Made by a program: the position numbers and the translations under genes
Assembly: GCA_026388155.1 (NCBI GenBank)
Contig: JAPLKI010000016.1
Span: forward strand, 124,001-188,000
Direction of reading: 5' to 3'
DNA from: Elusimicrobiota bacterium
GTDB taxonomy: Bacteria > Elusimicrobiota > Elusimicrobia > Elusimicrobiales > UBA9959
DNA: 64,000 nt
In this document: positions 1 to 64,000 of the stretch, piece after piece
Position numbering within the stretch: position 1 is the first letter of the stretch
How the letters are laid out: each line of letters opens with the position of its first letter
The notes under the pieces: generated by a model
Told to the model about the DNA's origin: nothing
What the model saw: the letters and a program-made list of their open reading frames with translations, nothing else
Databases searched by the model: none

Positions 1-716
1 TCGAACGTCTTCAGCGCGACAATAAAACCCATGCCCTCTTTGGATATGAGATTCGCGGCGGGCACCTGACAGTCGGTGAATATGACCTCCCGCGTGGCCG
101 AGGCGCGTATTCCCAGCTTTTTTTCTTTCTTGCCGAAATCCATGCCCTTAGTGCCTTTTTCAACGATGAACGCGCTCGCGCCCCGCGTTCCCTTTGTCTT
201 ATCGGTCATCGCTATCACCGTGTAGACTTCCGCCTCTCCCGCGTTCGTTATCCACTGCTTGGTCCCGTTCAATATGTAGTGGTCGCCTTCTTTTCTGGCG
301 GTTGTTTTTATTGAGCCCGCGTCCGAGCCGGCCTCGGCCTCGGTTATGCAGAACGCGGCGAGCCTTTTGCCCTTGGCTATGTCGGGCAGGAACCTCTGCT
401 TCTGCTCTTCCGAGCCATACAAAAGTATCGGGATAGCCCCAAGTCCCGTACCCGCAAATCCAAGCGCTATGCCGCCGCAGGCTCTGGACAATTCCTCGGT
501 CACAAGGCACATGTCCATGATGCCGCCGCCCAGGCCCCCGTATTGTTCCGGTATGTAGACGCCGAACAGGTCGCTGTCGGCCAGTATTTTCATTATCGGC
601 CAGGCGAATTCTTCGGTCTCGTCGTAATGCGCCGCGACGGGCTTTATTTTTTCATCGGCGATTTTCTTCGCTAGATCGCGCGTCATGATCTGTTGTTCGG
701 TCAGTAAATAGTTCAT
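1..716 (-). CDS. acyl-CoA dehydrogenase (3' end outside window)
   Basis: Flavin-dependent acyl-CoA dehydrogenase, catalysing alpha,beta-desaturation of an acyl-CoA; only the N-terminal ~238 residues are in the window. Visible family signatures are a helical N-terminal domain starting MNYLLTEQQ, a glycine-rich EQYGGLGGG turn, and the middle-domain motifs ITEAEAGSDAGSIKTTA and LNGTKQWITNAG that contact FAD and substrate. The start is ATG at 714-716, with a strong GGAGGTGACC ribosome site directly upstream. The catalytic glutamate region lies outside, so the substrate class (short chain, glutaryl or other) cannot be decided. A hairpin element separates it from purA upstream on the same strand. 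Confidence 0.9.
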   Translation of the reverse strand, partial: MNYLLTEQQIMTRDLAKKIADEKIKPVAAHYDETEEFAWPIMKILADSDLFGVYIPEQYGGLGGGIMDMCLVTEELSRACGGIALGFAGTGLGAIPILLYGSEEQKQRFLPDIAKGKRLAAFCITEAEAGSDAGSIKTTARKEGDHYILNGTKQWITNAGEAEVYTVIAMTDKTKGTRGASAFIVEKGTKGMDFGKKEKKLGIRASATREVIFTDCQVPAANLISKEGMGFIVALKTF

Positions 717-733
717 GGTCACCTCCGTGAATA

Positions 734-810
734 GGCTGAAGGCTAAAGGCTGAGGGCTGAAGGTTTACAAGAGAATTTTCTTAACTTCAGCCTTCAGCCT
801 TAAGCCTTCC
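734..810. repeat. intergenic word-repeat hairpin E1 (GGCTGAA type)
   Basis: The left arm (734-763) is built of variants of GGCTGAAGGCTAAAGG. The right arm (785-810) is its complement, CTTCAGCCTTCAGCC. The centre is an A/T-rich near-palindrome, AAGAGAATTTTCTT. The purA stop codon (TAA, 800-802 on the minus strand) lies inside the right arm. First of about 27 such elements in the window. Confidence 0.75.
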
Positions 811-1825
811 TCAGGTCAAGCACATCCAGAAGCCCTGGGCCGTAGGAAACGAGTGAAAGTTCCGGATACGGATAAATTCCAGACAGGCGCTCTATCCTGT
901 CAAGGAAAGCCCGGGCTTTCCCCTTTATGTCGGAAAGTTTCGCGGGGGAGGCTCCGCCCTGATATAGATCTATGTGAGTCACCGCAAGGCGCGTAGCGGA
1001 GTTTATGGCTATTGCCCTGAAAGCGGTTTTTTCCTCAAACTCGCCTATGCGCCGCAGTCGCCCGCTTACCGAGCCCACCTCACGGCCTTTTGTGTGGTGG
1101 AGTTTCATCTTTTTGGGATCTTTCACTTCTTTTTCAAGAGGCCCGGGGCCCACGCGGGTGACATAGGGCTTGAATATGGCGTAAACATCGCGCACATATT
1201 TCGGGCCCAGGCCCGCTTCGGCCAGAAAAGTTGAGGCGGTGGTGTCGCGCGACGTGACGAAGGGATATTCCCCGTGCAGGAGGGAAAGCTTTATTCCCTG
1301 TGTTCCTTCAAGCAGCACCTTATCCCCGTTGCTCAGGGCTTTATTGAGCAGGCCGGCGACATCCTTAATAAAAGGTTTGAGGCGGGGTTCGTCTTTGGCG
1401 AAACGTATCTTCCTGCGCTCGATCCTTTCTTTTACCGCCTCTCCCAGGCCTGTGCCCACACTGCCGATGTTGTTCATTATGCGGGCGTCGGCACGTTCTT
1501 TCTCCATCTGCCGCGCTTCTATCACCACTGCGTTAGGATCTATTATGACGCGGTTAGCGGAGCCGGTGTCGGCCATTTCCTTCAGGAGCCAGTCGGTTAT
1601 AAAATAGGTGCCGGCGCCAAGCACCAGTTTGGCGTTCTTGTTCACAAAACCGGCCGGAATGGATTTAAGCGCGAAGATACGGTCTTTGAAGAAAACGGTG
1701 TGACCGGCATTGGGGCCTCCGACCTTTATTGAATACCGGTAATCGTCTTTATAAGCCAGGTAGGCGCAAATCTTGCCCTTGCCTTCGTCCCCCCCCTGTC
1801 CGCCAACTATAATATCAACCGGCAT
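800..1825 (-). CDS. purA: adenylosuccinate synthetase, short archaeal-type
   Basis: Converts IMP and aspartate with GTP to adenylosuccinate in AMP synthesis. Motifs in order: GGQGGDEGKGK P-loop-like GTP site near the N-terminus, GGPNAGHTV, EGTQG at mid-protein, SRDTTAS, and SVSGRLRRIGEFE near the C-terminus. The protein is 341 residues, against about 430 for most bacterial enzymes; this length and the compact C-terminus match the archaeal type. The start chosen is ATG at 1823-1825 (MPVDIIVGG), preceded by GGAGG; an in-frame extension to 1954 only reads through repeat DNA. The stop lies in hairpin E1. purB is upstream on the same strand, consistent with a purine operon interrupted by repeats. 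Confidence 0.93.
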   Translation of the reverse strand: MPVDIIVGGQGGDEGKGKICAYLAYKDDYRYSIKVGGPNAGHTVFFKDRIFALKSIPAGFVNKNAKLVLGAGTYFITDWLLKEMADTGSANRVIIDPNAVVIEARQMEKERADARIMNNIGSVGTGLGEAVKERIERRKIRFAKDEPRLKPFIKDVAGLLNKALSNGDKVLLEGTQGIKLSLLHGEYPFVTSRDTTASTFLAEAGLGPKYVRDVYAIFKPYVTRVGPGPLEKEVKDPKKMKLHHTKGREVGSVSGRLRRIGEFEEKTAFRAIAINSATRLAVTHIDLYQGGASPAKLSDIKGKARAFLDRIERLSGIYPYPELSLVSYGPGLLDVLDLRKA

Positions 1826-1842
1826 ATTGAACCTCCAAATAC

Positions 1843-1929
1843 TTGCCCCGCTCTTTTGGTGCGCAACTCCTGACTCTACAAACAGCGTGCTGCCTATACG
1901 TCTTTTGCTACGGCCAAAAGAGCGGGGCT
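1843..1929. repeat. palindromic element P, copy 1
   Basis: An ~86-bp unit with inverted ends: TTGCCCCGCTCTTTTGG at the left and CCAAAAGAGCGGGGCTT at the right. The interior reads ACTCCTGACTCTACAAACAGC. A second copy follows at 2022-2108. The same ends flank an insert inside the histidine kinase gene at 13944-14031. No ORF of its own, so a small non-autonomous element is likely. Confidence 0.8.
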
Positions 1930-2020
1930 TGCGTAGGTGCCGTAACAGGCACAAGCCTATGGCAGTGCCGTATCAGGGCCTATGGCCATCAAACGGCCTG
2001 TGTGCCTCAGACGGCCAATA
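1930..2020. repeat. spacer repeat with GGCCTATGGCCATCAAACGGCC
   Basis: Between the two P copies lies a segment with GTGCCGTAACAGG followed by a nested palindrome (CAGGCACA...TGTGCCTC) holding GGCCTATGGCCATC and AAACGGCC. Close relatives occur at 7557-7592 and 29615-29640. The whole 1826-2184 gap between purB and purA consists of repeats and shows no gene. Confidence 0.65.
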
Positions 2021-2021
2021 C

Positions 2022-2108
2022 TTGCCCCGCTCTTTTGGTGCGCAACTCCTGACTCTGCAAACAACGTGCTGCCTATACGTCTATTGCTACGGCCAAAAGG
2101 GCGGGGCT
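2022..2108. repeat. palindromic element P, copy 2
   Basis: Nearly identical to copy 1, with the same inverted ends (CCAAAAGGGCGGGGCTT at the right, one base different). It is followed by GC-rich sequence running into the 3' end of purB. The purB stop codon (2185-2187) lies in a TCAGACGGCC word that also closes copy 1's flank, suggesting that the repeat reached the purB terminus. Confidence 0.8.
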
Positions 2109-2184
2109 TGCGTAGGAGGGGAAACCGCCATGCGGTGTCCCCTAAGCTGTCGGGAAAGGGTCGTCTGCAAAGGCACGATGTGTA

Positions 2185-3558
2185 TCAGACGGCCATTTTG
2201 GCCAGTTTCCCGGCCAGCCCGATGTAAGGTTTGGCAAGTAGCGCCCTTAATTCCGCGCGCACCGCCGGTTTTACCGCTAGTTTTTCCACGAACGTTTTAA
2301 GGTCCCGCATGGTGACGTCCCGCCCGCGCGTGAGGGCCTTAAGCGCTTCGTAGGGTTTGCTGAAACCGTGTTTGCGCAGTATGGTTTGAATGCCTTCCGC
2401 ATAAATTTCCGGGCGGTCGCCAAGCATTTGGGCGGCTCGAGCCGGGTCAACGGCCATGCGTTCCAGCCCGGCTATTACGGAGCGGTAGGCTATAAGGCAG
2501 TGTGCGAAGGCCGTTCCAAAATTGCGTTCCACAGTGGAGTCCGATAAATCCCGCTGGAGCCTTGAAACAGGCAGCTTGGCCGAGAAAAAACCGGCCAGGG
2601 CATTTGCGAGCCCAAGGTTTCCCTCGGCGTTCTCAAATTGGATCGGGTTTATCTTTTGCGGCATGGCGGAAGACCCGACTTCCTGTTCCAGCGCTTTCTG
2701 GATGATCAGCCCGTCGCTTATGTAGCGCCACAGGTCCTGAACCAGGTCGAGCAGCACAGTATTTGTCCGGCGCAGGTTGTCAAAGAGTTCGGCATACGTG
2801 TCATGCGGATCTATCTGGGTGGCGAAGCGGTTCAACCTTAATTTTATATCAAGGTCCTGATTAAGACTTCCTACCAGGTTTCTAGAGAACCTGAGCCAGT
2901 CAACGGCCGGCCACGCGGCTGTATGAGCGTTATAATTTCCGGCGGCTCCGCTGAATTTTACCGAGATGGTAAGGGCGCTAAGCCCGGAGACCTGGCGGTT
3001 CAGGCGTTCGGAGAAAACCCGGAATTCCTTGCCGAAGGTGGTGCCCACCGCGCTCTGGCCGTGTGTTCGGGCGAGCAGGGGGGTCAGAGCGTGAGCGTTC
3101 GCGAGCGCGGATAGTTTTTTTGTTATAACTCTCAATTCCGGTATCAGCACGCGGCTAAGGGCCTGCGAAAGCATTATGGCGTAGGCTATGTTGTTTATAT
3201 CCTCGGAGGTGAGTGCGAAATGAGCGTATTCTTTCAGGCCGCGCATGGAGGTGGCTGCCAGTTCATCCTTAAGGTAGTATTCCACCGCCTTCATGTCGTG
3301 GTTGATTTTCGCCTCGGTTTTTTTTATTTTTTTCAGCGCGGCCGCGGAACCTTCCGCTACCCGCGCGAGCCTGCGCCGCTCCGCGCTTGTAAGTTTTCGT
3401 ATGCCGGTCCCCGGCCAGCCGCACAGCAGTTCCAGATAGGCGCATTCCGCTTCGAGGCGGCGGCCTATAAGGGCGGCTTCGGAAAAATAGGGCCGCAGGG
3501 GTGCCGTAATCGCGGCGTACCGTCCGTCCACCGGGCTGATATTAAGAATGGAGTCCAT
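2185..3558 (-). CDS. purB: adenylosuccinate lyase
   Basis: Fumarase/aspartase superfamily lyase that splits SAICAR and adenylosuccinate, releasing fumarate, in the purine pathway. The N-terminus NISPVDGRYAAIT resembles the long E. coli-type PurB, and at 457 residues the length matches that type. The superfamily signature GSSAMPQKINPIQFENAEGN is intact, including the catalytic serine loop; HGQSAVGTT near residue 165 provides the active-site histidine region. Start ATG at 3556-3558; no clear Shine-Dalgarno is visible. The divergent region to motA holds its promoter. Its 3' end abuts palindromic element P. Confidence 0.95.
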   Translation of the reverse strand: MDSILNISPVDGRYAAITAPLRPYFSEAALIGRRLEAECAYLELLCGWPGTGIRKLTSAERRRLARVAEGSAAALKKIKKTEAKINHDMKAVEYYLKDELAATSMRGLKEYAHFALTSEDINNIAYAIMLSQALSRVLIPELRVITKKLSALANAHALTPLLARTHGQSAVGTTFGKEFRVFSERLNRQVSGLSALTISVKFSGAAGNYNAHTAAWPAVDWLRFSRNLVGSLNQDLDIKLRLNRFATQIDPHDTYAELFDNLRRTNTVLLDLVQDLWRYISDGLIIQKALEQEVGSSAMPQKINPIQFENAEGNLGLANALAGFFSAKLPVSRLQRDLSDSTVERNFGTAFAHCLIAYRSVIAGLERMAVDPARAAQMLGDRPEIYAEGIQTILRKHGFSKPYEALKALTRGRDVTMRDLKTFVEKLAVKPAVRAELRALLAKPYIGLAGKLAKMAV

Positions 3559-3754
3559 GTGCCTATGTTACCAAATAACAAAATCGGGTTACAATTCCTG
3601 TGAAGAAAATGTGCAATGGCTCAAAGGGGCAAAATTAAAGGATACCCCTCACTTTATGTCTCTGTTCCGTTCCCGCTCTGCCTTTCTTAAGCTGGGCTCG
3701 GCGCCTCTATTTTTTATATTATATTTATGTAAGAAATAGTTAATACCGGACAAG

Positions 3755-3760
3755 TATAAT
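3755..3760 (+). promoter_or_regulatory. candidate -10 box for motA
   Basis: AAGTATAAT contains a perfect TATAAT hexamer 39 bases upstream of the motA start. No good -35 hexamer is visible at the expected spacing. The 240-bp gap 3559-3798 between the divergent purB and motA genes otherwise shows no gene and no hairpin element. Confidence 0.4.
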
Positions 3761-3798
3761 AAAAGTGTGCGGGCCACGGATTTTAAAAGGACAAAATC

Positions 3799-4566
3799 AT
3801 GGATGTAATGACAATAGCGGGTTTCGCGTTGGGCGCTGCGGTTGTAATCTGGGGTGTGCTTTCCACCAGTATAGCCGACAAGCTTTTTAACCCTCAAGGT
3901 ATTGTGCTGGTTTTGGGCGGGACGCTCGCGGCTACGGTGGTAAACACCTCATTTACAAGGTTTTCCAGCGGGGTGAAGGCGTTTTTTAATATTTTTTTAA
4001 CCCCTCCCGTCCCCTCTTTGGCGGAATGTGTGAGCGTGGTGACGGGGCTTGCGGATACCGCGCAGAAGCAGGGCGGCCTTATGGCCCTGCAGAATGTGGA
4101 CGGGCGTTTCGCCGGAGGTTTTCTTAAACGCGCGGTGAGCGTGGCCATGATAAGCGCCCAGTCGCATGAAACCCGGGCTATATTGGAGGAAGAGGTGCGC
4201 CGCCGCCGGCTGGACATACAGGAAGACTCCAACCTTTACCGCACCATGGGCGTGCTTTCACCCATGTTCGGCCTTATAGGCACCCTTTTCGGCATCATAC
4301 AGACTCTCAGCAATATTTCAGACCCCGCGGCGATAGGCAAATCTATGGCCGTGGCGATCAGTTCCGCTTTTTTCGGTATCGCCCTGTCCAATCTTGTTTT
4401 TGTGCCGGTGGCGAATAAAATCCGCTTGCGCGCGATGGAGGAAACACTTGCGCTGCAGGTACTGCTTGAAGGGGTGCTTGATATAATGGCCGGAAAAACG
4501 CCGCACCTTATAGAAATACATCTGCGCGGTTACGAGAAGCAGTCAGCGTCATCCGCCAAGGGATAA
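3799..4566 (+). CDS. motA: MotA/PomA-type proton or sodium channel stator subunit
   Basis: Inner-membrane stator subunit that forms an ion channel with MotB and pushes on a rotor through its large cytoplasmic loop. The 255 residues show the MotA layout: two N-terminal membrane helices, a charged cytoplasmic region (HETRAILEEEVRRRR around residues 125-140), then a helix pair with LSPMFGLIGTLFGII, which carries the conserved channel proline, and a final helix before a charged tail. Start ATG preceded by AAAGGA. motB follows after 3 bases, so the two are surely co-transcribed. ExbB/TolQ is the alternative family, but the MotB partner argues for MotA. Confidence 0.92.
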   Translation: MDVMTIAGFALGAAVVIWGVLSTSIADKLFNPQGIVLVLGGTLAATVVNTSFTRFSSGVKAFFNIFLTPPVPSLAECVSVVTGLADTAQKQGGLMALQNVDGRFAGGFLKRAVSVAMISAQSHETRAILEEEVRRRRLDIQEDSNLYRTMGVLSPMFGLIGTLFGIIQTLSNISDPAAIGKSMAVAISSAFFGIALSNLVFVPVANKIRLRAMEETLALQVLLEGVLDIMAGKTPHLIEIHLRGYEKQSASSAKG

Positions 4567-4569
4567 ACC

Positions 4570-5196
4570 ATGCGTTTTTACGAAAGGGAAGACGAGCTTG
4601 AAAACGAACTGAACCGCGGGGCGCTGTGGGCTATTACCTACGGAGACATGATGAGTTATCTGATGATCTTCTTCATGATCCTGTTCGCCTTTTACAGTTC
4701 CAAAAATATTACCTCCCAGTTTAGCGTGAAAAGCCTTGAGGAAACTTTCGGGCACGATAACCAGATAGTCAGCACTCTTTTTTCAAAACATGGCATACAA
4801 CAGATAGCGCAGGTTGAAATTTCGGCCAACAAGATAACCATAAATTTTGCGGAGCCCATCCTGTTCGACCCGGGAAGCGATAATTTGAAAGCCTCCTCTT
4901 TCCCGCATTTACAGGACCTGGCGAAGGTTTTCAGCGAGCTGCCGAACCCCATACAAATTGAAGGCCACACCGACAACAGGCCGCTGGGCAGGAATGCCCG
5001 CTACCGTTCCAACTGGGAATTGTCAGCCGCCCGGGCTTTCTCGGTGCTGAGGTTTTTCCTTTCCAAGGGGGTAGCGCCCGAGAAGCTTTCGGCCGTGGGT
5101 TATGGCGAGTTCAAGCCCATAAAGAGCAATGATACCCCGGAGGGCCGCGGAGCCAACCGGCGCATCGAGATAAATATAATCCGGCATGAAATATAA
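4570..5196 (+). CDS. motB: MotB-type stator subunit with OmpA peptidoglycan-binding domain
   Basis: Stator partner of MotA, anchored to peptidoglycan. A single membrane helix near residues 23-43 (ITYGDMMSYLMIFFMILFAF) carries Asp26, corresponding to the ion-binding aspartate of MotB. The periplasmic part (about 75-205) is an OmpA-like domain with IEGHTDNRP, SNWELSAARA and GYGEFKP and the NRRIEI end, all typical of MotB. At 208 residues it is shorter than E. coli MotB (about 308) because the plug/linker region is compact. No other flagellar stator or export genes lie nearby. Hairpin E2 follows. Confidence 0.92.
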   Translation: MRFYEREDELENELNRGALWAITYGDMMSYLMIFFMILFAFYSSKNITSQFSVKSLEETFGHDNQIVSTLFSKHGIQQIAQVEISANKITINFAEPILFDPGSDNLKASSFPHLQDLAKVFSELPNPIQIEGHTDNRPLGRNARYRSNWELSAARAFSVLRFFLSKGVAPEKLSAVGYGEFKPIKSNDTPEGRGANRRIEINIIRHEI

Positions 5197-5203
5197 TGAC
5201 AGC

Positions 5204-5284
5204 AGGGGCTAGCGCTTAGGGGCTAGGGGAGAGGTGTAAGGAACTCCTGCCCTAAACTCTCTACCTTCGCCTCTATACCCTGGC
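5204..5284. repeat. intergenic hairpin E2 (GGGGCTA type)
   Basis: The left arm repeats GGGGCTAG-like words and the centre is GTAAGGAACTCCTG, the shared core. The right arm, with CCCTAAACTCTCTACC, is imperfect. It sits between motB and the sensor kinase, which lacks a clear Shine-Dalgarno after it. Confidence 0.6.
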
Positions 5285-5299
5285 GATGTATCGTAAATC

Positions 5300-7429
5300 A
5301 TGAAACTTACCACCAGATTCTTTCTTATACTGCTCGGCATAGCTGTGGTGCCTCTATTGCTGTCGGTCGCCTGGAACATCAAGCAGTATAACTCCTCTGT
5401 TACCAGCTATTACGATCTGCACAAGGGCATTTCAAGCCTTTCCGCCGCCAACGTGGACGAATGGTTCCTGGGTGTTAACAGGGACCTTGCTTTTCTCTAT
5501 GAAATAGAAAATCCGCTTAATAAAAAGAATATCAGCGACATTCAGGTAATCCAACAGGCTACGCGCATTAATTCCGATATCATGTCGCTCAGCATGCTTG
5601 CCAAGGACGGGAAGGAGCTGTTTTTCCTGCAGAGCGAGACTGTACAATCGGCCAGCCCTCTTGCATCTTATCAAACCGAGCTGATAAAAAGAGTGCAGGC
5701 AAGCGGCATCGTTTCCGGCGGGGATGTTTTGTGCCTTAGCCGCCACGCTTATTATCCGCTGGCCTACCCGCTGGTGGACGGGCGGGTGGTGGTTTTCCAT
5801 TTTTTAATGGATAAGCTTCTGGCAAAAATAAATTCACAGGAGACCGGCCGTACCGGGGAAGTTGTGCTGACCGACGGCCGGGGCAGGGCGCTGCCGTGCC
5901 AGAGATTACGCGGCGGCAAACCGGATCCGGCGGAATTGCTGAGGATCTTCCGCGCCGGCGGCAGGACGGGGCGGCTTGACGCCATTACGATTGTGGGCAA
6001 GCCCTATTCAGGCGCCTACTCTGCCGTGGGCAAACTGGACTGGGCGGCCCTGTCCGTGCAGACGGATGACGAGCTTTACGGCCGCCAGAAAAAATCCATA
6101 TTTATCTTTTCAGTGTTCGCCGTGACGGTATTCGCCATAACGCTTTTTGTGGTGTTTTTGATTTCAAACCGCATTATAGGCCCCATCAACAACATGGTCA
6201 ACGGGGTGAAGGGTTTTCTTAAAAACCAGCACCTTGACAAAATAATACCGGCGGTAGGCTGGCCCGAGATAAAAATACTGGTCGGCGTTTTAAACCGCAT
6301 GATGCTGGAGCTGCAGGCCTACCGCGCTTTCCAGCTTAACCAGATAGTGGAAGAGAAAAATAAGGCCCAGGCTCTTATCGATACGATCCCCGACGGGGTG
6401 CTGCTTATCGACGACAGGGGCGGCCTTATCTATTCCAATCAGACGGCGCTGAACCTGCTTGGCATACCAAGGATGGCGGCTGATGTCCTGATACCGCGCT
6501 CCGTAAAAAACGAGGCTTTTTACGCGGAATTTTCCAAACTGAGCCTGTCCAAAGAAAAATTTTTCCGTTCGGAGCTGGAAGCCCCTCTTTCTAACACTAC
6601 CTCCACCGTGCTGAAAAGTTTCCGCATAATAGCCAACCAGTTCATGCTGGCTACCCTGAAACGCCACGGCCGCGTCATTATTATCAGGGATATAAGCTAC
6701 GAAAAGGAGCTTGAAAAGGCGAAGGAAGATTTTTTCCACATGATTACCCACGATATGCGCGCTCCGCTTGCCACCATACAGGGTTATGCCGAACTGCTGA
6801 TGAAAAAAGTTCCCCCCTCGCCTTCCACGGACAAGTATTTTAAAAGTGTGCTTTATTCTTCCAGGCGCCTGCGGGGTATGATAGACGATATTTTAAATAC
6901 CACCAAGCTTGAGCGCGGCACCATGGCTCTCCAGATAGATAAAATGTCCGCCGGCGAGCTTATAACCAGAGTCTGCGAAAACCACGAACCGGTGGCGGGC
7001 CCGAAGAACATAAAGATAAGCGCGCCGCAGCCTGCCGTTCCGATTATATTCAACGGTGACCCGATTCTTCTTGAGCGCGTGGTCACAAACATTGTGGGCA
7101 ACGCCTTGAAGTTCACGCCTTCCGGAGGCAGTATAACGCTTTCCTGTTCGGAAACCGCGGACGAGGTTCTTTTTAGCGTGCGGGACACCGGCCCCGGCAT
7201 ACCGGAAGACAAGCGGCAGATGATCTTTGAGAAATATTCCCAGATGGAAGAGCATAAAAGCATGGGTTTCGGCCTGGGGCTTGCCATGTGCAAGATGACC
7301 GTGGAGCTGCATAAGGGCAAGATATGGGTGGAGTCGGAGGTGGGTAAGGGCAGCGATTTCCTTTTCACAGTTTCAAAAAAAATGACGCAGGAGGCAAAAC
7401 CCGAGACGCAAGCTGAAACAAAAGCTTGA
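5300..7429 (+). CDS. membrane sensor histidine kinase (extracytoplasmic sensor-HAMP-PAS-HisKA-HATPase)
   Basis: Sensor kinase of 709 residues. A membrane helix at about 6-26 is followed by a periplasmic sensor region (about 27-262, Cache-like in length and layout). A second helix lies at about 266-291, then HAMP (about 292-345), PAS (about 355-460, starting ALIDTIPDGVLLIDDRG), the phosphoacceptor helix with His484 in MITHDMRAPLATI, and an HATPase domain with NIVGNALKF, DTGPGIPED and GFGLGLAMCK. Followed, after a repeat-filled gap, by two receivers and an OmpR-like regulator, probably its output. Position just after motAB suggests control of that motor module, by inference. Confidence 0.9.
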   Translation: MKLTTRFFLILLGIAVVPLLLSVAWNIKQYNSSVTSYYDLHKGISSLSAANVDEWFLGVNRDLAFLYEIENPLNKKNISDIQVIQQATRINSDIMSLSMLAKDGKELFFLQSETVQSASPLASYQTELIKRVQASGIVSGGDVLCLSRHAYYPLAYPLVDGRVVVFHFLMDKLLAKINSQETGRTGEVVLTDGRGRALPCQRLRGGKPDPAELLRIFRAGGRTGRLDAITIVGKPYSGAYSAVGKLDWAALSVQTDDELYGRQKKSIFIFSVFAVTVFAITLFVVFLISNRIIGPINNMVNGVKGFLKNQHLDKIIPAVGWPEIKILVGVLNRMMLELQAYRAFQLNQIVEEKNKAQALIDTIPDGVLLIDDRGGLIYSNQTALNLLGIPRMAADVLIPRSVKNEAFYAEFSKLSLSKEKFFRSELEAPLSNTTSTVLKSFRIIANQFMLATLKRHGRVIIIRDISYEKELEKAKEDFFHMITHDMRAPLATIQGYAELLMKKVPPSPSTDKYFKSVLYSSRRLRGMIDDILNTTKLERGTMALQIDKMSAGELITRVCENHEPVAGPKNIKISAPQPAVPIIFNGDPILLERVVTNIVGNALKFTPSGGSITLSCSETADEVLFSVRDTGPGIPEDKRQMIFEKYSQMEEHKSMGFGLGLAMCKMTVELHKGKIWVESEVGKGSDFLFTVSKKMTQEAKPETQAETKA

Positions 7430-7835
7430 TTAAACGCGCGCATTTTTGTTTAGTATGTCAGAGTTGCAAAAAAACAGTTTTCTCAAGCCGGCAGACCGGG
7501 AAGCACCGGGCGTCACCTTATAAAGCCCGGCGGCTAATCCGCCCCAATGCCTGCGCAGGTGCCGTAACAGGGCCTATGGCCATCAGACGGCCGTGCGCTG
7601 TGCAGTGCGTCACGGGGTGCGACAGATGGAGGATAGTTTCTCCTCGTTATTCAGGAAATTTCCGCTTCGGGAGGTTCAGCGCAGCGACCAAGCGAAGCGC
7701 AGGAAGCAAGCGACGAGTTAATGGAGGGCAGAGCCCTCCTTGTGGAGCACCGGGCGTCACCTTATAAAGCCCGGCGGCTAATCCGCCCCGTGCGCTGTGC
7801 AGTGCGTCACGGGGTGCGACAATGAGGACCGCTAT
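7430..7835. repeat. repeat-filled 406-bp gap with duplicated units A and B
   Basis: No gene is visible here. Unit A (43 bp, 7503-7545 and 7747-7789) begins GCACCGGGCGTCACC and folds into two hairpins, CCGGGC...GCCCGG and GGCGGCTAATCCGCC. Unit B (33 bp, 7592-7624 and 7789-7821) begins CGTGCGCTGTGCAGTGCG. Between A and B of the first set lies GTGCCGTAACAGG plus GGCCTATGGCCATCAGACGG (7557-7592), the word also seen at 1977-1998 and 29615-29640. A GGAGGG/CCCTCC hairpin occurs at 7723-7739. Confidence 0.8.
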
Positions 7836-8213
7836 ATGCTAACTATACTTGTGATCGATGATAGTTTTGAATTCAAGACCATGGTGTCCGACTATTTCAT
7901 GGAGCTGGGCTACAAACTCGAAACCGCCGAAGAAGGCCGTGAAGGCATATTAAAAGCCAAGACCAAGAAGCCGGATATTATATTCCTTGATGTGATGATG
8001 CCGGGTGTGGGCGGCATAGAAGTGATCCGCGAATTGCAGTTGGACGATGATACCCGTAATATCCCGATACTTGTAATTACCGGCACTTACCTTAATAAGA
8101 ACCTGGGCGAACTTTTCAGGCAGGAGCCCAACTGCCGCGAGTTCATGAGCAAAACCGTGGAAATGTCCTTTCTTCAAAAAAAAGTTGAAGCGCACCTGCC
8201 CAAAAAAACCTGA
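7836..8213 (+). CDS. stand-alone receiver domain (response regulator)
   Basis: A 125-residue single CheY-like domain. It has the acidic pair IDDS near residues 7-10, phospho-acceptor Asp52 in FLDVMMPG, threonine in LVITGT, and a lysine in the FMSKTVE segment, so it should be phosphorylatable. No output domain is present; it may act like CheY on a motor or pass phosphate onward. The start is ATG at 7836 with GAGGA upstream; an in-frame upstream ATG lies in repeat unit B and is rejected. The stop is two bases before the next receiver gene. Confidence 0.88.
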   Translation: MLTILVIDDSFEFKTMVSDYFMELGYKLETAEEGREGILKAKTKKPDIIFLDVMMPGVGGIEVIRELQLDDDTRNIPILVITGTYLNKNLGELFRQEPNCREFMSKTVEMSFLQKKVEAHLPKKT

Positions 8214-8215
8214 AA

Positions 8216-8593
8216 ATGACCGCTCCCTTAGCGCCCTTAGTGCTTGTTGTAGACGATGAGGCCGATTACCTTGCCATAGCCGCCAGGCTGTTGAAAGGCG
8301 CCGGCTACAGGATTTTAGAATCCGCCTGCGGACTTGACGGAGTGGCGGCGGCCGGAAAAAACAGGCCCGGCCTTATCCTGCTTGACATAGGGCTTCCAGA
8401 TATAAGCGGGCTTGAAGCCGCCCGTAGAATACGCAAGCTCCCCTCCATGTCGCGCGTGCCGATACTTTTTTTTACCGTCCGCTCTGAAACTAATATCGTG
8501 GCGGAGGGCCTGAAAATCCCTGATACAGGGTACATCCTCAAGCCTTTTGACATGCAGGAGCTGCTTGCCAGGGTTGAGGCGCTTTTAGCATGA
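8216..8593 (+). CDS. stand-alone receiver domain (response regulator)
   Basis: A second 125-residue single receiver. Acidic pocket VVDDEAD, Asp57 in ILLDIGLPD, conserved hydroxyl in FFTVRS and lysine in YILKPFD are all present. It is translationally coupled to its neighbours: it starts 2 bases after the previous stop and overlaps the next gene by 4 bases (ATGA). Tandem single receivers beside sensor kinases and a MotAB/FliG-like set suggest a chemotaxis-like or phosphorelay input, which is inference. Confidence 0.88.
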   Translation: MTAPLAPLVLVVDDEADYLAIAARLLKGAGYRILESACGLDGVAAAGKNRPGLILLDIGLPDISGLEAARRIRKLPSMSRVPILFFTVRSETNIVAEGLKIPDTGYILKPFDMQELLARVEALLA

Positions 8594-9291
8594 GGCCGGA
8601 CGCCAGGTTTCGCCTCGCGCTTGTAAGCGCGGACCCCGCCGAGGTTAAAGAGTTGAAAGCCGCGCTTTGGGGACTGAGGCCCGAAATTTACCCGAAAGCG
8701 GCGCTCCTCCTTAATGTTTTAGCCAAAAAATCCCCCGAACTGGTAATCATCGGCGTAACTCCGCCTTCCATCAGCGCCCGCGACCTGATTTCCGTGCTGC
8801 GCGGCTGCGGCGGGCGGCGGCTTGTTTTGGTCGGTTTGCTTGCCGCTCCGGACGCGCGCATAGCGGGTGAAACACTGGCCGCCGGCGCAGATGAATGCTT
8901 CGCTTTCCCTCCCGATCCCGCGCTTTTCAGGGCGCGGCTCCTGAACCTTCTTGCCCGGGCACGGCTGAATAAAGAAGACGCGCCGGAGCCGGAAGTAATC
9001 CGGCTCGGACAACTTGAAGCGCGCCCGCTTGAAAGGACCGTTCTTTTTTCGGGGAAAAGCCTGAAGCTGACGGCTCTTGAATTTGATCTTTTACTTTACT
9101 TCCTCTCGCGGCAAGGCCGGGTGGTATCGCGCGGTACGCTTGTGGAGCAGGTGTGGCGCAGGGATTTCGGAGTGAACGCGCGCGCGGTGGATAAGAGGAT
9201 AGAGGTTTTGCGTTTCAAGCTGGGGAGTTTCGGCCGGGCCATCCGCACCGTTTTCGGCCTAGGATATATGTTTAAGGCTGAAGGTTTATAA
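8590..9291 (+). CDS. OmpR-family DNA-binding regulator with degenerate receiver
   Basis: A 233-residue protein with an N-terminal receiver-like fold (about 5-120) and a C-terminal winged helix (about 137-230) of the OmpR/PhoB type (LTALEFDLLLYFLSRQGRVV, VDKRIEVLRFKLG). The receiver lacks the phospho-aspartate: the strand reads LVIIGVTPPS where LLDxxLP is expected, and the acidic pair is replaced by VSAD. It probably works without canonical phosphorylation or with another input. The stop codon (TAA) lies inside hairpin E3, which separates it from the convergent kinase gene. Confidence 0.85.
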   Translation: MRPDARFRLALVSADPAEVKELKAALWGLRPEIYPKAALLLNVLAKKSPELVIIGVTPPSISARDLISVLRGCGGRRLVLVGLLAAPDARIAGETLAAGADECFAFPPDPALFRARLLNLLARARLNKEDAPEPEVIRLGQLEARPLERTVLFSGKSLKLTALEFDLLLYFLSRQGRVVSRGTLVEQVWRRDFGVNARAVDKRIEVLRFKLGSFGRAIRTVFGLGYMFKAEGL

Positions 9292-9322
9292 AGGAATTTC
9301 CTAAACTTCAGTCTTCAGCCTT
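9274..9322. repeat. intergenic hairpin E3 at a convergent junction
   Basis: AAGGCTGAAGG pairs with CTTCAGTCTTCAGCCTT around the core ATAAAGGAATTTCCTAAAC. It fills the 31-bp gap between two convergent genes and overlaps the stop codon of the regulator (9289-9291); the kinase stop (9323-9325) is immediately adjacent. It may serve as a bidirectional transcription end. Confidence 0.75.
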
Positions 9323-11344
9323 CTATTTAGGCAGCTCCCTTGCTATCGGCAGTGTAAGCTCAACTAAAGCCCCTCTCATCTTACCGTTTTTAGCCGTGAG
9401 CTTTCCGCCGTGTTTGCGGGCCACGGCTTCGGCAATGGTAAGCCCGATGCCGACTTTGTCCTTGCCTCCCGGGTTAAAGGGCAGAAATAGTTTCTCAAGT
9501 GCTTCCTGGCTGAAGCCGGGCCCCGAATCCTCAAAGGCAAAGACGGCTTCTGCTTCGTTTTCCGAGGCTTTAAGCACCAGCTTTAGAGCGCCGCCGGCTC
9601 CAAGATGTTCGTAGGCGTTCGTTATTATATTGGTAAACGCAAGTTTGAGTTTTTGCGCGTTTATCCGTGCCGTGGCGTACGGCATAAGTATTTGCTTTGA
9701 AAGCGCGAGTCTTTTCGTGCGGAAAGTCGTTTCCCAGTGCGCCGCCTGATCGGACAGAAAATGCGCCAGGTTTTCTTCTGAAAGCTCAGGCGTTTCCTCG
9801 TCCATATATTCCCGCCAGCCTTTAATAATTTCCACCGCGTCAGCCAGGCTTTTAAGGGAAGGTTCAAAGCCGCGCCGCTCGGGAACCGAAAGTCTTATGC
9901 TGAACCCTTTTATGCCCTTTGAAGCCTTTTCCAGGCTTGCGCTGACCTTATCGGTGAAATTAAACTGCTCGCGTTTTATTAATTCGGTTATGTGCAGATT
10001 TTTGCGTTTTAAATCGTCAATTTCGCGTTCCAGCGCCCCCACCCTCTTGTTCTCTTCCTTCAGGTCCGTAAGCGTCCTTTCTTTTTCTTCCAGGCGGCGC
10101 ATAAGCGCGGCGGCGTATTCCTGGTTTTTTACCAGGCGTTCGTTGAGCGTCTCAGTGTTTTCCTGGAGAATTCTTATTTTTACCAGAGCTTTTTTATGTA
10201 TTTCCTTTTCCTGGAATAGGTCGGCGGATCTGTCGCGTAAAATCAGGTTGATCTTTTCAATGTCGGAATTTCTGGCCTCAAGGGCCGCCTGAACCGCCCG
10301 TGTTTTTTGCGAGCTTTCTTCAAGCCCGCGCCTTAATTCCGCCGCCTTTTCCTGCAGACCGAAAATCTGTTTTACGGCTCCGGTAAAATTACTTTTTTGC
10401 TCCTCGGCTTTCAGGCGCGTTCCGGCCAGCTCGAATTCAAGCTCCGAAGAGAGAGCTTCGGCTTTTCGCGCGGTTTCCTTGTACTCCGCGCAGCGGTTTT
10501 CGGCGTCTTTCAGGCGTTCTTCAAGCCCGCTCCGCGAGGCCAGGACGGCCGCGAGCCGGTTTTCAAGCTCGATTTTCTCTCCGGCAGAAAGCGCGAGGCG
10601 GTTTTCCTTGAGTTCAAGCTGCGCCCTCAAAGCCGCCGCCGCTTCCTCTTGCTCCGCTATCCCGCGCCTGAGCGCGGAGTTGTTTTTCTCCAGATTTACT
10701 ATTTTTTCGGCGGTTTTGCCCAGTACGGCTTTAAAAGCGCTCGTTTGATGCAGCGCGCGTTTCCGTGCGGCAACGGCTTCTCCAAGCCTGGCCGCGAGAA
10801 TTTCGTAGGCCGAGGCCGTTTTTCCGGAGGCAAGACAATCGGCTTTTATTATTTCGGCGATTTCTCCAAGCGATGTCAGAGCGGCTGCTTTGCCCTGCAG
10901 GGCGTCCACCGCCCTCTGCCTTGCGGCAAGGGTCTCTTTTAAACCGGCCAGTTCCGAGCGCAGGGCCGCGATCTCGGCTTCCAAAATAGAATTCTCCCCT
11001 TTTTTCCCGGCGAGCTCCTCCGCTAAAGCCGCCTCGCGTCCGGGGGCATTGCCCGCGCTTTCATTCAGTTTCCGCGCTCTGGCTACGATGTCCGCATCCC
11101 CCTCAATTTTTCCTTGCAGGGCGGAGATTTCAGTTTTCAGCCCGGTTTCCCGTTCCAGACATTCTTTTAGAGCCCGCTCCAGGTGCGCGAGCCTTGAACT
11201 CAAAGCGGACGCCTCTTGTGCGGTTTTTTTGCGGTCCTCAATGGCGCTTGAGGCGCTCTCTTGCGCGTCGCGCACGCTTTGCCAGAGATAATCCATCTCG
11301 GAGTAAATGGTTTTATCGGGGATGTTTTCCATTCCTTCACCCAT
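9323..11344 (-). CDS. long coiled-coil protein with C-terminal HATPase (atypical histidine kinase)
   Basis: A soluble 673-residue protein with no signal peptide or membrane helix. Residues about 10-480 are almost continuous heptad-rich coiled coil. The C-terminal ~120 residues form a histidine-kinase ATPase domain (NAQKLKLAFTNIITNAYEHL N-box, EDSGPGFSQEAL G1, VGIGLTIAEA G2). No HisKA motif with an H-E/D-x-R/N-P signature is visible; the region before the ATPase has only NLAHFLSDQAAHWE. It lies 5 bases downstream of the FliF-FliG hybrid gene, so the two are co-transcribed. The product may be a cytoplasmic signalling or scaffold ATPase associated with the motor protein; this role is inference. 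Confidence 0.82.
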   Translation of the reverse strand: MGEGMENIPDKTIYSEMDYLWQSVRDAQESASSAIEDRKKTAQEASALSSRLAHLERALKECLERETGLKTEISALQGKIEGDADIVARARKLNESAGNAPGREAALAEELAGKKGENSILEAEIAALRSELAGLKETLAARQRAVDALQGKAAALTSLGEIAEIIKADCLASGKTASAYEILAARLGEAVAARKRALHQTSAFKAVLGKTAEKIVNLEKNNSALRRGIAEQEEAAAALRAQLELKENRLALSAGEKIELENRLAAVLASRSGLEERLKDAENRCAEYKETARKAEALSSELEFELAGTRLKAEEQKSNFTGAVKQIFGLQEKAAELRRGLEESSQKTRAVQAALEARNSDIEKINLILRDRSADLFQEKEIHKKALVKIRILQENTETLNERLVKNQEYAAALMRRLEEKERTLTDLKEENKRVGALEREIDDLKRKNLHITELIKREQFNFTDKVSASLEKASKGIKGFSIRLSVPERRGFEPSLKSLADAVEIIKGWREYMDEETPELSEENLAHFLSDQAAHWETTFRTKRLALSKQILMPYATARINAQKLKLAFTNIITNAYEHLGAGGALKLVLKASENEAEAVFAFEDSGPGFSQEALEKLFLPFNPGGKDKVGIGLTIAEAVARKHGGKLTAKNGKMRGALVELTLPIARELPK

Positions 11345-11349
11345 AGAAA

Positions 11350-12777
11350 TCAGCCTCGCGTCGGAAGCGTTGTGCGGCCTTTTCTTTCCAGTTCAAGCGC
11401 CGCGGCAATTATTTTCGCCCTTGCGTTGATGGTCTTTTCCAACTCCTGGGGGCCTGAAAGCAGATCTTTAACGATAAGTCGCACATCTTCAGACATGAGT
11501 TTAGTCACGTTGGCGGCGCTGGCAGGCGGGATACCCGCCAGTGCGCAGGCCCAGTCGGCGTATGGCCGCGCCACCACAACGGGCCGCAGGTTCTTTTCTT
11601 CAAGGTGGCAGATATCTTCAAAGGTAAACAGGCTCTTTGTGATTTCTCTCGATTTTTCCGGGTTTGAGCGGGCAAGCTGCTCAATAATCTCGTTGCGCTC
11701 GGTTTCGTTTACAAGGCTCAGCATGCGGCTGAGTTTTTCCGTGCCTTTCAGGCTTTTTTCCATTTTCATGCGCAGTTCGTTCTCAATTTCATATATCCGC
11801 TCCGGCTCCGCCTGCTTCAGGCTGATCAGCTGGTCCGTTACGGCCTGCTTTTTTTCAGGCGGAAGAGCGAGCAGCAGGCGGGATGACAGATGAGGCTGTT
11901 TATCCGCCAAGTTCGCGATAATGATAGCCGCGTCTTCCTGCGGCAGCTCGCCCACAAATTCAGCGGCGAGGGTCTGAGGGAGTTTTTCAAGGAAGTCAAA
12001 GGCCTGTCCCGCTTCGATCATGCCGCCTGGCGCGGCGCCGGTTTCCACATCTATCACTTCTCCCACTTCTCCGGTTTCACCTCCCCCGCCCGACGCCTGG
12101 GGGCCCGCGGCGGGGCCCTCGCCTCTGGAGACTCCTGCGTTAAGCTTGGCGTAGTCAATGAAATTATTGAGCAGTTTTGAGACCAGGGCGTAGGCGAAAA
12201 GAGCCAATATCACGAGCCCCAGCGCCCCCGCCAGGGCCGCCAGAAGAATTTTGCGGTTCTCGGGGGAGTACAGCAGATCGTTCCACCAGGGGATCATGTC
12301 CGCCTTAGCGGTGATAATGCTGTCGCCGCGCTGTTCGTTCAGCCGCAGCGTATCGGAAATCAGAAGTTTGGCGGCGTTTATTCTGTTGTCGGGCACGCTC
12401 CGGTCAAAAATAAGCGAGACGCTCAGCTTTTTAAGGCGAAATTCCGAGCTGCGTTCGCCTTCCTCGCGCTGCTGCTTAATATACTGGCTCGTTTTCTCCA
12501 ACAGGCTTGAGCCGGCATATCCCGGCAGGGGAAGACTTTCCTCCTGCTGGGGGGTGGCGGATTCGCTTTTTGCCTTCAGCAGTATTTCACCCTCGGCGTT
12601 TACAAAAACCCGGGTTTTGCCTTTTCCCACCAGCTGCTCAAGGAGATTTCCCACATCGGCCTGCAGACGGGAGGAAATTTCAGCTTCCCTGAGCGGGGAG
12701 GTGTTCAGCGGTTCCTCGGCGGCAAACGCGCCGGACCATAGAAGCGAGAGTAAAAGAGCTAAATAGATTGTTTTCAT
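11350..12777 (-). CDS. FliF C-terminal / FliG hybrid motor protein
   Basis: A 475-residue fusion. Residues 1-19 look like a signal peptide (MKTIYLALLLSLLWSGAFA). Residues about 30-175 match the C-terminal periplasmic part of the FliF MS-ring protein (LLEQLVGKGKTRVFVN; LKKLSVSLIFD; LNEQRGDSIIT; PWWND). A membrane helix follows at about 177-202. After a Gly-rich linker, residues about 258-470 match FliG middle and C-terminal domains (FDFLEKLPQTLAAEFVGELP, LFTFEDICHLEEKNLRPVV, then a torque-helix-like EDVRLIVKDLLSGPQELEK). FliF's N-terminal helix and first ring-building domains are missing. A GTG start at 12810 is possible; ATG 12777 gives the clean signal peptide. Co-transcribed with the coiled-coil HATPase. 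Confidence 0.82.
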   Translation of the reverse strand: MKTIYLALLLSLLWSGAFAAEEPLNTSPLREAEISSRLQADVGNLLEQLVGKGKTRVFVNAEGEILLKAKSESATPQQEESLPLPGYAGSSLLEKTSQYIKQQREEGERSSEFRLKKLSVSLIFDRSVPDNRINAAKLLISDTLRLNEQRGDSIITAKADMIPWWNDLLYSPENRKILLAALAGALGLVILALFAYALVSKLLNNFIDYAKLNAGVSRGEGPAAGPQASGGGGETGEVGEVIDVETGAAPGGMIEAGQAFDFLEKLPQTLAAEFVGELPQEDAAIIIANLADKQPHLSSRLLLALPPEKKQAVTDQLISLKQAEPERIYEIENELRMKMEKSLKGTEKLSRMLSLVNETERNEIIEQLARSNPEKSREITKSLFTFEDICHLEEKNLRPVVVARPYADWACALAGIPPASAANVTKLMSEDVRLIVKDLLSGPQELEKTINARAKIIAAALELERKGRTTLPTRG

Positions 12778-12809
12778 AGTAAGAACAGGTACAGAAACAT
12801 TTATTTTCA

Positions 12810-12890
12810 CTCAGAAGACAGGATTCAGTAGTCAGAATTCAGAATTCTTGAATATTCTGGTTCCTGAATTCTGACTTCTGGCTACCTGAG
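12810..12890. repeat. intergenic hairpin E4 (CAGAATTC type)
   Basis: The left arm TCAGAAGACAGGATTCAGTAG pairs imperfectly with the right arm CCTGAATTCTGACTTCTGGC around GAATTCTTGAATATTC. It lies upstream of the FliF-FliG gene and downstream of the next kinase on the same strand. Confidence 0.65.
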
Positions 12891-12928
12891 TAGTTGCTAT
12901 ATTCTAACTAATTGCCGTTACAAAGTTA

Positions 12929-14353
12929 TTACGGGTTTATATTCCGCGGGACCTCAAACCAGAAAAGAGCTCCCCCTTCAGGCGCCGCTCCGGCTCCGAT
13001 ACGGCCTTTATGCAGCTCCACAATGGCCTTTGAAAGCGCGAGTCCGAGACCGGTGCCCTTTTTTTGGGCTCCGCGCGCGGTCTGGCCGAAAACGGAAAAC
13101 AGGCCTTTGATCTCCTCCGGCTCAATGCCGGGACCCTCGTCGCGCACTTCCACCCGCAGTTTTTCCCCGTCCATAAAGGCCGAAATTCCGACCTCCTTTC
13201 CCGCGGGGGTGAATTTCAGGGCGTTTGAGACTAAATTAGTAAGCGCGTGCGTTGTAAGTTCCCGGTCAAGAAGCATTGGGCCGCGGCAGCCGGAAATATC
13301 CACCGTTAGTTTGACGCCTTTTTTTGCGGCTTCAGAGCCGAAAAATGCCGCGAGATCTTCAATAAGCGCGCCCGGCTCATAGTTTGAAAGGCGCAGTTCC
13401 ATTTTTCCCCTTTCAATCTTGGCCAGATCGAGCATGACGGTGACAAAATTTGACAGGCGCGAAGCATTGGTCTTTATGCGCGCCAGATCGCTCAGTTCAC
13501 GGCGCGTCCAGGCCCTGCCATCCCGCAGCAGCAGTTCCACATAGCTTTCTATCGCGCCCAGAGGGGAGCGCAACTCGTGGGTAATTGAGGAAATAAAATT
13601 TTTTTTCATGGCCTCCAGCTCCAGCAGTCTCGCCGACATGGCGTTGAAAGTGCGCGCAAGTTCGGCGATCTCATCGGAGCCGCGGGCCTCTATTTCGGCG
13701 CCAAAACGGCCTTCCCCCACGGCGCTGGCGGCGGCGGAAAGCCTTTTCAGACGCCTGGTAAGATGATAGGAGAGGGCAAAGCCGGCGCCCGCTGAAACAA
13801 AAAGTGAACATAGAAAGGCGATAGACAAATCGCGATAAACGGCGGTCAGGCGCGCCCGGACCTCGCTTTCCAGGTATGCCGCGTCAAATTCAAGCCTGGC
13901 CGCGTACTTGAGCGAATGGATTTCTTCTACCGGGTTTTTTGCAGGCCCCGCCCTTTTGGCCGGGGAGGTGCGGTTAATTATCTTGTCTTTCTCCGATGGC
14001 AATTTCCCCCGGCCCCAAAAGAGCGGGGCAGGCGGCGGGGCGCGCCTGAGCCTTGCCGGAGTCCGTCTTGGTTTTATCGGCCTGAATCCGCGGCCCAGGT
14101 CCAGTTCGGCGCCTGCGAGCTCCGGGCGGCTTGAAAGCAAGTCCGAGAGGTAATCCACCACCATAAGCGGATCTGCGGCCAGTTCCGCTTCCGAGAGAAT
14201 GTCGCGTGTTCCGCTGATAAGCAGGGCGGCCCTTTCCTTATGCGTTCTGACAAGCTCTCTCTCCTGAAACTTTATAAAAAAGAAAGAAAGCGCAAGAGAG
14301 GCCGTGGCGGCTATAACAAGCAGCGCGGCGCTTAATTTATAATACAGTTTCAT
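12929..14353 (-). CDS. membrane sensor histidine kinase with palindrome-derived insert
   Basis: A 474-residue kinase. Helix 1 (about 7-27), a short periplasmic region (about 28-174), helix 2 (about 175-197), HAMP (about 198-250), HisKA with His259 in SSITHELRSPLGAI, and HATPase (NLVSNALKF, DEGPGIEPEE, GTGLGLALSK). The periplasmic loop contains a basic, low-complexity stretch (residues about 108-137, APLFWGRG...RAGPAK). Its DNA (13944-14031) is bounded by the inverted ends of palindromic element P, so this part of the protein looks like an in-frame element insertion. A clear cognate regulator is not adjacent. Confidence 0.9.
   Translation of the reverse strand: MKLYYKLSAALLVIAATASLALSFFFIKFQERELVRTHKERAALLISGTRDILSEAELAADPLMVVDYLSDLLSSRPELAGAELDLGRGFRPIKPRRTPARLRRAPPPAPLFWGRGKLPSEKDKIINRTSPAKRAGPAKNPVEEIHSLKYAARLEFDAAYLESEVRARLTAVYRDLSIAFLCSLFVSAGAGFALSYHLTRRLKRLSAAASAVGEGRFGAEIEARGSDEIAELARTFNAMSARLLELEAMKKNFISSITHELRSPLGAIESYVELLLRDGRAWTRRELSDLARIKTNASRLSNFVTVMLDLAKIERGKMELRLSNYEPGALIEDLAAFFGSEAAKKGVKLTVDISGCRGPMLLDRELTTHALTNLVSNALKFTPAGKEVGISAFMDGEKLRVEVRDEGPGIEPEEIKGLFSVFGQTARGAQKKGTGLGLALSKAIVELHKGRIGAGAAPEGGALFWFEVPRNINP
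13944..14031. repeat. palindromic element P-like insert inside kinase gene
   Basis: GCCCCGCCCTTTTGGCC at 13945-13961 and GGCCCCAAAAGAGCGGGGC at 14011-14029 are inverted with respect to each other. They match the terminal words of element P at 1843-2108 over 16-17 bases. The interior differs from P. The reading frame of the kinase passes through without a stop. Confidence 0.7.
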
Positions 14354-14374
14354 GGTAAGTCCAAAGTATATGTA

Positions 14375-14460
14375 TAGAGAATAGGGGTTAGAGAATAGCG
14401 GTTAGGGAAGGAGTTCCTTATTTCCAGCCCTCACCCCTATATGCTAGCCCCTATCCTCTG
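14375..14460. repeat. intergenic hairpin E5 (GGGGTTAG type)
   Basis: AATAGGGGTTAGAGAATAGCGG on the left pairs with CACCCCTATATGCTAGCCCC on the right. The centre is GGGAAGGAGTTCCTTATTT, one of the clearest copies of the shared core. Confidence 0.75.
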
Positions 14461-14462
14461 CT

Positions 14463-16475
14463 TTATCTCGACAGCCTTATTATCCTTTCAAGCGCCTTCT
14501 TGGCCTGGGTGTTTCCGGGATCCAGTGTGAGTATTCTTCTGAATATGTCGGCCGCTTTGCCGTAGTCGCTTTTTGTGTAGAAGTCGGCGCCCTGCTGATA
14601 TAATTTCTCTATTTCCCTCGGGTCTTTGCCGGAAGGCTTCGGCGTTTCCTTTGCCGCCGCCGCCCCCGGCCCCGTCGCCGTAGCAGCCGTAGTGCCCGCA
14701 GTGGCCGGAGTCTGCCAATTCGGGCCCTGCTGGGACTTGGCCTCGGCTATCGCTTTAACAAGTTTTTCCTTTTCCGTCGGGTCGGTTTCAAGTTTAAGGG
14801 CGCGTTCCCAGTCCTTATCCGCCTGGATGTAATTGCCAAGCAGATAATGGCAGGAACCGCTTTTCTTTAGCGCGATCGGATTGTCCTTCTCAAATTCCAT
14901 CGCTGCATCCAGCCGCTCCAGGGCGTCCTCATATTTCTTTTGCGCGTAGAAAAGATCCGATTCCTCAATTTTATATTGGGGCCAGCCGCGGTTGAAAGTC
15001 ACCGGCACCCTGTCCGCCTTAATGCGCGATACTTCTTCGGCCTTGTCGACGAAGTTTGAGAGGGTCGAATCCTGCTGGTTGAGGCTTTGGGCGTATGAAA
15101 GTTCATGCATGGCGTTTATGTCCTTTCCGCGTAAAAAATCCCGAATCCCCGACGAAAGAAGCTGGGTGGCCTTGTCACGGCCCTCCTTTGGCGGCATGGC
15201 CGGATAAAAAGCTGCCACCGCGGCTAAGCGGCGGGTAAGATTTATCACCGAAGTGTCCGGCAGTAATTCCCCCGCCTTGTCTACTAACAGCTTACTTGCC
15301 GCCTGGTAGTTCTCTTTTTCAACTTCGGCGTTTATTTGCGCGAGACGCGGGTCATCAAGGCTTGCCGTGTCGCGCCCGCTCTTATAGTCCGCCGCTTCCC
15401 GGATTTTTTTGTACTGCTCAAGGAATTCGGTCGCCGCCTGCTCATCCGCCGTGGGAGAGCCGAAATGGTAGACCATGGCCAGTTTATGGCTGCCGATAGT
15501 ATTCTGCACGGTTCCAAGCGGTATTGAAAAACCGTAATCGAACTGAATTTTGCTTATCTTGTAGGAGAGGCCGGCTGTAATCTGCCTGAATTCCCTGTCT
15601 CCTATGCCCAGCGACATCCTTGCCGAAATATCACCCTTGTCCAGACTTGGGAAAGTTTTTTCCGCGCCGAAAATAAACTGCTTGTCCTGCGTGCCGCCAG
15701 GGCCCTTTTGCATCTTAATTTCCGAGGTAAGCAGAAGCCACAGGGCTTTGTACGACGCGCCCAAACGGGTTTTCATGGGTACGGGATCTTTTTGCGAGAA
15801 GCCGACATCGGGCTGGTTCGCGTCCAGTACGGCCAGCCCCAGAGTATAGTGTTTATCCAGGCGGTAAAGAATACCCAGGTCCGCGCCCAGGGCGGATTTG
15901 GAGTTCGCCCCCACCAGAACGGGGTCGGATGCGTTTGTGGCTGAAATACCGTCCACGGAATTAACGGCATTATAGGCTTCGTCCAGGCGGGAGAAGGAGT
16001 GTGTGAGGTACTTTAGCGAAGTGCCGACGGAAAATTTTTCCAAAGAAGTACCTTTAGGAAAACGGTATCCGTATGAAAGTTGCATGGCTTTTTCAGCGTA
16101 AATCCCGGAAAGTGAGAATTGGTTCCATAAAAAGCCAAGTCCGCCCAGGCGTCCGTTATCCAGCGGCATGGCGAAGGCGGCGTTGCTCAGCCCGAGGCTT
16201 GAGCCGTCGCTAAGCCCGCTGTATAATATGGAATGCGAGGCCATGGCTTTTGGCCGTCCTATATCCGCAAGGCCCGCCGGGTTGTAATAAATTGCGTTTA
16301 TATCGTCGGCCACGGCCGTGAAGGCATCCCCCATGCCGGCGGCCCTGGCGCCGAGGCCCATGTCCTCAAAAGCGGCGAAAGCGGGATACTGGGTACAGGG
16401 TATTGGGCACAGGATAAAAGCGAGCAGGATTGCCAAAAATGACGCTGGCCGTTTATTCTGCGCTAGAATATTCAT
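14463..16475 (-). CDS. PorV/PorQ-like outer-membrane barrel fused to helical TPR domain
   Basis: Secreted 670-residue protein. A signal peptide (about 1-35) is followed by the PorV/PorQ-family opening (GLGARAAGMGDAFTAVADD and IYYNPAGLA) and an outer-membrane beta-barrel of ~300 residues ending near SHKLAMVYHFG. From about residue 340 it becomes helical, with TPR-like units (SDLFYAQKKYEDALERLDAA; LLGNYIQADKDWERALKLE) and a last TPR at the C-terminus after an Ala/Thr/Gly/Pro linker. PorV proteins act as outer-membrane carriers for proteins with C-terminal sorting domains in type IX secretion. Here two proteins with such a domain are encoded next to it. Whether that function applies is inference. 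Confidence 0.83.
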   Translation of the reverse strand: MNILAQNKRPASFLAILLAFILCPIPCTQYPAFAAFEDMGLGARAAGMGDAFTAVADDINAIYYNPAGLADIGRPKAMASHSILYSGLSDGSSLGLSNAAFAMPLDNGRLGGLGFLWNQFSLSGIYAEKAMQLSYGYRFPKGTSLEKFSVGTSLKYLTHSFSRLDEAYNAVNSVDGISATNASDPVLVGANSKSALGADLGILYRLDKHYTLGLAVLDANQPDVGFSQKDPVPMKTRLGASYKALWLLLTSEIKMQKGPGGTQDKQFIFGAEKTFPSLDKGDISARMSLGIGDREFRQITAGLSYKISKIQFDYGFSIPLGTVQNTIGSHKLAMVYHFGSPTADEQAATEFLEQYKKIREAADYKSGRDTASLDDPRLAQINAEVEKENYQAASKLLVDKAGELLPDTSVINLTRRLAAVAAFYPAMPPKEGRDKATQLLSSGIRDFLRGKDINAMHELSYAQSLNQQDSTLSNFVDKAEEVSRIKADRVPVTFNRGWPQYKIEESDLFYAQKKYEDALERLDAAMEFEKDNPIALKKSGSCHYLLGNYIQADKDWERALKLETDPTEKEKLVKAIAEAKSQQGPNWQTPATAGTTAATATGPGAAAAKETPKPSGKDPREIEKLYQQGADFYTKSDYGKAADIFRRILTLDPGNTQAKKALERIIRLSR

Positions 16476-16496
16476 AAATATACTCTACCGTTCGCT

Positions 16497-16576
16497 ATAC
16501 GCCGTAAGCCTTAAGCCATAAGCCAGGGAAGCTTCCTTATTAGCCCTATAGCCTAAGGCTTATAGTTTATGGCTTT
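16497..16576. repeat. intergenic hairpin E6 (GCCATAA type)
   Basis: The left arm GCCGTAAGCCTTAAGCCATAAGCC pairs with AGCCTAAGGCTTATAGTTTATGGC on the right. The core reads AGGGAAGCTTCCTTATTAGCCCT. It separates two genes on the minus strand. Confidence 0.75.
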
Positions 16577-16585
16577 TGTAACTGC

Positions 16586-17005
16586 TCACCGTATCACTAC
16601 TACGGTGCCCTTATAAACTCTCTTTTCAAGTCTTATCTGGTAAAGATACACCCCCCCGGGTTTTTTGCCGCCGGAATTGGGGTCCCATTCCAGGTCGTAG
16701 TAGTAAGAACTATCAAGATGTATTGTTTTAAGACGCATCTGGGCCACTTCCGCGCCGGCCAGATCGTATATCGTAGCCTCTATGGCGGCCGCCCGCGGGT
16801 TGTAACACTGGAAAACAAAAGTGTCGTTTTTATGGTCGCCGTTAGGCGTGACCAATCTTGAAAGGGCGCGGGAGTCGCCGACATTTATGGCGGCGCGCGG
16901 CATTGTTAAACACGCCAGCAGTAAAACAGCCGAAGCCAGTGTCCACCTGCTGACCTGCGGCAGGCTTGCCGGCGCCCGCTTTGGTTTTTTATAAGGCGAT
17001 TCCAT
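16586..17005 (-). CDS. small secreted protein consisting of a FlgD/CHU_C-like C-terminal domain
   Basis: A 139-residue protein (from ATG at 17003-17005) with a basic N-terminus, a signal-type hydrophobic stretch (WTLASAVLLLACL), then almost nothing but one immunoglobulin-like C-terminal domain of the FlgD-Ig/gliding-motility CHU_C type: TPNGDHKNDTFVF, YDLAGAEVA, PGGVYLYQI and YKGTVVVIR. The same domain closes the divergent gene at 17136. An upstream in-frame ATG at 17023 falls in repeat words (AATAGCAAATGG) and is rejected. A stand-alone sorting-type domain is unusual; it may be a shell, an adaptor, or the remnant of a larger protein. Confidence 0.75.
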   Translation of the reverse strand: MESPYKKPKRAPASLPQVSRWTLASAVLLLACLTMPRAAINVGDSRALSRLVTPNGDHKNDTFVFQCYNPRAAAIEATIYDLAGAEVAQMRLKTIHLDSSYYYDLEWDPNSGGKKPGGVYLYQIRLEKRVYKGTVVVIR

Positions 17006-17135
17006 ACATTTGCTATTTGCCATTTGCTATTCACAATTCTACTTTTCAATTGTGACTATTTTATTACGGAATTATGGATGGTGTCAGTCATTTGTTTGTA
17101 ATAATTTAGTCGCAAGGGAAAGATATACTTTAGCC
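17006..17135. promoter_or_regulatory. divergent promoter region with partial hairpin words
   Basis: A 130-bp gap between divergent secreted-protein genes. It carries unpaired element words (TTTGCTATTTGCCATTTGC) and a short inverted repeat, CACAATT...AATTGTG. It is the only divergent gap in the window with traces of the hairpin family. No confident -35/-10 pair could be picked. Confidence 0.4.
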
Positions 17136-18797
17136 ATGAAGCTAAGCTTGCGGGCGGCTTTTCCGCCCATGCTTTTTGCGTTGCTTTTCTGCGCGCCGGC
17201 CATGGCTGCACGGACGGCTTCGCTTTCTTTTGCCGACATCAACGGGATAATGTCCTATGGTTCCGGCATGATGTATTCATCGGATTTTGAATCGGAGGGT
17301 AACGCCCAGGAACTGGCGGTTTCAACCGGGGACGCGGAGTCCTACTCAGGGCGTTCCGGTAAGTTGTCTTTTTGGCCCATGCCCGCGCCGGTAAATAATT
17401 TAGCCGCTGTGGCTTTTTCAAGCAACACCCTTCGCCTTGTATGGACGGCTCCCACGGCGGACTGGACCCACAACAGGGGGGCCGCGCTGAGTTATATTCT
17501 GCGCTACAGCACGGCGATTCCGATTACGAGCGACGCCGGTTTCCGCTCCGCATCCGATTTTTCGCAAGATTGGCCGCCGCTGGGGCCCGGGTCGGGTGAG
17601 GAACGGATAATTGAAAACTTTAATCCGGGAACCACCTATTATTTTTCCATAGAGAGCGTCAACGATCAGGGATTTAGCTCCGAAATATCAAATTCAGTTA
17701 TAGCTTCGGCGCTCCCGCCGCTTCCCCCCATAAATTTAAATGTGATCTCATCCGGAACTTCCTCATATCGCGTAACCTGGATGGCGCCGACCGGCTATCA
17801 GAACCGCATTCCCTTTGGCAGCCGCTTTGCCCCGGCCTCACCCTACGAGGTGAATAGTTACCAGGTGTTTCGGGCTACAGCGTCCGCGAACGCCGATTGG
17901 CGGTTTATAGCTGAAGTCTCTTCCGGCGTATTCGCCTGGACCGATGTAGTGGACCAGGGTTCGCAATACTACTATCATGTAAAAGCTATAAATAAGGCGG
18001 GGGCCTCGCAGCCGTCTTACGCGAGGGCAGGCCAGTCGGGCGCTCTTTATTTTCTGGCGCCGGATAACGAAAGTGTATTGGAGGTGCCTGGCGACGCCGC
18101 AGGCCAATTCTTCTCGGCCGGCGCCGACCCGCTTGATACGTATTCAATAGAAATATCCACCCATCCCGAGGAGATATCCGGAATAGTGGTTAAGTCGGTG
18201 GAGTTCGCCGCTTATAAAGGCGGCCTGCAGCGGGATGACACATTTAAACTGTCCAAGCCCTCCGTTTTGAGGCTGTATTACCAAAAGAACGGCGCGGAAA
18301 TAGTCCCCTCAGCCGCGGACAGCGCCAGAAGCCCGCGGCAGGCCAAAGTCACCGCTTTGACCGCCGCAAAAGCCCTAAGCCTTTATTTTTATAATGGAGC
18401 CAAGTGGCTTCAGCTTTACGGCAAAGTGGACGAGACCGGAAAAAATATTCAACTTAACACCACGCTTTTGGGGCGTTATCAGATCCGCTCAACCGAGCGT
18501 CCAGGCGGTTTTTCGGCTGATCTCTCCGGTCTCTCCAACCGCCTTATAACTCCCAACGGCGACGGCAAAAATGATACCATGGTCTTTATTTTTGACAACC
18601 CCGATGACACGGCGGTGAAAGGCCGTATATTTGATATTAAAGGCTTGTTTGTGGCCACAATGAAGAAAGGACTGGTGGCAAATTCTCTGGTTTGGGACGC
18701 GAAAGCCGGAGGCCAGGCGGTGCCGGGCGGCGTCTACATTTATCAGATAGAAGCAAGCGGCCATGTGTACAACGGAACGGTGGTGGTCGTAAAGTAG
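17136..18797 (+). CDS. secreted fibronectin-III-type protein with FlgD/CHU_C-like C-terminal domain
   Basis: A 553-residue surface or secreted protein. The signal peptide MKLSLRAAFPPMLFALLFC ends near AMA. Two fibronectin type III-like modules follow (about 80-190 and 195-300, with PAPVNNLAAVAFSSNTLRLVW and LPPINLNVISSG starts), then a beta-rich region. The C-terminal domain (about 470-553) contains LITPNGDGKNDTMVF, VPGGVYIYQI and YNGTVVVVK, as in the neighbouring small protein. The start at 17136 removes 42 upstream codons that run through a promoter. DNA at 18307-18353 (encoding SAADSARSPRQAKVT) is 41/47 identical to intergenic DNA upstream of acpP, so this segment may be element-derived. 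Confidence 0.8.
   Translation: MKLSLRAAFPPMLFALLFCAPAMAARTASLSFADINGIMSYGSGMMYSSDFESEGNAQELAVSTGDAESYSGRSGKLSFWPMPAPVNNLAAVAFSSNTLRLVWTAPTADWTHNRGAALSYILRYSTAIPITSDAGFRSASDFSQDWPPLGPGSGEERIIENFNPGTTYYFSIESVNDQGFSSEISNSVIASALPPLPPINLNVISSGTSSYRVTWMAPTGYQNRIPFGSRFAPASPYEVNSYQVFRATASANADWRFIAEVSSGVFAWTDVVDQGSQYYYHVKAINKAGASQPSYARAGQSGALYFLAPDNESVLEVPGDAAGQFFSAGADPLDTYSIEISTHPEEISGIVVKSVEFAAYKGGLQRDDTFKLSKPSVLRLYYQKNGAEIVPSAADSARSPRQAKVTALTAAKALSLYFYNGAKWLQLYGKVDETGKNIQLNTTLLGRYQIRSTERPGGFSADLSGLSNRLITPNGDGKNDTMVFIFDNPDDTAVKGRIFDIKGLFVATMKKGLVANSLVWDAKAGGQAVPGGVYIYQIEASGHVYNGTVVVVK
18307..18353. repeat. repeat Q, coding copy
   Basis: A 47-bp segment (CCTCAGCCGCGGACAGCGCC...) matches 29552-29598 at 41 of 47 positions. 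Its middle, CCGCGGACAGCGCC...GCCCGCGGC, is partly palindromic. Here it is translated in the fibronectin-type protein; the other copy is non-coding. Confidence 0.7.
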
Positions 18798-18874
18798 CGA
18801 ATAGCAGACTTACTTCTCTATACTGGAACTTATCATTGGCGGGTTTTTAAGGGATTTTTAAACGCGGAGGATTT

Positions 18875-21850
18875 ATGAATTCAATAGAAAACGGTAATTT
18901 GCGGATTTCCCGAAAAATCAGGCGCAGTGTCGGTTCTTTTCTCTTCCTGTTGCCCGTTACCGGCTGCCTGTTGCCTTCCTATGCCGCCATCACGCCGACC
19001 CTGAGTTATCAGGGCTTTCTGCTGAACAAGGTGACTAATTTGGCCGTTGATACGCCGCAGGACATGAAATTTATTTTTTATGACGCGCCTCAGTCCGGAA
19101 ACGCGCTTTTCACCGAGAGCCGCTCTAATGTCCCGGTTCTGAAAGGACGCTATGATGTGGAGATAGGTTCGGTAACCGGCGGCATACCGTTTTCCGTGTT
19201 CCGGGGAGATACGGAGATTTGGCTTGAAATACAGGTTAAGAACCAAAGCAGCAATTACGAGGCAATGTTGCCGAGGATAAAAATGCAGGCTTCTCCTTAC
19301 TCCTTCAACTCCCTCTACGCTTCCACAGCTTCCGCCGCCACTCAAAATTTCTCGGCCGATACCATAAATGCTTTGCCGCAAACCCAAAACGGCGCCATAA
19401 CAGTTTCCACAAATATCGTTGTGCAGGGCGGACTTTCCGTGACCGGCATTGTGGAAAGCAAAGTCGGCGGTTTTATGTTTCCCGACGGCCATACGCAGAC
19501 GGAGGCCGCCGCCCAAAATATGTGGAAGCTGAGCGGCACCGGCAACGACCTTTACAGCGTAAACACGGGCAATGTGGGTATCGCCAACGACACGCCGCAG
19601 GCCCGGCTTGATGTTCTTTCTGCCGGCTCCGCGCAGACCGACATGGCGCAGATATGGCGTGATTCCGGCGGCGTGATAAAGGCCTCCATGTCCGCCACCG
19701 GCGTAATGACGGCGGCAAAGTTCGTTGGCGACGGCACGGGACTTTCAGGCCTGGTCTTAAAGGCCGGCGATTCCATGACAGGCCCGCTGACGGTGACTTC
19801 TCCGCTCGGATTGTCCGCTCCCAAAATAAAGCTTGCCGACAATGTAGAGCTTTCTTCAGCTACGACGGCTTTCCAGGGCGGCGTCTATATTTCAACCAAT
19901 GTGTATCTGCCTGCGGGGGCGAAATACTATGGCGACGGTTCCCAGCTTCAAGGCGTGCCGGTGGTCGACCCGACGAAAGTGGCCAAGAACGGCGACACAA
20001 TGACCGGACAGCTGACCCTGGGTAATAACTCCACGATGACCGTAACCGGCAATGCTTTCTCCGTGGGAGGAAGCACTTTCTCCATTTCCGGGGGTAATAC
20101 CGCCGTGGGCAGTTCTTCCTACCTGGCGCGGCTTACCGTGGGTGGAGGAATTATCGCCACTTCAAGTATAACAACACAGGCAGGGCTTTATGCGGATGCA
20201 ATAACAATAGGAGGAATGCTGCCTGGTTACACCTCCAGGGCCATCTTCAGCAATTTCGACACCTATAGTATAGAAACCGCTTCCAGCGTAATGGTTCACA
20301 CGGGCATAGTGACGGCTCCTGATTTTGTGGCTACAACCGGGCGATTTACAGGGCGATTTACAGGTGACGGTTCAGGGCTGACAAATATTAACGGGACCGA
20401 CACCAATAAAGTTTCAAAGGCAGGCGACATCATGACCGGGAGTTTGCTGATAACAGGCTCAAACCTGCAAACCTACTCATTTACGGTTTCAAGCCCCTCC
20501 AGTGTGAACGCGTACAGCCTGGCTGTAACCACCGATGGATATGTGGGTGTGCAGGTTTCAGCCCCCACCGCTCCGCTTGAGGTTAATCAGCAGATAAAAA
20601 TTTCAAACTCCGCCAAGAACGGTTTCATAAGCTGGGCCTCACTGGGCGGCGGCGTCAGCCAGGGCGCTTTGGGTTTTCCGGCCGGCACAAGGGACCTGGT
20701 CTACCGGGCGGCCGGTTCGGACCCGGTCACCGGCGGCCAGGAAGCGTTCAGAATAAGATCCGACCAATCCGGAAACTGGAGCGCGGGCATCGGAACCGCT
20801 GCTCCGCAAGCGGGATTGCATATAAACGCAAATACACTTTTCGGGGCTGACCTGAATTCGCCTATAATGTATGTGAGCACAAATTCTTCCGGCGTGGGTA
20901 TTTCAACTACCTCAATTACCAGCAAACTGACGGTCGATGGCGGCATTCTTGCCACTTCTTCAATTACCGCGCGCGGCGGCTATTATGGAAACCAGAGCGG
21001 TATTACCCTTAACGGCAATACCGGCATTGGAAGCAGTCCGTCGCCGGATGCGGGTCTATATGTGGCGAAGGCCGGCGCTGCGTATACCCTGGCCGTAGGC
21101 ATGCATGGTACACCTGATGAGTACACCAAGTATTATGATTTTGCCGTCACTGCAGGAGGCCGTGTAGGCATTGGTTTGGATTTTAATACAACCGAGCCGA
21201 CTAATAATTTGCAGGTCGTTAACTCAATAAGGATAGGCGCCGAGGACGGCGGGGATTCCATAGCTTCTCTTATTTTGCGCCCGGTTGGCGGCCCCACCTA
21301 TATAAGCTGGAGCGAAAACCAATCCGGCTACCGGAACAAAGGTGTTTTGGGCTTCGCGCTCAATTCCAATGATCTGGTTTACAAAGCCGGCGCAAGCGAT
21401 CTCAGCAATGGCGTTGAGGTTTTCAGGATCGCCGCCAATTCCTCCGGCGGCTCATGGAAATTCGGTATAGGGACTAACAACCCGACGGAAAGGTTCCATG
21501 TGGCAACCAACGTGCTTATAAGCACGGCCGCTACTTCTCCTATACTTTTTGTAAGCACGGCCAGCGGCAATGTGGGGATAGGCACCAGTTCCCCCGCTAC
21601 GCCGCTGGATGTGCGGGGCACGGCAAGTTTTGGAAGCGCGGCTACCCGCTCCACTATTACAGCCGAGGGTTTTTGGCAGCCGCGTTGGCTCACCTCAGCC
21701 GAAATACAGACGCTTCCTGCAACCGCGGTCGGCCAGGTTATTGGCAGTTCGACCTTACAAGACCTTTGTGTCTCCACCGGTGTAGTGGCCGGCTCATGGG
21801 TGCGGGTTGGTTTCGGGACCCCATCAGGGAATAATAATGCGTGTTGGTAA
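18875..21850 (+). CDS. large secreted tail-fibre-like repeat protein
   Basis: A 991-residue protein with an N-terminal signal region (SVGSFLFLLPVTGCLLPSYA), a beta domain opening TPTLSYQGFLLNK, then a long repetitive body. It contains three GDxMTGxL units (KAGDSMTGPL, KNGDTMTGQL, KAGDIMTGSL), several FVGDGTGLSGL/FTGDGSGLTNI units and recurrent GNVGIGTSSPATPLDV-like units, all words typical of phage tail fibres and bacterial trimeric surface fibres. The C-terminus ends GTPSGNNNACW after an AEIQTLPATAVGQ segment. GGAGG precedes ATG. Likely a surface-exposed fibre or adhesin. It lies downstream of the sorting-domain proteins but lacks their C-terminal domain. No phage structural neighbours exist, so a prophage origin is not supported. 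Confidence 0.75.
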   Translation: MNSIENGNLRISRKIRRSVGSFLFLLPVTGCLLPSYAAITPTLSYQGFLLNKVTNLAVDTPQDMKFIFYDAPQSGNALFTESRSNVPVLKGRYDVEIGSVTGGIPFSVFRGDTEIWLEIQVKNQSSNYEAMLPRIKMQASPYSFNSLYASTASAATQNFSADTINALPQTQNGAITVSTNIVVQGGLSVTGIVESKVGGFMFPDGHTQTEAAAQNMWKLSGTGNDLYSVNTGNVGIANDTPQARLDVLSAGSAQTDMAQIWRDSGGVIKASMSATGVMTAAKFVGDGTGLSGLVLKAGDSMTGPLTVTSPLGLSAPKIKLADNVELSSATTAFQGGVYISTNVYLPAGAKYYGDGSQLQGVPVVDPTKVAKNGDTMTGQLTLGNNSTMTVTGNAFSVGGSTFSISGGNTAVGSSSYLARLTVGGGIIATSSITTQAGLYADAITIGGMLPGYTSRAIFSNFDTYSIETASSVMVHTGIVTAPDFVATTGRFTGRFTGDGSGLTNINGTDTNKVSKAGDIMTGSLLITGSNLQTYSFTVSSPSSVNAYSLAVTTDGYVGVQVSAPTAPLEVNQQIKISNSAKNGFISWASLGGGVSQGALGFPAGTRDLVYRAAGSDPVTGGQEAFRIRSDQSGNWSAGIGTAAPQAGLHINANTLFGADLNSPIMYVSTNSSGVGISTTSITSKLTVDGGILATSSITARGGYYGNQSGITLNGNTGIGSSPSPDAGLYVAKAGAAYTLAVGMHGTPDEYTKYYDFAVTAGGRVGIGLDFNTTEPTNNLQVVNSIRIGAEDGGDSIASLILRPVGGPTYISWSENQSGYRNKGVLGFALNSNDLVYKAGASDLSNGVEVFRIAANSSGGSWKFGIGTNNPTERFHVATNVLISTAATSPILFVSTASGNVGIGTSSPATPLDVRGTASFGSAATRSTITAEGFWQPRWLTSAEIQTLPATAVGQVIGSSTLQDLCVSTGVVAGSWVRVGFGTPSGNNNACW

Positions 21851-21873
21851 ATTCTGTTTCTCCTCTTATTTGC

Positions 21874-21879
21874 TATAAT
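21874..21879 (+). promoter_or_regulatory. -10 box of the riboflavin operon promoter
   Basis: TGCTATAATT contains TATAAT, with a weak -35 (TTCTGT) 16 bases upstream. A start near 21886 would place transcription exactly at the first base of the FMN aptamer's closing helix, which supports the assignment. Confidence 0.6.
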
Positions 21880-21886
21880 TATTTTA

Positions 21887-22007
21887 GTTCTTCAGGGCGG
21901 GGTGTAATTCCCCACCGGCGGTAACCTCCTAAGGAAGCCCGCAAGCCCGCGAGGGCAGACCCGGTTAAACTCCGGGGCCGACGGTACAGTCCGGATGAAA
22001 GAAGAAC
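21887..22007 (+). promoter_or_regulatory. FMN riboswitch (RFN element)
   Basis: The closing helix P1 is perfect: GTTCTTC (21887-21893) pairs with GAAGAAC (22001-22007). Conserved blocks are present in order: AGGGCGGGGTG, CCCCACCGGCGGTAA, AGCCCGCAAGCCC, GCAGACCCGGTTAAACTCCGG, GCCGACGGTACAGTCCGGATG. It binds FMN and is expected to cause premature termination upstream of ribBA. CTTCAGGGC at 21890-21898 is the exact complement of GCCCTGAAG at 22121-22129, the left arm of the downstream terminator, so an antiterminator pairing is available when FMN is absent. Confidence 0.95.
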
Positions 22008-22010
22008 GAT

Positions 22011-22112
22011 AACAGCAGCGAACAGCAAATAGCGAATAGAGAATAGCGAACAATTTCCTTTTCTCTGAATGCCTCCACCCCTAATCGCTAATAGCTATTC
22101 GCAATTCGCTGT
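22011..22112. repeat. intergenic hairpin E7 (TAGCGAA type) inside the riboswitch leader
   Basis: The left arm repeats AGCGAACAGCAAATAGCGAATAG. The right arm CGCTAATAGCTATTCGCAATTCGCTG is complementary. The centre, AACAATTTCCTTTTCT, is a decayed core. It sits between the FMN aptamer and its terminator, adding about 100 bases to the expression platform. Confidence 0.75.
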
Positions 22113-22120
22113 AGTTGGAC

Positions 22121-22151
22121 GCCCTGAAGAAAAAGCTTCGGGGCTTTTTTT
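22121..22151 (+). terminator. FMN-controlled transcription terminator
   Basis: GCCCTGAAG (22121-22129) pairs with CTTCGGGGC (22136-22144) around an AAAAAG loop, followed by seven T. The left arm is complementary to the 5' side of the FMN aptamer, the usual arrangement of a riboswitch expression platform. Confidence 0.9.
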
Positions 22152-22162
22152 ATGGACAAAAT

Positions 22163-23356
22163 ATGAGCAAATCTTTTTCCCCTATTGAGGAAATAGTTAA
22201 AGACCTGCGCCGGGGCCGCATGGCGATAATTACCGACGACGAAAACCGCGAGAATGAGGGAGACCTTGTGCTGGCGGCCCAGTTCGCGGACGAGAAAAAA
22301 ATAAACTTCATAGCCAGACACGCCCGCGGGCTGATCTGCGCCCCCTTAAGCCCGGAACGCGCGCTTCGCCTTGAGCTTGGCCCCATGCAGCGGGAAAACA
22401 GCGACCCTTTTAAAACCAGCTGGCTTATTTCAGCGGACGCTAAAAAAGGCGTTACCACGGGTATTTCAGCCGCTGACCGCGCCAAAACGCTGCGTGTGCT
22501 GGCGGGGCGCCGTTACTCAGGCGGGGATCTCACGCGGCCGGGCCATGTTTTTCCCCTGCGGGCCAGGGAGGGCGGGGTTCTGGTGCGCTGCGGCCATACC
22601 GAGGCCTGTGTGGACCTTTTAAAACTTGCGGGGCTTGAGCCGGCCGGCGTTATCTGCGAAATAATGAATCGCGACGGCACCATGGCAAGGCTTGCCGACC
22701 TTAAAAAATTCGCCCTGCGCCATCGTCTTAAAATGGCTACAATAGCCGGTCTTATCGCCTATCGCCGGGCCCGCGAATCGTTGATCGAGCAATCCGCGTC
22801 TTCCATTTTGCCCACTGAATACGGCCTGTTTAAAATAAGCGTTTATAAAGACACTCTTACCGGGCTTGAGCACACGGCGCTGGTGATGGGCGAAATAGAA
22901 AATCCGGTGCTGGTGCGAGTCCATTCGGAATGCCTGACGGGCGATGTGTTCGGTTCAAAACGCTGTGATTGCGGGCAGCAGTTGAGGGCGGCCATGTGCG
23001 CCGTGGCCGCCGAAGGTTCCGGAGTTATACTCTATATGCGCCAGGAAGGCCGCGGCATCGGGCTTTTGAACAAAATAAAGGCCTACGGCCTGCAGGACAA
23101 GGGTTATGACACTGTTACCGCGAACACGGCCCTGGGCTTTAAGGCCGATCTGCGTGATTACGGCATAGGGGCGCAAATACTGTGCGACCTGGGGGTCAGG
23201 AAAATGCGACTGCTCACCAATAATCCCAAAAAAATAATAGGGCTTGAGGGATACGGGCTTGAAATAACCCGAAGAGTGCCTATAGTCATACAGCCGAATG
23301 TCCATAATTTAAAATACCTTAAAACTAAACAAAAAAAGTTGGGACACTTGTTTTAA
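22163..23356 (+). CDS. ribBA: bifunctional 3,4-dihydroxy-2-butanone-4-phosphate synthase / GTP cyclohydrolase II
   Basis: Two steps of riboflavin synthesis in one chain of 397 residues. The RibB half (about 5-205) has [21 protein letters not shown] and GHTEACVDL. The RibA half (about 210-395) has [20 protein letters not shown], giving the zinc cysteines, and [18 protein letters not shown]. Start ATG at 22163 lies 11 bases after the terminator T-run; the reading frame upstream runs through the terminator and is not used. No strong Shine-Dalgarno, only GGAC. First gene of the riboflavin set, under the FMN riboswitch. Confidence 0.95.
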
Positions 23357-23375
23357 GGAAGAAATAGGAGGAAAA

Positions 23376-23834
23376 ATGAAAACACTTGAAGGCAATATGA
23401 ACGCTGAGGGGCTGAAATTCGCGGTGGTAATGTCGCGCTTTAACGACTTTATAACCTCGCGCCTTTTGGAAGGTGCCGTGGATACCATAAAGCGCCACGG
23501 CGGGCTGGAAAAGGATATTACCGTGGTGAAAGTCCCCGGTTCATACGAAATACCCGTGGCTTGCGAGCGTCTGGCCGCCGGCAAATATGACGCGATAGTC
23601 TGCCTTGGGGCCGTGATAAAAGGCGAAACTCCGCATTTTGACCTGGTGGCGCAGGAAACCGCAAAAGGCATAGCCGAGGTTTCACTTAAACATAAACTGC
23701 CGGTTATTTTTGGAGTGGTGACGGCCGAGAATCTTGAGCAGGCCATAGAGCGCGCCGGAGTGAAACACGGCAACAAGGGCGCGGACGCTGCCCGCTCCGC
23801 CATAGAAATGGCAAACCTTTTTAAAAATCTATAG
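23376..23834 (+). CDS. ribH: 6,7-dimethyl-8-ribityllumazine synthase
   Basis: Condenses the RibB and RibD pathway products to lumazine. 152 residues, the normal size. Visible motifs: [18 protein letters not shown] at the start of the fold, [25 protein letters not shown] with the catalytic histidine, and [12 protein letters not shown]. Start ATG with AGGAGG 6 bases upstream. It follows ribBA by 19 bases and its stop (TAG) begins hairpin E8. Confidence 0.95.
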
Positions 23835-23951
23835 CCATAAGCTATAAGCCATATGCCATAAGTTTTGAGGAGCTCCTTATAAAAGCTTACGGCTTACGGC
23901 CTATGGCGTATGGCATGTTTATGGCTTATGGCATGTTTATGGCCTATGGCA
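23832..23951. repeat. intergenic hairpin E8 (GCCATAA type)
   Basis: The left arm ATAGCCATAAGCTATAAGCC and the right arm TACGGCTTACGGCCTATGGC pair around the core TTGAGGAGCTCCTTATAAAAGC. The right arm is extended by two extra copies of GGCATGTTTATGGC. It overlaps the ribH stop and lies just upstream of ribD. Confidence 0.78.
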
Positions 23952-23966
23952 ATAGAGATGATATCC

Positions 23967-25127
23967 ATGATAGATAAGGATAAATTTTACATGTCCCGCG
24001 CAGCGGTGCTGGCCCGCAAGGGCGAATATGGTGCGCATCCAAACCCTATGGTAGGGGCGGTGGTCGTGAAAGGCGGCCGGATAATTGGGGAAGGTTGGCA
24101 CAGGTCATTCGGCGGCCCCCACGCCGAGATAAACGCTCTTAAAACCTGTTCCGCTTCGGCCGCCGGGGCTACGCTTTATGTGACCCTTGAGCCCTGTTCA
24201 ACTTACGGCAAAACTCCCCCCTGCACGGCGGCGCTGATAAAAGCTAAACTGGGCCGGATTGTAATCGGAGCCGCGGACCCTAATCCCGCTAACCGCGGCC
24301 GCGCCGCTAAAATACTTTCGGCGGCCGGGATAAAGACCAAAAGCCATGTTCTTGAAAATGTCTGCCTGGCTTTAAATCCGGCTTTCAATAAATTCATGCG
24401 CACCGGCCTGCCTTTTGTAACGCTTAAAACAGCCCAAAGCCTTGACGGCAAGATAGCGGATTTCAGGGGCCGCGCCCGCTGGATTTCAGGCCCCGCCGCG
24501 CGTCTTGAAACCCATAAATTGCGGGCCCGGTCCGACGCGGTGCTTGCCGGGATAAATACCGTTCTTAAAGACGACCCCATGTTGAATGTAAGAGGCGTTA
24601 AAGTAAGCCGCCAGCCGTACATAATCATTTTAGATTCCACCTTAAAGATAAGCCGTTCGGCCGCCCTGTTTTCCAATGACAGGGTTATAATAGCCACAAC
24701 AAAAAAAGCGCCGGCGCGCGCTATAAAAAAACTTAACCGGCAAAACGCCCGAATCATGGTTTTGCCTGCGGATAGCGGCGGCAGAGTATCGCTTAAAGCC
24801 CTGTTGACGGAGCTTGGCAAGCTTGGCATAGCTCACCTGCTGGTTGAAGGCGGCGGTACGGTTATAGGCTCTTTTATTTCTGAGGGGCTGGCGGATCGTC
24901 TGGTCTGTTTTATCGCCCCATTGGTTATCGGCGGTGCGGCTTCTAAAAGTCCGGTTATCTGGAACGACTCTTTGAACGCTAAAAGAAAGGAATTAGGTAT
25001 CAGGGTTAAAATGGCTGGGTTAAGTTTAGTCGGAGAGGATCTTATGGTCGAATACAGCCTGAATCCAAAAACTTACCCTGTTAAGCCCGCGCGATTATAT
25101 TGGCGAAATAGGGAAGTAGCGAAGTAG
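23967..25127 (+). CDS. ribD: bifunctional diaminohydroxyphosphoribosylaminopyrimidine deaminase / reductase
   Basis: Deamination and side-chain reduction steps of riboflavin synthesis, 386 residues. The deaminase half has PNPMVGAVVV, the zinc motif HAEINAL with the catalytic glutamate, and LEPCSTYGKTPPC with the two zinc cysteines. The reductase half begins VTLKTAQSLDGKIAD and includes SDAVLAGINTVLKDDP and LLVEGGGTVIGSF. Start chosen at 23967 (MIDKDKFYMSRA); ATG 23958 is also possible, while earlier in-frame ATGs lie in hairpin E8. The last codons and stop (VAK then TAG) are encoded by hairpin E9, extending the C-terminus slightly. Confidence 0.93.
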   Translation: MIDKDKFYMSRAAVLARKGEYGAHPNPMVGAVVVKGGRIIGEGWHRSFGGPHAEINALKTCSASAAGATLYVTLEPCSTYGKTPPCTAALIKAKLGRIVIGAADPNPANRGRAAKILSAAGIKTKSHVLENVCLALNPAFNKFMRTGLPFVTLKTAQSLDGKIADFRGRARWISGPAARLETHKLRARSDAVLAGINTVLKDDPMLNVRGVKVSRQPYIIILDSTLKISRSAALFSNDRVIIATTKKAPARAIKKLNRQNARIMVLPADSGGRVSLKALLTELGKLGIAHLLVEGGGTVIGSFISEGLADRLVCFIAPLVIGGAASKSPVIWNDSLNAKRKELGIRVKMAGLSLVGEDLMVEYSLNPKTYPVKPARLYWRNREVAK

Positions 25128-25203
25128 CGAATGAAAAATAGAAAAAACCGTCAAGATTCGCATTCCCACCACTATTCGCTATTCGCTGTTCGCTATTCGC
25201 TGT
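25114..25203. repeat. intergenic hairpin E9 (TAGCGAA type)
   Basis: GAAGTAGCGAAGTAGCGAATG on the left pairs with CTATTCGCTATTCGCTGTTCGC on the right. The spacer is A-rich and the core is not recognisable. The ribD stop codon is a TAG of the repeated word. Confidence 0.72.
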
Positions 25204-25212
25204 CCTCATCTT

Positions 25213-25818
25213 ATGTTTAATGGAATAATAGAAAGCGTTGGAAAAATAAAGAAAGTGTCCAGGGTGGAACTTTCGGTGGGCGTTCCCCCCTCCTGGGCGC
25301 TTGAAAAGGGCGAGAGCGTGGCCGTTAACGGGGCCTGCCTGACGGTAATTGATTTCCAAAAAGGCCTGACGGTTTTTTCGGTCAGCCCTGAAACTTTTAA
25401 AAAAACCAATTTCATATCTTTAAAAGCCGGCGATCTTGTGAACCTGGAAAGGGCGATGAAGGCTGACGGCAGATTTTCGGGACATTTCGTTACCGGGCAC
25501 GTAGACGGGCTGGCGCGCCTGCTTTCAATTAAAGAGGAAGGCAACAGCCGTGTGCTTGAGTTTTTAACCGAGACGGACAATTTAATGGTTGAAAAAGGTT
25601 CGGTGGCGCTTAACGGTATAAGCCTTACTGTTTATGAAGTCAAAAAAAACGCATTTAAGATTTCGGTTATCGGACACAGCTGGGAAAACACCAATTTAAA
25701 ATACCTTAAGCCGGGCGCCAGCCTGAATATCGAATACGACATCCTGGGCAAATACGCCGCACCAAAAAACAACTCCAATATAACCATGGAGTTCCTGAAA
25801 GAGAACGGGTTTGTTTGA
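25213..25818 (+). CDS. ribE: riboflavin synthase alpha chain
   Basis: Dismutates two lumazines to riboflavin. 201 residues with the two-fold internal repeat of the family: first barrel starts MFNGIIESVGKI (usually MFTGIIE) with VNGACLTV and GHFVTGHVDG; second barrel has SVALNGISLTVYEV and a NIEYDILGKY end. Start ATG directly follows hairpin E9, without a visible Shine-Dalgarno. Last gene of the riboflavin set. Some databases name this gene ribC. Confidence 0.94.
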   Translation: MFNGIIESVGKIKKVSRVELSVGVPPSWALEKGESVAVNGACLTVIDFQKGLTVFSVSPETFKKTNFISLKAGDLVNLERAMKADGRFSGHFVTGHVDGLARLLSIKEEGNSRVLEFLTETDNLMVEKGSVALNGISLTVYEVKKNAFKISVIGHSWENTNLKYLKPGASLNIEYDILGKYAAPKNNSNITMEFLKENGFV

Positions 25819-25823
25819 ATCAC

Positions 25824-25979
25824 GGTCCAGCGGTTCAACGGTTGGAAAAACATGCTGTAGGTTCACGGTTCAGCGGTTCAAGGTTCAACGGTTAGAAACT
25901 CGGGATACAAGAGATTATGGAAAAAATAACCTCGAACCGTGAATTGTGAACCTCTAAACCCGGAACCGTGAACCTGTTA
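25824..25979. repeat. long intergenic hairpin E10 (GGTTCACGG type)
   Basis: Repeated GGTTCACGGTTCAGCGG words on the left pair with AACCTCGAACCGTGAATTGTG and GGAACCGTGAACC on the right. At ~155 bp it is one of the largest elements. It lies between convergent ribE (+) and radC (-), whose stop codons flank it. Confidence 0.75.
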
Positions 25980-25981
25980 AC

Positions 25982-26659
25982 TTAAATTAACCCTTTTTCC
26001 TTAAAGCTTGAAAAGCCGTCTTTTGAAACTATCACATGGTCCAGCAGTTCTATCCCAAGCAGTTTTCCCGCGCCCGCAAGGCGTTTGGTCAGGTCAAGGT
26101 CCTCCTGTGAGGGCTCAAGGTTTCCCGACGGATGGTTGTGCGCTACTATTACGCTGGCGGCCAGGTTTTTTACGGCCGGCTCAAACACTTCGCGCGGGTG
26201 CACCAGATTGGCGTTAAGACAGCCGATCGAGATAATTTCCCTTTTTATCTCCTGGTTGCGGGTGTCAAGGTAGAAAACAACAAAGTGCTCCTTTTTCTGG
26301 TCCCGTATATCGCGCAAATCCTCCCATATATCTTTGGGCTTCAGGTAAATTGAAGCTTTCTTGCCGTTTATGAAACGGCGGCCAAGTTCAAAACAAGCCA
26401 GAAGCTCGCAGGCTTTTACGGGACCTATGCCCGGCTGGCTTTTTAATTCCGCGTGGCTTAATCCGGGCAGGCCTTCAGCGTTAAAGCGCCTGACTATCTT
26501 TGCGGACACTTCAAGAGCGCTTTCGCCTTTCCTGCCCGTCCGGATTATGATAGCCAGCAATTCCTCAACGCTCAGTTTGTCCGGGCCATAGCGCATGAGT
26601 TTCTCCCTCGGCCTTTCCACCCTCGGCATATCCTTAATAGCGCCCGCTCCTTTAAACAT
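25982..26659 (-). CDS. radC: RadC family JAB/MPN-domain protein
   Basis: 225 residues with an N-terminal helix-hairpin-helix region (LKSQPGIGPVKACELLACFE) and a C-terminal JAB1/MPN metalloprotease-like domain with the complete metal motif HNHPSGNLEPSQED and an upstream glutamate. The family name comes from E. coli, but the DNA-repair role is not established. Start ATG 26659 with GGAGG upstream. Opening DMPRVERPREKLMRYGP is the family's usual N-terminus. Confidence 0.92.
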   Translation of the reverse strand: MFKGAGAIKDMPRVERPREKLMRYGPDKLSVEELLAIIIRTGRKGESALEVSAKIVRRFNAEGLPGLSHAELKSQPGIGPVKACELLACFELGRRFINGKKASIYLKPKDIWEDLRDIRDQKKEHFVVFYLDTRNQEIKREIISIGCLNANLVHPREVFEPAVKNLAASVIVAHNHPSGNLEPSQEDLDLTKRLAGAGKLLGIELLDHVIVSKDGFSSFKEKGLI

Positions 26660-26677
26660 AAGTCCTCCCTTTAATAC

Positions 26678-26759
26678 GGCAGCGTATAGCGTAGAGCGGA
26701 TAGGGGGTTAGGGAAGGAGTTCTTTATACGACCGCTAGCCTCTATCCGCTCGCCGCTGT
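26678..26759. repeat. intergenic hairpin E11 (TAGCGGATAGGG type)
   Basis: AGCGTATAGCGTAGAGCGGATAGG pairs with CCTCTATCCGCTCGCCGCT. The centre, GGGAAGGAGTTCTTTATA, is a clear core copy. It lies upstream of radC. Confidence 0.75.
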
Positions 26760-26775
26760 TGTTATGTTATAGCAC

Positions 26776-26805
26776 ATCAACGCGACAGCGTATTGTCGCG
26801 TTGAT
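26776..26805. promoter_or_regulatory. perfect 12-bp inverted repeat upstream of radC
   Basis: ATCAACGCGACA (26776-26787) and TGTCGCGTTGAT (26794-26805) are perfect complements around GCGTAT. No T-run follows on the minus strand, where the flanking genes run; T-rich DNA follows on the plus strand. It could be an operator for radC or a hairpin ending trmJ transcription. Confidence 0.45.
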
Positions 26806-26845
26806 TTATGTATTTTTTATGGGGAATAAGGAGGAAATTCAGGAA

Positions 26846-27550
26846 TTAATTGAACTTTGTGGAGCGAAGCAGCAATGCTTTCAGAGTGTTCATGGCGCCC
26901 CTGGTCAGGCGCGCGTCTATAAGGCCCCGGCGTATTTCAGCGGCCCGCGCCGAACCTCCCCAGTTCCGGCCGTATATGCCTACAAGCAGCGTGCAGATCT
27001 GCGAAACTACGCGCTCCGTTTCCTGTTCGGACGGGGCGGGGGCGGCTGGCCGCTGCCGGCTTGGTGTTTTTCGGGCCGCGGCAAGTTCGTATGCTACCAG
27101 CGCCACCGACTGGCCGAGGTTCATGGAAGGCTGTGTTTTACCGGTCGGGATATTCAGTATGGCATGGCAGTGCGAAAGTTCATCTTTTGTAAGGCCCGTT
27201 TTTTCCGGGCCGAAAAGGATGCCCACGGGGCCTTCCCTGCCGGCCAGATAGCGCCGCATGTCCGGCAGCGAAATTACATCTCTTTGGGGGTTCTGCCTGT
27301 GAAGGGAAGAGGTGCCAAGCAGCGTCCGGCAGTCCGCCGCGGCGTCGGGGATGGAATCAAAAACGCGGGCGGCGCTTATTATGTGGGCGGCGCCCTGGGC
27401 CGCGCGCAGCGCTTCCACGCTTTCCCGCCACACCGGCACATGGGGCGCAACCACGCTCAGGTCTTCCAGATCAAAGTTAGCCATAGCGCGCGCCGCCGCG
27501 CCGATATTATCAGGGTTTCTTGGTTTTACAAGTATCAGTTTGAAGTCCAT
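26846..27550 (-). CDS. TrmJ/SpoU-family RNA 2'-O-methyltransferase
   Basis: 234-residue SPOUT methyltransferase of the TrmJ/LasT group, expected to 2'-O-methylate tRNA position 32. Knotted-fold motifs in order: VKPRNPDNIGAAARAMANF (motif 1 with the conserved N and R), GILFGPEKTGLTKDEL (motif 2) and NIPTGKTQPSMNLGQSVALV (motif 3, SAM binding). The C-terminal extension with YGRNWGG is usual for TrmJ. Last gene of a minus-strand run that begins at yceD; 1 bp separates it from the thioredoxin-like gene. Confidence 0.88.
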   Translation of the reverse strand: MDFKLILVKPRNPDNIGAAARAMANFDLEDLSVVAPHVPVWRESVEALRAAQGAAHIISAARVFDSIPDAAADCRTLLGTSSLHRQNPQRDVISLPDMRRYLAGREGPVGILFGPEKTGLTKDELSHCHAILNIPTGKTQPSMNLGQSVALVAYELAAARKTPSRQRPAAPAPSEQETERVVSQICTLLVGIYGRNWGGSARAAEIRRGLIDARLTRGAMNTLKALLLRSTKFN

Positions 27551-27551
27551 A

Positions 27552-27881
27552 TCACTGCCACCCGCAATCTTTGAGGAAAACGGTCAGATCAGCTTCATTA
27601 AGGCCCACGCCGCGTATGCCGTCCAGCCGGCGCTTTACCGCGCCGTCCTTAAAAAAAATGACGGTGGGAACTACTTGTATGGCGTATTTTTCTTCGCTGG
27701 ATGGCATGCCGTCTATAAGCACCCGCAGAAATTTTTCCGGTCCTGGTTCGGAGTATTTTTCAAAGACAGGCAGGAAGCGTATGCAGAACGGACACCCGGC
27801 GGAGTAAAACAGCGCCGCTATTCCTCCCCCGCCGCCAATGGCGTTTTCAAGCTCCGAGTCGTTATTGATAATTCCGGGCAT
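27552..27881 (-). CDS. thioredoxin-like protein
   Basis: 109-residue thioredoxin fold. Active-site motif CPFC in FYSAGCPFCIRFLPVFE and the cis-proline loop VVPTVIFFKDG are present. The dithiol spacing (CxxC) is complete but the residues differ from the classical WCGPC. No signal peptide, so cytoplasmic. ATG 27881 gives the normal length; a TTG at 27914 would add 11 residues and overlap the upstream gene. It starts 8 bases after the pentapeptide gene stop. Confidence 0.82.
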   Translation of the reverse strand: MPGIINNDSELENAIGGGGGIAALFYSAGCPFCIRFLPVFEKYSEPGPEKFLRVLIDGMPSSEEKYAIQVVPTVIFFKDGAVKRRLDGIRGVGLNEADLTVFLKDCGWQ

Positions 27882-27889
27882 GAGGTTTT

Positions 27890-28489
27890 TTAAACTATTT
27901 TTATCCCCAGGCAATAAAGCAGGGACATCGCTTCGGGCATTGAAAATTTAGCGTCTTTTATCTTGTTCTCCGATATCCGGATGCTGTAATTCCTGGCTTG
28001 GGTGAAGTCGGCGCGGGTAAGATTGGTGTTGCCGAATAAACTGTAAATCAAATCGGTGCGCGCGAAGTCGGCGCCGGTAAGATCCGCCTCCCTGAAGTCC
28101 GCGTCGCGGGCCAGGCATTCCCTGATGCGGATATCCTTCAGGCATAATCCGAAAAAAGTGGAATCGCTTATTACGCAGTTAAGGAACTGTACAGGGCTTG
28201 GCAGCTTTATTCTCGGCCATAAAGCTTCCGTCCAGTTGACTCCGACTATCTTTGAATCCTTGAATACGGTGTTGAAGAAGGAGGACCCCGTCAGTTTGAC
28301 AAGGCTGAGGTTGCAGCTTTCAAACCGGCAGTCCGAAAATTTGCAGTTCCGGAAAACAGCTTTGGTGAAATCACACGTCTTAAAAACGCAATTATAAAAC
28401 TCTTTCTCCGAGGCCGCTTTCCCTTGTGATGAGATGAAATTGAAAACCCGGTCCGAATATTCCGTCTCATTCTTTTCTGAGAAGGTCAT
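27890..28489 (-). CDS. pentapeptide-repeat protein (McbG/Qnr-like)
   Basis: A 199-residue right-handed quadrilateral beta-helix protein. Repeats of the A(D/N)LxX type run from about 30 to 180 (CDFTKAVFRNCKFSDCRF, ADFREADLTGADFARTDL, TNLTRADFTQA). A short C-terminal helix AMSLLYCLGIKIV resembles the end of Qnr/McbG proteins, which mimic DNA and protect gyrase. Whether this one does so is unknown; many pentapeptide proteins have no known role. It overlaps the rnc stop by 4 bases (ATGA), so it is translationally coupled to RNase III. Confidence 0.85.
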   Translation of the reverse strand: MTFSEKNETEYSDRVFNFISSQGKAASEKEFYNCVFKTCDFTKAVFRNCKFSDCRFESCNLSLVKLTGSSFFNTVFKDSKIVGVNWTEALWPRIKLPSPVQFLNCVISDSTFFGLCLKDIRIRECLARDADFREADLTGADFARTDLIYSLFGNTNLTRADFTQARNYSIRISENKIKDAKFSMPEAMSLLYCLGIKIV

Positions 28490-29172
28490 AGTTCATGCCG
28501 GTGAATCTCGTGGCTTTCCAGATATATAAGGGCGTTTTCCGCCGCGGATTGTTCGGCCTCTTTTTTATTCTTGCCGGAGCCAAGCCCCAGTATTTTTTTG
28601 CCGATCCTTACCCGCATAGTGAATATCTTGTCATGTTCCGGTCCCTGCGTGCCCAGAACTTCGTACTCGGGCGGGGTCTTGTGCCTTTTTTGTATGCGCT
28701 CCTGCAGAGCGCTCTTATAATCTGTTTCCAGCAGTTCCGCTGTCTGAGTGTCAAGCCAGGCCGTTATGAGTTTTTCCGCCGGCTCGAGCCCCCCGTCGAT
28801 ATAAACGGCTCCTATCAGGGCTTCAAGGGCGTTTGAGAGTATGCTTGAACGCATCTTTCCGCCAGTGAGATTTTCACCCACGCCCAGAAGCAGATGTTCG
28901 CCAAGGCCCATGGCGGCCGCCCATTTGGCGAGGCTCGGGCGCGAGACTAAAGCTGATTTTATTTTGGAGAGATAACCCTCGTCATTACCCGGGTGGCGTT
29001 TGAAAAGGTAATAGGCTACGACCAGGCCAAGAACGCTGTCTCCCAGAAATTCAAGCCGCTCATTATGGCTTGAAAAGCTCTCTTCTGAAGAATAAGATTT
29101 ATGAGTGAGGGCTTCGCGCAGGAGTTCTTTGTCCAGGAAACCGTATCCTATTACTTCTTCAATAGAAGACAT
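28486..29172 (-). CDS. rnc: ribonuclease III
   Basis: Double-strand-specific endoribonuclease acting on rRNA precursors and mRNAs. 228 residues from ATG at 29172 (MSSIEEVIGYGF). The catalytic signature NERLEFLGDSVLGLV and the second metal site (ALEALIGAVYIDGG) are intact, followed by a C-terminal dsRNA-binding domain (DYKSALQERIQKR ... GKNKKEAEQSAAENAL). A TTG at 29226 would extend it into a GC-rich hairpin and is rejected. It belongs to the acpP-rnc unit, with the hairpin at 29188-29217 between them. Confidence 0.94.
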   Translation of the reverse strand: MSSIEEVIGYGFLDKELLREALTHKSYSSEESFSSHNERLEFLGDSVLGLVVAYYLFKRHPGNDEGYLSKIKSALVSRPSLAKWAAAMGLGEHLLLGVGENLTGGKMRSSILSNALEALIGAVYIDGGLEPAEKLITAWLDTQTAELLETDYKSALQERIQKRHKTPPEYEVLGTQGPEHDKIFTMRVRIGKKILGLGSGKNKKEAEQSAAENALIYLESHEIHRHEL

Positions 29173-29187
29173 TTTGAATGCGGAAAA

Positions 29188-29217
29188 GGGGCCGGCGCCG
29201 TGCGGCGCCGGGGCCCG
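29188..29217 (-). other. GC-only hairpin between acpP and rnc
   Basis: CCGGCGCCG (29192-29200) and CGGCGCCGG (29203-29211) form a very stable stem in the rnc leader. There is no T-run after it on the minus strand, so it is not a typical terminator. It could be an RNase III processing site or an mRNA end-stabilising structure. Confidence 0.5.
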
Positions 29218-29234
29218 TATCCGCAAAGGCAGGG

Positions 29235-29489
29235 CTAGTTTCCCTTACCCGCTTTATCCTTTATGTAAGTGACGGCTTCCCCCACGGTTTTTATTTTTTC
29301 GGCGTCTTCGTCGGGAATTTCAATATCAAATTCCTCCTCAAGCGCCATCACAAGTTCCACCGTGTCCAGGGAATCCGCGCCGAGGTCCTGTACGAACTGG
29401 GCCTTGGGGGTTACTTCCGAAGCATCAACGGCAAGCTGCTCCGTTATTATTTTTTTCACTCTTTCTTCAAGGTTTTCGGCTACTGCCAT
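29235..29489 (-). CDS. acpP: acyl carrier protein
   Basis: Carrier of growing fatty acyl chains. 84 residues, acidic, with the phosphopantetheine serine in [18 protein letters not shown]. Start ATG 29487-29489 with AGGAGGAACAACGTA upstream; the longer upstream reading frame covers repeat DNA and is not coding. Between fabG and rnc, as in many bacteria. Confidence 0.96.
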
Positions 29490-29551
29490 TACGTTGTTCC
29501 TCCTGCATGGTTTTTGAAAACACTTCACATTTACTACTGAATTCCGACAAT

Positions 29552-29645
29552 CCTCAGTCGCGGACAACGCCAGAAGCCCGCGACAGGCCAGTGTCACTGG
29601 AGGCGCCGTCTCAAAAGGCCTATGGCCATCAAACGGCCTCCTGGC
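29552..29645. repeat. composite repeat upstream of acpP (repeat Q plus GGCCTATGGCC unit)
   Basis: 29552-29598 is 41/47 identical to coding DNA at 18307-18353. It is followed by GGAGGC...GGCCTCC enclosing AGGCCTATGGCCATC and AAACGGCC, the word also found at 1977-1998 and 7570-7592. It fills the 175-bp gap between fabG and acpP with no gene visible. Confidence 0.7.
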
Positions 29646-29664
29646 TACCGAGTATTTGCCCAAA

Positions 29665-30414
29665 TCACATGTAAATGCCGCCGTTTACCGAGATGACCTG
29701 CCCGGTGATGTAGGAGGATTCTTTCCCCGCCAGAAAAAGCACGGCCCTTGCCACATCCTCCGGTTTGCCAAGGCGGCCAAGCGGTATCATCTCAAGAAGT
29801 TTCTGCTTTGCCTCATCTTTCAGCCCTTCCGTCATTTTGGTCAGGATAAAGCCCGGGGCTACGGCGTTTACCAATACCTCGCGGGAAGCAAATTCCCGCG
29901 CCAGCGACTTTGTGAGCCCGATAAGGCCCGCCTTGGAAGCCGCGTAGTTGACCTGTCCCGCGTTTCCCATCTGGCCGACCACGGAAGAAATGTTTATTAT
30001 GCGGCCCGCGCGCTGTTTCAGCATCATCCGGGAGGCCGCCTTTGCCATCAGAAACGCGCCCTTCAGGTTAACCGAAATCACCGCGTCAAAATCGCTTTCT
30101 TTCATCCTGAGCGCCAGATTATCTTTTGTGATACCTGCGTTGTTCACCAGAATGTCAAGGCGCCCGAAGGCTTCCGCCGTTTTGTCTACGGCCGCCGCGC
30201 AGTCGGACTCAAGGGCCACATTGCCGCTGAGGGCTATGGCTTTTGCCCCTGTTTCGGCGGAAACTTTCTGGGCCGCGAGCGCCGTTTCCCCGGGCGAAAT
30301 ATCGAACAGCGCAAGCATTGCGCCCTCGCGGGCTAAAGTGAACGCGATTTCAAGGCCTATACCGCGCGCCGCGCCGGTTACAAGCGCCGCTTTGCCCGTC
30401 AGCGCTTTTGTCAT
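29665..30414 (-). CDS. fabG: 3-oxoacyl-ACP reductase
   Basis: NADPH-dependent short-chain dehydrogenase reducing beta-ketoacyl-ACP in fatty-acid elongation. 249 residues with [12 protein letters not shown] (cofactor), [10 protein letters not shown], the catalytic serine in [16 protein letters not shown] with the Tyr-x3-Lys pair, and the C-terminal [16 protein letters not shown]. Its start overlaps the plsX stop by 4 bases, so the two are coupled. fabD and fabH, which often sit here, are missing. Confidence 0.94.
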
Positions 30415-31439
30415 TCTTCCGTTTCCCTGGCCGCTGAAATTTTTTCTTTTACCTTATCCATGTGGATCTTTATCTGCGTTATCAGGCCCGACTCCGCCAG
30501 ATCTCCCGCGGCCGCTATGGCGTTGAAGATGGCTTTTTGAGTGCTCTTGCCGTGGCAGACGAGCACGACTCCGTTCACGCCCAGCAGCGGGGCGCCGCCG
30601 TATTCTTCGGGATTCATTTTTTTGCGCAGGTCCGTAAAAATTTTCCTCATAAGGAGCGCACCTATCTTGTAGGTGAACTTGCGCTTTATCTGTTCCTTGA
30701 TCGTCTTGAAAATGGAATAGGCGAGCCCCTCTGAAAGCTTCAGCACCACATTGCCGGTAAAGCCGTCGGTTACCACCACATCGGTAAGGCCGGCGGGCAG
30801 ATCGCGGCCTTCCACGGGGCCTTTGAAATTAATACCCACGCTTTTCATCAGCGGCAGAGTGTCGATTACAAGCGCGTTGCCTTTGGTTTCCTCTTCTCCT
30901 ATCGAGAGCAGCCCCACCGAGGGGTTTTCCAGTCCGAAACGCAGGCGCATGAAAATGGAGCCCATAACCGCGAACTGCACCAGGTGCCAGGGCTTGCAGT
31001 CCATGTTCGCACCGGCGTCAAGCAGCAGGGCCAGACCGTTCGTGGTAGGAAACGGCACGGCTATGGCCGGGCGGATTATGCCCGGGATGCGTTTCAACTT
31101 CAGCAGCGAGGCCACCATTACAGCGCCTGAATTACCGGCCGAGATGAAAGCGTCGGCCTTTCCGTCGCTCACCAGCTCCGCGCCGACCATAAGCGAGGAA
31201 TCGGGCTTTGAACGGCACTCCTCAACCGGCTCGGCGGCCATGTCAATTATCTGGGGAGCGTGAATGATCTTGATTTTTTCCAGCGTTTCCGCGCCAAGCC
31301 TGCGCAGTTCTTCCCGTATCTCCGGGTCCCTGCCCACCAGGAGTATTTCGTGTTTAAGTTTTTTGGCGGCGGCTATGGCGCCTTCAAGATTCGGTTTCAG
31401 ACCGAAATCTCCTCCGTGTGCGTCTAAAGCGATTTTCAT
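30411..31439 (-). CDS. plsX: phosphate acyltransferase
   Basis: Makes acyl-phosphate from acyl-ACP for phospholipid synthesis. 342 residues, the normal length. It starts MKIALDAHGGDFGLKPNLEG (family: DAMGGD) and includes SAGNSGAVMVAS, LLDAGANMDCKP and VVVTDGFTGNVVLKLSEG. It lies downstream of rpmF and upstream of fabG, the conserved order; hairpin E13 separates it from rpmF. Confidence 0.95.
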   Translation of the reverse strand: MKIALDAHGGDFGLKPNLEGAIAAAKKLKHEILLVGRDPEIREELRRLGAETLEKIKIIHAPQIIDMAAEPVEECRSKPDSSLMVGAELVSDGKADAFISAGNSGAVMVASLLKLKRIPGIIRPAIAVPFPTTNGLALLLDAGANMDCKPWHLVQFAVMGSIFMRLRFGLENPSVGLLSIGEEETKGNALVIDTLPLMKSVGINFKGPVEGRDLPAGLTDVVVTDGFTGNVVLKLSEGLAYSIFKTIKEQIKRKFTYKIGALLMRKIFTDLRKKMNPEEYGGAPLLGVNGVVLVCHGKSTQKAIFNAIAAAGDLAESGLITQIKIHMDKVKEKISAARETEE

Positions 31440-31451
31440 AATATACCCACC

Positions 31452-31560
31452 ATCAGCGAATAGCCAACAGCGAATAGCGAACAGGGATGGAATTATTCAC
31501 GGCTTCGTCAGTTGTTTTGTCGGTTAGCTCTTCCATGCCCGCTATTTCGCCGCTTCGCTA
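31452..31560. repeat. intergenic hairpin E13 (CAGCGAATAG type)
   Basis: CAGCGAATAGCCAACAGCGAATAGCG on the left pairs with GCTATTTCGCCGCTTCGCTA on the right. The centre is longer than usual, with a CGTCAGTTGTTTTGTCGG stretch. The rpmF stop (TAG) is the last word of the right arm. Confidence 0.7.
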
Positions 31561-31770
31561 TTTTCCCTGCTCTTCGCCTTCTTTTTTCTTTTCTTTTTTA
31601 GGTACTTCAAGCTTACCATTGTAAAAGCCGCACGATGGGCAAACGCGGTGCGGCAGGTGCATTGCGCCGCATTGTTTGCAGACGGAAAGCGACTTTAACT
31701 CCATTTTCTGATTCTGCGACCGTCTGGAATCCCGGCGGGAACGTGTATGTCTTCTTTTTGGATTAGGCAT
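31558..31770 (-). CDS. rpmF: 50S ribosomal protein L32
   Basis: A 70-residue basic ribosomal protein. N-terminus MPNPKRRHTRSRRDSRRSQN is characteristic. A zinc-ribbon with CKQCG and CPSCG is present, and the C-terminus is lysine-rich. Start ATG 31768-31770 with AAGGAG upstream; the longer in-frame extension upstream is not used. The stop is supplied by hairpin E13. Confidence 0.95.
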   Translation of the reverse strand: MPNPKRRHTRSRRDSRRSQNQKMELKSLSVCKQCGAMHLPHRVCPSCGFYNGKLEVPKKEKKKEGEEQGK

Positions 31771-31808
31771 TTTATATGCTCCTTGATCGTATGCTGCGGG
31801 CGGCGCCG

Positions 31809-32294
31809 CTAGCGGGCGCCGTTTTTTTTCTTTAAATCGTCCAATGCCGCGAATGGGTTTCGGCCAGGCATACGGCAAGAACAGGTTTTAATATTCCTGT
31901 TTATGCCGCAGACCGGGCAAAGCCCCCTGCAGGCGTCCGAACACAGAATCTTCATGGGTGCGAGCAACACCAGCGTTTCACGCACCGCTTCGCGCACGTC
32001 TATACATTCTACAGTATCTTCATAAACCTCGTCAAAATTTTCCTTGAGACAGGCCGTTAAAGGCTTGCCACAGCGCGAACATTCAAGCATTAGTTCAGCT
32101 TTCAGCGCGCCTGCAAGGATTATCGGTCCCTTCTCGTCCGGGAAGAACTCAATGTTCAGTTCAAGGTTCTTTACCACGGCCGGCTTTTCAAGCGCGTCCG
32201 TGAACAGAGCCGCGTCGGGTTTGAAGGCGCTCTTAAGCCCGCCTTTTTGTCTGATTTCTTCGCGGCTGAAAACAAAAGGATTTTTTTCTTCCAT
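31809..32294 (-). CDS. yceD: YceD/DUF177 family protein
   Basis: 161-residue DUF177 protein; the family precedes rpmF in most bacteria and is linked to 23S rRNA accumulation. Two zinc-type cysteine pairs are visible (LECSRCGKPL and CRGLCPVCGINRN) with a further CSC near the C-terminus. First gene of the rpmF-plsX-fabG-acpP-rnc run. Confidence 0.85.
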   Translation of the reverse strand: MEEKNPFVFSREEIRQKGGLKSAFKPDAALFTDALEKPAVVKNLELNIEFFPDEKGPIILAGALKAELMLECSRCGKPLTACLKENFDEVYEDTVECIDVREAVRETLVLLAPMKILCSDACRGLCPVCGINRNIKTCSCRMPGRNPFAALDDLKKKNGAR

Positions 32295-32323
32295 AAATAT
32301 TACAAGTGTTTATAGAATATAAA

Positions 32324-33310
32324 CTATACGGGGGCGCGGTCAATGGGATTTTGCGGCGCTTGCGAGCCGGTTCCGCCGAGGGTTTCTTTTACCCGATAGA
32401 AAGGCTTTTTGGCGGAGCTGTGATAGCTTCGTATAATCAGCTCAGCTACAAGCCCCAGAAACGCCATCTGCACTCCCACCAAAGCCAAAAATATGGCCAC
32501 CAGGAAAAGCGGCTGGTCTTTGACAAAGATATGGGCGGCCAGCTTGTTGTAAAGCGTGCAGCCCGCAAGACATGCCGACACCAGGCCCAGAGCGAGGCTC
32601 AAACCCCCGAAAAGATAAATGGGCTTGGTAATAAAATCGCCCATGAACTTTACGGTGAAAAGATCAAGAAGCACCTTGAAAGTGCGCGTGAGCCCGTACT
32701 TTGAGCGGCCGACAACTCTGGGATGATGACTCACCTCCATCTCCGTTATGGAAGCTCCGCCGTAGCCGAGGAGCGCCGGCAAAAACCGGTGCATCTCTCC
32801 GTACAGGTCCAGGTCTTTAAGCAGGCTCGTGCGGTAAACCTTGAGGGTGCAGCCGTAGTCATGCAGGCGTATACCAGTCACCCGTGAAATTACGGCGTTA
32901 GCCGCCATGGAGGGCAGCACGCGCGTAAAAAAACTGTCGTTTCTTTTTTTGCGCCAGCCGCTTACCACATCAAAGCCCTCTCCGGCGCGCTCGATCATTT
33001 TAGGTATGTCACGCGGGTCGTTTTGAAGGTCGGCGTCAAGCGGAACAGTCCAAACTCCCCTTGCCGCGGCGATCCCTGCGGCAAGGGCCGCTGTCTGGCC
33101 GAAATTTCTTGAGAACCTTATTGCCGCGGCGTTTGGGCGGAGATTTGCCCTGATCTCGCCGTAGGAGCCGTCAGTGCTGCCGTCGTCCACCCAAATCACT
33201 TCCAGGCTTGCGGCGGTTTTTGAGAAGACTTCCTCAAGTTTGGCCGCAAGAGGCGCGATATTGCCCGACTCGTTGAATACCGGTATGATAACTGAAATTT
33301 CAGGGTTCAT
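32324..33310 (-). CDS. family 2 glycosyltransferase with two membrane helices (DPMS-like)
   Basis: A membrane-bound polyprenyl-phosphate sugar transferase of 328 residues. The GT-A fold has ISVIIPVFNESGNI, VDDGSTDGS and the metal motif LDADLQNDP; QDP/RRxxW-type elements include the SGWRKKRND loop. Two C-terminal membrane helices (about 235-255 and 270-290) match the GtrB/ArnC-like family, which moves a sugar onto undecaprenyl phosphate. ATG 33310 has GGAG upstream; ATG 33325 is the other option. It ends 29 bp after the yceD start region on the same strand. Confidence 0.87.
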   Translation of the reverse strand: MNPEISVIIPVFNESGNIAPLAAKLEEVFSKTAASLEVIWVDDGSTDGSYGEIRANLRPNAAAIRFSRNFGQTAALAAGIAAARGVWTVPLDADLQNDPRDIPKMIERAGEGFDVVSGWRKKRNDSFFTRVLPSMAANAVISRVTGIRLHDYGCTLKVYRTSLLKDLDLYGEMHRFLPALLGYGGASITEMEVSHHPRVVGRSKYGLTRTFKVLLDLFTVKFMGDFITKPIYLFGGLSLALGLVSACLAGCTLYNKLAAHIFVKDQPLFLVAIFLALVGVQMAFLGLVAELIIRSYHSSAKKPFYRVKETLGGTGSQAPQNPIDRAPV

Positions 33311-33335
33311 ATAAGAATACTCCATTTAGGACGAT

Positions 33336-33421
33336 AGAACTTGGAATTTAGAGCTTAGAACTTAGAGTTTAGGATTTAGAATTATGACTTCGGATTCCTA
33401 CTTTCTAAGTTCTAAGTTCTT
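33336..33421. repeat. intergenic hairpin E14 (GAACTTAG type)
   Basis: GAACTTGGAATTTAGAGCTTAG on the left pairs with CTTTCTAAGTTCTAAGTTC on the right. The right arm is also the last codons of the neighbouring glycosyltransferase (NLELRK), so the element has become coding. Confidence 0.72.
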
Positions 33422-34549
33422 CTTCAACAGTTCCAGATACAGTTCTTCCTGCTGCTTTACCATCAGGTCTATGTCAAAAGCCGAAAGGTCGGTGGCGCGG
33501 GCGCCCTCCGCTAGTTTTATCCGCAGCCCGGCGTCTTTCAACACCCGTTCCGCCGCCGCGGCAAGTTCCGCCTCCTCTCCGGGCATTGCGCTGAAACCGT
33601 TCACCGCTTCCTTTATAAGGTCCGCCACCCCGTCGGTTTTATAGCAGACGGCGGGCAAGCCGCTTGCGAGCGCTTCCACCAGGCTGCGCGGCAACCCCTC
33701 CCAGAGCGAAGCAAGAAGGAACATGTCGGCGGCCGCAAGCAGCTCCGCCGTGTCCGTTCTCCAGCCCGTGAAGATACATTTGTCTTTTAGGCCGAGGCTT
33801 TCCGCGAGGCCGCGGAAGTAATCAAGTTCTCTCCCCCCTCCTGCAAAAATAAATTTGGAGTTTTTTACCTCGTGCGTCACTTTTTGAGCGATGGAGATAA
33901 ATCCCCGCGGGTTTTTTTGCGGCTTGGTATTGCCGAGGCTTATTACGGCAAGCTCGCCCGGCGCAAGCCCCATTTCCGCGCGCTTTTTTTCTCTCCCGCC
34001 CGGCGCGGGATAATTTGAGAGTTTTATGCCGCTGCGTATGAGGCGGTACGTTTTGGGCGACCCTATGCCGAGGGCGCGCGCGGTTTCCATGTTGGCAGAG
34101 GAAACAAAAATAAGCGCGTCCGTGAAGCGCGCGCAGAGCTTCTCAAGAAAAATATACAGCCGCCTCTTTAAAAAAATCTGGCGGTCGTTAAAGCCGAAGC
34201 CGTGAAAAGTGTGTATTATTGCGGGGACACCCGCGAGGCGCGCCGCCGCGCGGGCCAGTATTCCGGCCTTTGAGGAATGTGTGTGGACAAGGTCGGGCTT
34301 TTCTTTTTTCAGCAGGCGGTAAAGGCTGAAAAGGGCGGCGCAGTCCCTGAAAGGATTTATCTCACGCCGCAGAGAAAGAACCGATATCGTATCAGTGCCG
34401 CCGGTTTCGGCGCTCAAGTCCCCGCCCGGTCCGCAAACCAGGCTTACTGAAAAAAGCTTTTTATCAAGGTGCGCCGCCGTATAGAGGGTGTTTGCCTGGG
34501 CTCCTCCCAGTTCCAGCTTTGTTATGACGTGAATGATTTTGAAGGGCAT
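33398..34549 (-). CDS. family 4 glycosyltransferase (GT-B)
   Basis: 383-residue retaining glycosyltransferase. N-terminal nucleotide fold with HVITKLELGGAQANTLY; HTHSSKAGILAR and HTFHGFGFN. C-terminal donor-binding domain with the E-x7-E motif in LLASLWEGLPRSLVEALASGLP. Probably acts in surface polysaccharide synthesis with the neighbouring family 2 enzyme. The last residues (about KNLELRK) and the stop are encoded by hairpin E14. Confidence 0.9.
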   Translation of the reverse strand: MPFKIIHVITKLELGGAQANTLYTAAHLDKKLFSVSLVCGPGGDLSAETGGTDTISVLSLRREINPFRDCAALFSLYRLLKKEKPDLVHTHSSKAGILARAAARLAGVPAIIHTFHGFGFNDRQIFLKRRLYIFLEKLCARFTDALIFVSSANMETARALGIGSPKTYRLIRSGIKLSNYPAPGGREKKRAEMGLAPGELAVISLGNTKPQKNPRGFISIAQKVTHEVKNSKFIFAGGGRELDYFRGLAESLGLKDKCIFTGWRTDTAELLAAADMFLLASLWEGLPRSLVEALASGLPAVCYKTDGVADLIKEAVNGFSAMPGEEAELAAAAERVLKDAGLRIKLAEGARATDLSAFDIDLMVKQQEELYLELLKKNLELRK

Positions 34550-34559
34550 GTCGTAAAAA

Positions 34560-34628
34560 AGCAGATAATAAATAGCCAGTCGTAAATGGTAAAGTTCTTC
34601 CGGTTGCCACTATTCGCTATTCGCCAGC
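34560..34628. repeat. intergenic hairpin E15 (decayed TAGCGAA type)
   Basis: A weak left arm (AATAAATAGCCAGTCGTAAATGG) and a clear right arm (ACTATTCGCTATTCGCCAGC). The core AAAGTTCTTCC is only partly kept. Confidence 0.5.
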
Positions 34629-34632
34629 ACTG

Positions 34633-36678
34633 TTACTTCAGTTTCCTTACCGTGTAACGGGGAAAATAGTGAAATAATATCTTGCGGTAATCGTCGCCGA
34701 AATTTTCCGCGAGCTCCCTTCCCCCCAGCACGCAGTAGCCTCGGCCGTTTCCTGTCCCAAGGCCGCGCAGAATAAAGAACTTGGGATATTTTCCCTCAAG
34801 GACCGGCCTTACGCTGAACAGCGCTGAACGGAGCGCTCCCGCTGAAAGTATTTTTGAAATTTCAGTGAAATCCTGCAGCACGGCGTTGCCCGCAGTGCCT
34901 TCAAGGCGCAGAGTCATTACTTTACCGTTCGGCGCGCGTTTCAGCGGGATGATCGCTTTCAGATAGCCGATCTTGTATTTCAGGTTCGCCCTGTCCTCTA
35001 TCCAGCGCGGGCTAAGAAGAAGGGTCCAGTAAACATCGGAGCTGGTAGTTTTGTCTTTAGCCAGGCATAAAAGGGCGTCTGGCGGGGCCGCCAGGGTAAG
35101 AGAGTAAAGATCAAAAGGTGAAAGCTTTTTCAGCCTGCGGCCCCCGTCATCGGCGCCCTCTTCGGTGAAACCGCCGCAGGCGCGGTGCAGGGCGGCGCCG
35201 GCGGGCGTGTCGCCGGCGTAGAGAATTTCGTCTTTTGTCAGTTCCGCCGCCTTGCGCGCCGTATCCGTTTCCGTCTGAAGGCCTTTGAAGGCCAGGCAGT
35301 GGTCTGAATCGCAAATGTCGTAGTTTTCTCCGTGGTGCGGCGGGTCGCGTTTCAGCTTGAAAAGCATGGTTCGTACAACCACGGTGAGCGTTTTAAGTTC
35401 TTCGATCAGCTTCGAGCCGTCCGCGAACTGAGCGGCCAGCGCCGGCACCAGTGTTTCTATGGGCGCGGCAGTTACAAGCCGCAGGGCGGGTCCGTTGAAA
35501 GAAAGGAAGAGCTCTCCGGTTATTTCCTTGTCGCCCCTGTTTACGCCGGCTATGTCCGGGTCAATTTCCGGATTTTTAATAAGGACAACTCCGCCTTTTA
35601 TTTTGGGTACTATGCGCACCGGATTGCGGGTAGTATGTACGGGGCTGCCGTAATTGTTCAGCAGTTCCATAACGCGGTTCATGGCGTTGTAACGGACGGT
35701 CCATTGGGAGTTGGCCTTGCCAAGCGCCACATTTCCCCTGAGCTGGTCAATAATTTCAAAATCGCCGTTGCAGATGAAACTGAAAGCTTTGACAGGAGCG
35801 GGATTGCCGTCATGACTGGAGTAAAGAGCCATACGCAGGAGATTGCGGCCGTCGTATTCAACGGGATGGTCATGCGCAGGCCAGGCCAGGCGCGCCCAGT
35901 AAAGCAAGTCGTCAAGCCTGCCCTTCACGTATTTCGCGAGTTTAGCCCTCTTCTGGGTGAACAACTTCTGCCCCGGGTCCATGTCGGCCAAAGTGTAATA
36001 GGTTTGCCAGGCGGGCAAATAGTAGTCCGATTCGTCAAAGAGCCGGGCCAGGTCTATTTCAGCCTGCATATTGCGTGGGTCGTAAGTGAGCGCGTCTTTA
36101 AGAAAAGTTATTGAGTGGGGTCGTTTTTTCAGCTTTTCAAAGGACAGGCTTATGAGCTCGGCGGACGGGGAAAGCAGGTAAGGGTAAGATGTATAGATGG
36201 TACGAAGAGTCGAAATGCTCTCTTCCGGGCCGGTCAGCCGGGTTTCGGCAATGGCCAATCCCAACCGGGCCTGCTGGACAAGACTTTGGTCGGTCGTCAG
36301 AGTAAAAACTTTCTCAAAGGCGGTTTTCGCGTCAAGGTCTTTTTCAAGAGAAAGCAGGTTCCAGCCTTTCTCGAAATTTATATAGGGATCTTCCGGCTTT
36401 AATATGTCCCCTTTGATAAGATAGGCCATGGCCTCTTCATTTTTTCCGGCCTCACCAAGCAAAGTGGAAAGGTCCATGATGGCCGAAAACCCCAACTGCT
36501 CACCGGAGGAGCGATAGATGACATATTTCAGGGCCTCGGCCGCGTCTTCCGGGCGGCCATCCGCCCATTGGGACAAAGCATCCCCGTAAAATTTCTTTAA
36601 ATCTTCAGTCTGGGCCCGGAGAAGTCCGGGAGCGAAAACTCCAAGGACAAATAAAAAAAACGCGTGCTGTTTGCGCAT
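34633..36678 (-). CDS. secreted TPR protein with C-terminal SpoIID-like domain
   Basis: 681 residues from ATG 36678. Signal peptide MRKQHAFFLFVLGVFAPGLL, then helical TPR-like repeats (about 25-260), then a SpoIID/LytB-type domain: IEELKTLTVVVRTMLFK, HGENYDICDSDHCLAFKG, and ALHRACGG with the conserved cysteine. SpoIID proteins are lytic transglycosylases or amidase enhancers acting on peptidoglycan lacking stem peptides. Domain order (TPR then SpoIID) in a non-sporulating organism suggests a periplasmic cell-wall role. The usual Arg/Glu catalytic residue could not be assigned with confidence. Confidence 0.82.
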   Translation of the reverse strand: MRKQHAFFLFVLGVFAPGLLRAQTEDLKKFYGDALSQWADGRPEDAAEALKYVIYRSSGEQLGFSAIMDLSTLLGEAGKNEEAMAYLIKGDILKPEDPYINFEKGWNLLSLEKDLDAKTAFEKVFTLTTDQSLVQQARLGLAIAETRLTGPEESISTLRTIYTSYPYLLSPSAELISLSFEKLKKRPHSITFLKDALTYDPRNMQAEIDLARLFDESDYYLPAWQTYYTLADMDPGQKLFTQKRAKLAKYVKGRLDDLLYWARLAWPAHDHPVEYDGRNLLRMALYSSHDGNPAPVKAFSFICNGDFEIIDQLRGNVALGKANSQWTVRYNAMNRVMELLNNYGSPVHTTRNPVRIVPKIKGGVVLIKNPEIDPDIAGVNRGDKEITGELFLSFNGPALRLVTAAPIETLVPALAAQFADGSKLIEELKTLTVVVRTMLFKLKRDPPHHGENYDICDSDHCLAFKGLQTETDTARKAAELTKDEILYAGDTPAGAALHRACGGFTEEGADDGGRRLKKLSPFDLYSLTLAAPPDALLCLAKDKTTSSDVYWTLLLSPRWIEDRANLKYKIGYLKAIIPLKRAPNGKVMTLRLEGTAGNAVLQDFTEISKILSAGALRSALFSVRPVLEGKYPKFFILRGLGTGNGRGYCVLGGRELAENFGDDYRKILFHYFPRYTVRKLK

Positions 36679-36778
36679 AATAAAAGAATTTAGCAATTAT
36701 AGAAAGATAAATCAAAAAGCATTCCCTATAACCATATGACCGTATTTGCCGTGTGTCGTGTAATTTCCGGCCGGGTAT

Positions 36779-36807
36779 TTTGAGTTTCAAAAAAATTTAT
36801 GTAAAAT
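36779..36807 (+). promoter_or_regulatory. candidate promoter for the tRNA pair
   Basis: TTTGAG (36779-36784) and TAAAAT (36802-36807) are separated by 17 bases. The -10 ends 9 bases before tRNA-Lys. Confidence 0.4.
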
Positions 36808-36816
36808 AAAAAGTAT

Positions 36817-36888
36817 GGGCCATTAGCTCAACGGTAGAGCAGGCGCCTCTTAAGCGCAAGGTTACAGGTTCGAATCCCGTATGGCCCA
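36817..36888 (+). tRNA. tRNA-Lys (CTT anticodon)
   Basis: Folds as a cloverleaf: acceptor GGGCCAT/ATGGCCC, D arm GCTC...GAGC, anticodon loop CTCTTAA giving CTT, T loop TTCGAAT, discriminator A. Two mismatches are present (27-43 and one in the T stem). The CCA end is not encoded. Confidence 0.93.
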
Positions 36889-36898
36889 CTTTTTAAAA

Positions 36899-36987
36899 GT
36901 TACCCCACCACCTGCTTGAAAATCGGAGATTTGCCTTCGGCAAATAAGCGGGTGGTGGGGTAACCAGTAACCGGTCACTGGTTACTG
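36899..36987 (+). other. long hairpins between two tRNAs
   Basis: GTTACCCCACCACCTGCTT (36899-36917) pairs with AAGCGGGTGGTGGGGTAAC (36946-36964) over 19 bp with one G-U pair. It encloses a second hairpin, ATTTGCC...GGCAAAT, with a TTC/TTCG loop. CAGTAACC...GGTTACTG (36965-36987) forms a third. No T-run follows. It may direct tRNA precursor processing or be another repeat. Confidence 0.7.
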
Positions 36988-36995
36988 TCGTTTAG

Positions 36996-37077
36996 GCCGA
37001 GATGGCGGAACTGGTAGACGCGTACGGCTTAGGACCGTATGGGGTAACCCGTCGGGGTTCGAGTCCCCGTCTCGGCA
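36996..37077 (+). tRNA. tRNA-Leu (TAG anticodon)
   Basis: Class II cloverleaf with acceptor GCCGAGA/TCTCGGC, anticodon stem TACGG/CCGTA around CTTAGGA (anticodon TAG), a long variable arm and T loop TTCGAGT with stem CGGGG/CCCCG. CCA is not encoded. Confidence 0.95.
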
Positions 37078-37160
37078 TTTGACTGAATAAGGCGGCTTGG
37101 CCGCCGTCCAAGCTTATCAAGCGGAAATTTGGACCGTGGCATATCACCAGGAGGTTTCAA

Positions 37161-38429
37161 ATGAACATCGCCTTGGGTTTCGGCGACAGGATTAAAAAAG
37201 TAAAGCAGGAGGGATGTGTTCACACTTTTGCCGTGAATGTGGATTCCTCGTGCTTGAGTGAAGCTACTCAGGCCGCCCTTGTGCGCCTGCAGTCAGTGGT
37301 GTCGCTGCCCGGGTTCAGAGTCGGCAAGGTTCCTTTTGCCATGATAAAAGGGCAGTTCCCTTCCATGGTTAAGGACGAGGTTATAGATATAGCGGCCAAG
37401 TCGGCGGTGCCTGAAATACTTAAAAACGACAAGCTTTCCCCCGTTGTGTCACCTCTGATAAAGAACCTCACCTACGAGCCCGATAAAACGCTTTATTTCG
37501 AGATCCAGTTCGAATGTAACCCGCAGATCGAGCCGCGCGGCTACGACAAAATAAACGCCATCCGCAAAGTCCACAAGGTAACCGACACGGATGTGGAAAA
37601 ATACCTTGAGCAGGTGAGGCAGTATAACGCCTATCTCAAGCCGGTCCCCGATGACACGGGCGCGGCCAAGACCGATTTCGTGATAGTTGACTACGAGACT
37701 TTTGAGAATGGCGTCAAAGTGGAGGGCGGTGAGGTCAAGGGTGAAATCGTTGATATGGCGAGTCCCCAGACCATAGCGGGACTCGCGGAGGCGGTGCTGG
37801 GCGCCAAAAAGGGAGAAACGCGCGAGTTCGACGCGCCTTTCGGCGACAAGAAGATGCGCTTTCATGTTAAAGTGTCGGAGATTAAACAGAAGGTAGTTCC
37901 CGAGCTTGACGGGGAATTCCTTAAAGAAGCGGGCGCCTCAAGCGTGGAAGAGCTGAAGAACAATGTGCGCAAGCTGCTGGAAAAGACCGAAGCGGAAAAA
38001 ACCGAAAAAGACCTGCTTTCGCAGCTGGAAGACGCCCTTATAAAAACCAATCCTATGCAGCTCCCCCCCACTTTGGTAAGCCAGGAAACGCATGAGCTTT
38101 TTGAGCTGATGAAAAAAAGAATGCCGGCCGATGACGAGCGCGTGCGTGAAGAAGCGTTCATCGAGAAACTAAAGCCCGTGGCCGAGCGCAACCTGAGCCT
38201 TACTTTTCTTCTGCACCAGATAGCCAGAAAAGAGAACATTAAAGCCGGCGACGCGGAACTGAACGCGGAGCTTGAAAAGGTGCTGGCGCGCCTGAATACC
38301 GACGAAGAGAAGGTCAAAGCCCGTGAGCTTTTTGAAAACCGCAAGGAGTATATACTGGCGTCCATCGTGGAAAACAGGACGATGGACATGGTAAAGTCAA
38401 AGGCCGTGATCAAGGAAGAGACACATTAG
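37161..38429 (+). CDS. tig: trigger factor
   Basis: Ribosome-bound chaperone and peptidyl-prolyl isomerase, 422 residues. The ribosome-binding signature is present as LPGFRVGKVPFAMI (usually GFRxGKxP). A middle FKBP-like domain (about 150-235) and a long charged C-terminal helical domain follow. AGGAGG precedes ATG. tig-clpP-lon is a common order for protein quality-control genes; clpX is not between clpP and lon here. Confidence 0.94.
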   Translation: MNIALGFGDRIKKVKQEGCVHTFAVNVDSSCLSEATQAALVRLQSVVSLPGFRVGKVPFAMIKGQFPSMVKDEVIDIAAKSAVPEILKNDKLSPVVSPLIKNLTYEPDKTLYFEIQFECNPQIEPRGYDKINAIRKVHKVTDTDVEKYLEQVRQYNAYLKPVPDDTGAAKTDFVIVDYETFENGVKVEGGEVKGEIVDMASPQTIAGLAEAVLGAKKGETREFDAPFGDKKMRFHVKVSEIKQKVVPELDGEFLKEAGASSVEELKNNVRKLLEKTEAEKTEKDLLSQLEDALIKTNPMQLPPTLVSQETHELFELMKKRMPADDERVREEAFIEKLKPVAERNLSLTFLLHQIARKENIKAGDAELNAELEKVLARLNTDEEKVKARELFENRKEYILASIVENRTMDMVKSKAVIKEETH

Positions 38430-38430
38430 A

Positions 38431-38512
38431 AGAGTCGCAGAGTCTTCGCGTCAAAGAGTCAAGACATTGAAGCTTCAAGATCCCGAATTCAGGATCCGGA
38501 AACTCTCAGACT
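38431..38512. repeat. intergenic hairpin E16 (AGAGTC type)
   Basis: CAGAGTCTTCGCGTCAAAGAGTC words on the left face CGGAAACTCTCAGACT on the right. Two short palindromes (TTGAAGCTTCAA, and GATCCCGAATTCAGGATCC) lie in the centre. Strongly decayed. Confidence 0.5.
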
Positions 38513-38531
38513 AATAACGGAGGAATAGTTT

Positions 38532-39137
38532 ATGCTGATACCGACAATTATCGAAAAATGGAACCAGGGAGCCATGGTAGGTTACGATATTTTTTCGCGC
38601 CTTCTGAAAGACCGGGTAATTTTTATAGGTGACACGGAAGGAGCAGTTTCCACCGCCTCCGCAAACAGCCTTATAGCCCAGTTGCTGTATTTAAACATGG
38701 AAGACGACGAAAAAGACATCAACCTTTACATCAATTCCCCCGGTGGCATGGTTACTGCGGGGCTCGCGGTTTATGATACCATGCATTTTATCAAGGCCCC
38801 CATTGCCACCACCTGTATGGGCATGGCCATGTCTTTCGGCGCCGTTCTGCTTGCGGCCGGCACCAAGGGCAAGCGCTATGCGCTCCCCAACTCCCGTATA
38901 ATGATACATCAGCCGCTGATATGGGGCGGCGGGATCTCCGGGCAGGCCACCGACATCGAGATAGAAAGCCGCGAAATGCAGGAAAATAAAAAACGGCTTA
39001 CACAGATCCTTGCCAAGCACACCGGCCAGACCGAAAAGAAAGTGCATGACGATATGGAGAGAAACTGCTATATGTCGGCTGAAGAGGCCAAGGCCTACGG
39101 CATTATAGACGAGGTGCTGGAATTTAAGAAAAAATAG
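38532..39137 (+). CDS. clpP: ATP-dependent Clp protease proteolytic subunit
   Basis: Serine protease subunit, 201 residues. Family motifs: DRVIFIGDTEG, INSPGGMVTAGLAVYD, the nucleophile serine in MAMSFGAVLLAAG (usually QAASMGA) and the active histidine in SRIMIHQPL. GGAGG precedes ATG. Sits between tig and lon; the Clp ATPase is not in this window. Confidence 0.94.
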   Translation: MLIPTIIEKWNQGAMVGYDIFSRLLKDRVIFIGDTEGAVSTASANSLIAQLLYLNMEDDEKDINLYINSPGGMVTAGLAVYDTMHFIKAPIATTCMGMAMSFGAVLLAAGTKGKRYALPNSRIMIHQPLIWGGGISGQATDIEIESREMQENKKRLTQILAKHTGQTEKKVHDDMERNCYMSAEEAKAYGIIDEVLEFKKK

Positions 39138-39139
39138 TG

Positions 39140-39264
39140 ACTGATCTGGTTGTCAGGTTCACGGTTCATAGGTCCAAGGTTCACAGTTCGCGGTTATTTT
39201 TTTCATAATCTTCTTGTGTTCTCTAATTTCCGACCGGTGAACCGCTGAATCATGAACCTGTGCA
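39140..39264. repeat. intergenic hairpin E17 (GGTTCAC type)
   Basis: CAGGTTCACGGTTCATAGGTCC and AAGGTTCACAGTTCGCGG on the left pair with GACCGGTGAACCGC and ATGAACCTGTGC on the right. The centre is T-rich. Confidence 0.7.
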
Positions 39265-39289
39265 GTAACAAATAATGGAGATTTAACAC

Positions 39290-41656
39290 ATGGACGCAAG
39301 CTCAACAGATGCCGTTTCATATCCCTCCCTGATCCCTACCATCGCCATACGGGATGTGGTGATGTTTCCCCATATGGCCCTGCCGCTTTCTGTGGACAGG
39401 CCGAAATCGGTGGGAGCCGTGGAAGCCGCCATCAGGGAAAGCAAATTTATACTTTCCCTCGCGCAGAAAAAACCCCAGATAAACGACCCGGCGCCGGAAG
39501 ACCTTTACGCCTACGGGGTGGTGAGCGCGGTGGCGCAGTCGCTTAAAATGCCCGACGGTACCATGCGGGTTTTTCTTGAGGGTAAAAAGCGCGCCCGCGT
39601 AAAAAGCCTTGTAACCGACAAAGAGAAGAACTGCCTGATGGCGGAAGTTGAATACGTTGAGGAGCCGGTAATAAAATCTCCGGAAATTACAGCCCTCATG
39701 CGCCACGCGGTGGAAATTTTTGAAACCTACGTCAAGCTCAGTACCCGTATAACGCTTGACTCCGTGGCCCTCCTGCAGCAGGTCGATGACCCCTCAAGGC
39801 TTGCCGATACCATCGCCTCCAATTCCGTTATTAATCTTGAGGATCGGCAGGCGGTGCTTGAAACCGAAGACCCCAAAGACCGCCTTGAAAAAATAATAAA
39901 GCTGCTGGCGAAGGAAACGGAAATCCTGGACATTGAACACAAGATCCATAGCCGCGTAAAAACCCAGATCGACAAGTCGCAGAAAGAATATTATCTTAAC
40001 GAGCAGCTGAAGGCCATACAGAAAGAACTGCATCAGAAAGACGACTTCTCCAGGGATCTGGACGAAATAAAGAAGAAGCTGAAAGCCGCCAAACTGCCGA
40101 AAGAAGCCGAGCACGCGGCGGAAAAAGAGCTTGACCGCCTTTCGCGGATGATGCCGTTTTCTCCCGAATCCACCGTTTCCCGCACCTACCTTGACTGGCT
40201 CGTGGACCTGCCCTGGTCCGTGGAAACGACAGATTCCCTGGACCTGGCGGCGGCAAAAAAAATACTGGACGAGGACCATTTCGGGCTGTCCAAACCCAAA
40301 GAGCGGGTGCTTGAATATCTGGCGGTTACCAAGCTTACGCAGAAACTCAAAGGCCCCATACTCTGTTTTGTGGGCCCTCCCGGAGTGGGCAAAACTTCCA
40401 TCGCCCGCTCCATCGCCCGCGCCATGGGGAGGAATTTCGTGCGCATGTCTTTGGGCGGCGTGCGCGACGAGGCGGAGATCCGCGGCCACCGCCGCACCTA
40501 TGTGGCTTCCATGCCGGGCCGCATCGTGCAGAGCATAAAAAAAGCGAAAAGCCGCAACCCTGTTTTTCTGATGGATGAAATCGACAAGATGGGCATGGAT
40601 TGGCGCGGCGACCCCGCCGCGGCGCTGCTTGAGGTGCTAGACCCCGAGCAGAACTCCGAGTTCCTGGATCATTTTCTGGATGTGCCGTTCGATCTTTCAA
40701 AGACGATGTTTATCGCCACGGCAAACACTCTGTGGGGCATACCCGTAAGCCTGCGCGACCGCATGGAAATAATTGAGTTCAGCGGCTATACCCACAACGA
40801 GAAAATAGAGATAGCCAATAAATTCCTGCTCCCGAAGCAGACGAAGGAACACGGCCTGAAGGAAAATTCGCTGAAGCTTTCAGACAAAACCCTTGACGCC
40901 GTGATACGCGGCTATACCAGGGAGGCCGGCGTGCGCAGTCTTGAGCGGGAAATCGCCTCCATGTCGCGGCGCGCGGCCAGGAAAATCGTGGAGCAGAAAC
41001 TGACCCTGGTAAGCGTGACGCCGCAAAATCTGGGGGAATTTCTGGGCATCCCGAAATTCGTGCACGAGTCCCCCTCCCATAACGCCGTCGGCATCGCCAC
41101 GGGGCTGGCCTGGACGGAAAACGGGGGCGAGATACTAGCCGTCGAAGCCGTGGCCGTGCCGGGGAAGGGAAACCTTATCCTTACCGGGAAACTGGGCGAC
41201 ATCATGAAAGAATCGGCCCAGGCGGCTTTTTCATATGTGCGTTCAAAGGAGATGTCTCGCGATTCTTTCGTGGCTTCTCACAACTTTCATGTGCATATTC
41301 CGGAGGGCGCCATCCCCAAAGACGGACCTTCCGCGGGCATTACCATCGCTACCGCGCTCGCGAGCCTGCTGTCCGGCAGGGCGGTAAAACAGGCCCTGTC
41401 CATGACGGGCGAGGTCACTCTCAGCGGCCGGGTGCTTCCCATAGGCGGGCTGAAAGAAAAAGTAATAGCCTCTTTCAGGGATGAGATCTTCACTTTGCTT
41501 TTCCCGAAGGGAAACATGAAGGATTTGGAAGAAATACCGGAGGAGATCCGCGCTAAGATGAAGCTTATCCCCGTTTCTTCCATAGAAGAGGCTTTGGCGT
41601 TAGCGCTGGAACCGAAGATGACGCCGCGAAAGAAACAGGCCGGCGCCCGGCACTGA
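39290..41656 (+). CDS. lon: Lon protease
   Basis: ATP-dependent serine protease, 788 residues. N-terminal substrate-binding domain (about 15-205: PTIAIRDVVMFPHMALPL), AAA+ domain with Walker A GPPGVGKTS near residue 362 and Walker B VFLMDEIDKM, and a C-terminal protease domain with catalytic Ser681 in PKDGPSAGI and lysine in IGGLKEKVIA. The stop codon TGA belongs to the first word of hairpin E18. Full length and all catalytic residues intact. Confidence 0.96.
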   Translation: MDASSTDAVSYPSLIPTIAIRDVVMFPHMALPLSVDRPKSVGAVEAAIRESKFILSLAQKKPQINDPAPEDLYAYGVVSAVAQSLKMPDGTMRVFLEGKKRARVKSLVTDKEKNCLMAEVEYVEEPVIKSPEITALMRHAVEIFETYVKLSTRITLDSVALLQQVDDPSRLADTIASNSVINLEDRQAVLETEDPKDRLEKIIKLLAKETEILDIEHKIHSRVKTQIDKSQKEYYLNEQLKAIQKELHQKDDFSRDLDEIKKKLKAAKLPKEAEHAAEKELDRLSRMMPFSPESTVSRTYLDWLVDLPWSVETTDSLDLAAAKKILDEDHFGLSKPKERVLEYLAVTKLTQKLKGPILCFVGPPGVGKTSIARSIARAMGRNFVRMSLGGVRDEAEIRGHRRTYVASMPGRIVQSIKKAKSRNPVFLMDEIDKMGMDWRGDPAAALLEVLDPEQNSEFLDHFLDVPFDLSKTMFIATANTLWGIPVSLRDRMEIIEFSGYTHNEKIEIANKFLLPKQTKEHGLKENSLKLSDKTLDAVIRGYTREAGVRSLEREIASMSRRAARKIVEQKLTLVSVTPQNLGEFLGIPKFVHESPSHNAVGIATGLAWTENGGEILAVEAVAVPGKGNLILTGKLGDIMKESAQAAFSYVRSKEMSRDSFVASHNFHVHIPEGAIPKDGPSAGITIATALASLLSGRAVKQALSMTGEVTLSGRVLPIGGLKEKVIASFRDEIFTLLFPKGNMKDLEEIPEEIRAKMKLIPVSSIEEALALALEPKMTPRKKQAGARH

Positions 41657-41756
41657 AGTCTGAAGTTCCGGAAGAGCTGAAAGCGCTGAAGAGCTGAAGG
41701 AAAAAATTTACAGGCTTCTAAACTTCAGCGCTTCAGAACTTCAGTTCTTCAGCGCT
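41653..41756. repeat. intergenic hairpin E18 (CTGAAG type)
   Basis: CTGAAGTCTGAAGTTCCGG and GAAAGCGCTGAAGAGCTGAAGG pair with ACTTCAGCGCTTCAG and CTTCAGTTCTTCAGCGC. The centre is A/T-rich. The lon stop codon is inside the left arm. Confidence 0.75.
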
Positions 41757-41785
41757 GGTACACTGCCATCAAAAAAAGGCTGATA

Positions 41786-43555
41786 ATGAAGAGAATATTT
41801 TTTGCATTCCTTTTCTGTCTTCCTGTGTTTCCTGTTTCTGCTTACGAAGACAGGATGCCCACGGAGGAAATACAGGGAGCGGTTGAAACAACGAAACTGA
41901 ATGAGGTCTTTGAACAGTATTTGGCTACCATACAGATGTTTGACCCGGAGCGGGCTACCAGCCTGGGCCTGCACGGGTCGGACTTTACCCTGACCCAGCG
42001 CACTCAGGAGCGCCATGATAAAGAACTGGTGGCTTTCGGTAAACTCCGCGATAAACTCCGCGAAATAAAAAAAGATTCCATGTATCCCGCAGCGCGTGTC
42101 GACTATAACCTGCTTGACCGGATGCTTGAGGTGGATATTTACGAGGGTGAAAACCTTGGCGTTATGAAGCTCAGGCCACAGTCTTATCTGGAGCCGCTTT
42201 TTTCAGTTTATTCGATGATGGGGAAGGACTTTGACGCCTATAACACCAGAGCGGCAAACGCCATTTCGCGCCTGAAGCAGTTTCCGCTTATTCTTGAACA
42301 GGCTCAGCGGAACCTGTCACGTCCGCCTAAAATATGGACGGAACACGCAATAAAGGAAACCGAGGTTTCAATCGCCGGCATTTCAGATTTTATGCCCATT
42401 TTCCGCGGTTACACGCGTTACGACCCGGTTTTAAAAGCGCAGGTGGATGACACGCTGGAAAAGGTGAAAACCGCGCTTGAACGCTACCGCGACTTCCTGC
42501 AAAAAGACATACTGCCGGTTTCCGACGGGGATTTCCGGGCCGGCGACCTCACCTACGGTTTTTATCTTGAGCGCTGGTACGCGCTGGATACTACCGCCAG
42601 CTCGGCTTACCGCTATGCGAAAGGGGCTTTCAAACAGTCCATGAAAGACCTGGAGAAAGAGGCGGAAAATATCGACTCAATTCTCGCCCATGAAAAAGGC
42701 TGGAAAGGGGTGCTTGAAAAACTGCCGAAAGACCACCCGCCCGAGGATGCGGTCCTTAAGGTCTTTCAGGATGAAATGGACCGGGCCTATCAGCACTTTG
42801 ACGAATACAAGGTTGTGGCATTCCCCAAGCAGCGTTTGCTCATAGAGCGCATGCCGGCATTTGCCGCTTCTGTTTTCCCTTATGTGTACTACAGCGGGCC
42901 GTTTTCTCTTGACAGCAGCAGAGTGTCCGAGCTTTTTGTGTCTCTCCCCCCGGAAAAGCTTTCCGAGCCGGCCAGGGAGAAGATCCTTCAGGACGGATTC
43001 AATTATGCCCAGATGGAGCTTCTCAGCGCCTACGCCATAATGCCGGGACTCCATCTTCTCAGCTTTGAGGCGAACTCCAATCCTTCGCGGATACGCAAAA
43101 TTTCCAGCCAGCCCATGACGGAAAACGGATGGGCCTGTTACGCCGAGCTTCTGGCGGACGAGATGGGGTATTACTCATCTTACTGGTCGCACTTCCTGCG
43201 GGTTTATGTGCGAGCGTTAAGAGCCGCGCGGGCCTACTGCGACGCCTCCCTTCACCTTAAAAAAATGACCGAGACCGAGGCGATTGATTTTTTTAAAGAT
43301 AAACTTTATTTTTCCGACGCCCAGGCGCGCGGCGAGGTTCTGCGGATTTCGCTTTCGCCCACGCAGGCGCTGAGTTTTGTGATGGGCATGGACAGGATCC
43401 TCAAAATGCGCAAGTATTATCAGCGCACGGAACAGAAATATTTTGACCTGAGGAAATTCCATACCGCCTTTCTGAAAGAGGGCGAAATCCCCATTGACGA
43501 CCTGGAAGCGGAACTGAGACGGCAGAAAAGCGACGAGGATAACCCTGTAAAATGA
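41786..43555 (+). CDS. DUF885 family secreted protein, zinc motif degenerate
   Basis: 589 residues with signal peptide MKRIFFAFLFCLPVFPVSA. The body matches DUF885, a helical family distantly related to M32-type metallopeptidases. In active members an HExxPGHH zinc motif is followed by EGWALY. Here the corresponding stretch reads AYAIMPGLHLLS, and later ENGWACYAELLADEMG, so the first histidine/glutamate pair is lost. It is probably a non-catalytic member, unless the metal site is rebuilt. Periplasmic or outer-membrane location expected. Confidence 0.8.
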   Translation: MKRIFFAFLFCLPVFPVSAYEDRMPTEEIQGAVETTKLNEVFEQYLATIQMFDPERATSLGLHGSDFTLTQRTQERHDKELVAFGKLRDKLREIKKDSMYPAARVDYNLLDRMLEVDIYEGENLGVMKLRPQSYLEPLFSVYSMMGKDFDAYNTRAANAISRLKQFPLILEQAQRNLSRPPKIWTEHAIKETEVSIAGISDFMPIFRGYTRYDPVLKAQVDDTLEKVKTALERYRDFLQKDILPVSDGDFRAGDLTYGFYLERWYALDTTASSAYRYAKGAFKQSMKDLEKEAENIDSILAHEKGWKGVLEKLPKDHPPEDAVLKVFQDEMDRAYQHFDEYKVVAFPKQRLLIERMPAFAASVFPYVYYSGPFSLDSSRVSELFVSLPPEKLSEPAREKILQDGFNYAQMELLSAYAIMPGLHLLSFEANSNPSRIRKISSQPMTENGWACYAELLADEMGYYSSYWSHFLRVYVRALRAARAYCDASLHLKKMTETEAIDFFKDKLYFSDAQARGEVLRISLSPTQALSFVMGMDRILKMRKYYQRTEQKYFDLRKFHTAFLKEGEIPIDDLEAELRRQKSDEDNPVK

Positions 43556-43562
43556 GCGCACT

Positions 43563-43695
43563 GCAGTGGATAGGGGCTAGAGGTTAGGGGATAGGGGTTG
43601 AAAGATCCGGAAAAAGAGCGAATTTATGAATAGTCTAAAAAACATTCTCAGGTCTGTTTTTTACTCTACCCTGTCCCCTAGCCCCTATCCTCTGA
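43563..43695. repeat. intergenic hairpin E19 (GATAGGGGCTAG type)
   Basis: GGATAGGGGCTAGAGGTTAGG on the left pairs with CCCTGTCCCCTAGCCCC on the right, with a 70-base spacer. The spacer's GAATTTATGAATAGTC resembles the spacer of E20. Confidence 0.7.
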
Positions 43696-43705
43696 TGGTG
43701 GTCGT

Positions 43706-44443
43706 ATGAACCGCGGGATAGTTTCTTTTGACGGCGTAGGTAAAATTTACCGTCTTCGCAGGTTCGGCCGCACACCACAAGTGACCGCCTTGACCGATTT
43801 TACCCTTGATATTTCCAAGGGCGAGATATTGGGGCTGCTGGGCTTGAACGGGGCGGGCAAGACTACCGTCATGAAACTGCTCACCGGCCTGCTTTTCCCC
43901 ACCACCGGCATGGTTTCCGTTTTCGGGCTGGACCCGCGCGAGCCGCAAGCAAAGAACGCCATAGGTTTTCTCCCCGAACTTCCCTATTTTTCCCCGCATG
44001 TCACGCCGTCCGCCGCTTTGCGCTATTACGGCAGGCTTTCGGGGATGTCCCCCTCGGCGCTTGAGGCCGCGCTGCCCGCTGTGATAGAAAAAGTGGGGCT
44101 TACCCCCCACACTGCCAAAAAAATCTCGGAATTCTCTAAAGGGATGCTGCAGCGCCTGGGGCTTGCCCAGGCGGTGCTGCACTCGCCCGAGTTGTTGGTT
44201 CTTGATGAGCCGGTAAGCGGGCTTGATCCGCTGGCCATTCACGATATGCGCGCCCTGATTTCCGGCCTGCAGGCCGAAGGCAAGACAATATTTCTCTCTT
44301 CGCACAGCATTTCCGAACTTGAAAAAATATGCGACCGGGTGATTATTATGGTGTGCGGACGGCAGGCGCGCGCGGTTCTGAGGCAGGAGTGGGAAACGGC
44401 CCCTGGCGGCCTTGAAGCCCTGTTTGTGGAGGCGGTAAAATAA
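43706..44443 (+). CDS. ABC transporter ATP-binding protein
   Basis: 245-residue ATPase of the CcmA/NatA-like exporter class. Walker A GLNGAGKTT, signature EFSKGMLQRLG (usually LSGGQ; the FSKGMxQR form is common in this class), Walker B LLVLDEPVSGLDP and the switch histidine in FLSSHSISEL. Works with the adjacent permease, perhaps exporting a lipid or small molecule; substrate unknown. Hairpin E20 separates it from the permease. Confidence 0.9.
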   Translation: MNRGIVSFDGVGKIYRLRRFGRTPQVTALTDFTLDISKGEILGLLGLNGAGKTTVMKLLTGLLFPTTGMVSVFGLDPREPQAKNAIGFLPELPYFSPHVTPSAALRYYGRLSGMSPSALEAALPAVIEKVGLTPHTAKKISEFSKGMLQRLGLAQAVLHSPELLVLDEPVSGLDPLAIHDMRALISGLQAEGKTIFLSSHSISELEKICDRVIIMVCGRQARAVLRQEWETAPGGLEALFVEAVK

Positions 44444-44445
44444 CG

Positions 44446-44632
44446 GCAGCGAATAGAGATTGGCGAATAGCGAACAGGGAAGGAGTTCCTGAAAAAAACT
44501 CTCTCAGTTGTCATTCCCGCATGTTGCAGGCGGGAATCCACTTGGAAAATTTATGAACCCCCTGAAAAATGTTTCCGAATCTGTTTCTTCTCCCCGCCCA
44601 TTCGCTGTTCGCTATTCGCTATCCCCTGATTT
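44446..44632. repeat. intergenic hairpin E20 with nested ATTCCCGC palindrome
   Basis: GGCGAATAGCGAACAGGG pairs with the right arm CCCATTCGCTGTTCGCTATTCG. The core is GGGAAGGAGTTCCTG. Nested at 44510-44541 is another palindrome, TCATTCCCGC...GCGGGAATCCA, of the widespread ATTCCCNxGGGAAT (dRS3-like) type. Part of the right arm is within the reading frame of the permease. Confidence 0.75.
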
Positions 44633-45386
44633 TTTTTATACCGCGCGTTCCGTGGCGGCTGAAACTTTCAGGGAAAGCGTTAAAAACCGCTTCTTCACTA
44701 TCTTTGTGATTTTTGCCGTCTGCGCTATTTACGCCTCGCTGCTTGCCGGCGTGATGGCGATGGACGAGGAAGCCAGAGTGCTATCCGACCTGGGCCTGGG
44801 TTTGATGGAACTGATGACGCTCGCTTACGCGCTTTTTCACGCGGCCATGGCAATACCCCGCGAGGTGGAAACTAAAACCATTTACCTTGTTTTCTCAAGG
44901 CCGGTTTCAAAGCCCGCCTACCTGTTTGGCAAAGCGGCCGGCCTTTACCTGCTCAGCGCTTTCATGCTGTCAGTGATGGCCGCTATACACTTAAGCCTGC
45001 TGGCCCTGCGCGGTTTTCCGCCGGGGCCGGCGTATTTCCAGATACTCGCGTGCGTCTGGCTGAAGATAGTCATCATAACCTCGCTGGCGCTTTTCATTTC
45101 GCTTTTTTCAACCTCGCCGGTATCCACCATGGTTATTTCAGGCATAATCTGGACGCTCGGGCACTTCACGCCCGAGGCCAGGTTTCTTATTGAAAAAACC
45201 GGCGGTTTTTCCGGCCGCTTACTTAAAGGGGCGGCTTGGCTGATCCCTGATTTGCAGCTTTATAACCTGCGGGACGCGCCTTTGGCCGCCGCTCCCGGCG
45301 CCTGGTTTCAGATTTCTTACGCCGCGCTCTGGGCGCTTGCCGCTTACGGGGCGGCGGTCCTGCTTTTCAGAAAGAAAGAGTTTTAG
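44552..45386 (+). CDS. ABC-type transporter permease
   Basis: Membrane subunit of the ABC-2 type, ~277 residues with six predicted helices (for example FFTIFVIFAVCAIYASLLAG, ILACVWLKIVIITSLALFIS). The start is uncertain. ATG 44552 makes the first ~30 residues (PRPFAVRYSLSPDFF) the translation of hairpin E20's right arm; a GTG near 44652 (VAAETFRESV) would exclude it. Pairs with the ATPase upstream. A TPR protein gene follows after 14 bases. Confidence 0.82.
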
Positions 45387-45400
45387 GGGCACGGTTCTTT

Positions 45401-46174
45401 ATGAGAAAGTTTTTTTATGCGGCAGCCGCGCTTGGTTTTGCGGGGCTGTTGTTTTTTTATTCACTCGTACGCCCGGCTCCGGCGTTCCCGCCTCCTTCCG
45501 CTTTGCGCGAGGTAAGGCATAGCGCGCTTGAGGATATGCTGGCGCTCAGTCTGGGCGCGCGCAGGCTGTTTGCGGATCTGTGGTTTATAAGGCTGATGCA
45601 GTATTACGGCTCCCATGAACCCTGTCCCGGCGGCGAAGAACCCGACGAGGATGGGGAATGTCCCGGCGGCCCTCGTTTCGGCGAAGGCAAATACCCCGAG
45701 TTCTTGTCTCTCTCCCGCCACATAGCGGCCCTGGACCCCTATTTCAAAAACGCCGTGCTTTACTCAGCGGGCTCGCTGGCATTCAACATGAACCGCCCAA
45801 AGGAGGCGGAGAATATTTTAAACTACGCGCTTGCAAACACGCCGCGCGACTGGAAGTTCCTAACTATGCTTACCGCTATTGGTTACAGCAAGTCCGCTGA
45901 GCCCGCGAAAGTGGCACAAATCATCGCCCCGCTGGTGCGCGAGCACGACTGCCCGGTAATGCTGAAACAGCTGGCCGCTTTTCTGAACAAGAAGGCCGGC
46001 AATTACGCCGCGGCCGCCGCTTTATATACCGATATGCTTCAAACCTCAAAAGACCCGTTCTACACGTCTAACGCAAAAAAAGAGCTGAAAAAACTGGCTC
46101 TGCTGCGGATCGCTCCCGGCACAACACCCGCTGTGGAGCCGAAAGAGCGCCTTACAAACCGGCCTGCAAAATGA
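45401..46174 (+). CDS. membrane-anchored TPR-like protein
   Basis: 257 residues: an N-terminal hydrophobic anchor or signal (FFYAAAALGFAGLLFFYSL), a Pro-rich linker, a segment with Cys/Glu/Asp-rich EPCPGGEEPDEDGECPGG, then TPR-like helices (about 110-235, KNAVLYSAGSLAFNMNRPKE and NYAAAAALYTDMLQT). Function unknown. It lies in the ABC exporter/glycosyltransferase run, its stop overlapping the next start by 4 bases, so it may belong to an envelope-assembly operon. Confidence 0.72.
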   Translation: MRKFFYAAAALGFAGLLFFYSLVRPAPAFPPPSALREVRHSALEDMLALSLGARRLFADLWFIRLMQYYGSHEPCPGGEEPDEDGECPGGPRFGEGKYPEFLSLSRHIAALDPYFKNAVLYSAGSLAFNMNRPKEAENILNYALANTPRDWKFLTMLTAIGYSKSAEPAKVAQIIAPLVREHDCPVMLKQLAAFLNKKAGNYAAAAALYTDMLQTSKDPFYTSNAKKELKKLALLRIAPGTTPAVEPKERLTNRPAK

Positions 46175-47211
46175 ACATTCTTAATATTTGCGACTCTGAC
46201 GAGTTTGACATAGTGGCTTACCAGGCCCTGTATACGGCGGTTTATTTCAAAAAAATAGGCCATAACGCGGTGGTAATGTGCCCTAAAAGTTCCAAGCTTT
46301 ATTCCGAATGCCTGAGACATCATCTTGCGGCGGTGCCGCTTACCTTTTCGGCCAGACTGGGTTTTTTTGAGGGGAAGGGCTATGACATAACTCATTTTTA
46401 TAATCCGGCTTCTCTCACGGCGCTTCTCTTAAAAAAGGCAGTGGCATCCTCCAAAGTATTCATTACCCAATTGAAACTCGGCAATCAGGGGACTTTTGCA
46501 AAACTGGCCGGTTTTGAACCTTATGTGGACAAATTCGTGGCCGCGTCTAATTCAGCGAAGGAGGATTTTCTGCGCGCCGGAATCGACCAGCGCAAAGTTT
46601 TCATGGTGCCGCCGGCCATCAAGATCGGGCGCTGGGAAAGCGCCATGCTCATAAAACCGGCCATGTTTCTCAAACGCCCCTACAAAGTGGGCACCGTAAG
46701 CATGGACCCGACGCTTAAAGAGCAGGAGCTTTTTTTGAAAGTGGCTATTAAGGTGCTGACTAAACTGCCGGATACAAATTTCATGATAGTAGGCATTAAA
46801 GACGAGCGGATCCGCGAGATGGCGCGTTCGCTTGGCGTCAGCCACAAGGTGGATATACTCTGGGCGCGCAACGATATTCCGGAAATAATGGCCATGCTGC
46901 ATATTTTTGTTAAAACCAGCTGGCGCGACGGCCTGTCAATGTCGCTTATTGAGGCTCAGGCTTCGGGAGTGGCCTGCGTTCTGCCGCGTCTAAGGGGCCT
47001 TAGTGACTTTACTCTGCATGAGCACAATGGTCTGCTGGTTGAGCCGCGCAGCGTAGAATCCTACTCCGATGCGATAGAAACTCTCATCTTAAATCCGCCG
47101 GCCTGCCACAAAATGTCAAGAATAGCTTTTGACTATATAAGCGACAATATGTCGCTTCCGGTTGTCGGCAACCTTCTGCTGCGTCTTTATGAGGAAGCGC
47201 TGGAAGTGTGA
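46171..47211 (+). CDS. family 4 glycosyltransferase-like protein
   Basis: 346 residues with a GT-B fold: N-terminal half MNILNICDSDEFDIVAYQAL and C-terminal half with ILWARNDIPEIMAMLHIFVK and the donor-site motif TSWRDGLSMSLIEAQASGVA, including the second glutamate of the E-x7-E motif (first replaced by D). Start overlaps the TPR gene stop (ATGA). Sugar and acceptor unknown. Confidence 0.84.
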   Translation: MNILNICDSDEFDIVAYQALYTAVYFKKIGHNAVVMCPKSSKLYSECLRHHLAAVPLTFSARLGFFEGKGYDITHFYNPASLTALLLKKAVASSKVFITQLKLGNQGTFAKLAGFEPYVDKFVAASNSAKEDFLRAGIDQRKVFMVPPAIKIGRWESAMLIKPAMFLKRPYKVGTVSMDPTLKEQELFLKVAIKVLTKLPDTNFMIVGIKDERIREMARSLGVSHKVDILWARNDIPEIMAMLHIFVKTSWRDGLSMSLIEAQASGVACVLPRLRGLSDFTLHEHNGLLVEPRSVESYSDAIETLILNPPACHKMSRIAFDYISDNMSLPVVGNLLLRLYEEALEV

Positions 47212-47213
47212 AA

Positions 47214-47294
47214 GCGGCAGGGATTAGGGGCTAGGGTAGAGGGGTTTAGGGAAGGTACTCCTACCCTCACCCCTAGCCGCTAGCCTCTGTTGTT
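47214..47294. repeat. intergenic hairpin E21 at a convergent junction
   Basis: GGGATTAGGGGCTAGGGTAGAGG on the left pairs with CACCCCTAGCCGCTAGCCTC on the right around AGGGAAGGTACTCCTACCC. It fills the gap between two convergent genes. Confidence 0.78.
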
Positions 47295-47295
47295 A

Positions 47296-47691
47296 TTAGA
47301 ACTCGCTCCAGGCCCGGCCTTTTTCATCGGCGTGGGAGCAGTCTATGAATACCAGGCCAAAATCGGGGCTTTTGGGGTCGTTCACGTAAGCCCAGGAACC
47401 GGAGTCGGTTATTTTGTAATAGGGGACGTTCTTTACAGTGGAGGATTTAAAGTGGCGCTTCAGCTTAAGATCGGGCACCGCTTCAAGATTCCCATTCACC
47501 GCAACGTCAGAAAAATGCACGGGCAGGCGGCCTTTGTCCAGGCGGTAAAGCTCAAGCGAAATTCGCAGGGCTGCAAGCTTACGGATGACTTCGGCGGCGT
47601 TCATGGAGTGAAAGTAATTGAAAACCCGAGATACCCCCGCCAACGCTATCGCGATCGCCAGAATATATTTAACAATCACCCTTTTTTTCAT
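47296..47691 (-). CDS. GspG/pseudopilin-like protein
   Basis: 131 residues: a basic N-terminus and hydrophobic helix (VIVKYILAIAIALAGVSRVF), then an amphipathic helix with LAALRISLELYRLDKGRLPV and a C-terminal GspG-like end (GSWAYVNDP...FIDCSHADEKGRAWSEF). The classical prepilin peptidase site (G|F-x4-E) is not visible, so it may be an atypical or unprocessed pseudopilin. No other pilus or type II secretion genes lie nearby. Confidence 0.72.
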   Translation of the reverse strand: MKKRVIVKYILAIAIALAGVSRVFNYFHSMNAAEVIRKLAALRISLELYRLDKGRLPVHFSDVAVNGNLEAVPDLKLKRHFKSSTVKNVPYYKITDSGSWAYVNDPKSPDFGLVFIDCSHADEKGRAWSEF

Positions 47692-47898
47692 GATGTAAAT
47701 TCAGTATATCAAAAAAACGCATGCCGTATTATTTTGTAAAATAAAGACGAGATTACAGCGATTAAGATAGATAGCGGTGATAAGACATAAAATGCCGGAA
47801 TCGTCCGTTTGTTATTGCCGTAGTTACTCATTATATTGCGGTACTCGTTGTGCTTCATCGCTGTAAGCTCTTTATAAGTATGCTTCCGAGGAAAAAAC

Positions 47899-49251
47899 AT
47901 GAAAATACTTTGCCTTAATTGCGGAAGTTCGTCTGTAAAATATTCCCTTTTTGACTGGGAGAAAAAAACGGTGCTCGCGGCCGGAGTGGTGGAAAGAGTG
48001 GGCATAACCGATTCTTTCGTGGCGCATGAAGTCCCGCACAAAGAAAAAGTGACCATAAAACAGGATTGCCCTTCCCATAAAGAGGCCATAAAACTGGTTA
48101 TTGACACGCTCACCTCCCCCTCTCATGGCGTTATCAAGGACCTGAAAGGCATTTCAGCCGTAGGACACCGAGTGGTCCATGGAGGCGAGAAATTCGTAAA
48201 ATCGGTTTTAATAGACGACAAAGTCCTTGACGTTTTCCGCGAACTGGCAGCGCTCGCTCCCCTGCATAATCCGCCTAATATCTTAGGCATTGAAGCGGCT
48301 CGCGACCTTATGCCGGGCGTGCCGCACATGGCCATAATGGACACGGCCTGGCACCAGACCATGCCGGCATCGTCTTATGTTTACGCCCTGCCTTACGCCT
48401 GGTACGAAAAATACGGCATACGGCGCTACGGCTTTCACGGCACTTCTTTCCTTTATGTGGCTAAGCGCGCGGCGGTCCTGCTTGGCAAGGATCCTTTCAG
48501 CGTGAATCTGGTCATCTGCCACATAGGCAACGGAGCTTCGGTGAACGCCGTAAAAAACGGTCTTTCCTACGACACCAGCATGGGTTTCACCCCGCTTGAA
48601 GGGCTGGTAATGGGAACCCGCGCCGGAGACCACGACCCGGCAATAGGGCTTTTTGTGATGGATAAGGAAAACCTGAAAGCGCGCGAGATGGATTCGCTCC
48701 TGAACAAAAAATCAGGTATTCTGGGCATTACCGGCAAGTTTACCGACAGGCGCGACGTTGAAATGGCGGCCGAAAAAGGCGACGCTCGCGCGGCGCTTAC
48801 CATGGAAATAGAAGCCTACAGGATAAAAAAATATATCGGCGCTTATGCGGCCGCCGTGGGCGGAATAGACGCCGTGGTTTTCACGGCCGGAGTCGGTGAA
48901 AAGGGCGCCGTCACAAGGGCTAAGGCGCTCGACGGCCTTGAGACGCTTGGAATAACCCTTGATGAAAACAAGAACGCGCTTTCAAAAACCCGGAACGCCG
49001 AAACCCTTATTTCAGCCGATAACTCGCGGGTGAAAGTCTTTGTGATTCCCACGGACGAAGAACGGGTGTTTGTGGAGGACGCGGCCGGCCTGCTGAAGGG
49101 AAATTACGACGTGCACTCCAAGTTCCAGTACAGTTTCCAGAACATGGGTTATCGCAATACTATGCGCGACAAGGCCTTTGAAAAAGAATGCGAGAAAAAA
49201 CCCGGCTTGGAAAAAATAGCGGCGTTACCCGTTGGCAAGCTGGTAGGCTGA
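47899..49251 (+). CDS. ackA: acetate kinase
   Basis: Acetyl-phosphate/ADP interconversion with acetate and ATP. 450 residues: KILCLNCGSSSVKYSLFD (first family signature), GHRVVHGGEKF, RRYGFHGTSFLYV and HIGNGASVNAV (nucleotide loop), and a C-terminal PTDEERVFVEDAA. About 45 residues longer at the C-terminus than E. coli AckA, and without obvious similarity to known domains. GAGG precedes ATG. The stop (TGA) is part of hairpin E22. The upstream 207-bp divergent gap contains no hairpin. Confidence 0.95.
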   Translation: MKILCLNCGSSSVKYSLFDWEKKTVLAAGVVERVGITDSFVAHEVPHKEKVTIKQDCPSHKEAIKLVIDTLTSPSHGVIKDLKGISAVGHRVVHGGEKFVKSVLIDDKVLDVFRELAALAPLHNPPNILGIEAARDLMPGVPHMAIMDTAWHQTMPASSYVYALPYAWYEKYGIRRYGFHGTSFLYVAKRAAVLLGKDPFSVNLVICHIGNGASVNAVKNGLSYDTSMGFTPLEGLVMGTRAGDHDPAIGLFVMDKENLKAREMDSLLNKKSGILGITGKFTDRRDVEMAAEKGDARAALTMEIEAYRIKKYIGAYAAAVGGIDAVVFTAGVGEKGAVTRAKALDGLETLGITLDENKNALSKTRNAETLISADNSRVKVFVIPTDEERVFVEDAAGLLKGNYDVHSKFQYSFQNMGYRNTMRDKAFEKECEKKPGLEKIAALPVGKLVG

Positions 49252-49344
49252 AGGCTGAAGTAACAAATAGCAAGAAAGCAAATAGCAAATAGTTAATAGT
49301 AAAGTTTTTCCCGCTACTACTATTCGCTATTTGCTGGTACTTGT
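49247..49344. repeat. intergenic hairpin E22 (mixed GGCTGAA and AATAGC words)
   Basis: Left: GGCTGAAGGCTGAAG then GCAAATAGCAAATAGTTAATAG. Right: CTACTATTCGCTATTTGC. The element mixes two word types and the core (AAAGTTTTTCCC) is decayed. The ackA stop codon is in the first word. Confidence 0.65.
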
Positions 49345-49365
49345 CCGCCTAAGCAGTTACAAGCT

Positions 49366-50367
49366 ATGAAAGACATAAAACAGAGGATCCTTACCACCTT
49401 CAGCGCCCTGCTGATTCTTTTCACGGCCGGCGTGATCGGGTACGTCCTAATTGAGAAATGGGATTTCCTCGACAGTTTGTACATGACGGTAATAACGCTG
49501 GCCACTATAGGTTACGGTGAGGTTCATCCGCTGTCCCAGAACGGCCGGATATTTACTATCTTTCTTATTCTGGGCGGCATAGGCACGATGACTTATATCT
49601 TTTCAAGCATCACGGCCCTCCTGATAGAGGGTGAGCTGAAGGATGTTTTCAGGAGAATAAAAATGCAAAACACGCTGGAACACATTAAAGATCATTACAT
49701 TGTCTGCGGCGCCACGCACGCGGGGATAAGCATATGCGAGGAGTTATCCAAAACCGACCGGCCTTTTGCTCTGATCGTGCTGAAAGAGGAAGAGGTCAGG
49801 AAATTCATGGATGCGGGGTATTGCGTCGTGGCGGGAGACGCCTCCACCGACGAGGCTTTGCTTAAATGCTCAATCTCAAAAGCCAGGGGTATTTTTTGCG
49901 CCCTAAAAAATGATAAAGACAACGCCTTTATAGCGCTTACCGCCAGAGGGCTCGCCCAGGGTATAAAAATCGTTACCGTGCAGAACGAAAACGACCCTAA
50001 AATGCAGGAAAAACTGGCGCGCAGCGGCGCCGACATTGTGATAAGCCCCTCCCATATAGGGGGACTCCGCATGGTTTCGGAGATGACGCGCCCGGCCACA
50101 GTGCAGTTTTTGGACTCAATGATGCGCGGCAAAAGCGTCAATTGTCGTTTTGAGGATATTGAAGCCGGCGCCGGCGCCAACGGCAAAACACTTGCAGCCT
50201 TCAAGGGGGCCGACAAGGCGGGGGCGCTGGTTGTTGCCGTTAAAAGCGGGGCGGACGGAGGCTACGAGATAAATCCCCTGCCTTCAAGGACAATAAAAAA
50301 GGGCGAAGTGCTGGTGGCGCTTGGCACGCCGGAGGAAGTCGCGCGCCTGCGGGAACTGCTTGGCTGA
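49366..50367 (+). CDS. potassium channel with RCK (TrkA-N/TrkA-C) domains
   Basis: 333 residues. Two membrane helices bracket a pore loop with filter TIGYGE (about residues 45-50), followed by a cytoplasmic RCK: TrkA-N (about 105-225, HYIVCGATHAGISICEEL) and TrkA-C (about 245-330). Likely ligand-gated K+ flux, similar to prokaryotic KtrAB-independent Kch/MthK channels. Stop codon just before a hairpin half-element and a strong terminator shared with the convergent gene. Confidence 0.9.
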   Translation: MKDIKQRILTTFSALLILFTAGVIGYVLIEKWDFLDSLYMTVITLATIGYGEVHPLSQNGRIFTIFLILGGIGTMTYIFSSITALLIEGELKDVFRRIKMQNTLEHIKDHYIVCGATHAGISICEELSKTDRPFALIVLKEEEVRKFMDAGYCVVAGDASTDEALLKCSISKARGIFCALKNDKDNAFIALTARGLAQGIKIVTVQNENDPKMQEKLARSGADIVISPSHIGGLRMVSEMTRPATVQFLDSMMRGKSVNCRFEDIEAGAGANGKTLAAFKGADKAGALVVAVKSGADGGYEINPLPSRTIKKGEVLVALGTPEEVARLRELLG

Positions 50368-50374
50368 TTGAATG

Positions 50375-50402
50375 CAAGGCTTAAGCCTTCAGCCCTCAGC
50401 CT
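50375..50402. repeat. solitary right-arm remnant of a hairpin element (E23)
   Basis: AAGGCTTAAGCCTTCAGCC and CTCAGCCTTCC form one arm only. No left arm is present; it lies between the K+ channel stop and the terminator. Confidence 0.5.
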
Positions 50403-50403
50403 T

Positions 50404-50448
50404 CCCGAAAAATATCACCCGCTATTTCAGCGGGTGATATTTTTCGGG
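50404..50448. terminator. bidirectional intrinsic terminator
   Basis: A perfect 20-bp stem: CCCGAAAAATATCACCCGCT (50404-50423) and its complement (50429-50448), with a 5-base loop. The A/T-rich middle supplies T-runs in both directions. It serves the K+ channel on plus and overlaps the end of the methyltransferase gene on minus. Confidence 0.85.
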
Positions 50449-51215
50449 CCGGGCGGCCGCCAGACGATCAGGACTTTTCGGGCCAGTATTTTGTGGGAGA
50501 TGCGCCCGTTGTGAACACGGGTCTTTATGAATTCCTCAAGCCACTGCCGCCTGACCCGGGCGTTGTTTAATTTCAGATGCGCCAAAACGTCCGTCATTGC
50601 CTCTTTGCAAGTGCCGTTCCAGGACCAGTTGTCGGTTATTAATCTTATTTCCGGTTTTCTGCCAAGCCCTTTGAGGACTTTTATGATTTTTCCCCCTCCG
50701 TCGGGGGAGCTGTAGGCAAGCCCGTGTTCCGCGAAAATACGCTCCATGAATGCATTTTTCTTTTTCCCGGCCCAGCCGATATAAACGCAGTGTTCCTCCG
50801 CCATTCTTTCCATGCGCAGCACATCGGCCCGGCTTCGCACAGCCATGCTCATGGAGGCAAGCGCTATGTCAAAGCGGGATTCACCGTGTTTCGCCCTGAA
50901 AGCCTGCCAGGAGGCGTTCAGGCAGGCGGCGTTTTTTATCTTACGGGCGCCGGTCTGGGCGCGGAATTTACTCAACATTGTTTTGGATGAGTCAACGCCC
51001 AAAACCCGTGAGGCCCTGCCCGCCAGAAAAAGCCCGTAAATACCGGTGCCGCAGCCGATGTCAAGAAGCGAACGGCCGTTAAAATCGACCCCCATGTTTT
51101 CAAGCATACGCACTATGCGCGCTGTGCGCGCCGCTGTTTTTCTTTCAAACGGGAGCGGGTAATGCCCGGCCTTCTGTTGCCAGAAGGTTTTAAGACCGGA
51201 ATCGGTTTTTTTCAT
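50427..51215 (-). CDS. class I SAM-dependent methyltransferase
   Basis: 262 residues with a Rossmann SAM fold: LLDIGCGTGIYGLFLAG (motif I) and FDIALASMSMAVRS. N-terminus SGLKTFWQQKAGHYPLPF. The C-terminal half, with several Trp/Lys/Arg-rich helices, does not match a recognised specific family. The last residues (GPKNITR) are encoded by the terminator stem. Substrate unknown. Confidence 0.8.
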   Translation of the reverse strand: MKKTDSGLKTFWQQKAGHYPLPFERKTAARTARIVRMLENMGVDFNGRSLLDIGCGTGIYGLFLAGRASRVLGVDSSKTMLSKFRAQTGARKIKNAACLNASWQAFRAKHGESRFDIALASMSMAVRSRADVLRMERMAEEHCVYIGWAGKKKNAFMERIFAEHGLAYSSPDGGGKIIKVLKGLGRKPEIRLITDNWSWNGTCKEAMTDVLAHLKLNNARVRRQWLEEFIKTRVHNGRISHKILARKVLIVWRPPGPKNITR

Positions 51216-51238
51216 TTCACCAGCCTGCGGGACGAAAA

Positions 51239-51268
51239 AAACCCGCCAAAGTTTACTTTGGCGGGTTT
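51239..51268 (-). terminator. intrinsic terminator of the DUF2914 gene
   Basis: AAACCCGCCAAAG and CTTTGGCGGGTTT pair around a short loop. On the minus strand the stem is followed by a T7 run, so it ends transcription from the gene whose stop is at 51281. Confidence 0.8.
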
Positions 51269-51280
51269 GACGGATAATGT

Positions 51281-51769
51281 CTATTTGCCTGCGGGCTGCG
51301 CGGGGGCGGTTTCCTTTGCCGGTTCAGCCGGTTTTTCCGGTGAAACGGAGAAGGAGGCTGTTGAAAGCACCTTGCCTGTTTCGTCGGTTACATCAACTTT
51401 CCAGTTGCCCGGCCGCACGGCTTTGCTGCTCCATACCCTGTATGGGCTTGATTTTATGGAGAGTTCGACCTCACATTCTTTCTTTTCTCCAAAGTAGTAG
51501 ACGTGTTTTATCGTGACAGGGGTATTGGCCGCCGTTATTTTAGTCCAGGTGTAAACCCTCTCCGCGGCCTTATCAAAAGTCGCGGTTTCACCCACCGGTT
51601 CGCGGTTCTCCACCGAGGCCGCGGTGGCTATTTTCTCGACTTTAATTTCAGTCGCAGCTACTTGCTGCGCCTGGGGCGTTTCCGGCGCCTGGGGTTTTGG
51701 GGCTTCCTGGGCGAAAACGCTGAAAACCGGCAACAGAAACAGGGATGCTGCCGTTATCGTTTTTTTCAT
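51281..51769 (-). CDS. DUF2914 family secreted protein
   Basis: 162 residues. Signal peptide MKKTITAASLFLLPVFSVFAQ, a Pro/Ala/Gln-rich linker, then a ~100-residue beta domain matching DUF2914 (VYTWTKITAANTPVTIKHVYYFG, SSPYRVWSSKAVRPGNWKVDV). Ends with a PA-rich tail. The domain is usually found with ribosome or envelope proteins and its role is unknown. ATG 51769 has GGAGG upstream; a longer frame to 51826 lies in the promoter. Confidence 0.78.
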   Translation of the reverse strand: MKKTITAASLFLLPVFSVFAQEAPKPQAPETPQAQQVAATEIKVEKIATAASVENREPVGETATFDKAAERVYTWTKITAANTPVTIKHVYYFGEKKECEVELSIKSSPYRVWSSKAVRPGNWKVDVTDETGKVLSTASFSVSPEKPAEPAKETAPAQPAGK

Positions 51770-51885
51770 TAGTATCCTCCCTCCGTCCTTTAGACTGCGT
51801 AATTTATTATACCTAAAAGTCCGCATTTTATTCCCGCATTTTATTCCCCTGTCGCCGCGGACTGTTTATTTGTTAGAATTTCAGT

Positions 51886-52143
51886 ATGAAACTCCGCAAT
51901 CTGGTTTTTTTTGGAATTCCCACCGTGATCCTTTGGGTGGCGGGTATTTTTGTCCTGGGTATTTTCCTTATAAAATGGTTCTGGATGTGGACAGTGCCGG
52001 GCTTATTTCCCGGAGCCGTGGCCGCGGGCCTTGTGGCGGAAAAAATCTCCTGGTGGACCGCTTTAAAACTTTCCGTGCTGGTAGCGCTGCTTGCGGCTAT
52101 TACGCATGTTTCAAAAGGTTCGCAGAACAGCGGTAATCAGTAA
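51886..52143 (+). CDS. small membrane protein, function unknown
   Basis: 85 residues with two or three hydrophobic helices (NLVFFGIPTVILWVAGIFVLG, LIKWFWMWTVPGLFPGAVAA, ALKLSVLVALLAAIT). No recognised domain. It precedes the sugar-transport genes on the same strand and may share their transcript. Weak support because it is short, but it has a clean start and no overlapping alternative. Confidence 0.55.
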   Translation: MKLRNLVFFGIPTVILWVAGIFVLGIFLIKWFWMWTVPGLFPGAVAAGLVAEKISWWTALKLSVLVALLAAITHVSKGSQNSGNQ

Positions 52144-52178
52144 TCGGTTATCGGTAGCTGAATACCGCATACCGTGGT
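52131..52178. repeat. mini hairpin upstream of the sugar-binding lipoprotein gene
   Basis: CGGTAATCAGTAATCGGTTATCGG words face ATACCGCATACCG in inverted orientation, a short version of the hairpin family. It lies between the small membrane protein and malE-like gene. Confidence 0.45.
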
Positions 52179-52189
52179 TTGGGGTCCCT

Positions 52190-53425
52190 GTGAAAAGAAT
52201 GTTTTTCGCCGATGCGCTCGCATTGCTGCCGGTCATGCTGTTTTTGTGCTCCTGTTCAAGGCCGAAGTCCCCCCTTGACGCCTCCACCATAATACTTTGG
52301 GAGCAGGAAGACGCGCAGGTGGCCCCCTATATAGATTCTGTTTTAACCGCTTTTCAAAAGCTTCCGGAAAATAAAGCCATCCGGATAGTGCGGACCCATT
52401 ATCAGACCGAGGACCTGCGCTCCCAGTTCCAGGCGGCCTCGCTCGCGGGCGTTGCGCCTGACCTTATCATGTGCCCTTCCGACACCGCCGGCCTTTTCGC
52501 CGTTTCAGGCTTCATCCGCCCGGTGGACGGCCTGATAGACGCCTCCAAATACAATAAGGCCGTGATGCAGGCCATCACCCTTGACGGCAAGATCTGGGGC
52601 GTGCCTGTTTCTAACGGCAACCACCTGATGTTTTTCTTCAACAGGAAGTACGCTAAGACCGCCCCCAAAGATACCGACGAGCTTTTTAAATTCTGCGCCA
52701 CGGACGCCAAAGCCTACAAGCTGGACTTCTGCATGGCTTTTGACATGGGAGAGCCGTTCTGGCTTATGCCTTGGCTGGCGGCTTTCGGCGGCTGGCCTAT
52801 AGACAACAAGACCCCGACGCTGGACACTCCCGCCATGCGCTCCGCCATCAACTTCTACCTGGACCTCAAATTCACTAAGAAATACGCCCCGCCGGAGTGC
52901 GATTACAACTGCATGGATTCGCTGTTCAAGGAAGGCAAGACCGCTTTTATTATAAACGGCGACTGGGCCATCTCTGGCTATCAGCAGCATTTCAAAAAAG
53001 ATTTCGGCCTGGGGCTCATCCCGAAGGTTTCATCCACTGGGCTCTGGCCCGCCCCTATGGTCAGCGGCAAATATTTCATGATAAGCTCCGGCGTGAAGCC
53101 GGAGAAGCTTGGTATTATACAGAAACTTATGGAATTTTATACCAACCGCGAGAACCAGATAAGGCAGTTTAAAGAGCTTCAGCGCCTGCCGGCGCTCGCG
53201 GAAGCCTCAAAGGCGCCTGAGATAACCGGCACCGATGTCTCGCGTGTATCCATGGAACAGATCTCAAAAGGCAGGCCCATGTCCATGGCTACTGAAATGC
53301 GCGCTATTTGGGATTCGGCCAGGAATTACCTGGGCCTTGCCACCTCGAGGAAGCTGAGCGTTGAGGACGCGACCCGGAAGATGCAGGAAAACGCCGCGGA
53401 GAAAATAACGGAGATGAACAGATGA
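52190..53425 (+). CDS. sugar-binding lipoprotein of ABC importer (MalE-like)
   Basis: Family 1 extracellular solute-binding protein, 411 residues. Basic start VKRMFF, hydrophobic segment and lipobox-like LFLCSC place it as a membrane-anchored lipoprotein. Body motifs: PDLIMCPSDTAGLF, GVPVSNGNHLMFFFNRK, and KTAFIINGDWAISGY. The start chosen is GTG 52190; ATG 52199 is also possible. The stop codon is in a perfect 11-bp hairpin (53424-53448). Together with the next genes it forms a sugar importer; the sugar is not identifiable. Confidence 0.87.
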   Translation: MKRMFFADALALLPVMLFLCSCSRPKSPLDASTIILWEQEDAQVAPYIDSVLTAFQKLPENKAIRIVRTHYQTEDLRSQFQAASLAGVAPDLIMCPSDTAGLFAVSGFIRPVDGLIDASKYNKAVMQAITLDGKIWGVPVSNGNHLMFFFNRKYAKTAPKDTDELFKFCATDAKAYKLDFCMAFDMGEPFWLMPWLAAFGGWPIDNKTPTLDTPAMRSAINFYLDLKFTKKYAPPECDYNCMDSLFKEGKTAFIINGDWAISGYQQHFKKDFGLGLIPKVSSTGLWPAPMVSGKYFMISSGVKPEKLGIIQKLMEFYTNRENQIRQFKELQRLPALAEASKAPEITGTDVSRVSMEQISKGRPMSMATEMRAIWDSARNYLGLATSRKLSVEDATRKMQENAAEKITEMNR

Positions 53426-53448
53426 TCATAGCGCAAAGCGCTATGATC
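53424..53448. repeat. perfect 11-bp hairpin at the stop of the binding-protein gene
   Basis: GATCATAGCGC, AAA, GCGCTATGATC. It overlaps the TGA stop. A 9-bp relative (GGATAGCGC GAA GCGCTATCC, 55771-55791) overlaps the stop of the MalG-like gene, and a remnant TAGCGCGAAGG follows the MalF-like gene. Confidence 0.75.
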
Positions 53449-53577
53449 GCCATAAGCTTTAAGCCATAGGCCATAGGCAGAAAGATTGCCATAAGCTTTA
53501 AGCCGTAAGCTAGAGGCGATTTTAGGAACTCTTTAAAAGCATATGGCCTAAAGCATACGGCTTATGGCAGTGATGGT
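53449..53577. repeat. intergenic hairpin E24 (GCCATAA type)
   Basis: GCCATAAGCTTTAAGCCATAGGCC and CCATAAGCTTTAAGCCGTAAGC pair with ATGGCCTAAAGCATACGGCTTATGGC. The core is TTTTAGGAACTCTTTAAAAGC. Confidence 0.72.
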
Positions 53578-53598
53578 AAACAAGCGATATTGATTTTT

Positions 53599-54789
53599 AT
53601 GGATATACTCTATTCCATATACGAAGTCCTGTGGTTCGCGCTTATCGTGCTCACCGGTATTGCGCTTATAGAGGGCTATTTCTATTACCATTTCAAATTT
53701 TACGACCGGCGTTGGTTCTTCCCGGTCGCGCTTATAGGGTTCCCGCTGGCCGCCGCCGCGCTTTGCCGCTGCCTGGGGCTGGCCGCGGACCCCGTCAAGC
53801 CGTTCCTGTGGTTCCTGGCCTCGGAAGCGCTTATAACTCTGTTTTTCCGGCACATAGTTAAGGGCAGGAACTCGCTCGCCTATCTGCTGCTTGCCCCCGC
53901 ATTCATCGGTCTGGCCCTTCTGCTGGTTTATCCCTTTATTTTTGAGATATATCTTTCTTTCCACGACCTGAAACTTACCACCATTATGCAGTGGAAGAAT
54001 ACCGGCTTACTGCCTTTTGTGGGTCTCAGACAATACGTGAACGTTTTTACCACCTCGCCGCTTTCCGAAGTAACCTTCTGGGCACTTTTGGGGCGCACGC
54101 TCTGGTGGACTTTCATCAACGTGTTTTTTCATGTCACCGGCGGGTTCGCGCTGGCGCTTCTGCTTAACAACCATATCCGTTTTAAGGGCTTTTACCGCAC
54201 GCTGCTCGTTATCCCATGGGCCATGCCCCAGGTGGTGGCGGTGCTGGCCATGCGCGGAGAGTTCCATTCGCAGTACGGGTTCATCAATATTATGCTAGTA
54301 AAACTTGCTGCCGCGTATCCTTTGCTGGCCCGTCTGGGCGTCGGGCCCGTACAATGGCTGAGCAATTACCCGCTCACTACCTGCACGCTCATCAATATCT
54401 GGCTGGGCATTCCGTTTATGATGGTGGTGATTCTTGGCGGGCTGCAGTCTATTTCCAGTTCCTATTACGACGCCGCCGACATAGACGGGGCCTCCTATTT
54501 GCAGAAGCTGCGCTTTATCACACTCCCGCTTATACGCCCGGTGCTTATGCCGGCTGTAACGCTCGGCACGGTCTGGACCTTCAACAACATAAATGTGATC
54601 TACCTTGTCACCGGCCAGTCGGGAGGCACCGAGCGGGCCGATATACTGGTTTCGGCTCTGTATAAGGCGGCTTTTACATATAATCGCTACAGTTATTCAG
54701 CGGCTTTCGCCATAGTAATTTTCGCCATACTGTTTTTTATCTCTGTGTTCTACCTGAAGTCTTTTGACGCGGCGAAGGAAGAGAGATAA
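53599..54789 (+). CDS. sugar ABC permease, MalF-like
   Basis: 396 residues. Three N-terminal helices (about 5-90) precede the canonical permease core, which starts AYLLLAPAFIGLALLLVYPF. The coupling EAA loop is YDAADIDGASYLQKLRFITLP. The start is ATG 53599 (a TTG at 53590 is less likely). Works with MalG- and MalK-like partners; extra N-terminal helices resemble E. coli MalF in number. Confidence 0.88.
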   Translation: MDILYSIYEVLWFALIVLTGIALIEGYFYYHFKFYDRRWFFPVALIGFPLAAAALCRCLGLAADPVKPFLWFLASEALITLFFRHIVKGRNSLAYLLLAPAFIGLALLLVYPFIFEIYLSFHDLKLTTIMQWKNTGLLPFVGLRQYVNVFTTSPLSEVTFWALLGRTLWWTFINVFFHVTGGFALALLLNNHIRFKGFYRTLLVIPWAMPQVVAVLAMRGEFHSQYGFINIMLVKLAAAYPLLARLGVGPVQWLSNYPLTTCTLINIWLGIPFMMVVILGGLQSISSSYYDAADIDGASYLQKLRFITLPLIRPVLMPAVTLGTVWTFNNINVIYLVTGQSGGTERADILVSALYKAAFTYNRYSYSAAFAIVIFAILFFISVFYLKSFDAAKEER

Positions 54790-54903
54790 TAGCGCGAAGG
54801 CTGAAAGTGCCGTAGGCCGTATGCCTTAAGTCATAAGCTTTGAGGAGTTTCCTGCAAGCCTACGGCTTATGGCTTAAAGCGTATGGCAGTCTTGTCCAGG
54901 GCA
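54790..54903. repeat. intergenic hairpin E25 (GCCGTATGCC type)
   Basis: GCCGTAGGCCGTATGCCTTAAG and CATAAGC pair with AGCCTACGGCTTATGGC. Centre TTTGAGGAGTTTCCTGCAAGC. It continues into TGGCTTAAAGCGTATGGC copies and lies between the MalF- and MalG-like genes. Confidence 0.72.
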
Positions 54904-54923
54904 TATGGCAAATAAATAAAATT

Positions 54924-55778
54924 ATGAACAAAGAAGCTTCGGCCCACAGACGAAAAAAAACTATTAAGTTCCTGCTTGTCCATTTGGCTATCATCGCCTT
55001 CGTGGTTATATGCGTTTACCCCCTTTTGCGCATTTTCTCCGTTTCCATACGCCCCGGTGACAAGTTGATATCCACTGATCTTTCGCTCATACCTGTCGGC
55101 GCAACCTTTGAGGCCTATGTCCGGCTGCTCAAAGAGACGCTGTTCCTGCGTTGGCTTTGGAATTCGCTCCTCATTACCGTGGCCACCTCGTTTATCGGGG
55201 TAAGCCTGGCCTCCACCGCCGCTTACGCTTTCTCCCGGTTTAAGTTCGGCGGGAAAAAGGGCGGCATGATACTGCTGCTCTCCACTCAGATGATCCCCGC
55301 CGGCATGCTCATCCTGCCTTTGTTCCTGATGATAATGAAACTCGGGCTTATGAACACTTATCTTGGGATGATCATCGCCTACTCCGTATCCTCGCTGCCG
55401 TTCAGTATTTGGATACTCAAAGGTTATTACGATACCATCCCCCGCTCGCTTGAGGAAGCGGCGCTGGTGGACGGTACCAGCCAATTGGGGGCGTTCTACC
55501 GCATAATACTCCCGCTTTCAACGCCGGCATTAAGCATCGCTTTTCTTTTCAATTTCACCACTGCCTGGAATGAGTATCTGGTGGCCAGAGTAGTGCTGTT
55601 CAGCGCCAAACAGTACACCTGGACCCTGGGGCTTTTTGAACTGCAGGGCCAGTACATAACCCAATGGGGCATGTTCGCGGCGGGTTCCATGCTTGTCACC
55701 ATACCTGTGCTCATGGTGTTCCTGTATTCGTCCAAGTGGCTGATATCGGGCCTCACGCTCGGCAGTGTAAAAGGATAG
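54924..55778 (+). CDS. sugar ABC permease, MalG-like
   Basis: 284 residues, six helices. EAA loop with EEAALVDGTSQLGAFYRIILP and SRFKFGGKKGGMILLLSTQM. Start ATG 54924 (MNKEASAHRRKKT); the upstream in-frame region is hairpin E25. The stop (TAG) lies in a 9-bp perfect hairpin. Confidence 0.9.
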   Translation: MNKEASAHRRKKTIKFLLVHLAIIAFVVICVYPLLRIFSVSIRPGDKLISTDLSLIPVGATFEAYVRLLKETLFLRWLWNSLLITVATSFIGVSLASTAAYAFSRFKFGGKKGGMILLLSTQMIPAGMLILPLFLMIMKLGLMNTYLGMIIAYSVSSLPFSIWILKGYYDTIPRSLEEAALVDGTSQLGAFYRIILPLSTPALSIAFLFNFTTAWNEYLVARVVLFSAKQYTWTLGLFELQGQYITQWGMFAAGSMLVTIPVLMVFLYSSKWLISGLTLGSVKG

Positions 55779-55820
55779 CGCGAAGCGCTATCCGCCATAG
55801 GCTTACGGCTTACGGCAAAT
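55771..55820. repeat. stop-overlapping hairpin and element remnant E26
   Basis: GGATAGCGCGAAGCGCTATCC is a 9-bp perfect hairpin overlapping the MalG-like stop codon. It is followed by a right-arm remnant, GCCATAGGCTTACGGC. Confidence 0.65.
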
Positions 55821-55846
55821 GAGTATTTTTAAAAGAGGTCCAACTT

Positions 55847-56944
55847 ATGGCTGAAGTAAAATTTTCCAAAGTCACAAAAAAATTTAACGAGAACCTGATC
55901 CTGAACGGGGTGGATGCGGAAATACGCGACCACGAATTTGTGGTTATCGTAGGTCCCTCCGGCTGCGGCAAGACCACGCTTTTGAGAATGCTGGCCGGCC
56001 TTGAGGAAATAACCGCCGGAGATATATATATCGATAATGTCCTGGTCAACAATATGCACCCCAGCAAGCGTCAGATAGCCATGGTCTTCCAGGATTACGC
56101 CCTTTATCCTCACATGACCGTGGAAGAGAACATGAGTTTCGCGCTGCGCCTCCGGAAGGCTCCAAAAGCTGAAATACACCGGCGCGTCACCGAGGCCGCG
56201 AACATCCTCCAGCTGACCAAGCTGCTCAAGAGAATGCCCAAGCAGCTCTCCGGCGGCCAGCGTCAGCGCGTGGCCATAGGCCGGGCAATAGTGCGCAAGC
56301 CCAAAGTGTTTCTGTTCGACGAGCCCCTTTCAAATCTGGACGCCAAGCTGCGCGAGGAGATGCGCGTTGAAATAGCCAAGCTTTATCAGCGCCTTAACGC
56401 CACCATCATCTATGTCACTCACGACCAGGTGGAAGCCATGACGCTTGCGGGCCGCATTGTGGTAATGAACCACGGAATTATACAGCAGGTGGGCAGCCCC
56501 ATCGAGGTTTACAGGAAACCGGCGAATTTGTTCGTGGCGGGTTTCATAGGCAGCCCCACTATGAATTTTATAAGCGGCCGCCTGTCAATGACCGCCGGAA
56601 AAGCTGTTTTTGAAAGCGAGGATTTTTCAATAGGCGTGCCGGGTTTCGTGCTGAGCGAAGCGGAAGCGATTGACGGCCGGGAAGTAGTGCTTGGCGTGCG
56701 CCCGGACGATGTGCTGGTGGGAGGCAAGGCGACCGAACACTGTTCTGAAAAACTCCAGGCGGTGCTTGAGGTAAGCGAATTGCTGGGCCACAGGGAGAAT
56801 CTTTACTTAAAAGCCGGGCAAACCCGCCTGGTGTCCATAGTTGAGGCGTTCTTCAACCAGGCCCCCGGCAGCGCCGTGCCCTTCTGCCTGAATTACGCCA
56901 ACATGCATTTTTTTGATAAGCTTACGGAGAAACGCATAGGATAA
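55847..56944 (+). CDS. sugar ABC ATPase, MalK/UgpC-like
   Basis: 365 residues. Walker [11 protein letters not shown]-loop [18 protein letters not shown], signature [10 protein letters not shown], Walker [13 protein letters not shown]-loop [10 protein letters not shown], and a C-terminal TOBE/OB-type regulatory domain (about 240-360). GAGG precedes ATG. Last gene of the importer. Confidence 0.94.
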
Positions 56945-56951
56945 AAAAAGT

Positions 56952-57040
56952 GTAGAGTGGAGAGTAGATGGTGTAGAGAAAAATCACAAACTCCTTTAAA
57001 TCTCTACACTCTACACTATCCACTCTCAACTATCGCTGTT
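56952..57040. repeat. intergenic hairpin E27 (GTGTAGAG type)
   Basis: GTGTAGAGTGGAGAGTAGATGG and GTGTAGAG on the left pair with CTCTACACTCTACAC and CCACTCTC on the right. Centre CACAAACTCCTTTAAAT. Confidence 0.75.
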
Positions 57041-57051
57041 CCCGTAACTTT

Positions 57052-57080
57052 TTGCCTGAAATAACGGTTTTAAGTATAAT
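57052..57080 (+). promoter_or_regulatory. sigma-70-type promoter for ferredoxin
   Basis: TTGCCT (57052-57057), 17-base spacer, TATAAT (57075-57080). Transcription would begin near 57087, 35 bases before ATG. Confidence 0.7.
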
Positions 57081-57121
57081 AGTGTAGAAGATTTTACTGT
57101 GCCATTTTAACGGAGGTCAAA

Positions 57122-57304
57122 ATGAAAGCTATTATTGATGAAAATGCCTGTATAGGCTGCGGCCTTTGCTCCAGCGACTGCCCTGAAGTGTTTGAGATGA
57201 AAGGCGAGAAAGCCGTTGCAAAGGGCGATGTCCCGGCCGGCAAGGAAGACTCCTGCAAGACCGCCGCCACTAACTGCCCGGTGCAGTGCATTAAGTGCGA
57301 ATAG
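57122..57304 (+). CDS. single-cluster [4Fe-4S] ferredoxin
   Basis: 60 residues. Cysteine pattern CIGCGLCSSDCPEVF then a second group CKTAATNCPVQC. The fold matches the small Desulfovibrio/Thermotoga-type ferredoxins, with one [4Fe-4S] cluster and a possible disulfide. AACGGAGG precedes ATG and its own promoter and terminator flank it, so it is monocistronic. Electron partner unknown. Confidence 0.9.
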   Translation: MKAIIDENACIGCGLCSSDCPEVFEMKGEKAVAKGDVPAGKEDSCKTAATNCPVQCIKCE

Positions 57305-57346
57305 GCCGTAAATAATCACGAATTAAGACGTTGATCGGATAAATAT

Positions 57347-57383
57347 AAAAACCGCCCGCCTTTTTGAAAGGCGGGCGGTTTTT
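57347..57383. terminator. bidirectional intrinsic terminator after ferredoxin
   Basis: AAAAACCGCCCGCCTTT and AAAGGCGGGCGGTTTTT form a 17-bp stem with a 3-base loop, followed by T-runs on both strands. Confidence 0.9.
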
Positions 57384-57423
57384 ATTTGCGTTTACCCCGA
57401 AAATTGCAGTTGCTGTTACTCCA

Positions 57424-57473
57424 AGCTGAAGTTGAGAAAATTCCCTTGTGAGCCTTAAGCCTTCAGCCTTAAG
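57424..57473. repeat. intergenic hairpin E28 (TGAAG type)
   Basis: AGCTGAAGTTGAGAAAATTCCC on the left and GAGCCTTAAGCCTTCAGCCTTAAG on the right. The stop of the permease gene (TAA on minus) is in the right arm. Confidence 0.6.
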
Positions 57474-58923
57474 CCGGCATTATTTCATCTTCCTTTATCG
57501 GAAGCTTTAAAATAACCAGTATTCCCGGTATCGTGAGCAGGCATACCGTCAGAAAGAAATGCCTGTAGCCCAGGCTTTCCTGAATTTTTCCGCTTATCAT
57601 GCCGGGCACCATCATCCCCAAAGCCATTATGCCGGTAGAAATGGCGAAATGCGCGGTCTTATATTTTCCCCTGCAGATCATCATAAGATAGACGGTGAAC
57701 GCGGTTAAGCCCACCCCGTAGCCGAACTGTTCGGCTGAAACCAGCACATAGGCTATCCATTTTGCCGGCTGCGCGTAAGACATGTAAAGGTAGAATACAT
57801 CCGGCACATGCAGAGCGAAAACCATGGGCCACAGGCATTTGCGGAAACCGTAGCGTGAAATGAGCCAGCCGCCAAGCAGCCCGCCGGTTATAAGCGCTAT
57901 CATGCCCGCGGTTCCGTACATAATGCCTACTTCGGAAGTTGAAATGCCAAGCCCGCCGTTTACGGACGCGTCAAGCAGGAACGGCGAAGTAAGTTTTAAA
58001 AGCATAGCCTCGGCGAAGCGGTAAAACAGGATAAAGGCGATTATATAGCCGATACTGTCCTGCGTGAAGTAAGAGATAAAAGCCTCGTTGAAAGAACTTC
58101 CCTCGGCCGCCATCTTCCGCCTGAGATAAGGAAAAATAAATTTCCGGCAGATAATTACCAGCGCGACGGTAAGCGCGGCGGCAAGTCCCAGTTTCTGCCA
58201 GAGGCCCGAGAGTGAATTGAAAAGCCATACCAGGGCTCCTGCCGCAAGCAGGTACGCGGCAAGAGTCCCTATTGAGCGCAGGATGGTTAAAGGCTCCGCC
58301 TTGGCCTTAGGGATGTCTTCGGACGGATAAGGCAGAATAAAGCGGTGATAGATAAAAAGTATCAGGAAAATAAGGGCGGGCGCCAGCAGCATTATGGCCC
58401 AGCTGTCCGGTACGCTGCAAAACGCCTCCTGCAGCTGCCCGGCCCGATATACCAGGAACCCGGTGCCGAAAATCATGGCGAAGCGATAGAACATGGAGCG
58501 TATGCCCACAAAGAAGGCCTGGTCCTCCTTGGTAAGCGCGAGCATGTAGAAGCCGTCCACGGCTATGTCGTGGGTGGCCGAGACGAAGGCCGCTACTGCA
58601 AAAGCGGCAAGAGAAATGGTGAAAAAATGCGGCGTGCCAAGCGACATGGCGGCGGCCGCAAGGCAGAAAGCCATAATAGCTTGAGTATATACCGTCCATT
58701 TGCGGCGCGTGCCGTACATATCCACCATGGGCCCCCAGAGCATTTTTATGACCCAGGGCAGATAGAGCCAGCTGGTCCAGAAGGCTATCCGGGCGTTTGA
58801 AACGCCCATGTTTTTATAGAGTATGACGGAAACCGAATTTACTATCACATAAGGCAGCCCCTCTGCGAAATAGATGGTAGGCACAAAGTGCCAGGGATTG
58901 CGGCTTTCAGCTTTGGAAATCAT
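57469..58923 (-). CDS. AmpG/PAT-like MFS permease
   Basis: 484 residues, 12-14 membrane helices. Resembles AmpG (muropeptide permease): LPYVIVNSVSVILYKNMGV, YGTRRKWTVYTQA, ATHDIAVDGFYMLAL. GGAG precedes ATG. Could recycle cell-wall anhydromuropeptides, or transport another solute; substrate not deducible. Divergent from the next gene. Confidence 0.82.
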   Translation of the reverse strand: MISKAESRNPWHFVPTIYFAEGLPYVIVNSVSVILYKNMGVSNARIAFWTSWLYLPWVIKMLWGPMVDMYGTRRKWTVYTQAIMAFCLAAAAMSLGTPHFFTISLAAFAVAAFVSATHDIAVDGFYMLALTKEDQAFFVGIRSMFYRFAMIFGTGFLVYRAGQLQEAFCSVPDSWAIMLLAPALIFLILFIYHRFILPYPSEDIPKAKAEPLTILRSIGTLAAYLLAAGALVWLFNSLSGLWQKLGLAAALTVALVIICRKFIFPYLRRKMAAEGSSFNEAFISYFTQDSIGYIIAFILFYRFAEAMLLKLTSPFLLDASVNGGLGISTSEVGIMYGTAGMIALITGGLLGGWLISRYGFRKCLWPMVFALHVPDVFYLYMSYAQPAKWIAYVLVSAEQFGYGVGLTAFTVYLMMICRGKYKTAHFAISTGIMALGMMVPGMISGKIQESLGYRHFFLTVCLLTIPGILVILKLPIKEDEIMPA

Positions 58924-59078
58924 GGTTTCTCCGTTAAAAAACCCTGCCGGGATTGAGGCGCTTTAAAGGCTATGATACCAAAAAGGCGGTTGGCGAGTCA
59001 GTTTACCGCATCACCCCGGCTATAATCCGGCCAAAAGGAAAAGATAGATGCCTTTTTATATTTTGCTAAAATTATAGT

Positions 59079-60734
59079 ATGGAATTCTTCAATGTGCTTT
59101 TCTCGCCTCAGTCGGTGGCCTGGTCCGTTTTCGCCGTAATGGTGGTCTCGGCTGTGGGGCTGGCCCTAGGCAATATTAAGATCTCCGGCATAAACCTCGG
59201 CATAGCCGGGGTTTTATTTTCCGGCATTTTTTTCGGACATTTCGGAGTCGACATTAATCACGACACGCTGGAATTTCTGCGCGATTTCGGCCTGATACTT
59301 TTTGTTTACTCCATAGGCACGCAGGTGGGACCGGGCTTCTTTTCCTCATTGCGCAAAGAAGGCGTGCGGCTTAACCTGCTTGCCTCGGCCGTAGTTCTTG
59401 GCGGCATCGGTATAACCTTTTTGATAAGCAAGTTCTTCGGCATAGACATACCCACGGCTGTGGGTATGTACGCGGGCGCCGTTACCAATACGCCTTCTTT
59501 GGCCGCGGCCCAGCAGACCCTTGGCGGTATCAGCCCGGAAGCGGCCAACAGCGCGTCGGTGGGCTATGCCCTGGCCTATCCAGGAGCGATACTCGGCGTC
59601 ATACTCACGATGATAATTATAAAGCGCATTTTCCGCGCCGAGGCGCAGGAAGACATGCGCTATGTCCATGAACAAAAAGCCGGCTCCAGCCTGACCAATA
59701 CCAATATAAAAGTGGAAAACAAGAATCTGGAAGCCATAAAGATAAAAGACATCCCCTCACTCTCCGAGCTGAATGTCGTAATTTCCCGCGTCTATCACGA
59801 CGGTCAGCTGGTAATAGCGCACGATGACACCGTCATCCATCTGGGCGATGTGGTGCTGGCCGTGGGCAGTGAAGAGCATGTAGCCAAGTTCATACTGGTG
59901 GTGGGGTCAAAAAGCGACATAGACCTTAAAGAACTGCCCAGCCGCATAATAAATTCCCGCGTTATAGTAACCCGCAAGGCGGTCATCGGAAAAACCCTCG
60001 AAGAAGTAAAACTGCAATCCCAGTATAATGTGGCGGTCACCCGCGCTTCCCGCGCCGATGTGGAATTTATAGTTTCAGATAAGTACGTGCTGCAATTCGC
60101 GGATAACGTTGTTATAGTCGGAGAAGAGGTCTCGGTGGCGAAGGCCGCGGCCATGCTGGGCAATTCCCCGAAGGATCTGAATCACCCGCAGCTTGTCCCG
60201 GCTTTCATTGGCATAGCATTGGGCGTTATTCTCGGGTCTATTCCATTCTCAGTGCCCGGCCTTGCTTCACCTATAAAACTGGGGCTTGCCGGCGGGCCGC
60301 TTATAACGGCAATATGCCTGAGCTACGCGCAGACTATCGGTCCGCTTAACTGGTACATGCCGCCAGCGGGTAATTTGATGCTGCGTGAGCTGGGTATTGT
60401 GCTGTTCCTGGCCTGCGTGGGGTTAAAGTCCGGCGGAAAGTTCGTTGAGACCATAGTCCACGGCAATGGCCTTACCATAATGGCCCTGGCTTTCGCTCTT
60501 ACGGTTATCCCCATCCTTTTTATCGGGATATTAGCCAAGGCCAGATATAAGCTTAACTATATGTCTCTGTGCGGTGTTTTATCCGGTTCCATGACCGATC
60601 CCCCCGCTTTAGCCTTTGCCAACGCTATGGCCCCGTCAAACCTGTCCGCCATGTCGTACGCCACAGTCTACCCGCTTGTAATGATACTGCGCATAATTTC
60701 AGCGCAGGTGATGGTGCTGCTTTTTTTTAAGTAG
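59079..60734 (+). CDS. AspT/YidE-family transporter with two RCK-C domains
   Basis: 551 residues. Two membrane halves (about 10-180 and 370-550) surround a cytoplasmic region of two TrkA-C (RCK-C) domains (about 205-365). TNTPSLAAAQQTLGG and GSMTDPPALAFAN are repeated family motifs of the aspartate:alanine exchanger and YidE/YbjL proteins. Substrate not certain. ATG lies 15 bp after a TAAAATTATAGT AT-box. Confidence 0.88.
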   Translation: MEFFNVLFSPQSVAWSVFAVMVVSAVGLALGNIKISGINLGIAGVLFSGIFFGHFGVDINHDTLEFLRDFGLILFVYSIGTQVGPGFFSSLRKEGVRLNLLASAVVLGGIGITFLISKFFGIDIPTAVGMYAGAVTNTPSLAAAQQTLGGISPEAANSASVGYALAYPGAILGVILTMIIIKRIFRAEAQEDMRYVHEQKAGSSLTNTNIKVENKNLEAIKIKDIPSLSELNVVISRVYHDGQLVIAHDDTVIHLGDVVLAVGSEEHVAKFILVVGSKSDIDLKELPSRIINSRVIVTRKAVIGKTLEEVKLQSQYNVAVTRASRADVEFIVSDKYVLQFADNVVIVGEEVSVAKAAAMLGNSPKDLNHPQLVPAFIGIALGVILGSIPFSVPGLASPIKLGLAGGPLITAICLSYAQTIGPLNWYMPPAGNLMLRELGIVLFLACVGLKSGGKFVETIVHGNGLTIMALAFALTVIPILFIGILAKARYKLNYMSLCGVLSGSMTDPPALAFANAMAPSNLSAMSYATVYPLVMILRIISAQVMVLLFFK

Positions 60735-60778
60735 GATTTTGGAATTAGAGTAAATAGCTTAGGATGAAACAAAACAAA

Positions 60779-60834
60779 CTAATAAGTTGTGCCTAAAAAT
60801 CTTCAGCCCTCAGCCTTCCGCCTTCAGCCTTAAT
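60779..60834. repeat. intergenic hairpin remnant E29
   Basis: CTTCAGCCCTCAGCCTTCCGCC and CTTCAGCC form the right arm; the left side (TAGAGTAAATAGCTTAGG at 60752-60769) is too diverged to pair. Confidence 0.5.
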
Positions 60835-60836
60835 TT

Positions 60837-61751
60837 ATGACTTCTATCATAGCCAACATCTTCATTGTCATGGCCATCGGCTGGCTGTTCCGCAAGTACG
60901 ACCTGGTACCGGACGGCGCGGAAAATGCTTTCAACCAGTATCTTTACTACGCCGCTCTGCCGGCCCTGACGTTCGTGAAGATAGTGGATACGCCTCTTAA
61001 GGGCCTTGGCGTTGATTTCCTGCTGGTAAACACGTTTCCTATAATCGCGCTGATGGCGGTAATAACCGGGTTATGGCGGGCGCGTGTGCTGGACTGGCGG
61101 CTGGCGCGGACTATAGTGATAGTAGCGGTACTGGGCAATACGGTGTATCTCGGTTTCCCCGTGGTTTCTATGCGTCTGGGCGAGTGGTCTATAGGCTACG
61201 CCGCCGTGCTGGGCTCCCTCCAGAATATCGTGATATTCACGCTTGGCTTCCTGCTGATACACGTGATATGCGAGGGAAGCTGCCCCGGCATCTCAAGTTT
61301 AAAGAAGATAGTCCTGCATAACCTTGTGCTCTGGGCTTCAGTGGCGGGACTTGCGATATCATGGTTTGCCATACCGGTCCCTGGGCTAGCAAAGACGGTG
61401 CTTTCCGATATCGGCAAAACGACCCTGCCGCTGGCCCTTTTTACGATAGGGCTTAGCCTTTATGGCAAGAGCGTCTCCGGCAATATAGGGAAGCTTTCGT
61501 TTATCGCAGGCTTGAAGTTGTTGGTGTTGCCGTTATTCTATCTGCTGCTGGCCTACTCCTTGGGTTTTAAGGGCGGGGCGGCGCGGGTGGGCTATCTGGA
61601 GGCGTGCATGCCGGTGGCGGTGCTGAATTTCGTGATAGCAAAGGAGTTTGACTTCGACGCGGACCTGGTTTCACAGTCCATAATCTTCACCACTCTGATT
61701 TTCTTCCCCTTCCTCTATCTCTACGATTGGATAATGACTCTGGCGCTGTAA
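60837..61751 (+). CDS. AEC (auxin efflux carrier)-family transporter
   Basis: 304 residues with ten predicted helices in two repeats. Family features: QYLYYAALPALTFVKIVDTP, a GNTVYLGFPV unit and a second inverted half (AGLKLLVLPLFYLLLAYSLG, MPVAVLNFVIAKEFD). Exports organic acids or related compounds in studied members. No strong Shine-Dalgarno is visible. Confidence 0.85.
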   Translation: MTSIIANIFIVMAIGWLFRKYDLVPDGAENAFNQYLYYAALPALTFVKIVDTPLKGLGVDFLLVNTFPIIALMAVITGLWRARVLDWRLARTIVIVAVLGNTVYLGFPVVSMRLGEWSIGYAAVLGSLQNIVIFTLGFLLIHVICEGSCPGISSLKKIVLHNLVLWASVAGLAISWFAIPVPGLAKTVLSDIGKTTLPLALFTIGLSLYGKSVSGNIGKLSFIAGLKLLVLPLFYLLLAYSLGFKGGAARVGYLEACMPVAVLNFVIAKEFDFDADLVSQSIIFTTLIFFPFLYLYDWIMTLAL

Positions 61752-61895
61752 GGCCTATTTACCTGAAATTGCCGGATATTAAATGCCTTGCGTTCGTGGT
61801 CCGGCCCCCGACCCCCCAGAGGGGTTGAAAAAAACCATTTCCGTATGTATACTATTGCGTCATCTTAGCGTTGGTTAAGGAGACTTCTGAATTTT

Positions 61896-64000
61896 ATGAA
61901 AAAACTATTTATATATATATTTTTAGCCTTATTCCCCGCGTCGGCGTTCGCGGAGCCGTCCGGCATTGACTCCCAGGAAATAAAGGGCAAGCTTAAACTC
62001 ACCTTCGAAGAGCTGTATAGCCGCCTGGACCTGACGGACTCCGCATACCGCCAGCTCGTGTCCACTCCTGTCATCACCGCCGACGCCTATGCTGATTACA
62101 ACAACAGCCTGGCCAAAACCGGCGGCGAGATAAAGAAGCTGGCCGAATACCAGAAGAAACTCTCTGAAACGGTGGAGGAACTGGAGAAGGGCGAGCCCAA
62201 GCCGGACGATATGCAGGAGCTTCTGGACCTTAAAGCTTACGCCGCCGAAAGAACGGAGGCGATAAAAGACCGCTACAAAGATGAGCTCCGGAAACTTGAG
62301 CGGATCGCGGAAAAAATGGAGAAGCAGCAACAGGCCGCCGTCTCCGGGCAGGCTGGCTATCAGAACGCCGACCCCCAGGCCGTGGAGCGGGAAAAGCAGC
62401 AGCAGCTTAAGCTCATGGAAAAAGCCCGGGCTATGGGCGACAAGGAAAAAGAATTCAACGCCATAAAGCAGTTCTCCGCCATGGACCCCCAGAAGGGCGA
62501 CCGGATGATGAGCAGCTTCTTCGACGGGCTTTCCCCGGAAGAGCGCGGCAATTACACCACGCAGCTTAAAGCGGACGCCCCGTCCGCCGGAAGGACCGGC
62601 GCGGCCTATCTTTCAGGTCCTAAAGAGACCGGCTCCCGCCCGCTCTCCAGGCCGGCGGGGGCCGTGGTTCCCGGCATTGGCGGCACAGCCATCCCGTCGG
62701 ATAACGCGTCCGCGGCGGTCGGCCTTAAAACCCAGCCGGGTAATGACGGCAAGCCTTTCATCACTTCCAATGACATAAAGCTGGGCATGTGGTCCGCCGT
62801 GGACAAGCTCTCACCCACGCTGGCGGCTCCGCACCTGCGGGAAACCAAGCTGAATATCGCGGCCGACGCAAAAACGGACTGGCTGGAGAAGAAGCGCCAG
62901 GATTTTATGGATCTGGCCGGCAAGACAAAGAACGCCTCGGAAAAAGAACAATACGTGAACGTTGCCGGAAATATAGAAAAAATGATAGGGAAAAAGAGCG
63001 CGGCGACGAGTTTGGACGGCGTGGACCAGCGCTCCGAAGCTCTTGGCGAATGGAACACTTCCGTCTCCAGGCTTATGGACAATTCCCAGGAAGGACAGGC
63101 CGAAAAGGCCCTCGTGGACAGGAAGGCCGCGTTTGACGCCGGGTATGCCGGCCTGAAAACGGACGCGGAGCGGGCCAACTGGATAAAGGAGCACGGGCAG
63201 GAATATGACGAGTCCGGCAAAAAGCTGGCCGACTTCTACATGAACAACCCGCAATATCTCAAGGCGCGAAAAACCGAAGCCGACGCCCAGCTTTTCATGC
63301 GCTCCCGCATGGCCGATTTTAAGGACGGCGCGGAGTTTACCTCCGACGAACTGGGCCTTCAGTTGCCTCCGGGCCAGAAAGTCGTAATAAGCCGCAGACC
63401 GGAAGGCTCTCTGGACGGCGCCCGCGGTCTTTCCTACACGGACGATAAGGGGCTCTCGCATTTTCAGAGCTTCGACGACCAGGTGCGCGTGAACGAAGTT
63501 ATGGACCCTTCGGGCGAGAAGCGGGTGATAGAGCAGCGGCTTTCCAAAGACGGCACCGTGAACGTGGCTGAGCGGCGCCCCAACGGCAAGCTTTTCCGGA
63601 CCGAGGAGCACAGGCCCGACGGCACCGTGGCGCTGGAGGTTTACGGAGACGACGGCAAGGCGGCGGCCTCAAGGGTTAAGAAACCGGACGGTTCCCAGAT
63701 AGAGGCGGTGGTGCTGGACAAGGAAGGAATAAAGAGGACCATTTTCACGGATGCCAAGGGCGGCAGCACGTTCGAGCTTGAGTCCCTCTCCGGAAAGGAC
63801 GGCTATCCCAAACAGAGCGGCAGGGTGGTGGATGGCCGCCTGGTGATTGATAAAATGGAGCTGGACATAAAGACCGTTAAAGCCCGCTCCGGCGATTATG
63901 TTTTTGAGACAAAGATAGACGGCCATAGCGCCGGCTTTGAGGTGGACATGGACGCCATAAAGCGTCTGCCCGAGAACCAGCGCGGCGAGGCCGCTAAGGC
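61896..64000 (+). CDS. large secreted repeat protein (3' end outside window)
   Basis: At least 701 residues. Signal peptide MKKLFIYIFLALFPASAFA, then a helical, lysine/glutamate/glutamine-rich region with possible coiled coil (about 25-210), a region of unknown fold (about 210-500), then irregular DG-type repeats (about 500-701: SKDGTVNVAERRPNGKL, EEHRPDGTVALEVYGDDG, KKPDGSQIEA). These resemble MORN/YD-like beta repeats of secreted toxins or wall proteins, but no specific family was recognised. AAGGAG is 14 bases before ATG. The rest lies beyond the right edge; a C-terminal toxin domain cannot be excluded. Confidence 0.7.
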   Translation, partial: MKKLFIYIFLALFPASAFAEPSGIDSQEIKGKLKLTFEELYSRLDLTDSAYRQLVSTPVITADAYADYNNSLAKTGGEIKKLAEYQKKLSETVEELEKGEPKPDDMQELLDLKAYAAERTEAIKDRYKDELRKLERIAEKMEKQQQAAVSGQAGYQNADPQAVEREKQQQLKLMEKARAMGDKEKEFNAIKQFSAMDPQKGDRMMSSFFDGLSPEERGNYTTQLKADAPSAGRTGAAYLSGPKETGSRPLSRPAGAVVPGIGGTAIPSDNASAAVGLKTQPGNDGKPFITSNDIKLGMWSAVDKLSPTLAAPHLRETKLNIAADAKTDWLEKKRQDFMDLAGKTKNASEKEQYVNVAGNIEKMIGKKSAATSLDGVDQRSEALGEWNTSVSRLMDNSQEGQAEKALVDRKAAFDAGYAGLKTDAERANWIKEHGQEYDESGKKLADFYMNNPQYLKARKTEADAQLFMRSRMADFKDGAEFTSDELGLQLPPGQKVVISRRPEGSLDGARGLSYTDDKGLSHFQSFDDQVRVNEVMDPSGEKRVIEQRLSKDGTVNVAERRPNGKLFRTEEHRPDGTVALEVYGDDGKAAASRVKKPDGSQIEAVVLDKEGIKRTIFTDAKGGSTFELESLSGKDGYPKQSGRVVDGRLVIDKMELDIKTVKARSGDYVFETKIDGHSAGFEVDMDAIKRLPENQRGEAAK

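Follow-up and report, generated by a model that had tools for sequence, protein, structure and literature searches.

Cut-down rotor and stator genes in flagellum-less Elusimicrobiota suggest an undescribed cell-surface rotary machine

A cut-down, one-piece rotor gene that occurs with stator genes, in several copies, in flagellum-less Elusimicrobiota suggests a cell-surface rotary machine that has not been described before. The gene lies in the window, the 64,000-nucleotide stretch of an Elusimicrobiota genome analysed here, and encodes a fusion of the FliF ring-building motif RBM3 with the middle (M) and C-terminal (C) domains of FliG; profile searches, AlphaFold2 and Foldseek concur on this assignment. 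The evidence, all of it computational, comprises the domain make-up and fold of the protein, its paralogs, the absence of those flagellar proteins that were searched for, co-occurrence and co-divergence with MotAB, and a conserved gene neighbourhood. The dedicated MotAB stators, the four paralogs, the lack of flagellar genes and the setting among surface-protein and PorV genes go beyond the initial annotation, which was made from the sequence alone. A literature search, incomplete in coverage and so not proof, returned no report that links FliG to Elusimicrobia or describes such a system.

Domain structure and fold of the rotor fusion

The open frame spans 11350–12810 on the minus strand, and the rotor fusion is the 475-aa protein read from the ATG at 12777 (11350–12777); this start is likely, as it coincides with that of the orthologs. 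Residues are numbered from this ATG; the Pfam search was run on the GTG-start version of the protein. A signal peptide with an AFA-A cleavage pattern, assigned from hydropathy and sequence (residues 1–20; 12718–12777), is followed by an RBM3-like periplasmic domain (residues 28–158; 12304–12696), a single, long transmembrane helix identified by hydropathy and AlphaFold2 (approximately residues 172–206; 12160–12264), a Gly-rich cytoplasmic linker that AlphaFold2 predicts to be mostly disordered (residues 207–257; 12007–12159) and the FliG M and stator-facing C domains (residues 258–469; 11371–12006), all on the minus strand. The linker stands where the tail of FliF and FliG-N would otherwise lie.

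Both FliG domains exceed their Pfam cut-offs (FliG_C, PF01706, E = 1.8e-14; FliG_M, PF14841, E = 9e-7). The best PDB sequence match is to the M and C domains of T. maritima FliG (1lkv, 3.8e-15), improved to 1.8e-21 with an ortholog profile; Foldseek likewise matches 1lkv, and in it the C domain superposes on MotAB-bound FliG (8ucs_H) with a TM-score of 0.85. For the periplasmic half, the FliF C-terminal profile YscJ_FliF_C (PF08345) gave 9e-5 and 23.3 bits against a cut-off of 23.8, 0.5 bit short, and because this sequence evidence is weaker the FliF identity was checked by structure. The AlphaFold2 model, made with 32 orthologs, contains a helix (28–50), a strand (55–68), an insert, a second strand (110–124), a helix (130–143) and a final strand (153–158). 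This predicted α-β-insert-β-α-β order is that of a split ring-building-motif fold, with an insert (approximately residues 69–109) modelled at low confidence. Although the model of the periplasmic half alone has modest confidence (mean pLDDT 67), all of the top 18 matches to it in a Foldseek search of the PDB are FliF RBM3 or MS-ring entries (E = 5e-5 to 5e-4, probability 1.00); SpoIIIAG appears weakly. The fusion of a FliF C-terminal part to FliG, as read in the initial annotation, therefore stands. The profile-level link expected there for both halves was obtained for FliG and narrowly missed for FliF, where Foldseek supplies the support.

Several parts of the canonical proteins are missing. 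The RBM1/RBM2 region of FliF (PF01514) was searched for in the entire genome and gave no match at E ≤ 1, while four controls were positive, which agrees with the initial proposal that the N-terminal MS-ring domains are absent. The two membrane helices that flank the periplasmic part of FliF are likewise not present; a cleavable signal peptide and one remaining helix take their place, also as proposed. Within the fusion, FliG-N (PF14842) reaches merely 14.9 bits and overlaps the M region, the full-length FliG equivalog TIGR00207 scores 46 bits against a cut-off of 226.7, and the EHPQR FliM-binding motif is missing, ELPQED aligning with T. maritima SEHPQT. By these measures the protein is neither a FliF nor a full FliG.

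Paralogs, dedicated stators and distribution

The genome contains four rotor fusion genes, on four contigs. The three paralogs are just 21–24% identical to the window protein, and all carry a signal peptide, an RBM3-like part and FliG. A single membrane helix is clear in three of the four genes, and the copy on contig 22 has two adjacent hydrophobic peaks. The contig 10 paralog bears a C-terminal TPR; it represents a widespread rotor type with this extra cytoplasmic segment after FliG-C (residues ~570–640; L005:9519–11474, plus strand), which the window type does not have. The initial annotation had proposed counting relatives with the same fusion. Full-length orthologs of the window gene, 46–60% identical, are present in 30 or more genomes of the family. 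Of 295 phylum genomes, 126 have FliG_C, for the most part in fusion-sized frames and in up to 8 copies per genome. Since the orthologs come from independent assemblies and three paralogs exist in the same genome, the fusion is not an artefact. In one scan of genome contigs, fusion loci appeared only in Elusimicrobiota or in bacterial MAGs without a phylum name.

The system is not a flagellum. The flagellar export gate protein FlhA has no match in the genome and occurs in 3 of the 295 phylum genomes (G204, G032, G235); FliM/FliN, also without a match in the genome, are found in 2 of 59 family genomes (G204, G295). It is this near-absence of FlhA from the phylum, together with the lack of RBM1/RBM2, FlhA and FliM/FliN in the genome itself, that excludes a flagellum. 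The flagellated relative G204 has a normal operon of separate fliF and fliG genes, and the fusion locus on another contig. Flagellar genes have been stated to be absent from Elusimicrobia (PMC7031533); in contrast, a few Elusimicrobiota, those just named for FlhA and FliM/FliN, do carry them (L109–L111).

In the window, a MotA stator subunit (3799–4566, plus strand) with PomA homology over its whole length (1e-32) is followed by a MotB subunit (4570–5196, plus strand) with a membrane-helix Asp and an OmpA-type peptidoglycan-binding domain. By the full-length MotA/PomA homology and these two MotB features, the predicted stator is of the flagellar type (FIT). All five MotB proteins of the genome keep the membrane Asp and the OmpA-like domain. 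The window motAB genes lie in a convergent operon ~6 kb from the rotor gene rather than adjoining it.

The association of stators with rotors is seen within the genome and across the phylum. All four full-length MotA genes and all five MotB_plug genes of the genome sit at the four rotor loci; the other two MotA/ExbB matches are 209 and 214 aa long. Among the 295 phylum genomes, MotB is present in 124 of the 126 with FliG_C and in 8 of the 169 others (Fisher 1.9e-70, a value that overstates independence because the genomes are related). The tree of the FliG part and that of MotA have the same paralog clades; long branches leave the position of true flagellar FliG and MotA with respect to the fusion clades uncertain. 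Pairwise distances of rotors and stators correlate (r = 0.907), and the observed pairing is the best of 864 within-genome re-pairings; species history is controlled for because re-pairing was restricted to loci inside one genome. We read this co-divergence as indicating that each rotor has its own stator. The rotor locus on contig 22 has one MotA gene followed by two different tandem MotB genes (L009:7982–9300, minus strand), an arrangement also present at rotor loci L084, L093–L095, L104 and L106.

The charges at the rotor–stator interface differ from those of E. coli. With E. coli numbering mapped by us, FliG R281 aligns with Asp and D289 with Leu at the window locus, and the equivalents of MotA R90 and E98 are both Gln, so that the canonical charge pairs are not preserved. 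The torque helix of the rotor nevertheless has four near-invariant charged positions (D431, R433, K437 and D438).

Gene neighbourhoods of the rotor loci

The rotor gene belongs to a conserved block of 13 genes that is found again at eight further loci, which come from several genera. On the plus strand, MotA and MotB are followed by a PAS/HisKA/HATPase sensor kinase (5300–7429), a CheY-like receiver protein (7797–8213) and a second receiver protein (8216–8593), both assigned from sequence and synteny, and a response regulator with a Trans_reg_C DNA-binding domain (8590–9291). Converging on these from the minus strand are a long coiled-coil protein with a C-terminal HATPase_c domain (9323–11344), which begins 5 bp past the rotor stop codon, the FliFG fusion, and, upstream of it, a HAMP/HisKA/HATPase sensor kinase (12929–14353), a PorV/PorQ-family outer-membrane barrel with C-terminal TPRs (14463–16475; NF033709 2e-15, below cut-off, with TPR and synteny in support) and a small secreted protein that consists mostly of a type IX secretion system (T9SS) type-B-like C-terminal domain, or CTD (16586–17023; TIGR04131 1e-4, below cut-off). 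The block is completed on the plus strand by a fibronectin-III surface protein whose C-terminus is a CHU_C type IX secretion signal domain (17010–18797; PF13585 5.7e-7, above cut-off), conserved like the small CTD protein in 8 loci, and by a 991-aa repeat-rich, fibre-like surface protein (18875–21850), which is a conserved neighbour as well. The coiled-coil protein has a HATPase but no HisKA match, and its contig 10 counterpart is a coiled coil without HATPase.

Gene content was compared across 41 rotor loci by six-frame search, since MotA genes in GC-rich loci were missed by the greedy ORF caller. A PorV-TPR gene is present in 38 of the 41, and MotA together with MotB lies within the compared stretch in at least 29, a lower bound because some stretches are incomplete. 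The widespread rotor type on contig 10 has the order giant surface protein, PorV-TPR, FliFG-TPR, coiled coil, MotA, MotB and lipoprotein, and its PorV-family protein exceeds the NF033709 cut-off. Upstream of this PorV-FliFG-MotAB operon, one uninterrupted open frame, at least 10,786 aa long, runs off the contig start (positions 1 to 32419; L155+L006+L005); the protein ends with a T9SS-like CTD that matches curated models weakly. T9SS-type CTDs often occur on large surface proteins beside rotor genes.

The PorV/PorQ family is strongly expanded in the genome, with 29 matches, few of them at rotor loci. An even spread would place ~0.17 of these per 20 kb; enrichment at rotor loci is therefore clear, although the family is not specific to the rotor system, and its abundance makes the PorV link less specific than that to MotAB.

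A divergent SprA/Sov-like protein of 1840 aa is encoded on contig 25 (L114:10703–16225, plus strand; TIGR04189 2.4e-42, 144.5 bits against a cut-off of 200), and direct sequence search of the PDB with it gave no match. The gene adjoins LptF/LptG-like permease genes. SprA-like proteins occur in 262 of the 295 Elusimicrobiota genomes, including rotor-less lineages, a distribution that suggests, at the level of sequence matches, a phylum-wide T9SS-like translocon. A role for the rotor as the general motor of this system was considered and is weakened: it is unlikely because SprA-like proteins are common where rotors are missing.

A proposed rotary machine and its alternatives

We think it probable that these genes specify a non-flagellar rotary motor, in which an S-ring-like FliFG rotor with its own MotAB stator would be linked to the outer membrane and would most likely serve gliding-like movement of adhesins or export. 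Copies of FliFG would be exported by way of the signal peptide and anchored by their one membrane helix, the RBM3 domains assembling in the periplasm into a small ring like the S-ring, and the FliG M and C domains into one that hangs in the cytoplasm, without a FliM/FliN switch. MotAB (3799–5196), fixed to peptidoglycan, would use ion flow to push the FliG C domains and turn the ring. With no rod, hook or filament, torque would be passed across the periplasm to the PorV-family/TPR protein in the outer membrane and to the surface proteins that partner it, and would move, or help to export, large adhesins, giving gliding-like surface motility in the former case. Every paralogous locus would provide one motor together with a stator and cargo of its own; the motor of the window locus is probably controlled by the two-component proteins there.

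The machine most likely operates like the flagellar rotor. It shares with flagellar FliF/FliG and MotAB/PomAB the RBM3 domain, a membrane helix, the FliG M and C domains, a PomA-type stator and a MotB with the Asp and peptidoglycan-binding domain. In contrast to the flagellum, the Elusimicrobiota rotor is one fused protein without RBM1/RBM2, the first membrane helix and FliG-N, there is no FliM/FliN or export gate, and a genome holds several paralogous motors. Isolated FliF RBM3 makes native-type rings (PMC8786727), and SpoIIIAG, the sporulation channel protein whose lone RBM3-type domain is its point of likeness, makes a 30-mer (PMC8092281), although it has no FliG domains and no MotAB. The initial annotation had argued that the ring must be assembled in a different geometry or with another partner; this is unnecessary, because the S-ring-building RBM3 is retained and forms rings alone. 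A copy number unlike that of the flagellar ring is possible but not required, the collar insert being short and predicted at low confidence.

Engineered Salmonella FliF–FliG fusions, which join the FliF membrane part to FliG M and C with most of FliG-N gone, are motile (PMC7355467); a fused architecture can thus work, and torque passes such a joint. These fusions are artificial, however, keep RBM1/RBM2 and act inside a full flagellum. The closest natural likeness is in another non-flagellated lineage, the Chlamydiaceae, where a shortened FliF is joined to FliG (PMC4768692). The Chlamydia protein has no SpoIIIAG-like domain (RBM3), keeps only part of the SctJ-like region, contains just the M region of FliG and has no described stator; the Elusimicrobiota fusion makes the opposite selection of FliF domains and adds FliG-C. 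The Chlamydia case also lends no support to the assertion of the initial annotation that natural fusions keep the full FliF. The GldLM/PorLM motors of type IX secretion and gliding resemble the proposed machine in being ion-driven inner-membrane motors that work on outer-membrane and surface proteins, with PorV-family barrels, CTD-bearing adhesins and CheY-like control, but the motor parts differ, MotAB and FliFG standing in place of GldL and GldM. GldLM uses ion flow both to secrete and to move the SprB adhesin (PMC8986121), and PorX, a CheY-like protein, binds the motor (PMC10951265).

We favour movement of adhesins over their export by analogy with these systems, export being the main rival. 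In that alternative, the same MotAB-driven rotor would power the export or assembly of large surface proteins, as a T9SS-like energizer replacing GldLM/PorLM, and would not move the cell. PorV-family barrels and CTD-bearing giant proteins at rotor loci and the divergent SprA-like protein fit this reading, as does the single motor that serves both jobs in Flavobacterium (PMC8986121); the GldM profile matched 0 of the 295 phylum genomes, which proves nothing because positive controls likewise gave no match. Secretion in the many rotor-less lineages with SprA-like proteins, however, evidently runs without a rotor, and we regard export as the sole task as fairly unlikely. It is less likely still that there is no full rotation and that MotAB acts as a TolQR/ExbBD-like force generator, the FliG part doing no more than relaying strokes or signals to the outer membrane by way of the membrane protein. 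The altered torque-charge pairs and the outer-membrane proteins among the rotor neighbours would suit such a device, but the stators are PomA-type and full-length, cytoplasmic torque region included, and the ring-forming parts of both RBM3 and FliG are retained.

A SpoIIIAG-like periplasmic channel or scaffold, with the FliG part a mere assembly platform, would account for the SpoIIIAG-like nature of RBM3 (PMC4768692) and the weak Foldseek match, but it leaves the dedicated MotAB stators unexplained and is very improbable. Non-motile species with relic flagellar genes are known (PMC12199754), but a functionless remnant of a lost flagellum is already contradicted here, and scarcely credible, given the conservation and copy number of the full-length orthologs, the 13-gene neighbourhood, the co-divergence with stators and the presence of the fusion alongside a real flagellum operon in one relative.

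Returning to the rotary motor, a more specific form of the proposal can be put forward tentatively, as somewhat less than an even prospect: flagellar-type rotor/stator modules used in the absence of a flagellum, with several parallel copies per cell, may each drive their own giant adhesin via an outer-membrane PorV-type complex, a rotary form of gliding. If rotation and coupling to surface proteins are true, this would be a distinct class of motor. According to a 2025 survey, 11% of the species regarded as non-motile possess rotor proteins while lacking a filament; the survey raised the questions of what use half a motor might be and what a minimal rotor is (PMC12199754). The Elusimicrobiota system, in which the rotor is a single protein paired with a dedicated stator and is conserved in a phylum almost without the export gate, is a candidate answer. 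It bears on the origins of the flagellum, in which rotor and stator may have been a module able to work without export gate or filament, and on whether flagellar-type MotAB stators are confined to flagella (PMC12505986). As a single chain, the RBM3–FliG rotor offers a simple system for structural work, and it is relevant to the ways in which uncultured Elusimicrobiota might move or deal with surfaces.

Follow-up and report, generated by a model that had tools for sequence, protein, structure and literature searches.

The hairpin E7, which separates the FMN aptamer from the terminator in the ribBA leader of the Elusimicrobiota genome studied here (G000), is likely a tolerated and self-contained insert, an old copy of a dispersed repeat sitting within an FMN OFF attenuator and probably delaying its terminator. 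The leader is part of a window of 64,000 nt, the term used below for the whole stretch of DNA that was analyzed.

Layout of the ribBA leader

The elements of the leader, with their positions in the window, are the following:

21871–21879, forward strand: TGCTATAAT, an extended −10-like promoter element directly 5′ of the aptamer, recognized by eye
21884–22010, forward strand: FMN riboswitch aptamer (RFN element), RF00050, 118.8 bits over the full model (1–138)
21890–21898, forward strand: CTTCAGGGC, putative 5′ strand of the antiterminator, made of a part of P1 and of the aptamer core; exact complement of 22121–22129, covarying across leaders
22008–22120 (113 nt), forward strand: spacer with hairpin E7, an interspersed repeat with AATAGCG heptad arms (5′ arm at about 22011–22055, 3′ arm at about 22085–22117)
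22121–22151, forward strand: predicted intrinsic terminator, a GCCCTGAAG/CTTCGGGGC stem-loop (22121–22144) followed by T7 (22145–22151)
22163–23356, forward strand: ribBA (DHBP synthase/GTP cyclohydrolase II; PF00926, PF00925), the putatively regulated gene

The covariance-model score of the aptamer compares with a gathering score of 66.2 bits, and its P1 is formed by GTTCTTC (21887–21893) and GAAGAAC (22001–22007). The terminator, the sole terminator-like site in a scan of 21700–22400, lies between the aptamer and ribBA, as in an OFF attenuator, and the antiterminator would likewise use P1 bases and exclude the terminator. Downstream of ribBA follow ribH, ribD and ribE (PF00885, PF01872 and PF00677), so that the genes behind the aptamer are riboflavin genes, as expected for an FMN riboswitch. 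An earlier note on this DNA, made from the letters alone, had the aptamer ending at 22007, the terminator starting at 22121 and a hairpin filling the gap; the coordinates were correct (RF00050; fold z −3.7), and the exact match it had seen between an aptamer and a terminator strand corresponds to the 9 nt over which CTTCAGGGC and GCCCTGAAG (22121–22129) are complementary. Judged from these sequence features, the leader appears to be an ordinary FMN OFF switch and not a new switch type. It shares with the ribD RFN attenuator of Bacillus subtilis the aptamer, the predicted P1 switching, the antiterminator composed of the 5′ aptamer strand and the 5′ arm of the terminator, and the riboflavin genes downstream, but differs in its spacer, 113 nt occupied by the hairpin of a dispersed repeat, and in a T-run that ends 11 nt 5′ of the ribBA ATG.

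The promoter-like TGCTATAAT is absent from the consensus-scan list, having no fitting −35 box; TATAAT-like boxes stand 5′ of the aptamer in many relatives, with a spacing about as in the window. Directly after the terminator T-run there is a four-codon ORF, ATGGACAAAATATGA (22152–22166), the stop of which overlaps the ribBA ATG at 22163, and in many relatives ribBA starts at the first ATG, the counterpart of the ATG of this ORF.

Antiterminators and spacers in relatives

The FMN aptamer was searched for in G000 and 60 relatives, where it was present in 21 of 61 genomes, and in 80 named ribBA loci, 24 of which had it. When the best complement of the aptamer 5′ end in the next 330 nt was compared with 60 shuffles, 17 of the 21 family leaders and half of the named ones (12/24) showed an antiterminator complement at p ≤ 0.05. 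The family leaders failing the test were L009, L014, L017 and L021, the terminator of the last being outside the 330-nt stretch. At the fifth pair of the antiterminator, 20 distinct strand pairs comprised A-T (9), G-C (10) and G-T (1), so that this pair changes on both strands. Recurring in relatives and covarying across phyla, the match of CTTCAGGGC and GCCCTGAAG therefore looks like the usual FMN antiterminator and not like a relic which survived an insert; such terminator/antiterminator logic is described for OFF riboswitches by Barrick and Breaker (PMC2258182).

Two genomes with ribBA but no FMN match (loci L102 and L103) gave no aptamer at E ≤ 0.1. Of 14 family genomes lacking an FMN match, 12 also gave no RibBA match at E ≤ 0.001, among them G001 and G002 of the same genus and also G003, and riboflavin synthesis may therefore be patchy in the family. 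Searches for other riboswitches in five genomes resulted in one TPP, three cobalamin and no glycine matches.

Since the automatic terminator finder misplaced or missed some terminators (for example in L010, L018, L089, L021 and the Spirochaetia leaders), the gap lengths were drawn from other measurements. From P1 to the terminator, the spacers of the 21 family leaders measure 22–291 nt, with the aptamer and the terminator kept; when measured between the end of the Rfam model and the complementary strand, 20 of them have a gap of 18–142 nt, and the remaining one has 291 nt counted from P1. The 110 nt of the window is the fourth longest of the 21. The statement of the earlier note that FMN riboswitches place their terminator within tens of bases thus describes a tendency well enough but fails as a rule, with gaps reaching 142 and 291 nt. 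The comparison with relatives which it had called for showed spacers usually filled with a hairpin and freely variable in length.

The family spacers are mostly unrelated in sequence, yet 13 of the 21 had a predicted fold outranking 90% of equally long local windows, and 18 fell into the better half, with a mean shift of −1.9 sd; the background windows were mostly coding, which makes the size of this effect uncertain. Among the spacers of up to 51 nt, 5 of 11 belonged to the lowest-energy 10%, and those of L008, L014 and L015 had no fold signal against same-length local windows. The 291-nt spacer of G006 holds a different heptad hairpin, and the Omnitrophota leader L027 has a TAAGAGT-like heptad run in its spacer. 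In six named Spirochaetia leaders, the complement comes just ~8–12 nt past the aptamer, so a spacer hairpin is not required in general. From the numbers of well-folding spacers, a folded spacer appears to be usual in the family, with E7 as a long example: the hairpin is common and its length is free.

A stronger reading of the same data is that a spacer hairpin of any sequence is a selected timing or pausing part across the family, a role into which E7 was recruited. The fold ranks just given speak for it, as do the retention of the E7 element in two genera, the occupation of the same slot in G006 by other heptad hairpins over 291 nt, and the effects of NusA and NusG on FMN response and termination (PMC12288461). 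It is weakened by the three spacers without a fold signal, by the 6 of 11 short spacers outside the lowest 10%, by the mostly coding background, by the Spirochaetia leaders, according to which this switch has no need of a spacer hairpin, and by the fact that neither sequence nor register is conserved among the spacers. A selected timing function for E7 is possible, but this reading as a whole is unlikely. A little more doubtful still is its widest version, in which the FMN switch of the family needs an any-sequence spacer hairpin to define how long FMN has to bind, dispersed heptad hairpins were enlisted for it repeatedly (AATAGCG in G000 and G015, GTTACTGG in G006, the heptad run in one Omnitrophota leader), and repeat expansion tunes the sensitivity.

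Several leaders showed further peculiarities. Six FMN leaders of Trichococcus (L099, L101, L096, L086, L089 and L087) apparently have two serial terminators, at ~+75–81 and ~+140–147, the second carrying the aptamer-complementary CCCTGAAG. The spacer of L003 (G034) contains TTAGTTCTTC, which is complementary to the whole of GAAGAACTAA in the region of the P1 3′ strand, so that alternative partners are possible for both P1 strands in this leader. The aptamer of G006 (L021, 1437–1665, minus strand) has a palindromic insert of ~70–80 nt in the P6 loop and scored 89.3 bits when taken whole.

Hairpin E7, its repeat family and the age of the insertion

The 113-nt spacer from P1 to the terminator folds at −30.0 kcal/mol (z −3.7, 300 shuffles; z −3.05 with 200 shuffles for 22008–22122), and in the surrounding 3-kb locus not one of 40 windows of this length reaches as good a fold. 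The arms of E7 are built from consecutive 7-nt units akin to AATAGCG. With the pattern AATAGCGAATAGCG at up to 2 mismatches, and the reversed pattern as control, arm matches numbered 450 against 82 in the own genome. Both same-genus genomes likewise had an excess of the pattern (126 against 30 and 174 against 60), as did G015 (89 against 40) and G006 (47 against 19), and it was at or near the control in the other 33 of 36 genomes of the survey that holds the same-genus genomes and G006. A DNA search with E7 in its own genome returned 52 matches at E ≤ 1, itself included, which shows the dispersed copies expected of an interspersed repeat with heptad arms. Within the window, E7 belongs to the repeat family D1, and periodic segments were concentrated at 7 nt (14 segments) and 14 nt (8) at a threshold of 0.60, with 0–3 at the other periods from 4 to 15; at a threshold of 0.69, there were 3 and 5 segments, respectively. 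Given the excess of arm matches and this periodicity, E7 is, as far as sequence can tell, one member of a dispersed family of hairpin repeats, and the membership in a repeat family implied by the name which the earlier note gave it was thereby confirmed in both the window and the genome.

REP/REPIN and MITE repeats are, like the E7 family, short, interspersed, palindromic and non-coding; the arms of the E7 family differ in being heptad-periodic, and a MITE is marked by terminal inverted repeats, a duplicated target site and a matching transposase. The heptamer repeats (TAACTGA) known from between the genes of Beggiatoaceae and cyanobacteria (PMC4679880) resemble the E7 family in their 7-nt units, intergenic position and high number per genome. 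As described there, they are direct, with one inverted case, stand mostly just 5′ of start codons and do not have a hairpin form, in contrast to the inverted, degenerate arms by which the E7 family forms hairpins.

Other hairpins and repeats with different 7-nt units (TTAGAAC, GCCATAA, AGGCTGA and AACCGTG types) occur in the window at 33350–33420, 53445–53517, 733–801 and 25935–25981. Heptads of the CTATTCG type encode the hydrophobic stretch (LFAIRYSLF..., ahead of a Cys) of lipoprotein-like signal peptides at these loci:

L109, from 1440 on (G000): CTATTCG-heptad signal peptide
L148, from 1467 on (G015): CTATTCG-heptad signal peptide
L135, from 1488 on (G015): CTATTCG-heptad signal peptide

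L109 and L148 apparently represent one protein in two genera, and dispersed repeats may have been turned into signal peptides.

The ribBA leader of G015, a member of a different genus, has an E7-like element at the same place, 73% identical. In a search of six genomes with E7, this element was the sole non-self match spanning most of the query (5–104 of 116), each of the remaining matches spanning one arm, and the alignment takes in part of the loop. Its score against E7 was 51.5 over 105 nt, as compared with 18.5 reached by 500 shuffles, with at most 38.5 for 15 other G015 copies and with at most 35.5 for 18 copies of G000; among 270 other G000 × G015 copy pairs, which were longer segments, the maximum was 59.5 (one pair) and the 99th percentile 45.3. 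As the similar element stands at the same place, the insertion of E7 is probably old and would predate the split of G000 and G015. In the RibBA tree, the two genomes are successive branches, and a clade grouping them was not rejected (p-AU 0.221).

Alternatively, related repeats might have reached the same place in G000 and G015 independently, in which case the insertion would not be old. The repeat is indeed present in both genomes (450 against 82 and 89 against 40 in the control), the order of the tree does not group them, and at a RibBA identity of 73% neutral DNA is expected to be hard to align. The restriction of the matches elsewhere in the six genomes to one arm, as opposed to most of E7 in the G015 leader, and the alignable loop sequence argue the other way. 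We consider independent arrival rather unlikely, and think that a single old insertion is distinctly more probable than two separate ones. As neither G001 nor G002 has a ribBA match, the same genus offers no close empty site for E7. G004, which has the genus label of G015 and a different spacer, was considered as an empty site and rejected, its RibBA nesting among g4 proteins.

Energetics and the proposed mechanism

The fold model used here has no FMN, kinetics or multiloop length term. Within it, energies of −97.1 and −96.5 kcal/mol were obtained for the state with P1, E7 and the terminator and for the antiterminator state, respectively; with the insert deleted, these became −67.1 and −63.9. 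The insert thus brings its own 30 kcal/mol to the terminator state and ~2.6 more to the antiterminator state. In growing transcripts at equilibrium, P1 stays at 0.97–1.00 from 22015 to 22123, with no more than 0.2 expected pairs between aptamer and spacer before GCCCTGAAG is complete; once it is transcribed, the antiterminator is at 1.00, and at full length the terminator prevails (0.68). Without the insert, the modeled terminator fraction is 0.99, and because the insert moves the balance toward the antiterminator, E7 may not be neutral. In 20 leaders, the free minimum was 0 to 14.3 kcal/mol more stable than the antiterminator state, with the window among the smallest (0.6) and G015 at 8.8, a spread which means that equilibrium energies alone fail to describe the family.

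According to the model, the insert is self-folding, disturbs neither the aptamer nor the antiterminator/terminator strands and can coexist with either state, in line with the tolerance supposed in the earlier note. Its further suggestion, that the fold keeps these segments close in space, is plausible with a small gain of about 1 kcal/mol: a polymer-loop estimate that assumes a loop of 60 units gives a cost of 1.1 kcal/mol for the unfolded and 0.2 for the folded insert, so folding would be useful but not vital. Closeness in timing, which had also been proposed, does not hold, since RNA polymerase must copy all 113 nt whether folded or unfolded; the terminator comes later, and a change in sensitivity is to be expected.

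The shift of the model balance toward antitermination and a gap that is the fourth longest of 21 could also mean that the insert damaged the switch, leaving ribBA constitutive or constitutively terminated. With the aptamer, the 9-nt antiterminator match and the terminator all intact, and a similar insert persisting in G015, this is extremely improbable. The periodicity of its arms allows E7 several pairing registers spaced by 7 nt, which brings in another possibility, namely that E7 slides: the switch would use one register, which takes up the linker, for antitermination and different ones for termination. In the model, the registers 352, 359 and 366 share the spacer in the state with P1 and the terminator, and 352/356 dominate in the antiterminator state. 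These energy differences fall within the model error, and the G015 element has the same dominant registers in both states, so the register coupling is not conserved and the reading was downgraded to very unlikely.

The likely account remains that of a tolerated insert. Without FMN, CTTCAGGGC of the aptamer would pair with GCCCTGAAG and block the terminator, while with FMN bound P1 would be held, GCCCTGAAG would be free and the terminator would form just 5′ of the ribBA start. Attenuation of transcription would in this way control ribBA-ribH-ribD-ribE. A copy of the genome-wide hairpin repeat would have landed in the spacer, probably before G000 and G015 parted. It would have been tolerated on account of its self-contained fold, which stays unpaired with the aptamer and suits either state of the switch. 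Relative to the shorter spacers of relatives, it would delay the terminator by ~70 nt of extra transcription, and this should prolong the period in which FMN can bind and make it effective at a lower concentration. Kinetic control of FMN switches is described in PMC7573352 and PMC12288461. In the latter, ribD has a lower FMN half-effect concentration with NusA, a factor that slows transcription, and pausing due to NusG increases termination; on these grounds, a longer spacer is expected to give a more sensitive switch.

Folded repeats in riboswitch leaders and heptamer repeats are both known already. In the pneumococcal trp leader, a folded BOX repeat is situated between two T boxes and repression is still seen (PMC3049150). 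Like E7, it is an interspersed folded repeat in a riboswitch-controlled leader with regulation apparently kept, but BOX separates two complete riboswitches, whereas E7 separates the aptamer of one switch from its terminator. Searches of open-licence PMC papers yielded no description of an interspersed repeat that separates an FMN aptamer from its terminator.

The E7 leader shows how a riboswitch can accommodate a long insert. In a kinetically controlled riboswitch, the distance between sensor and terminator can rise from ~20 to nearly 300 nt with the switching strands intact, and dispersed repeats are able to occupy this distance. Should the FMN threshold be set by the length of the spacer, the family would represent a natural test series.
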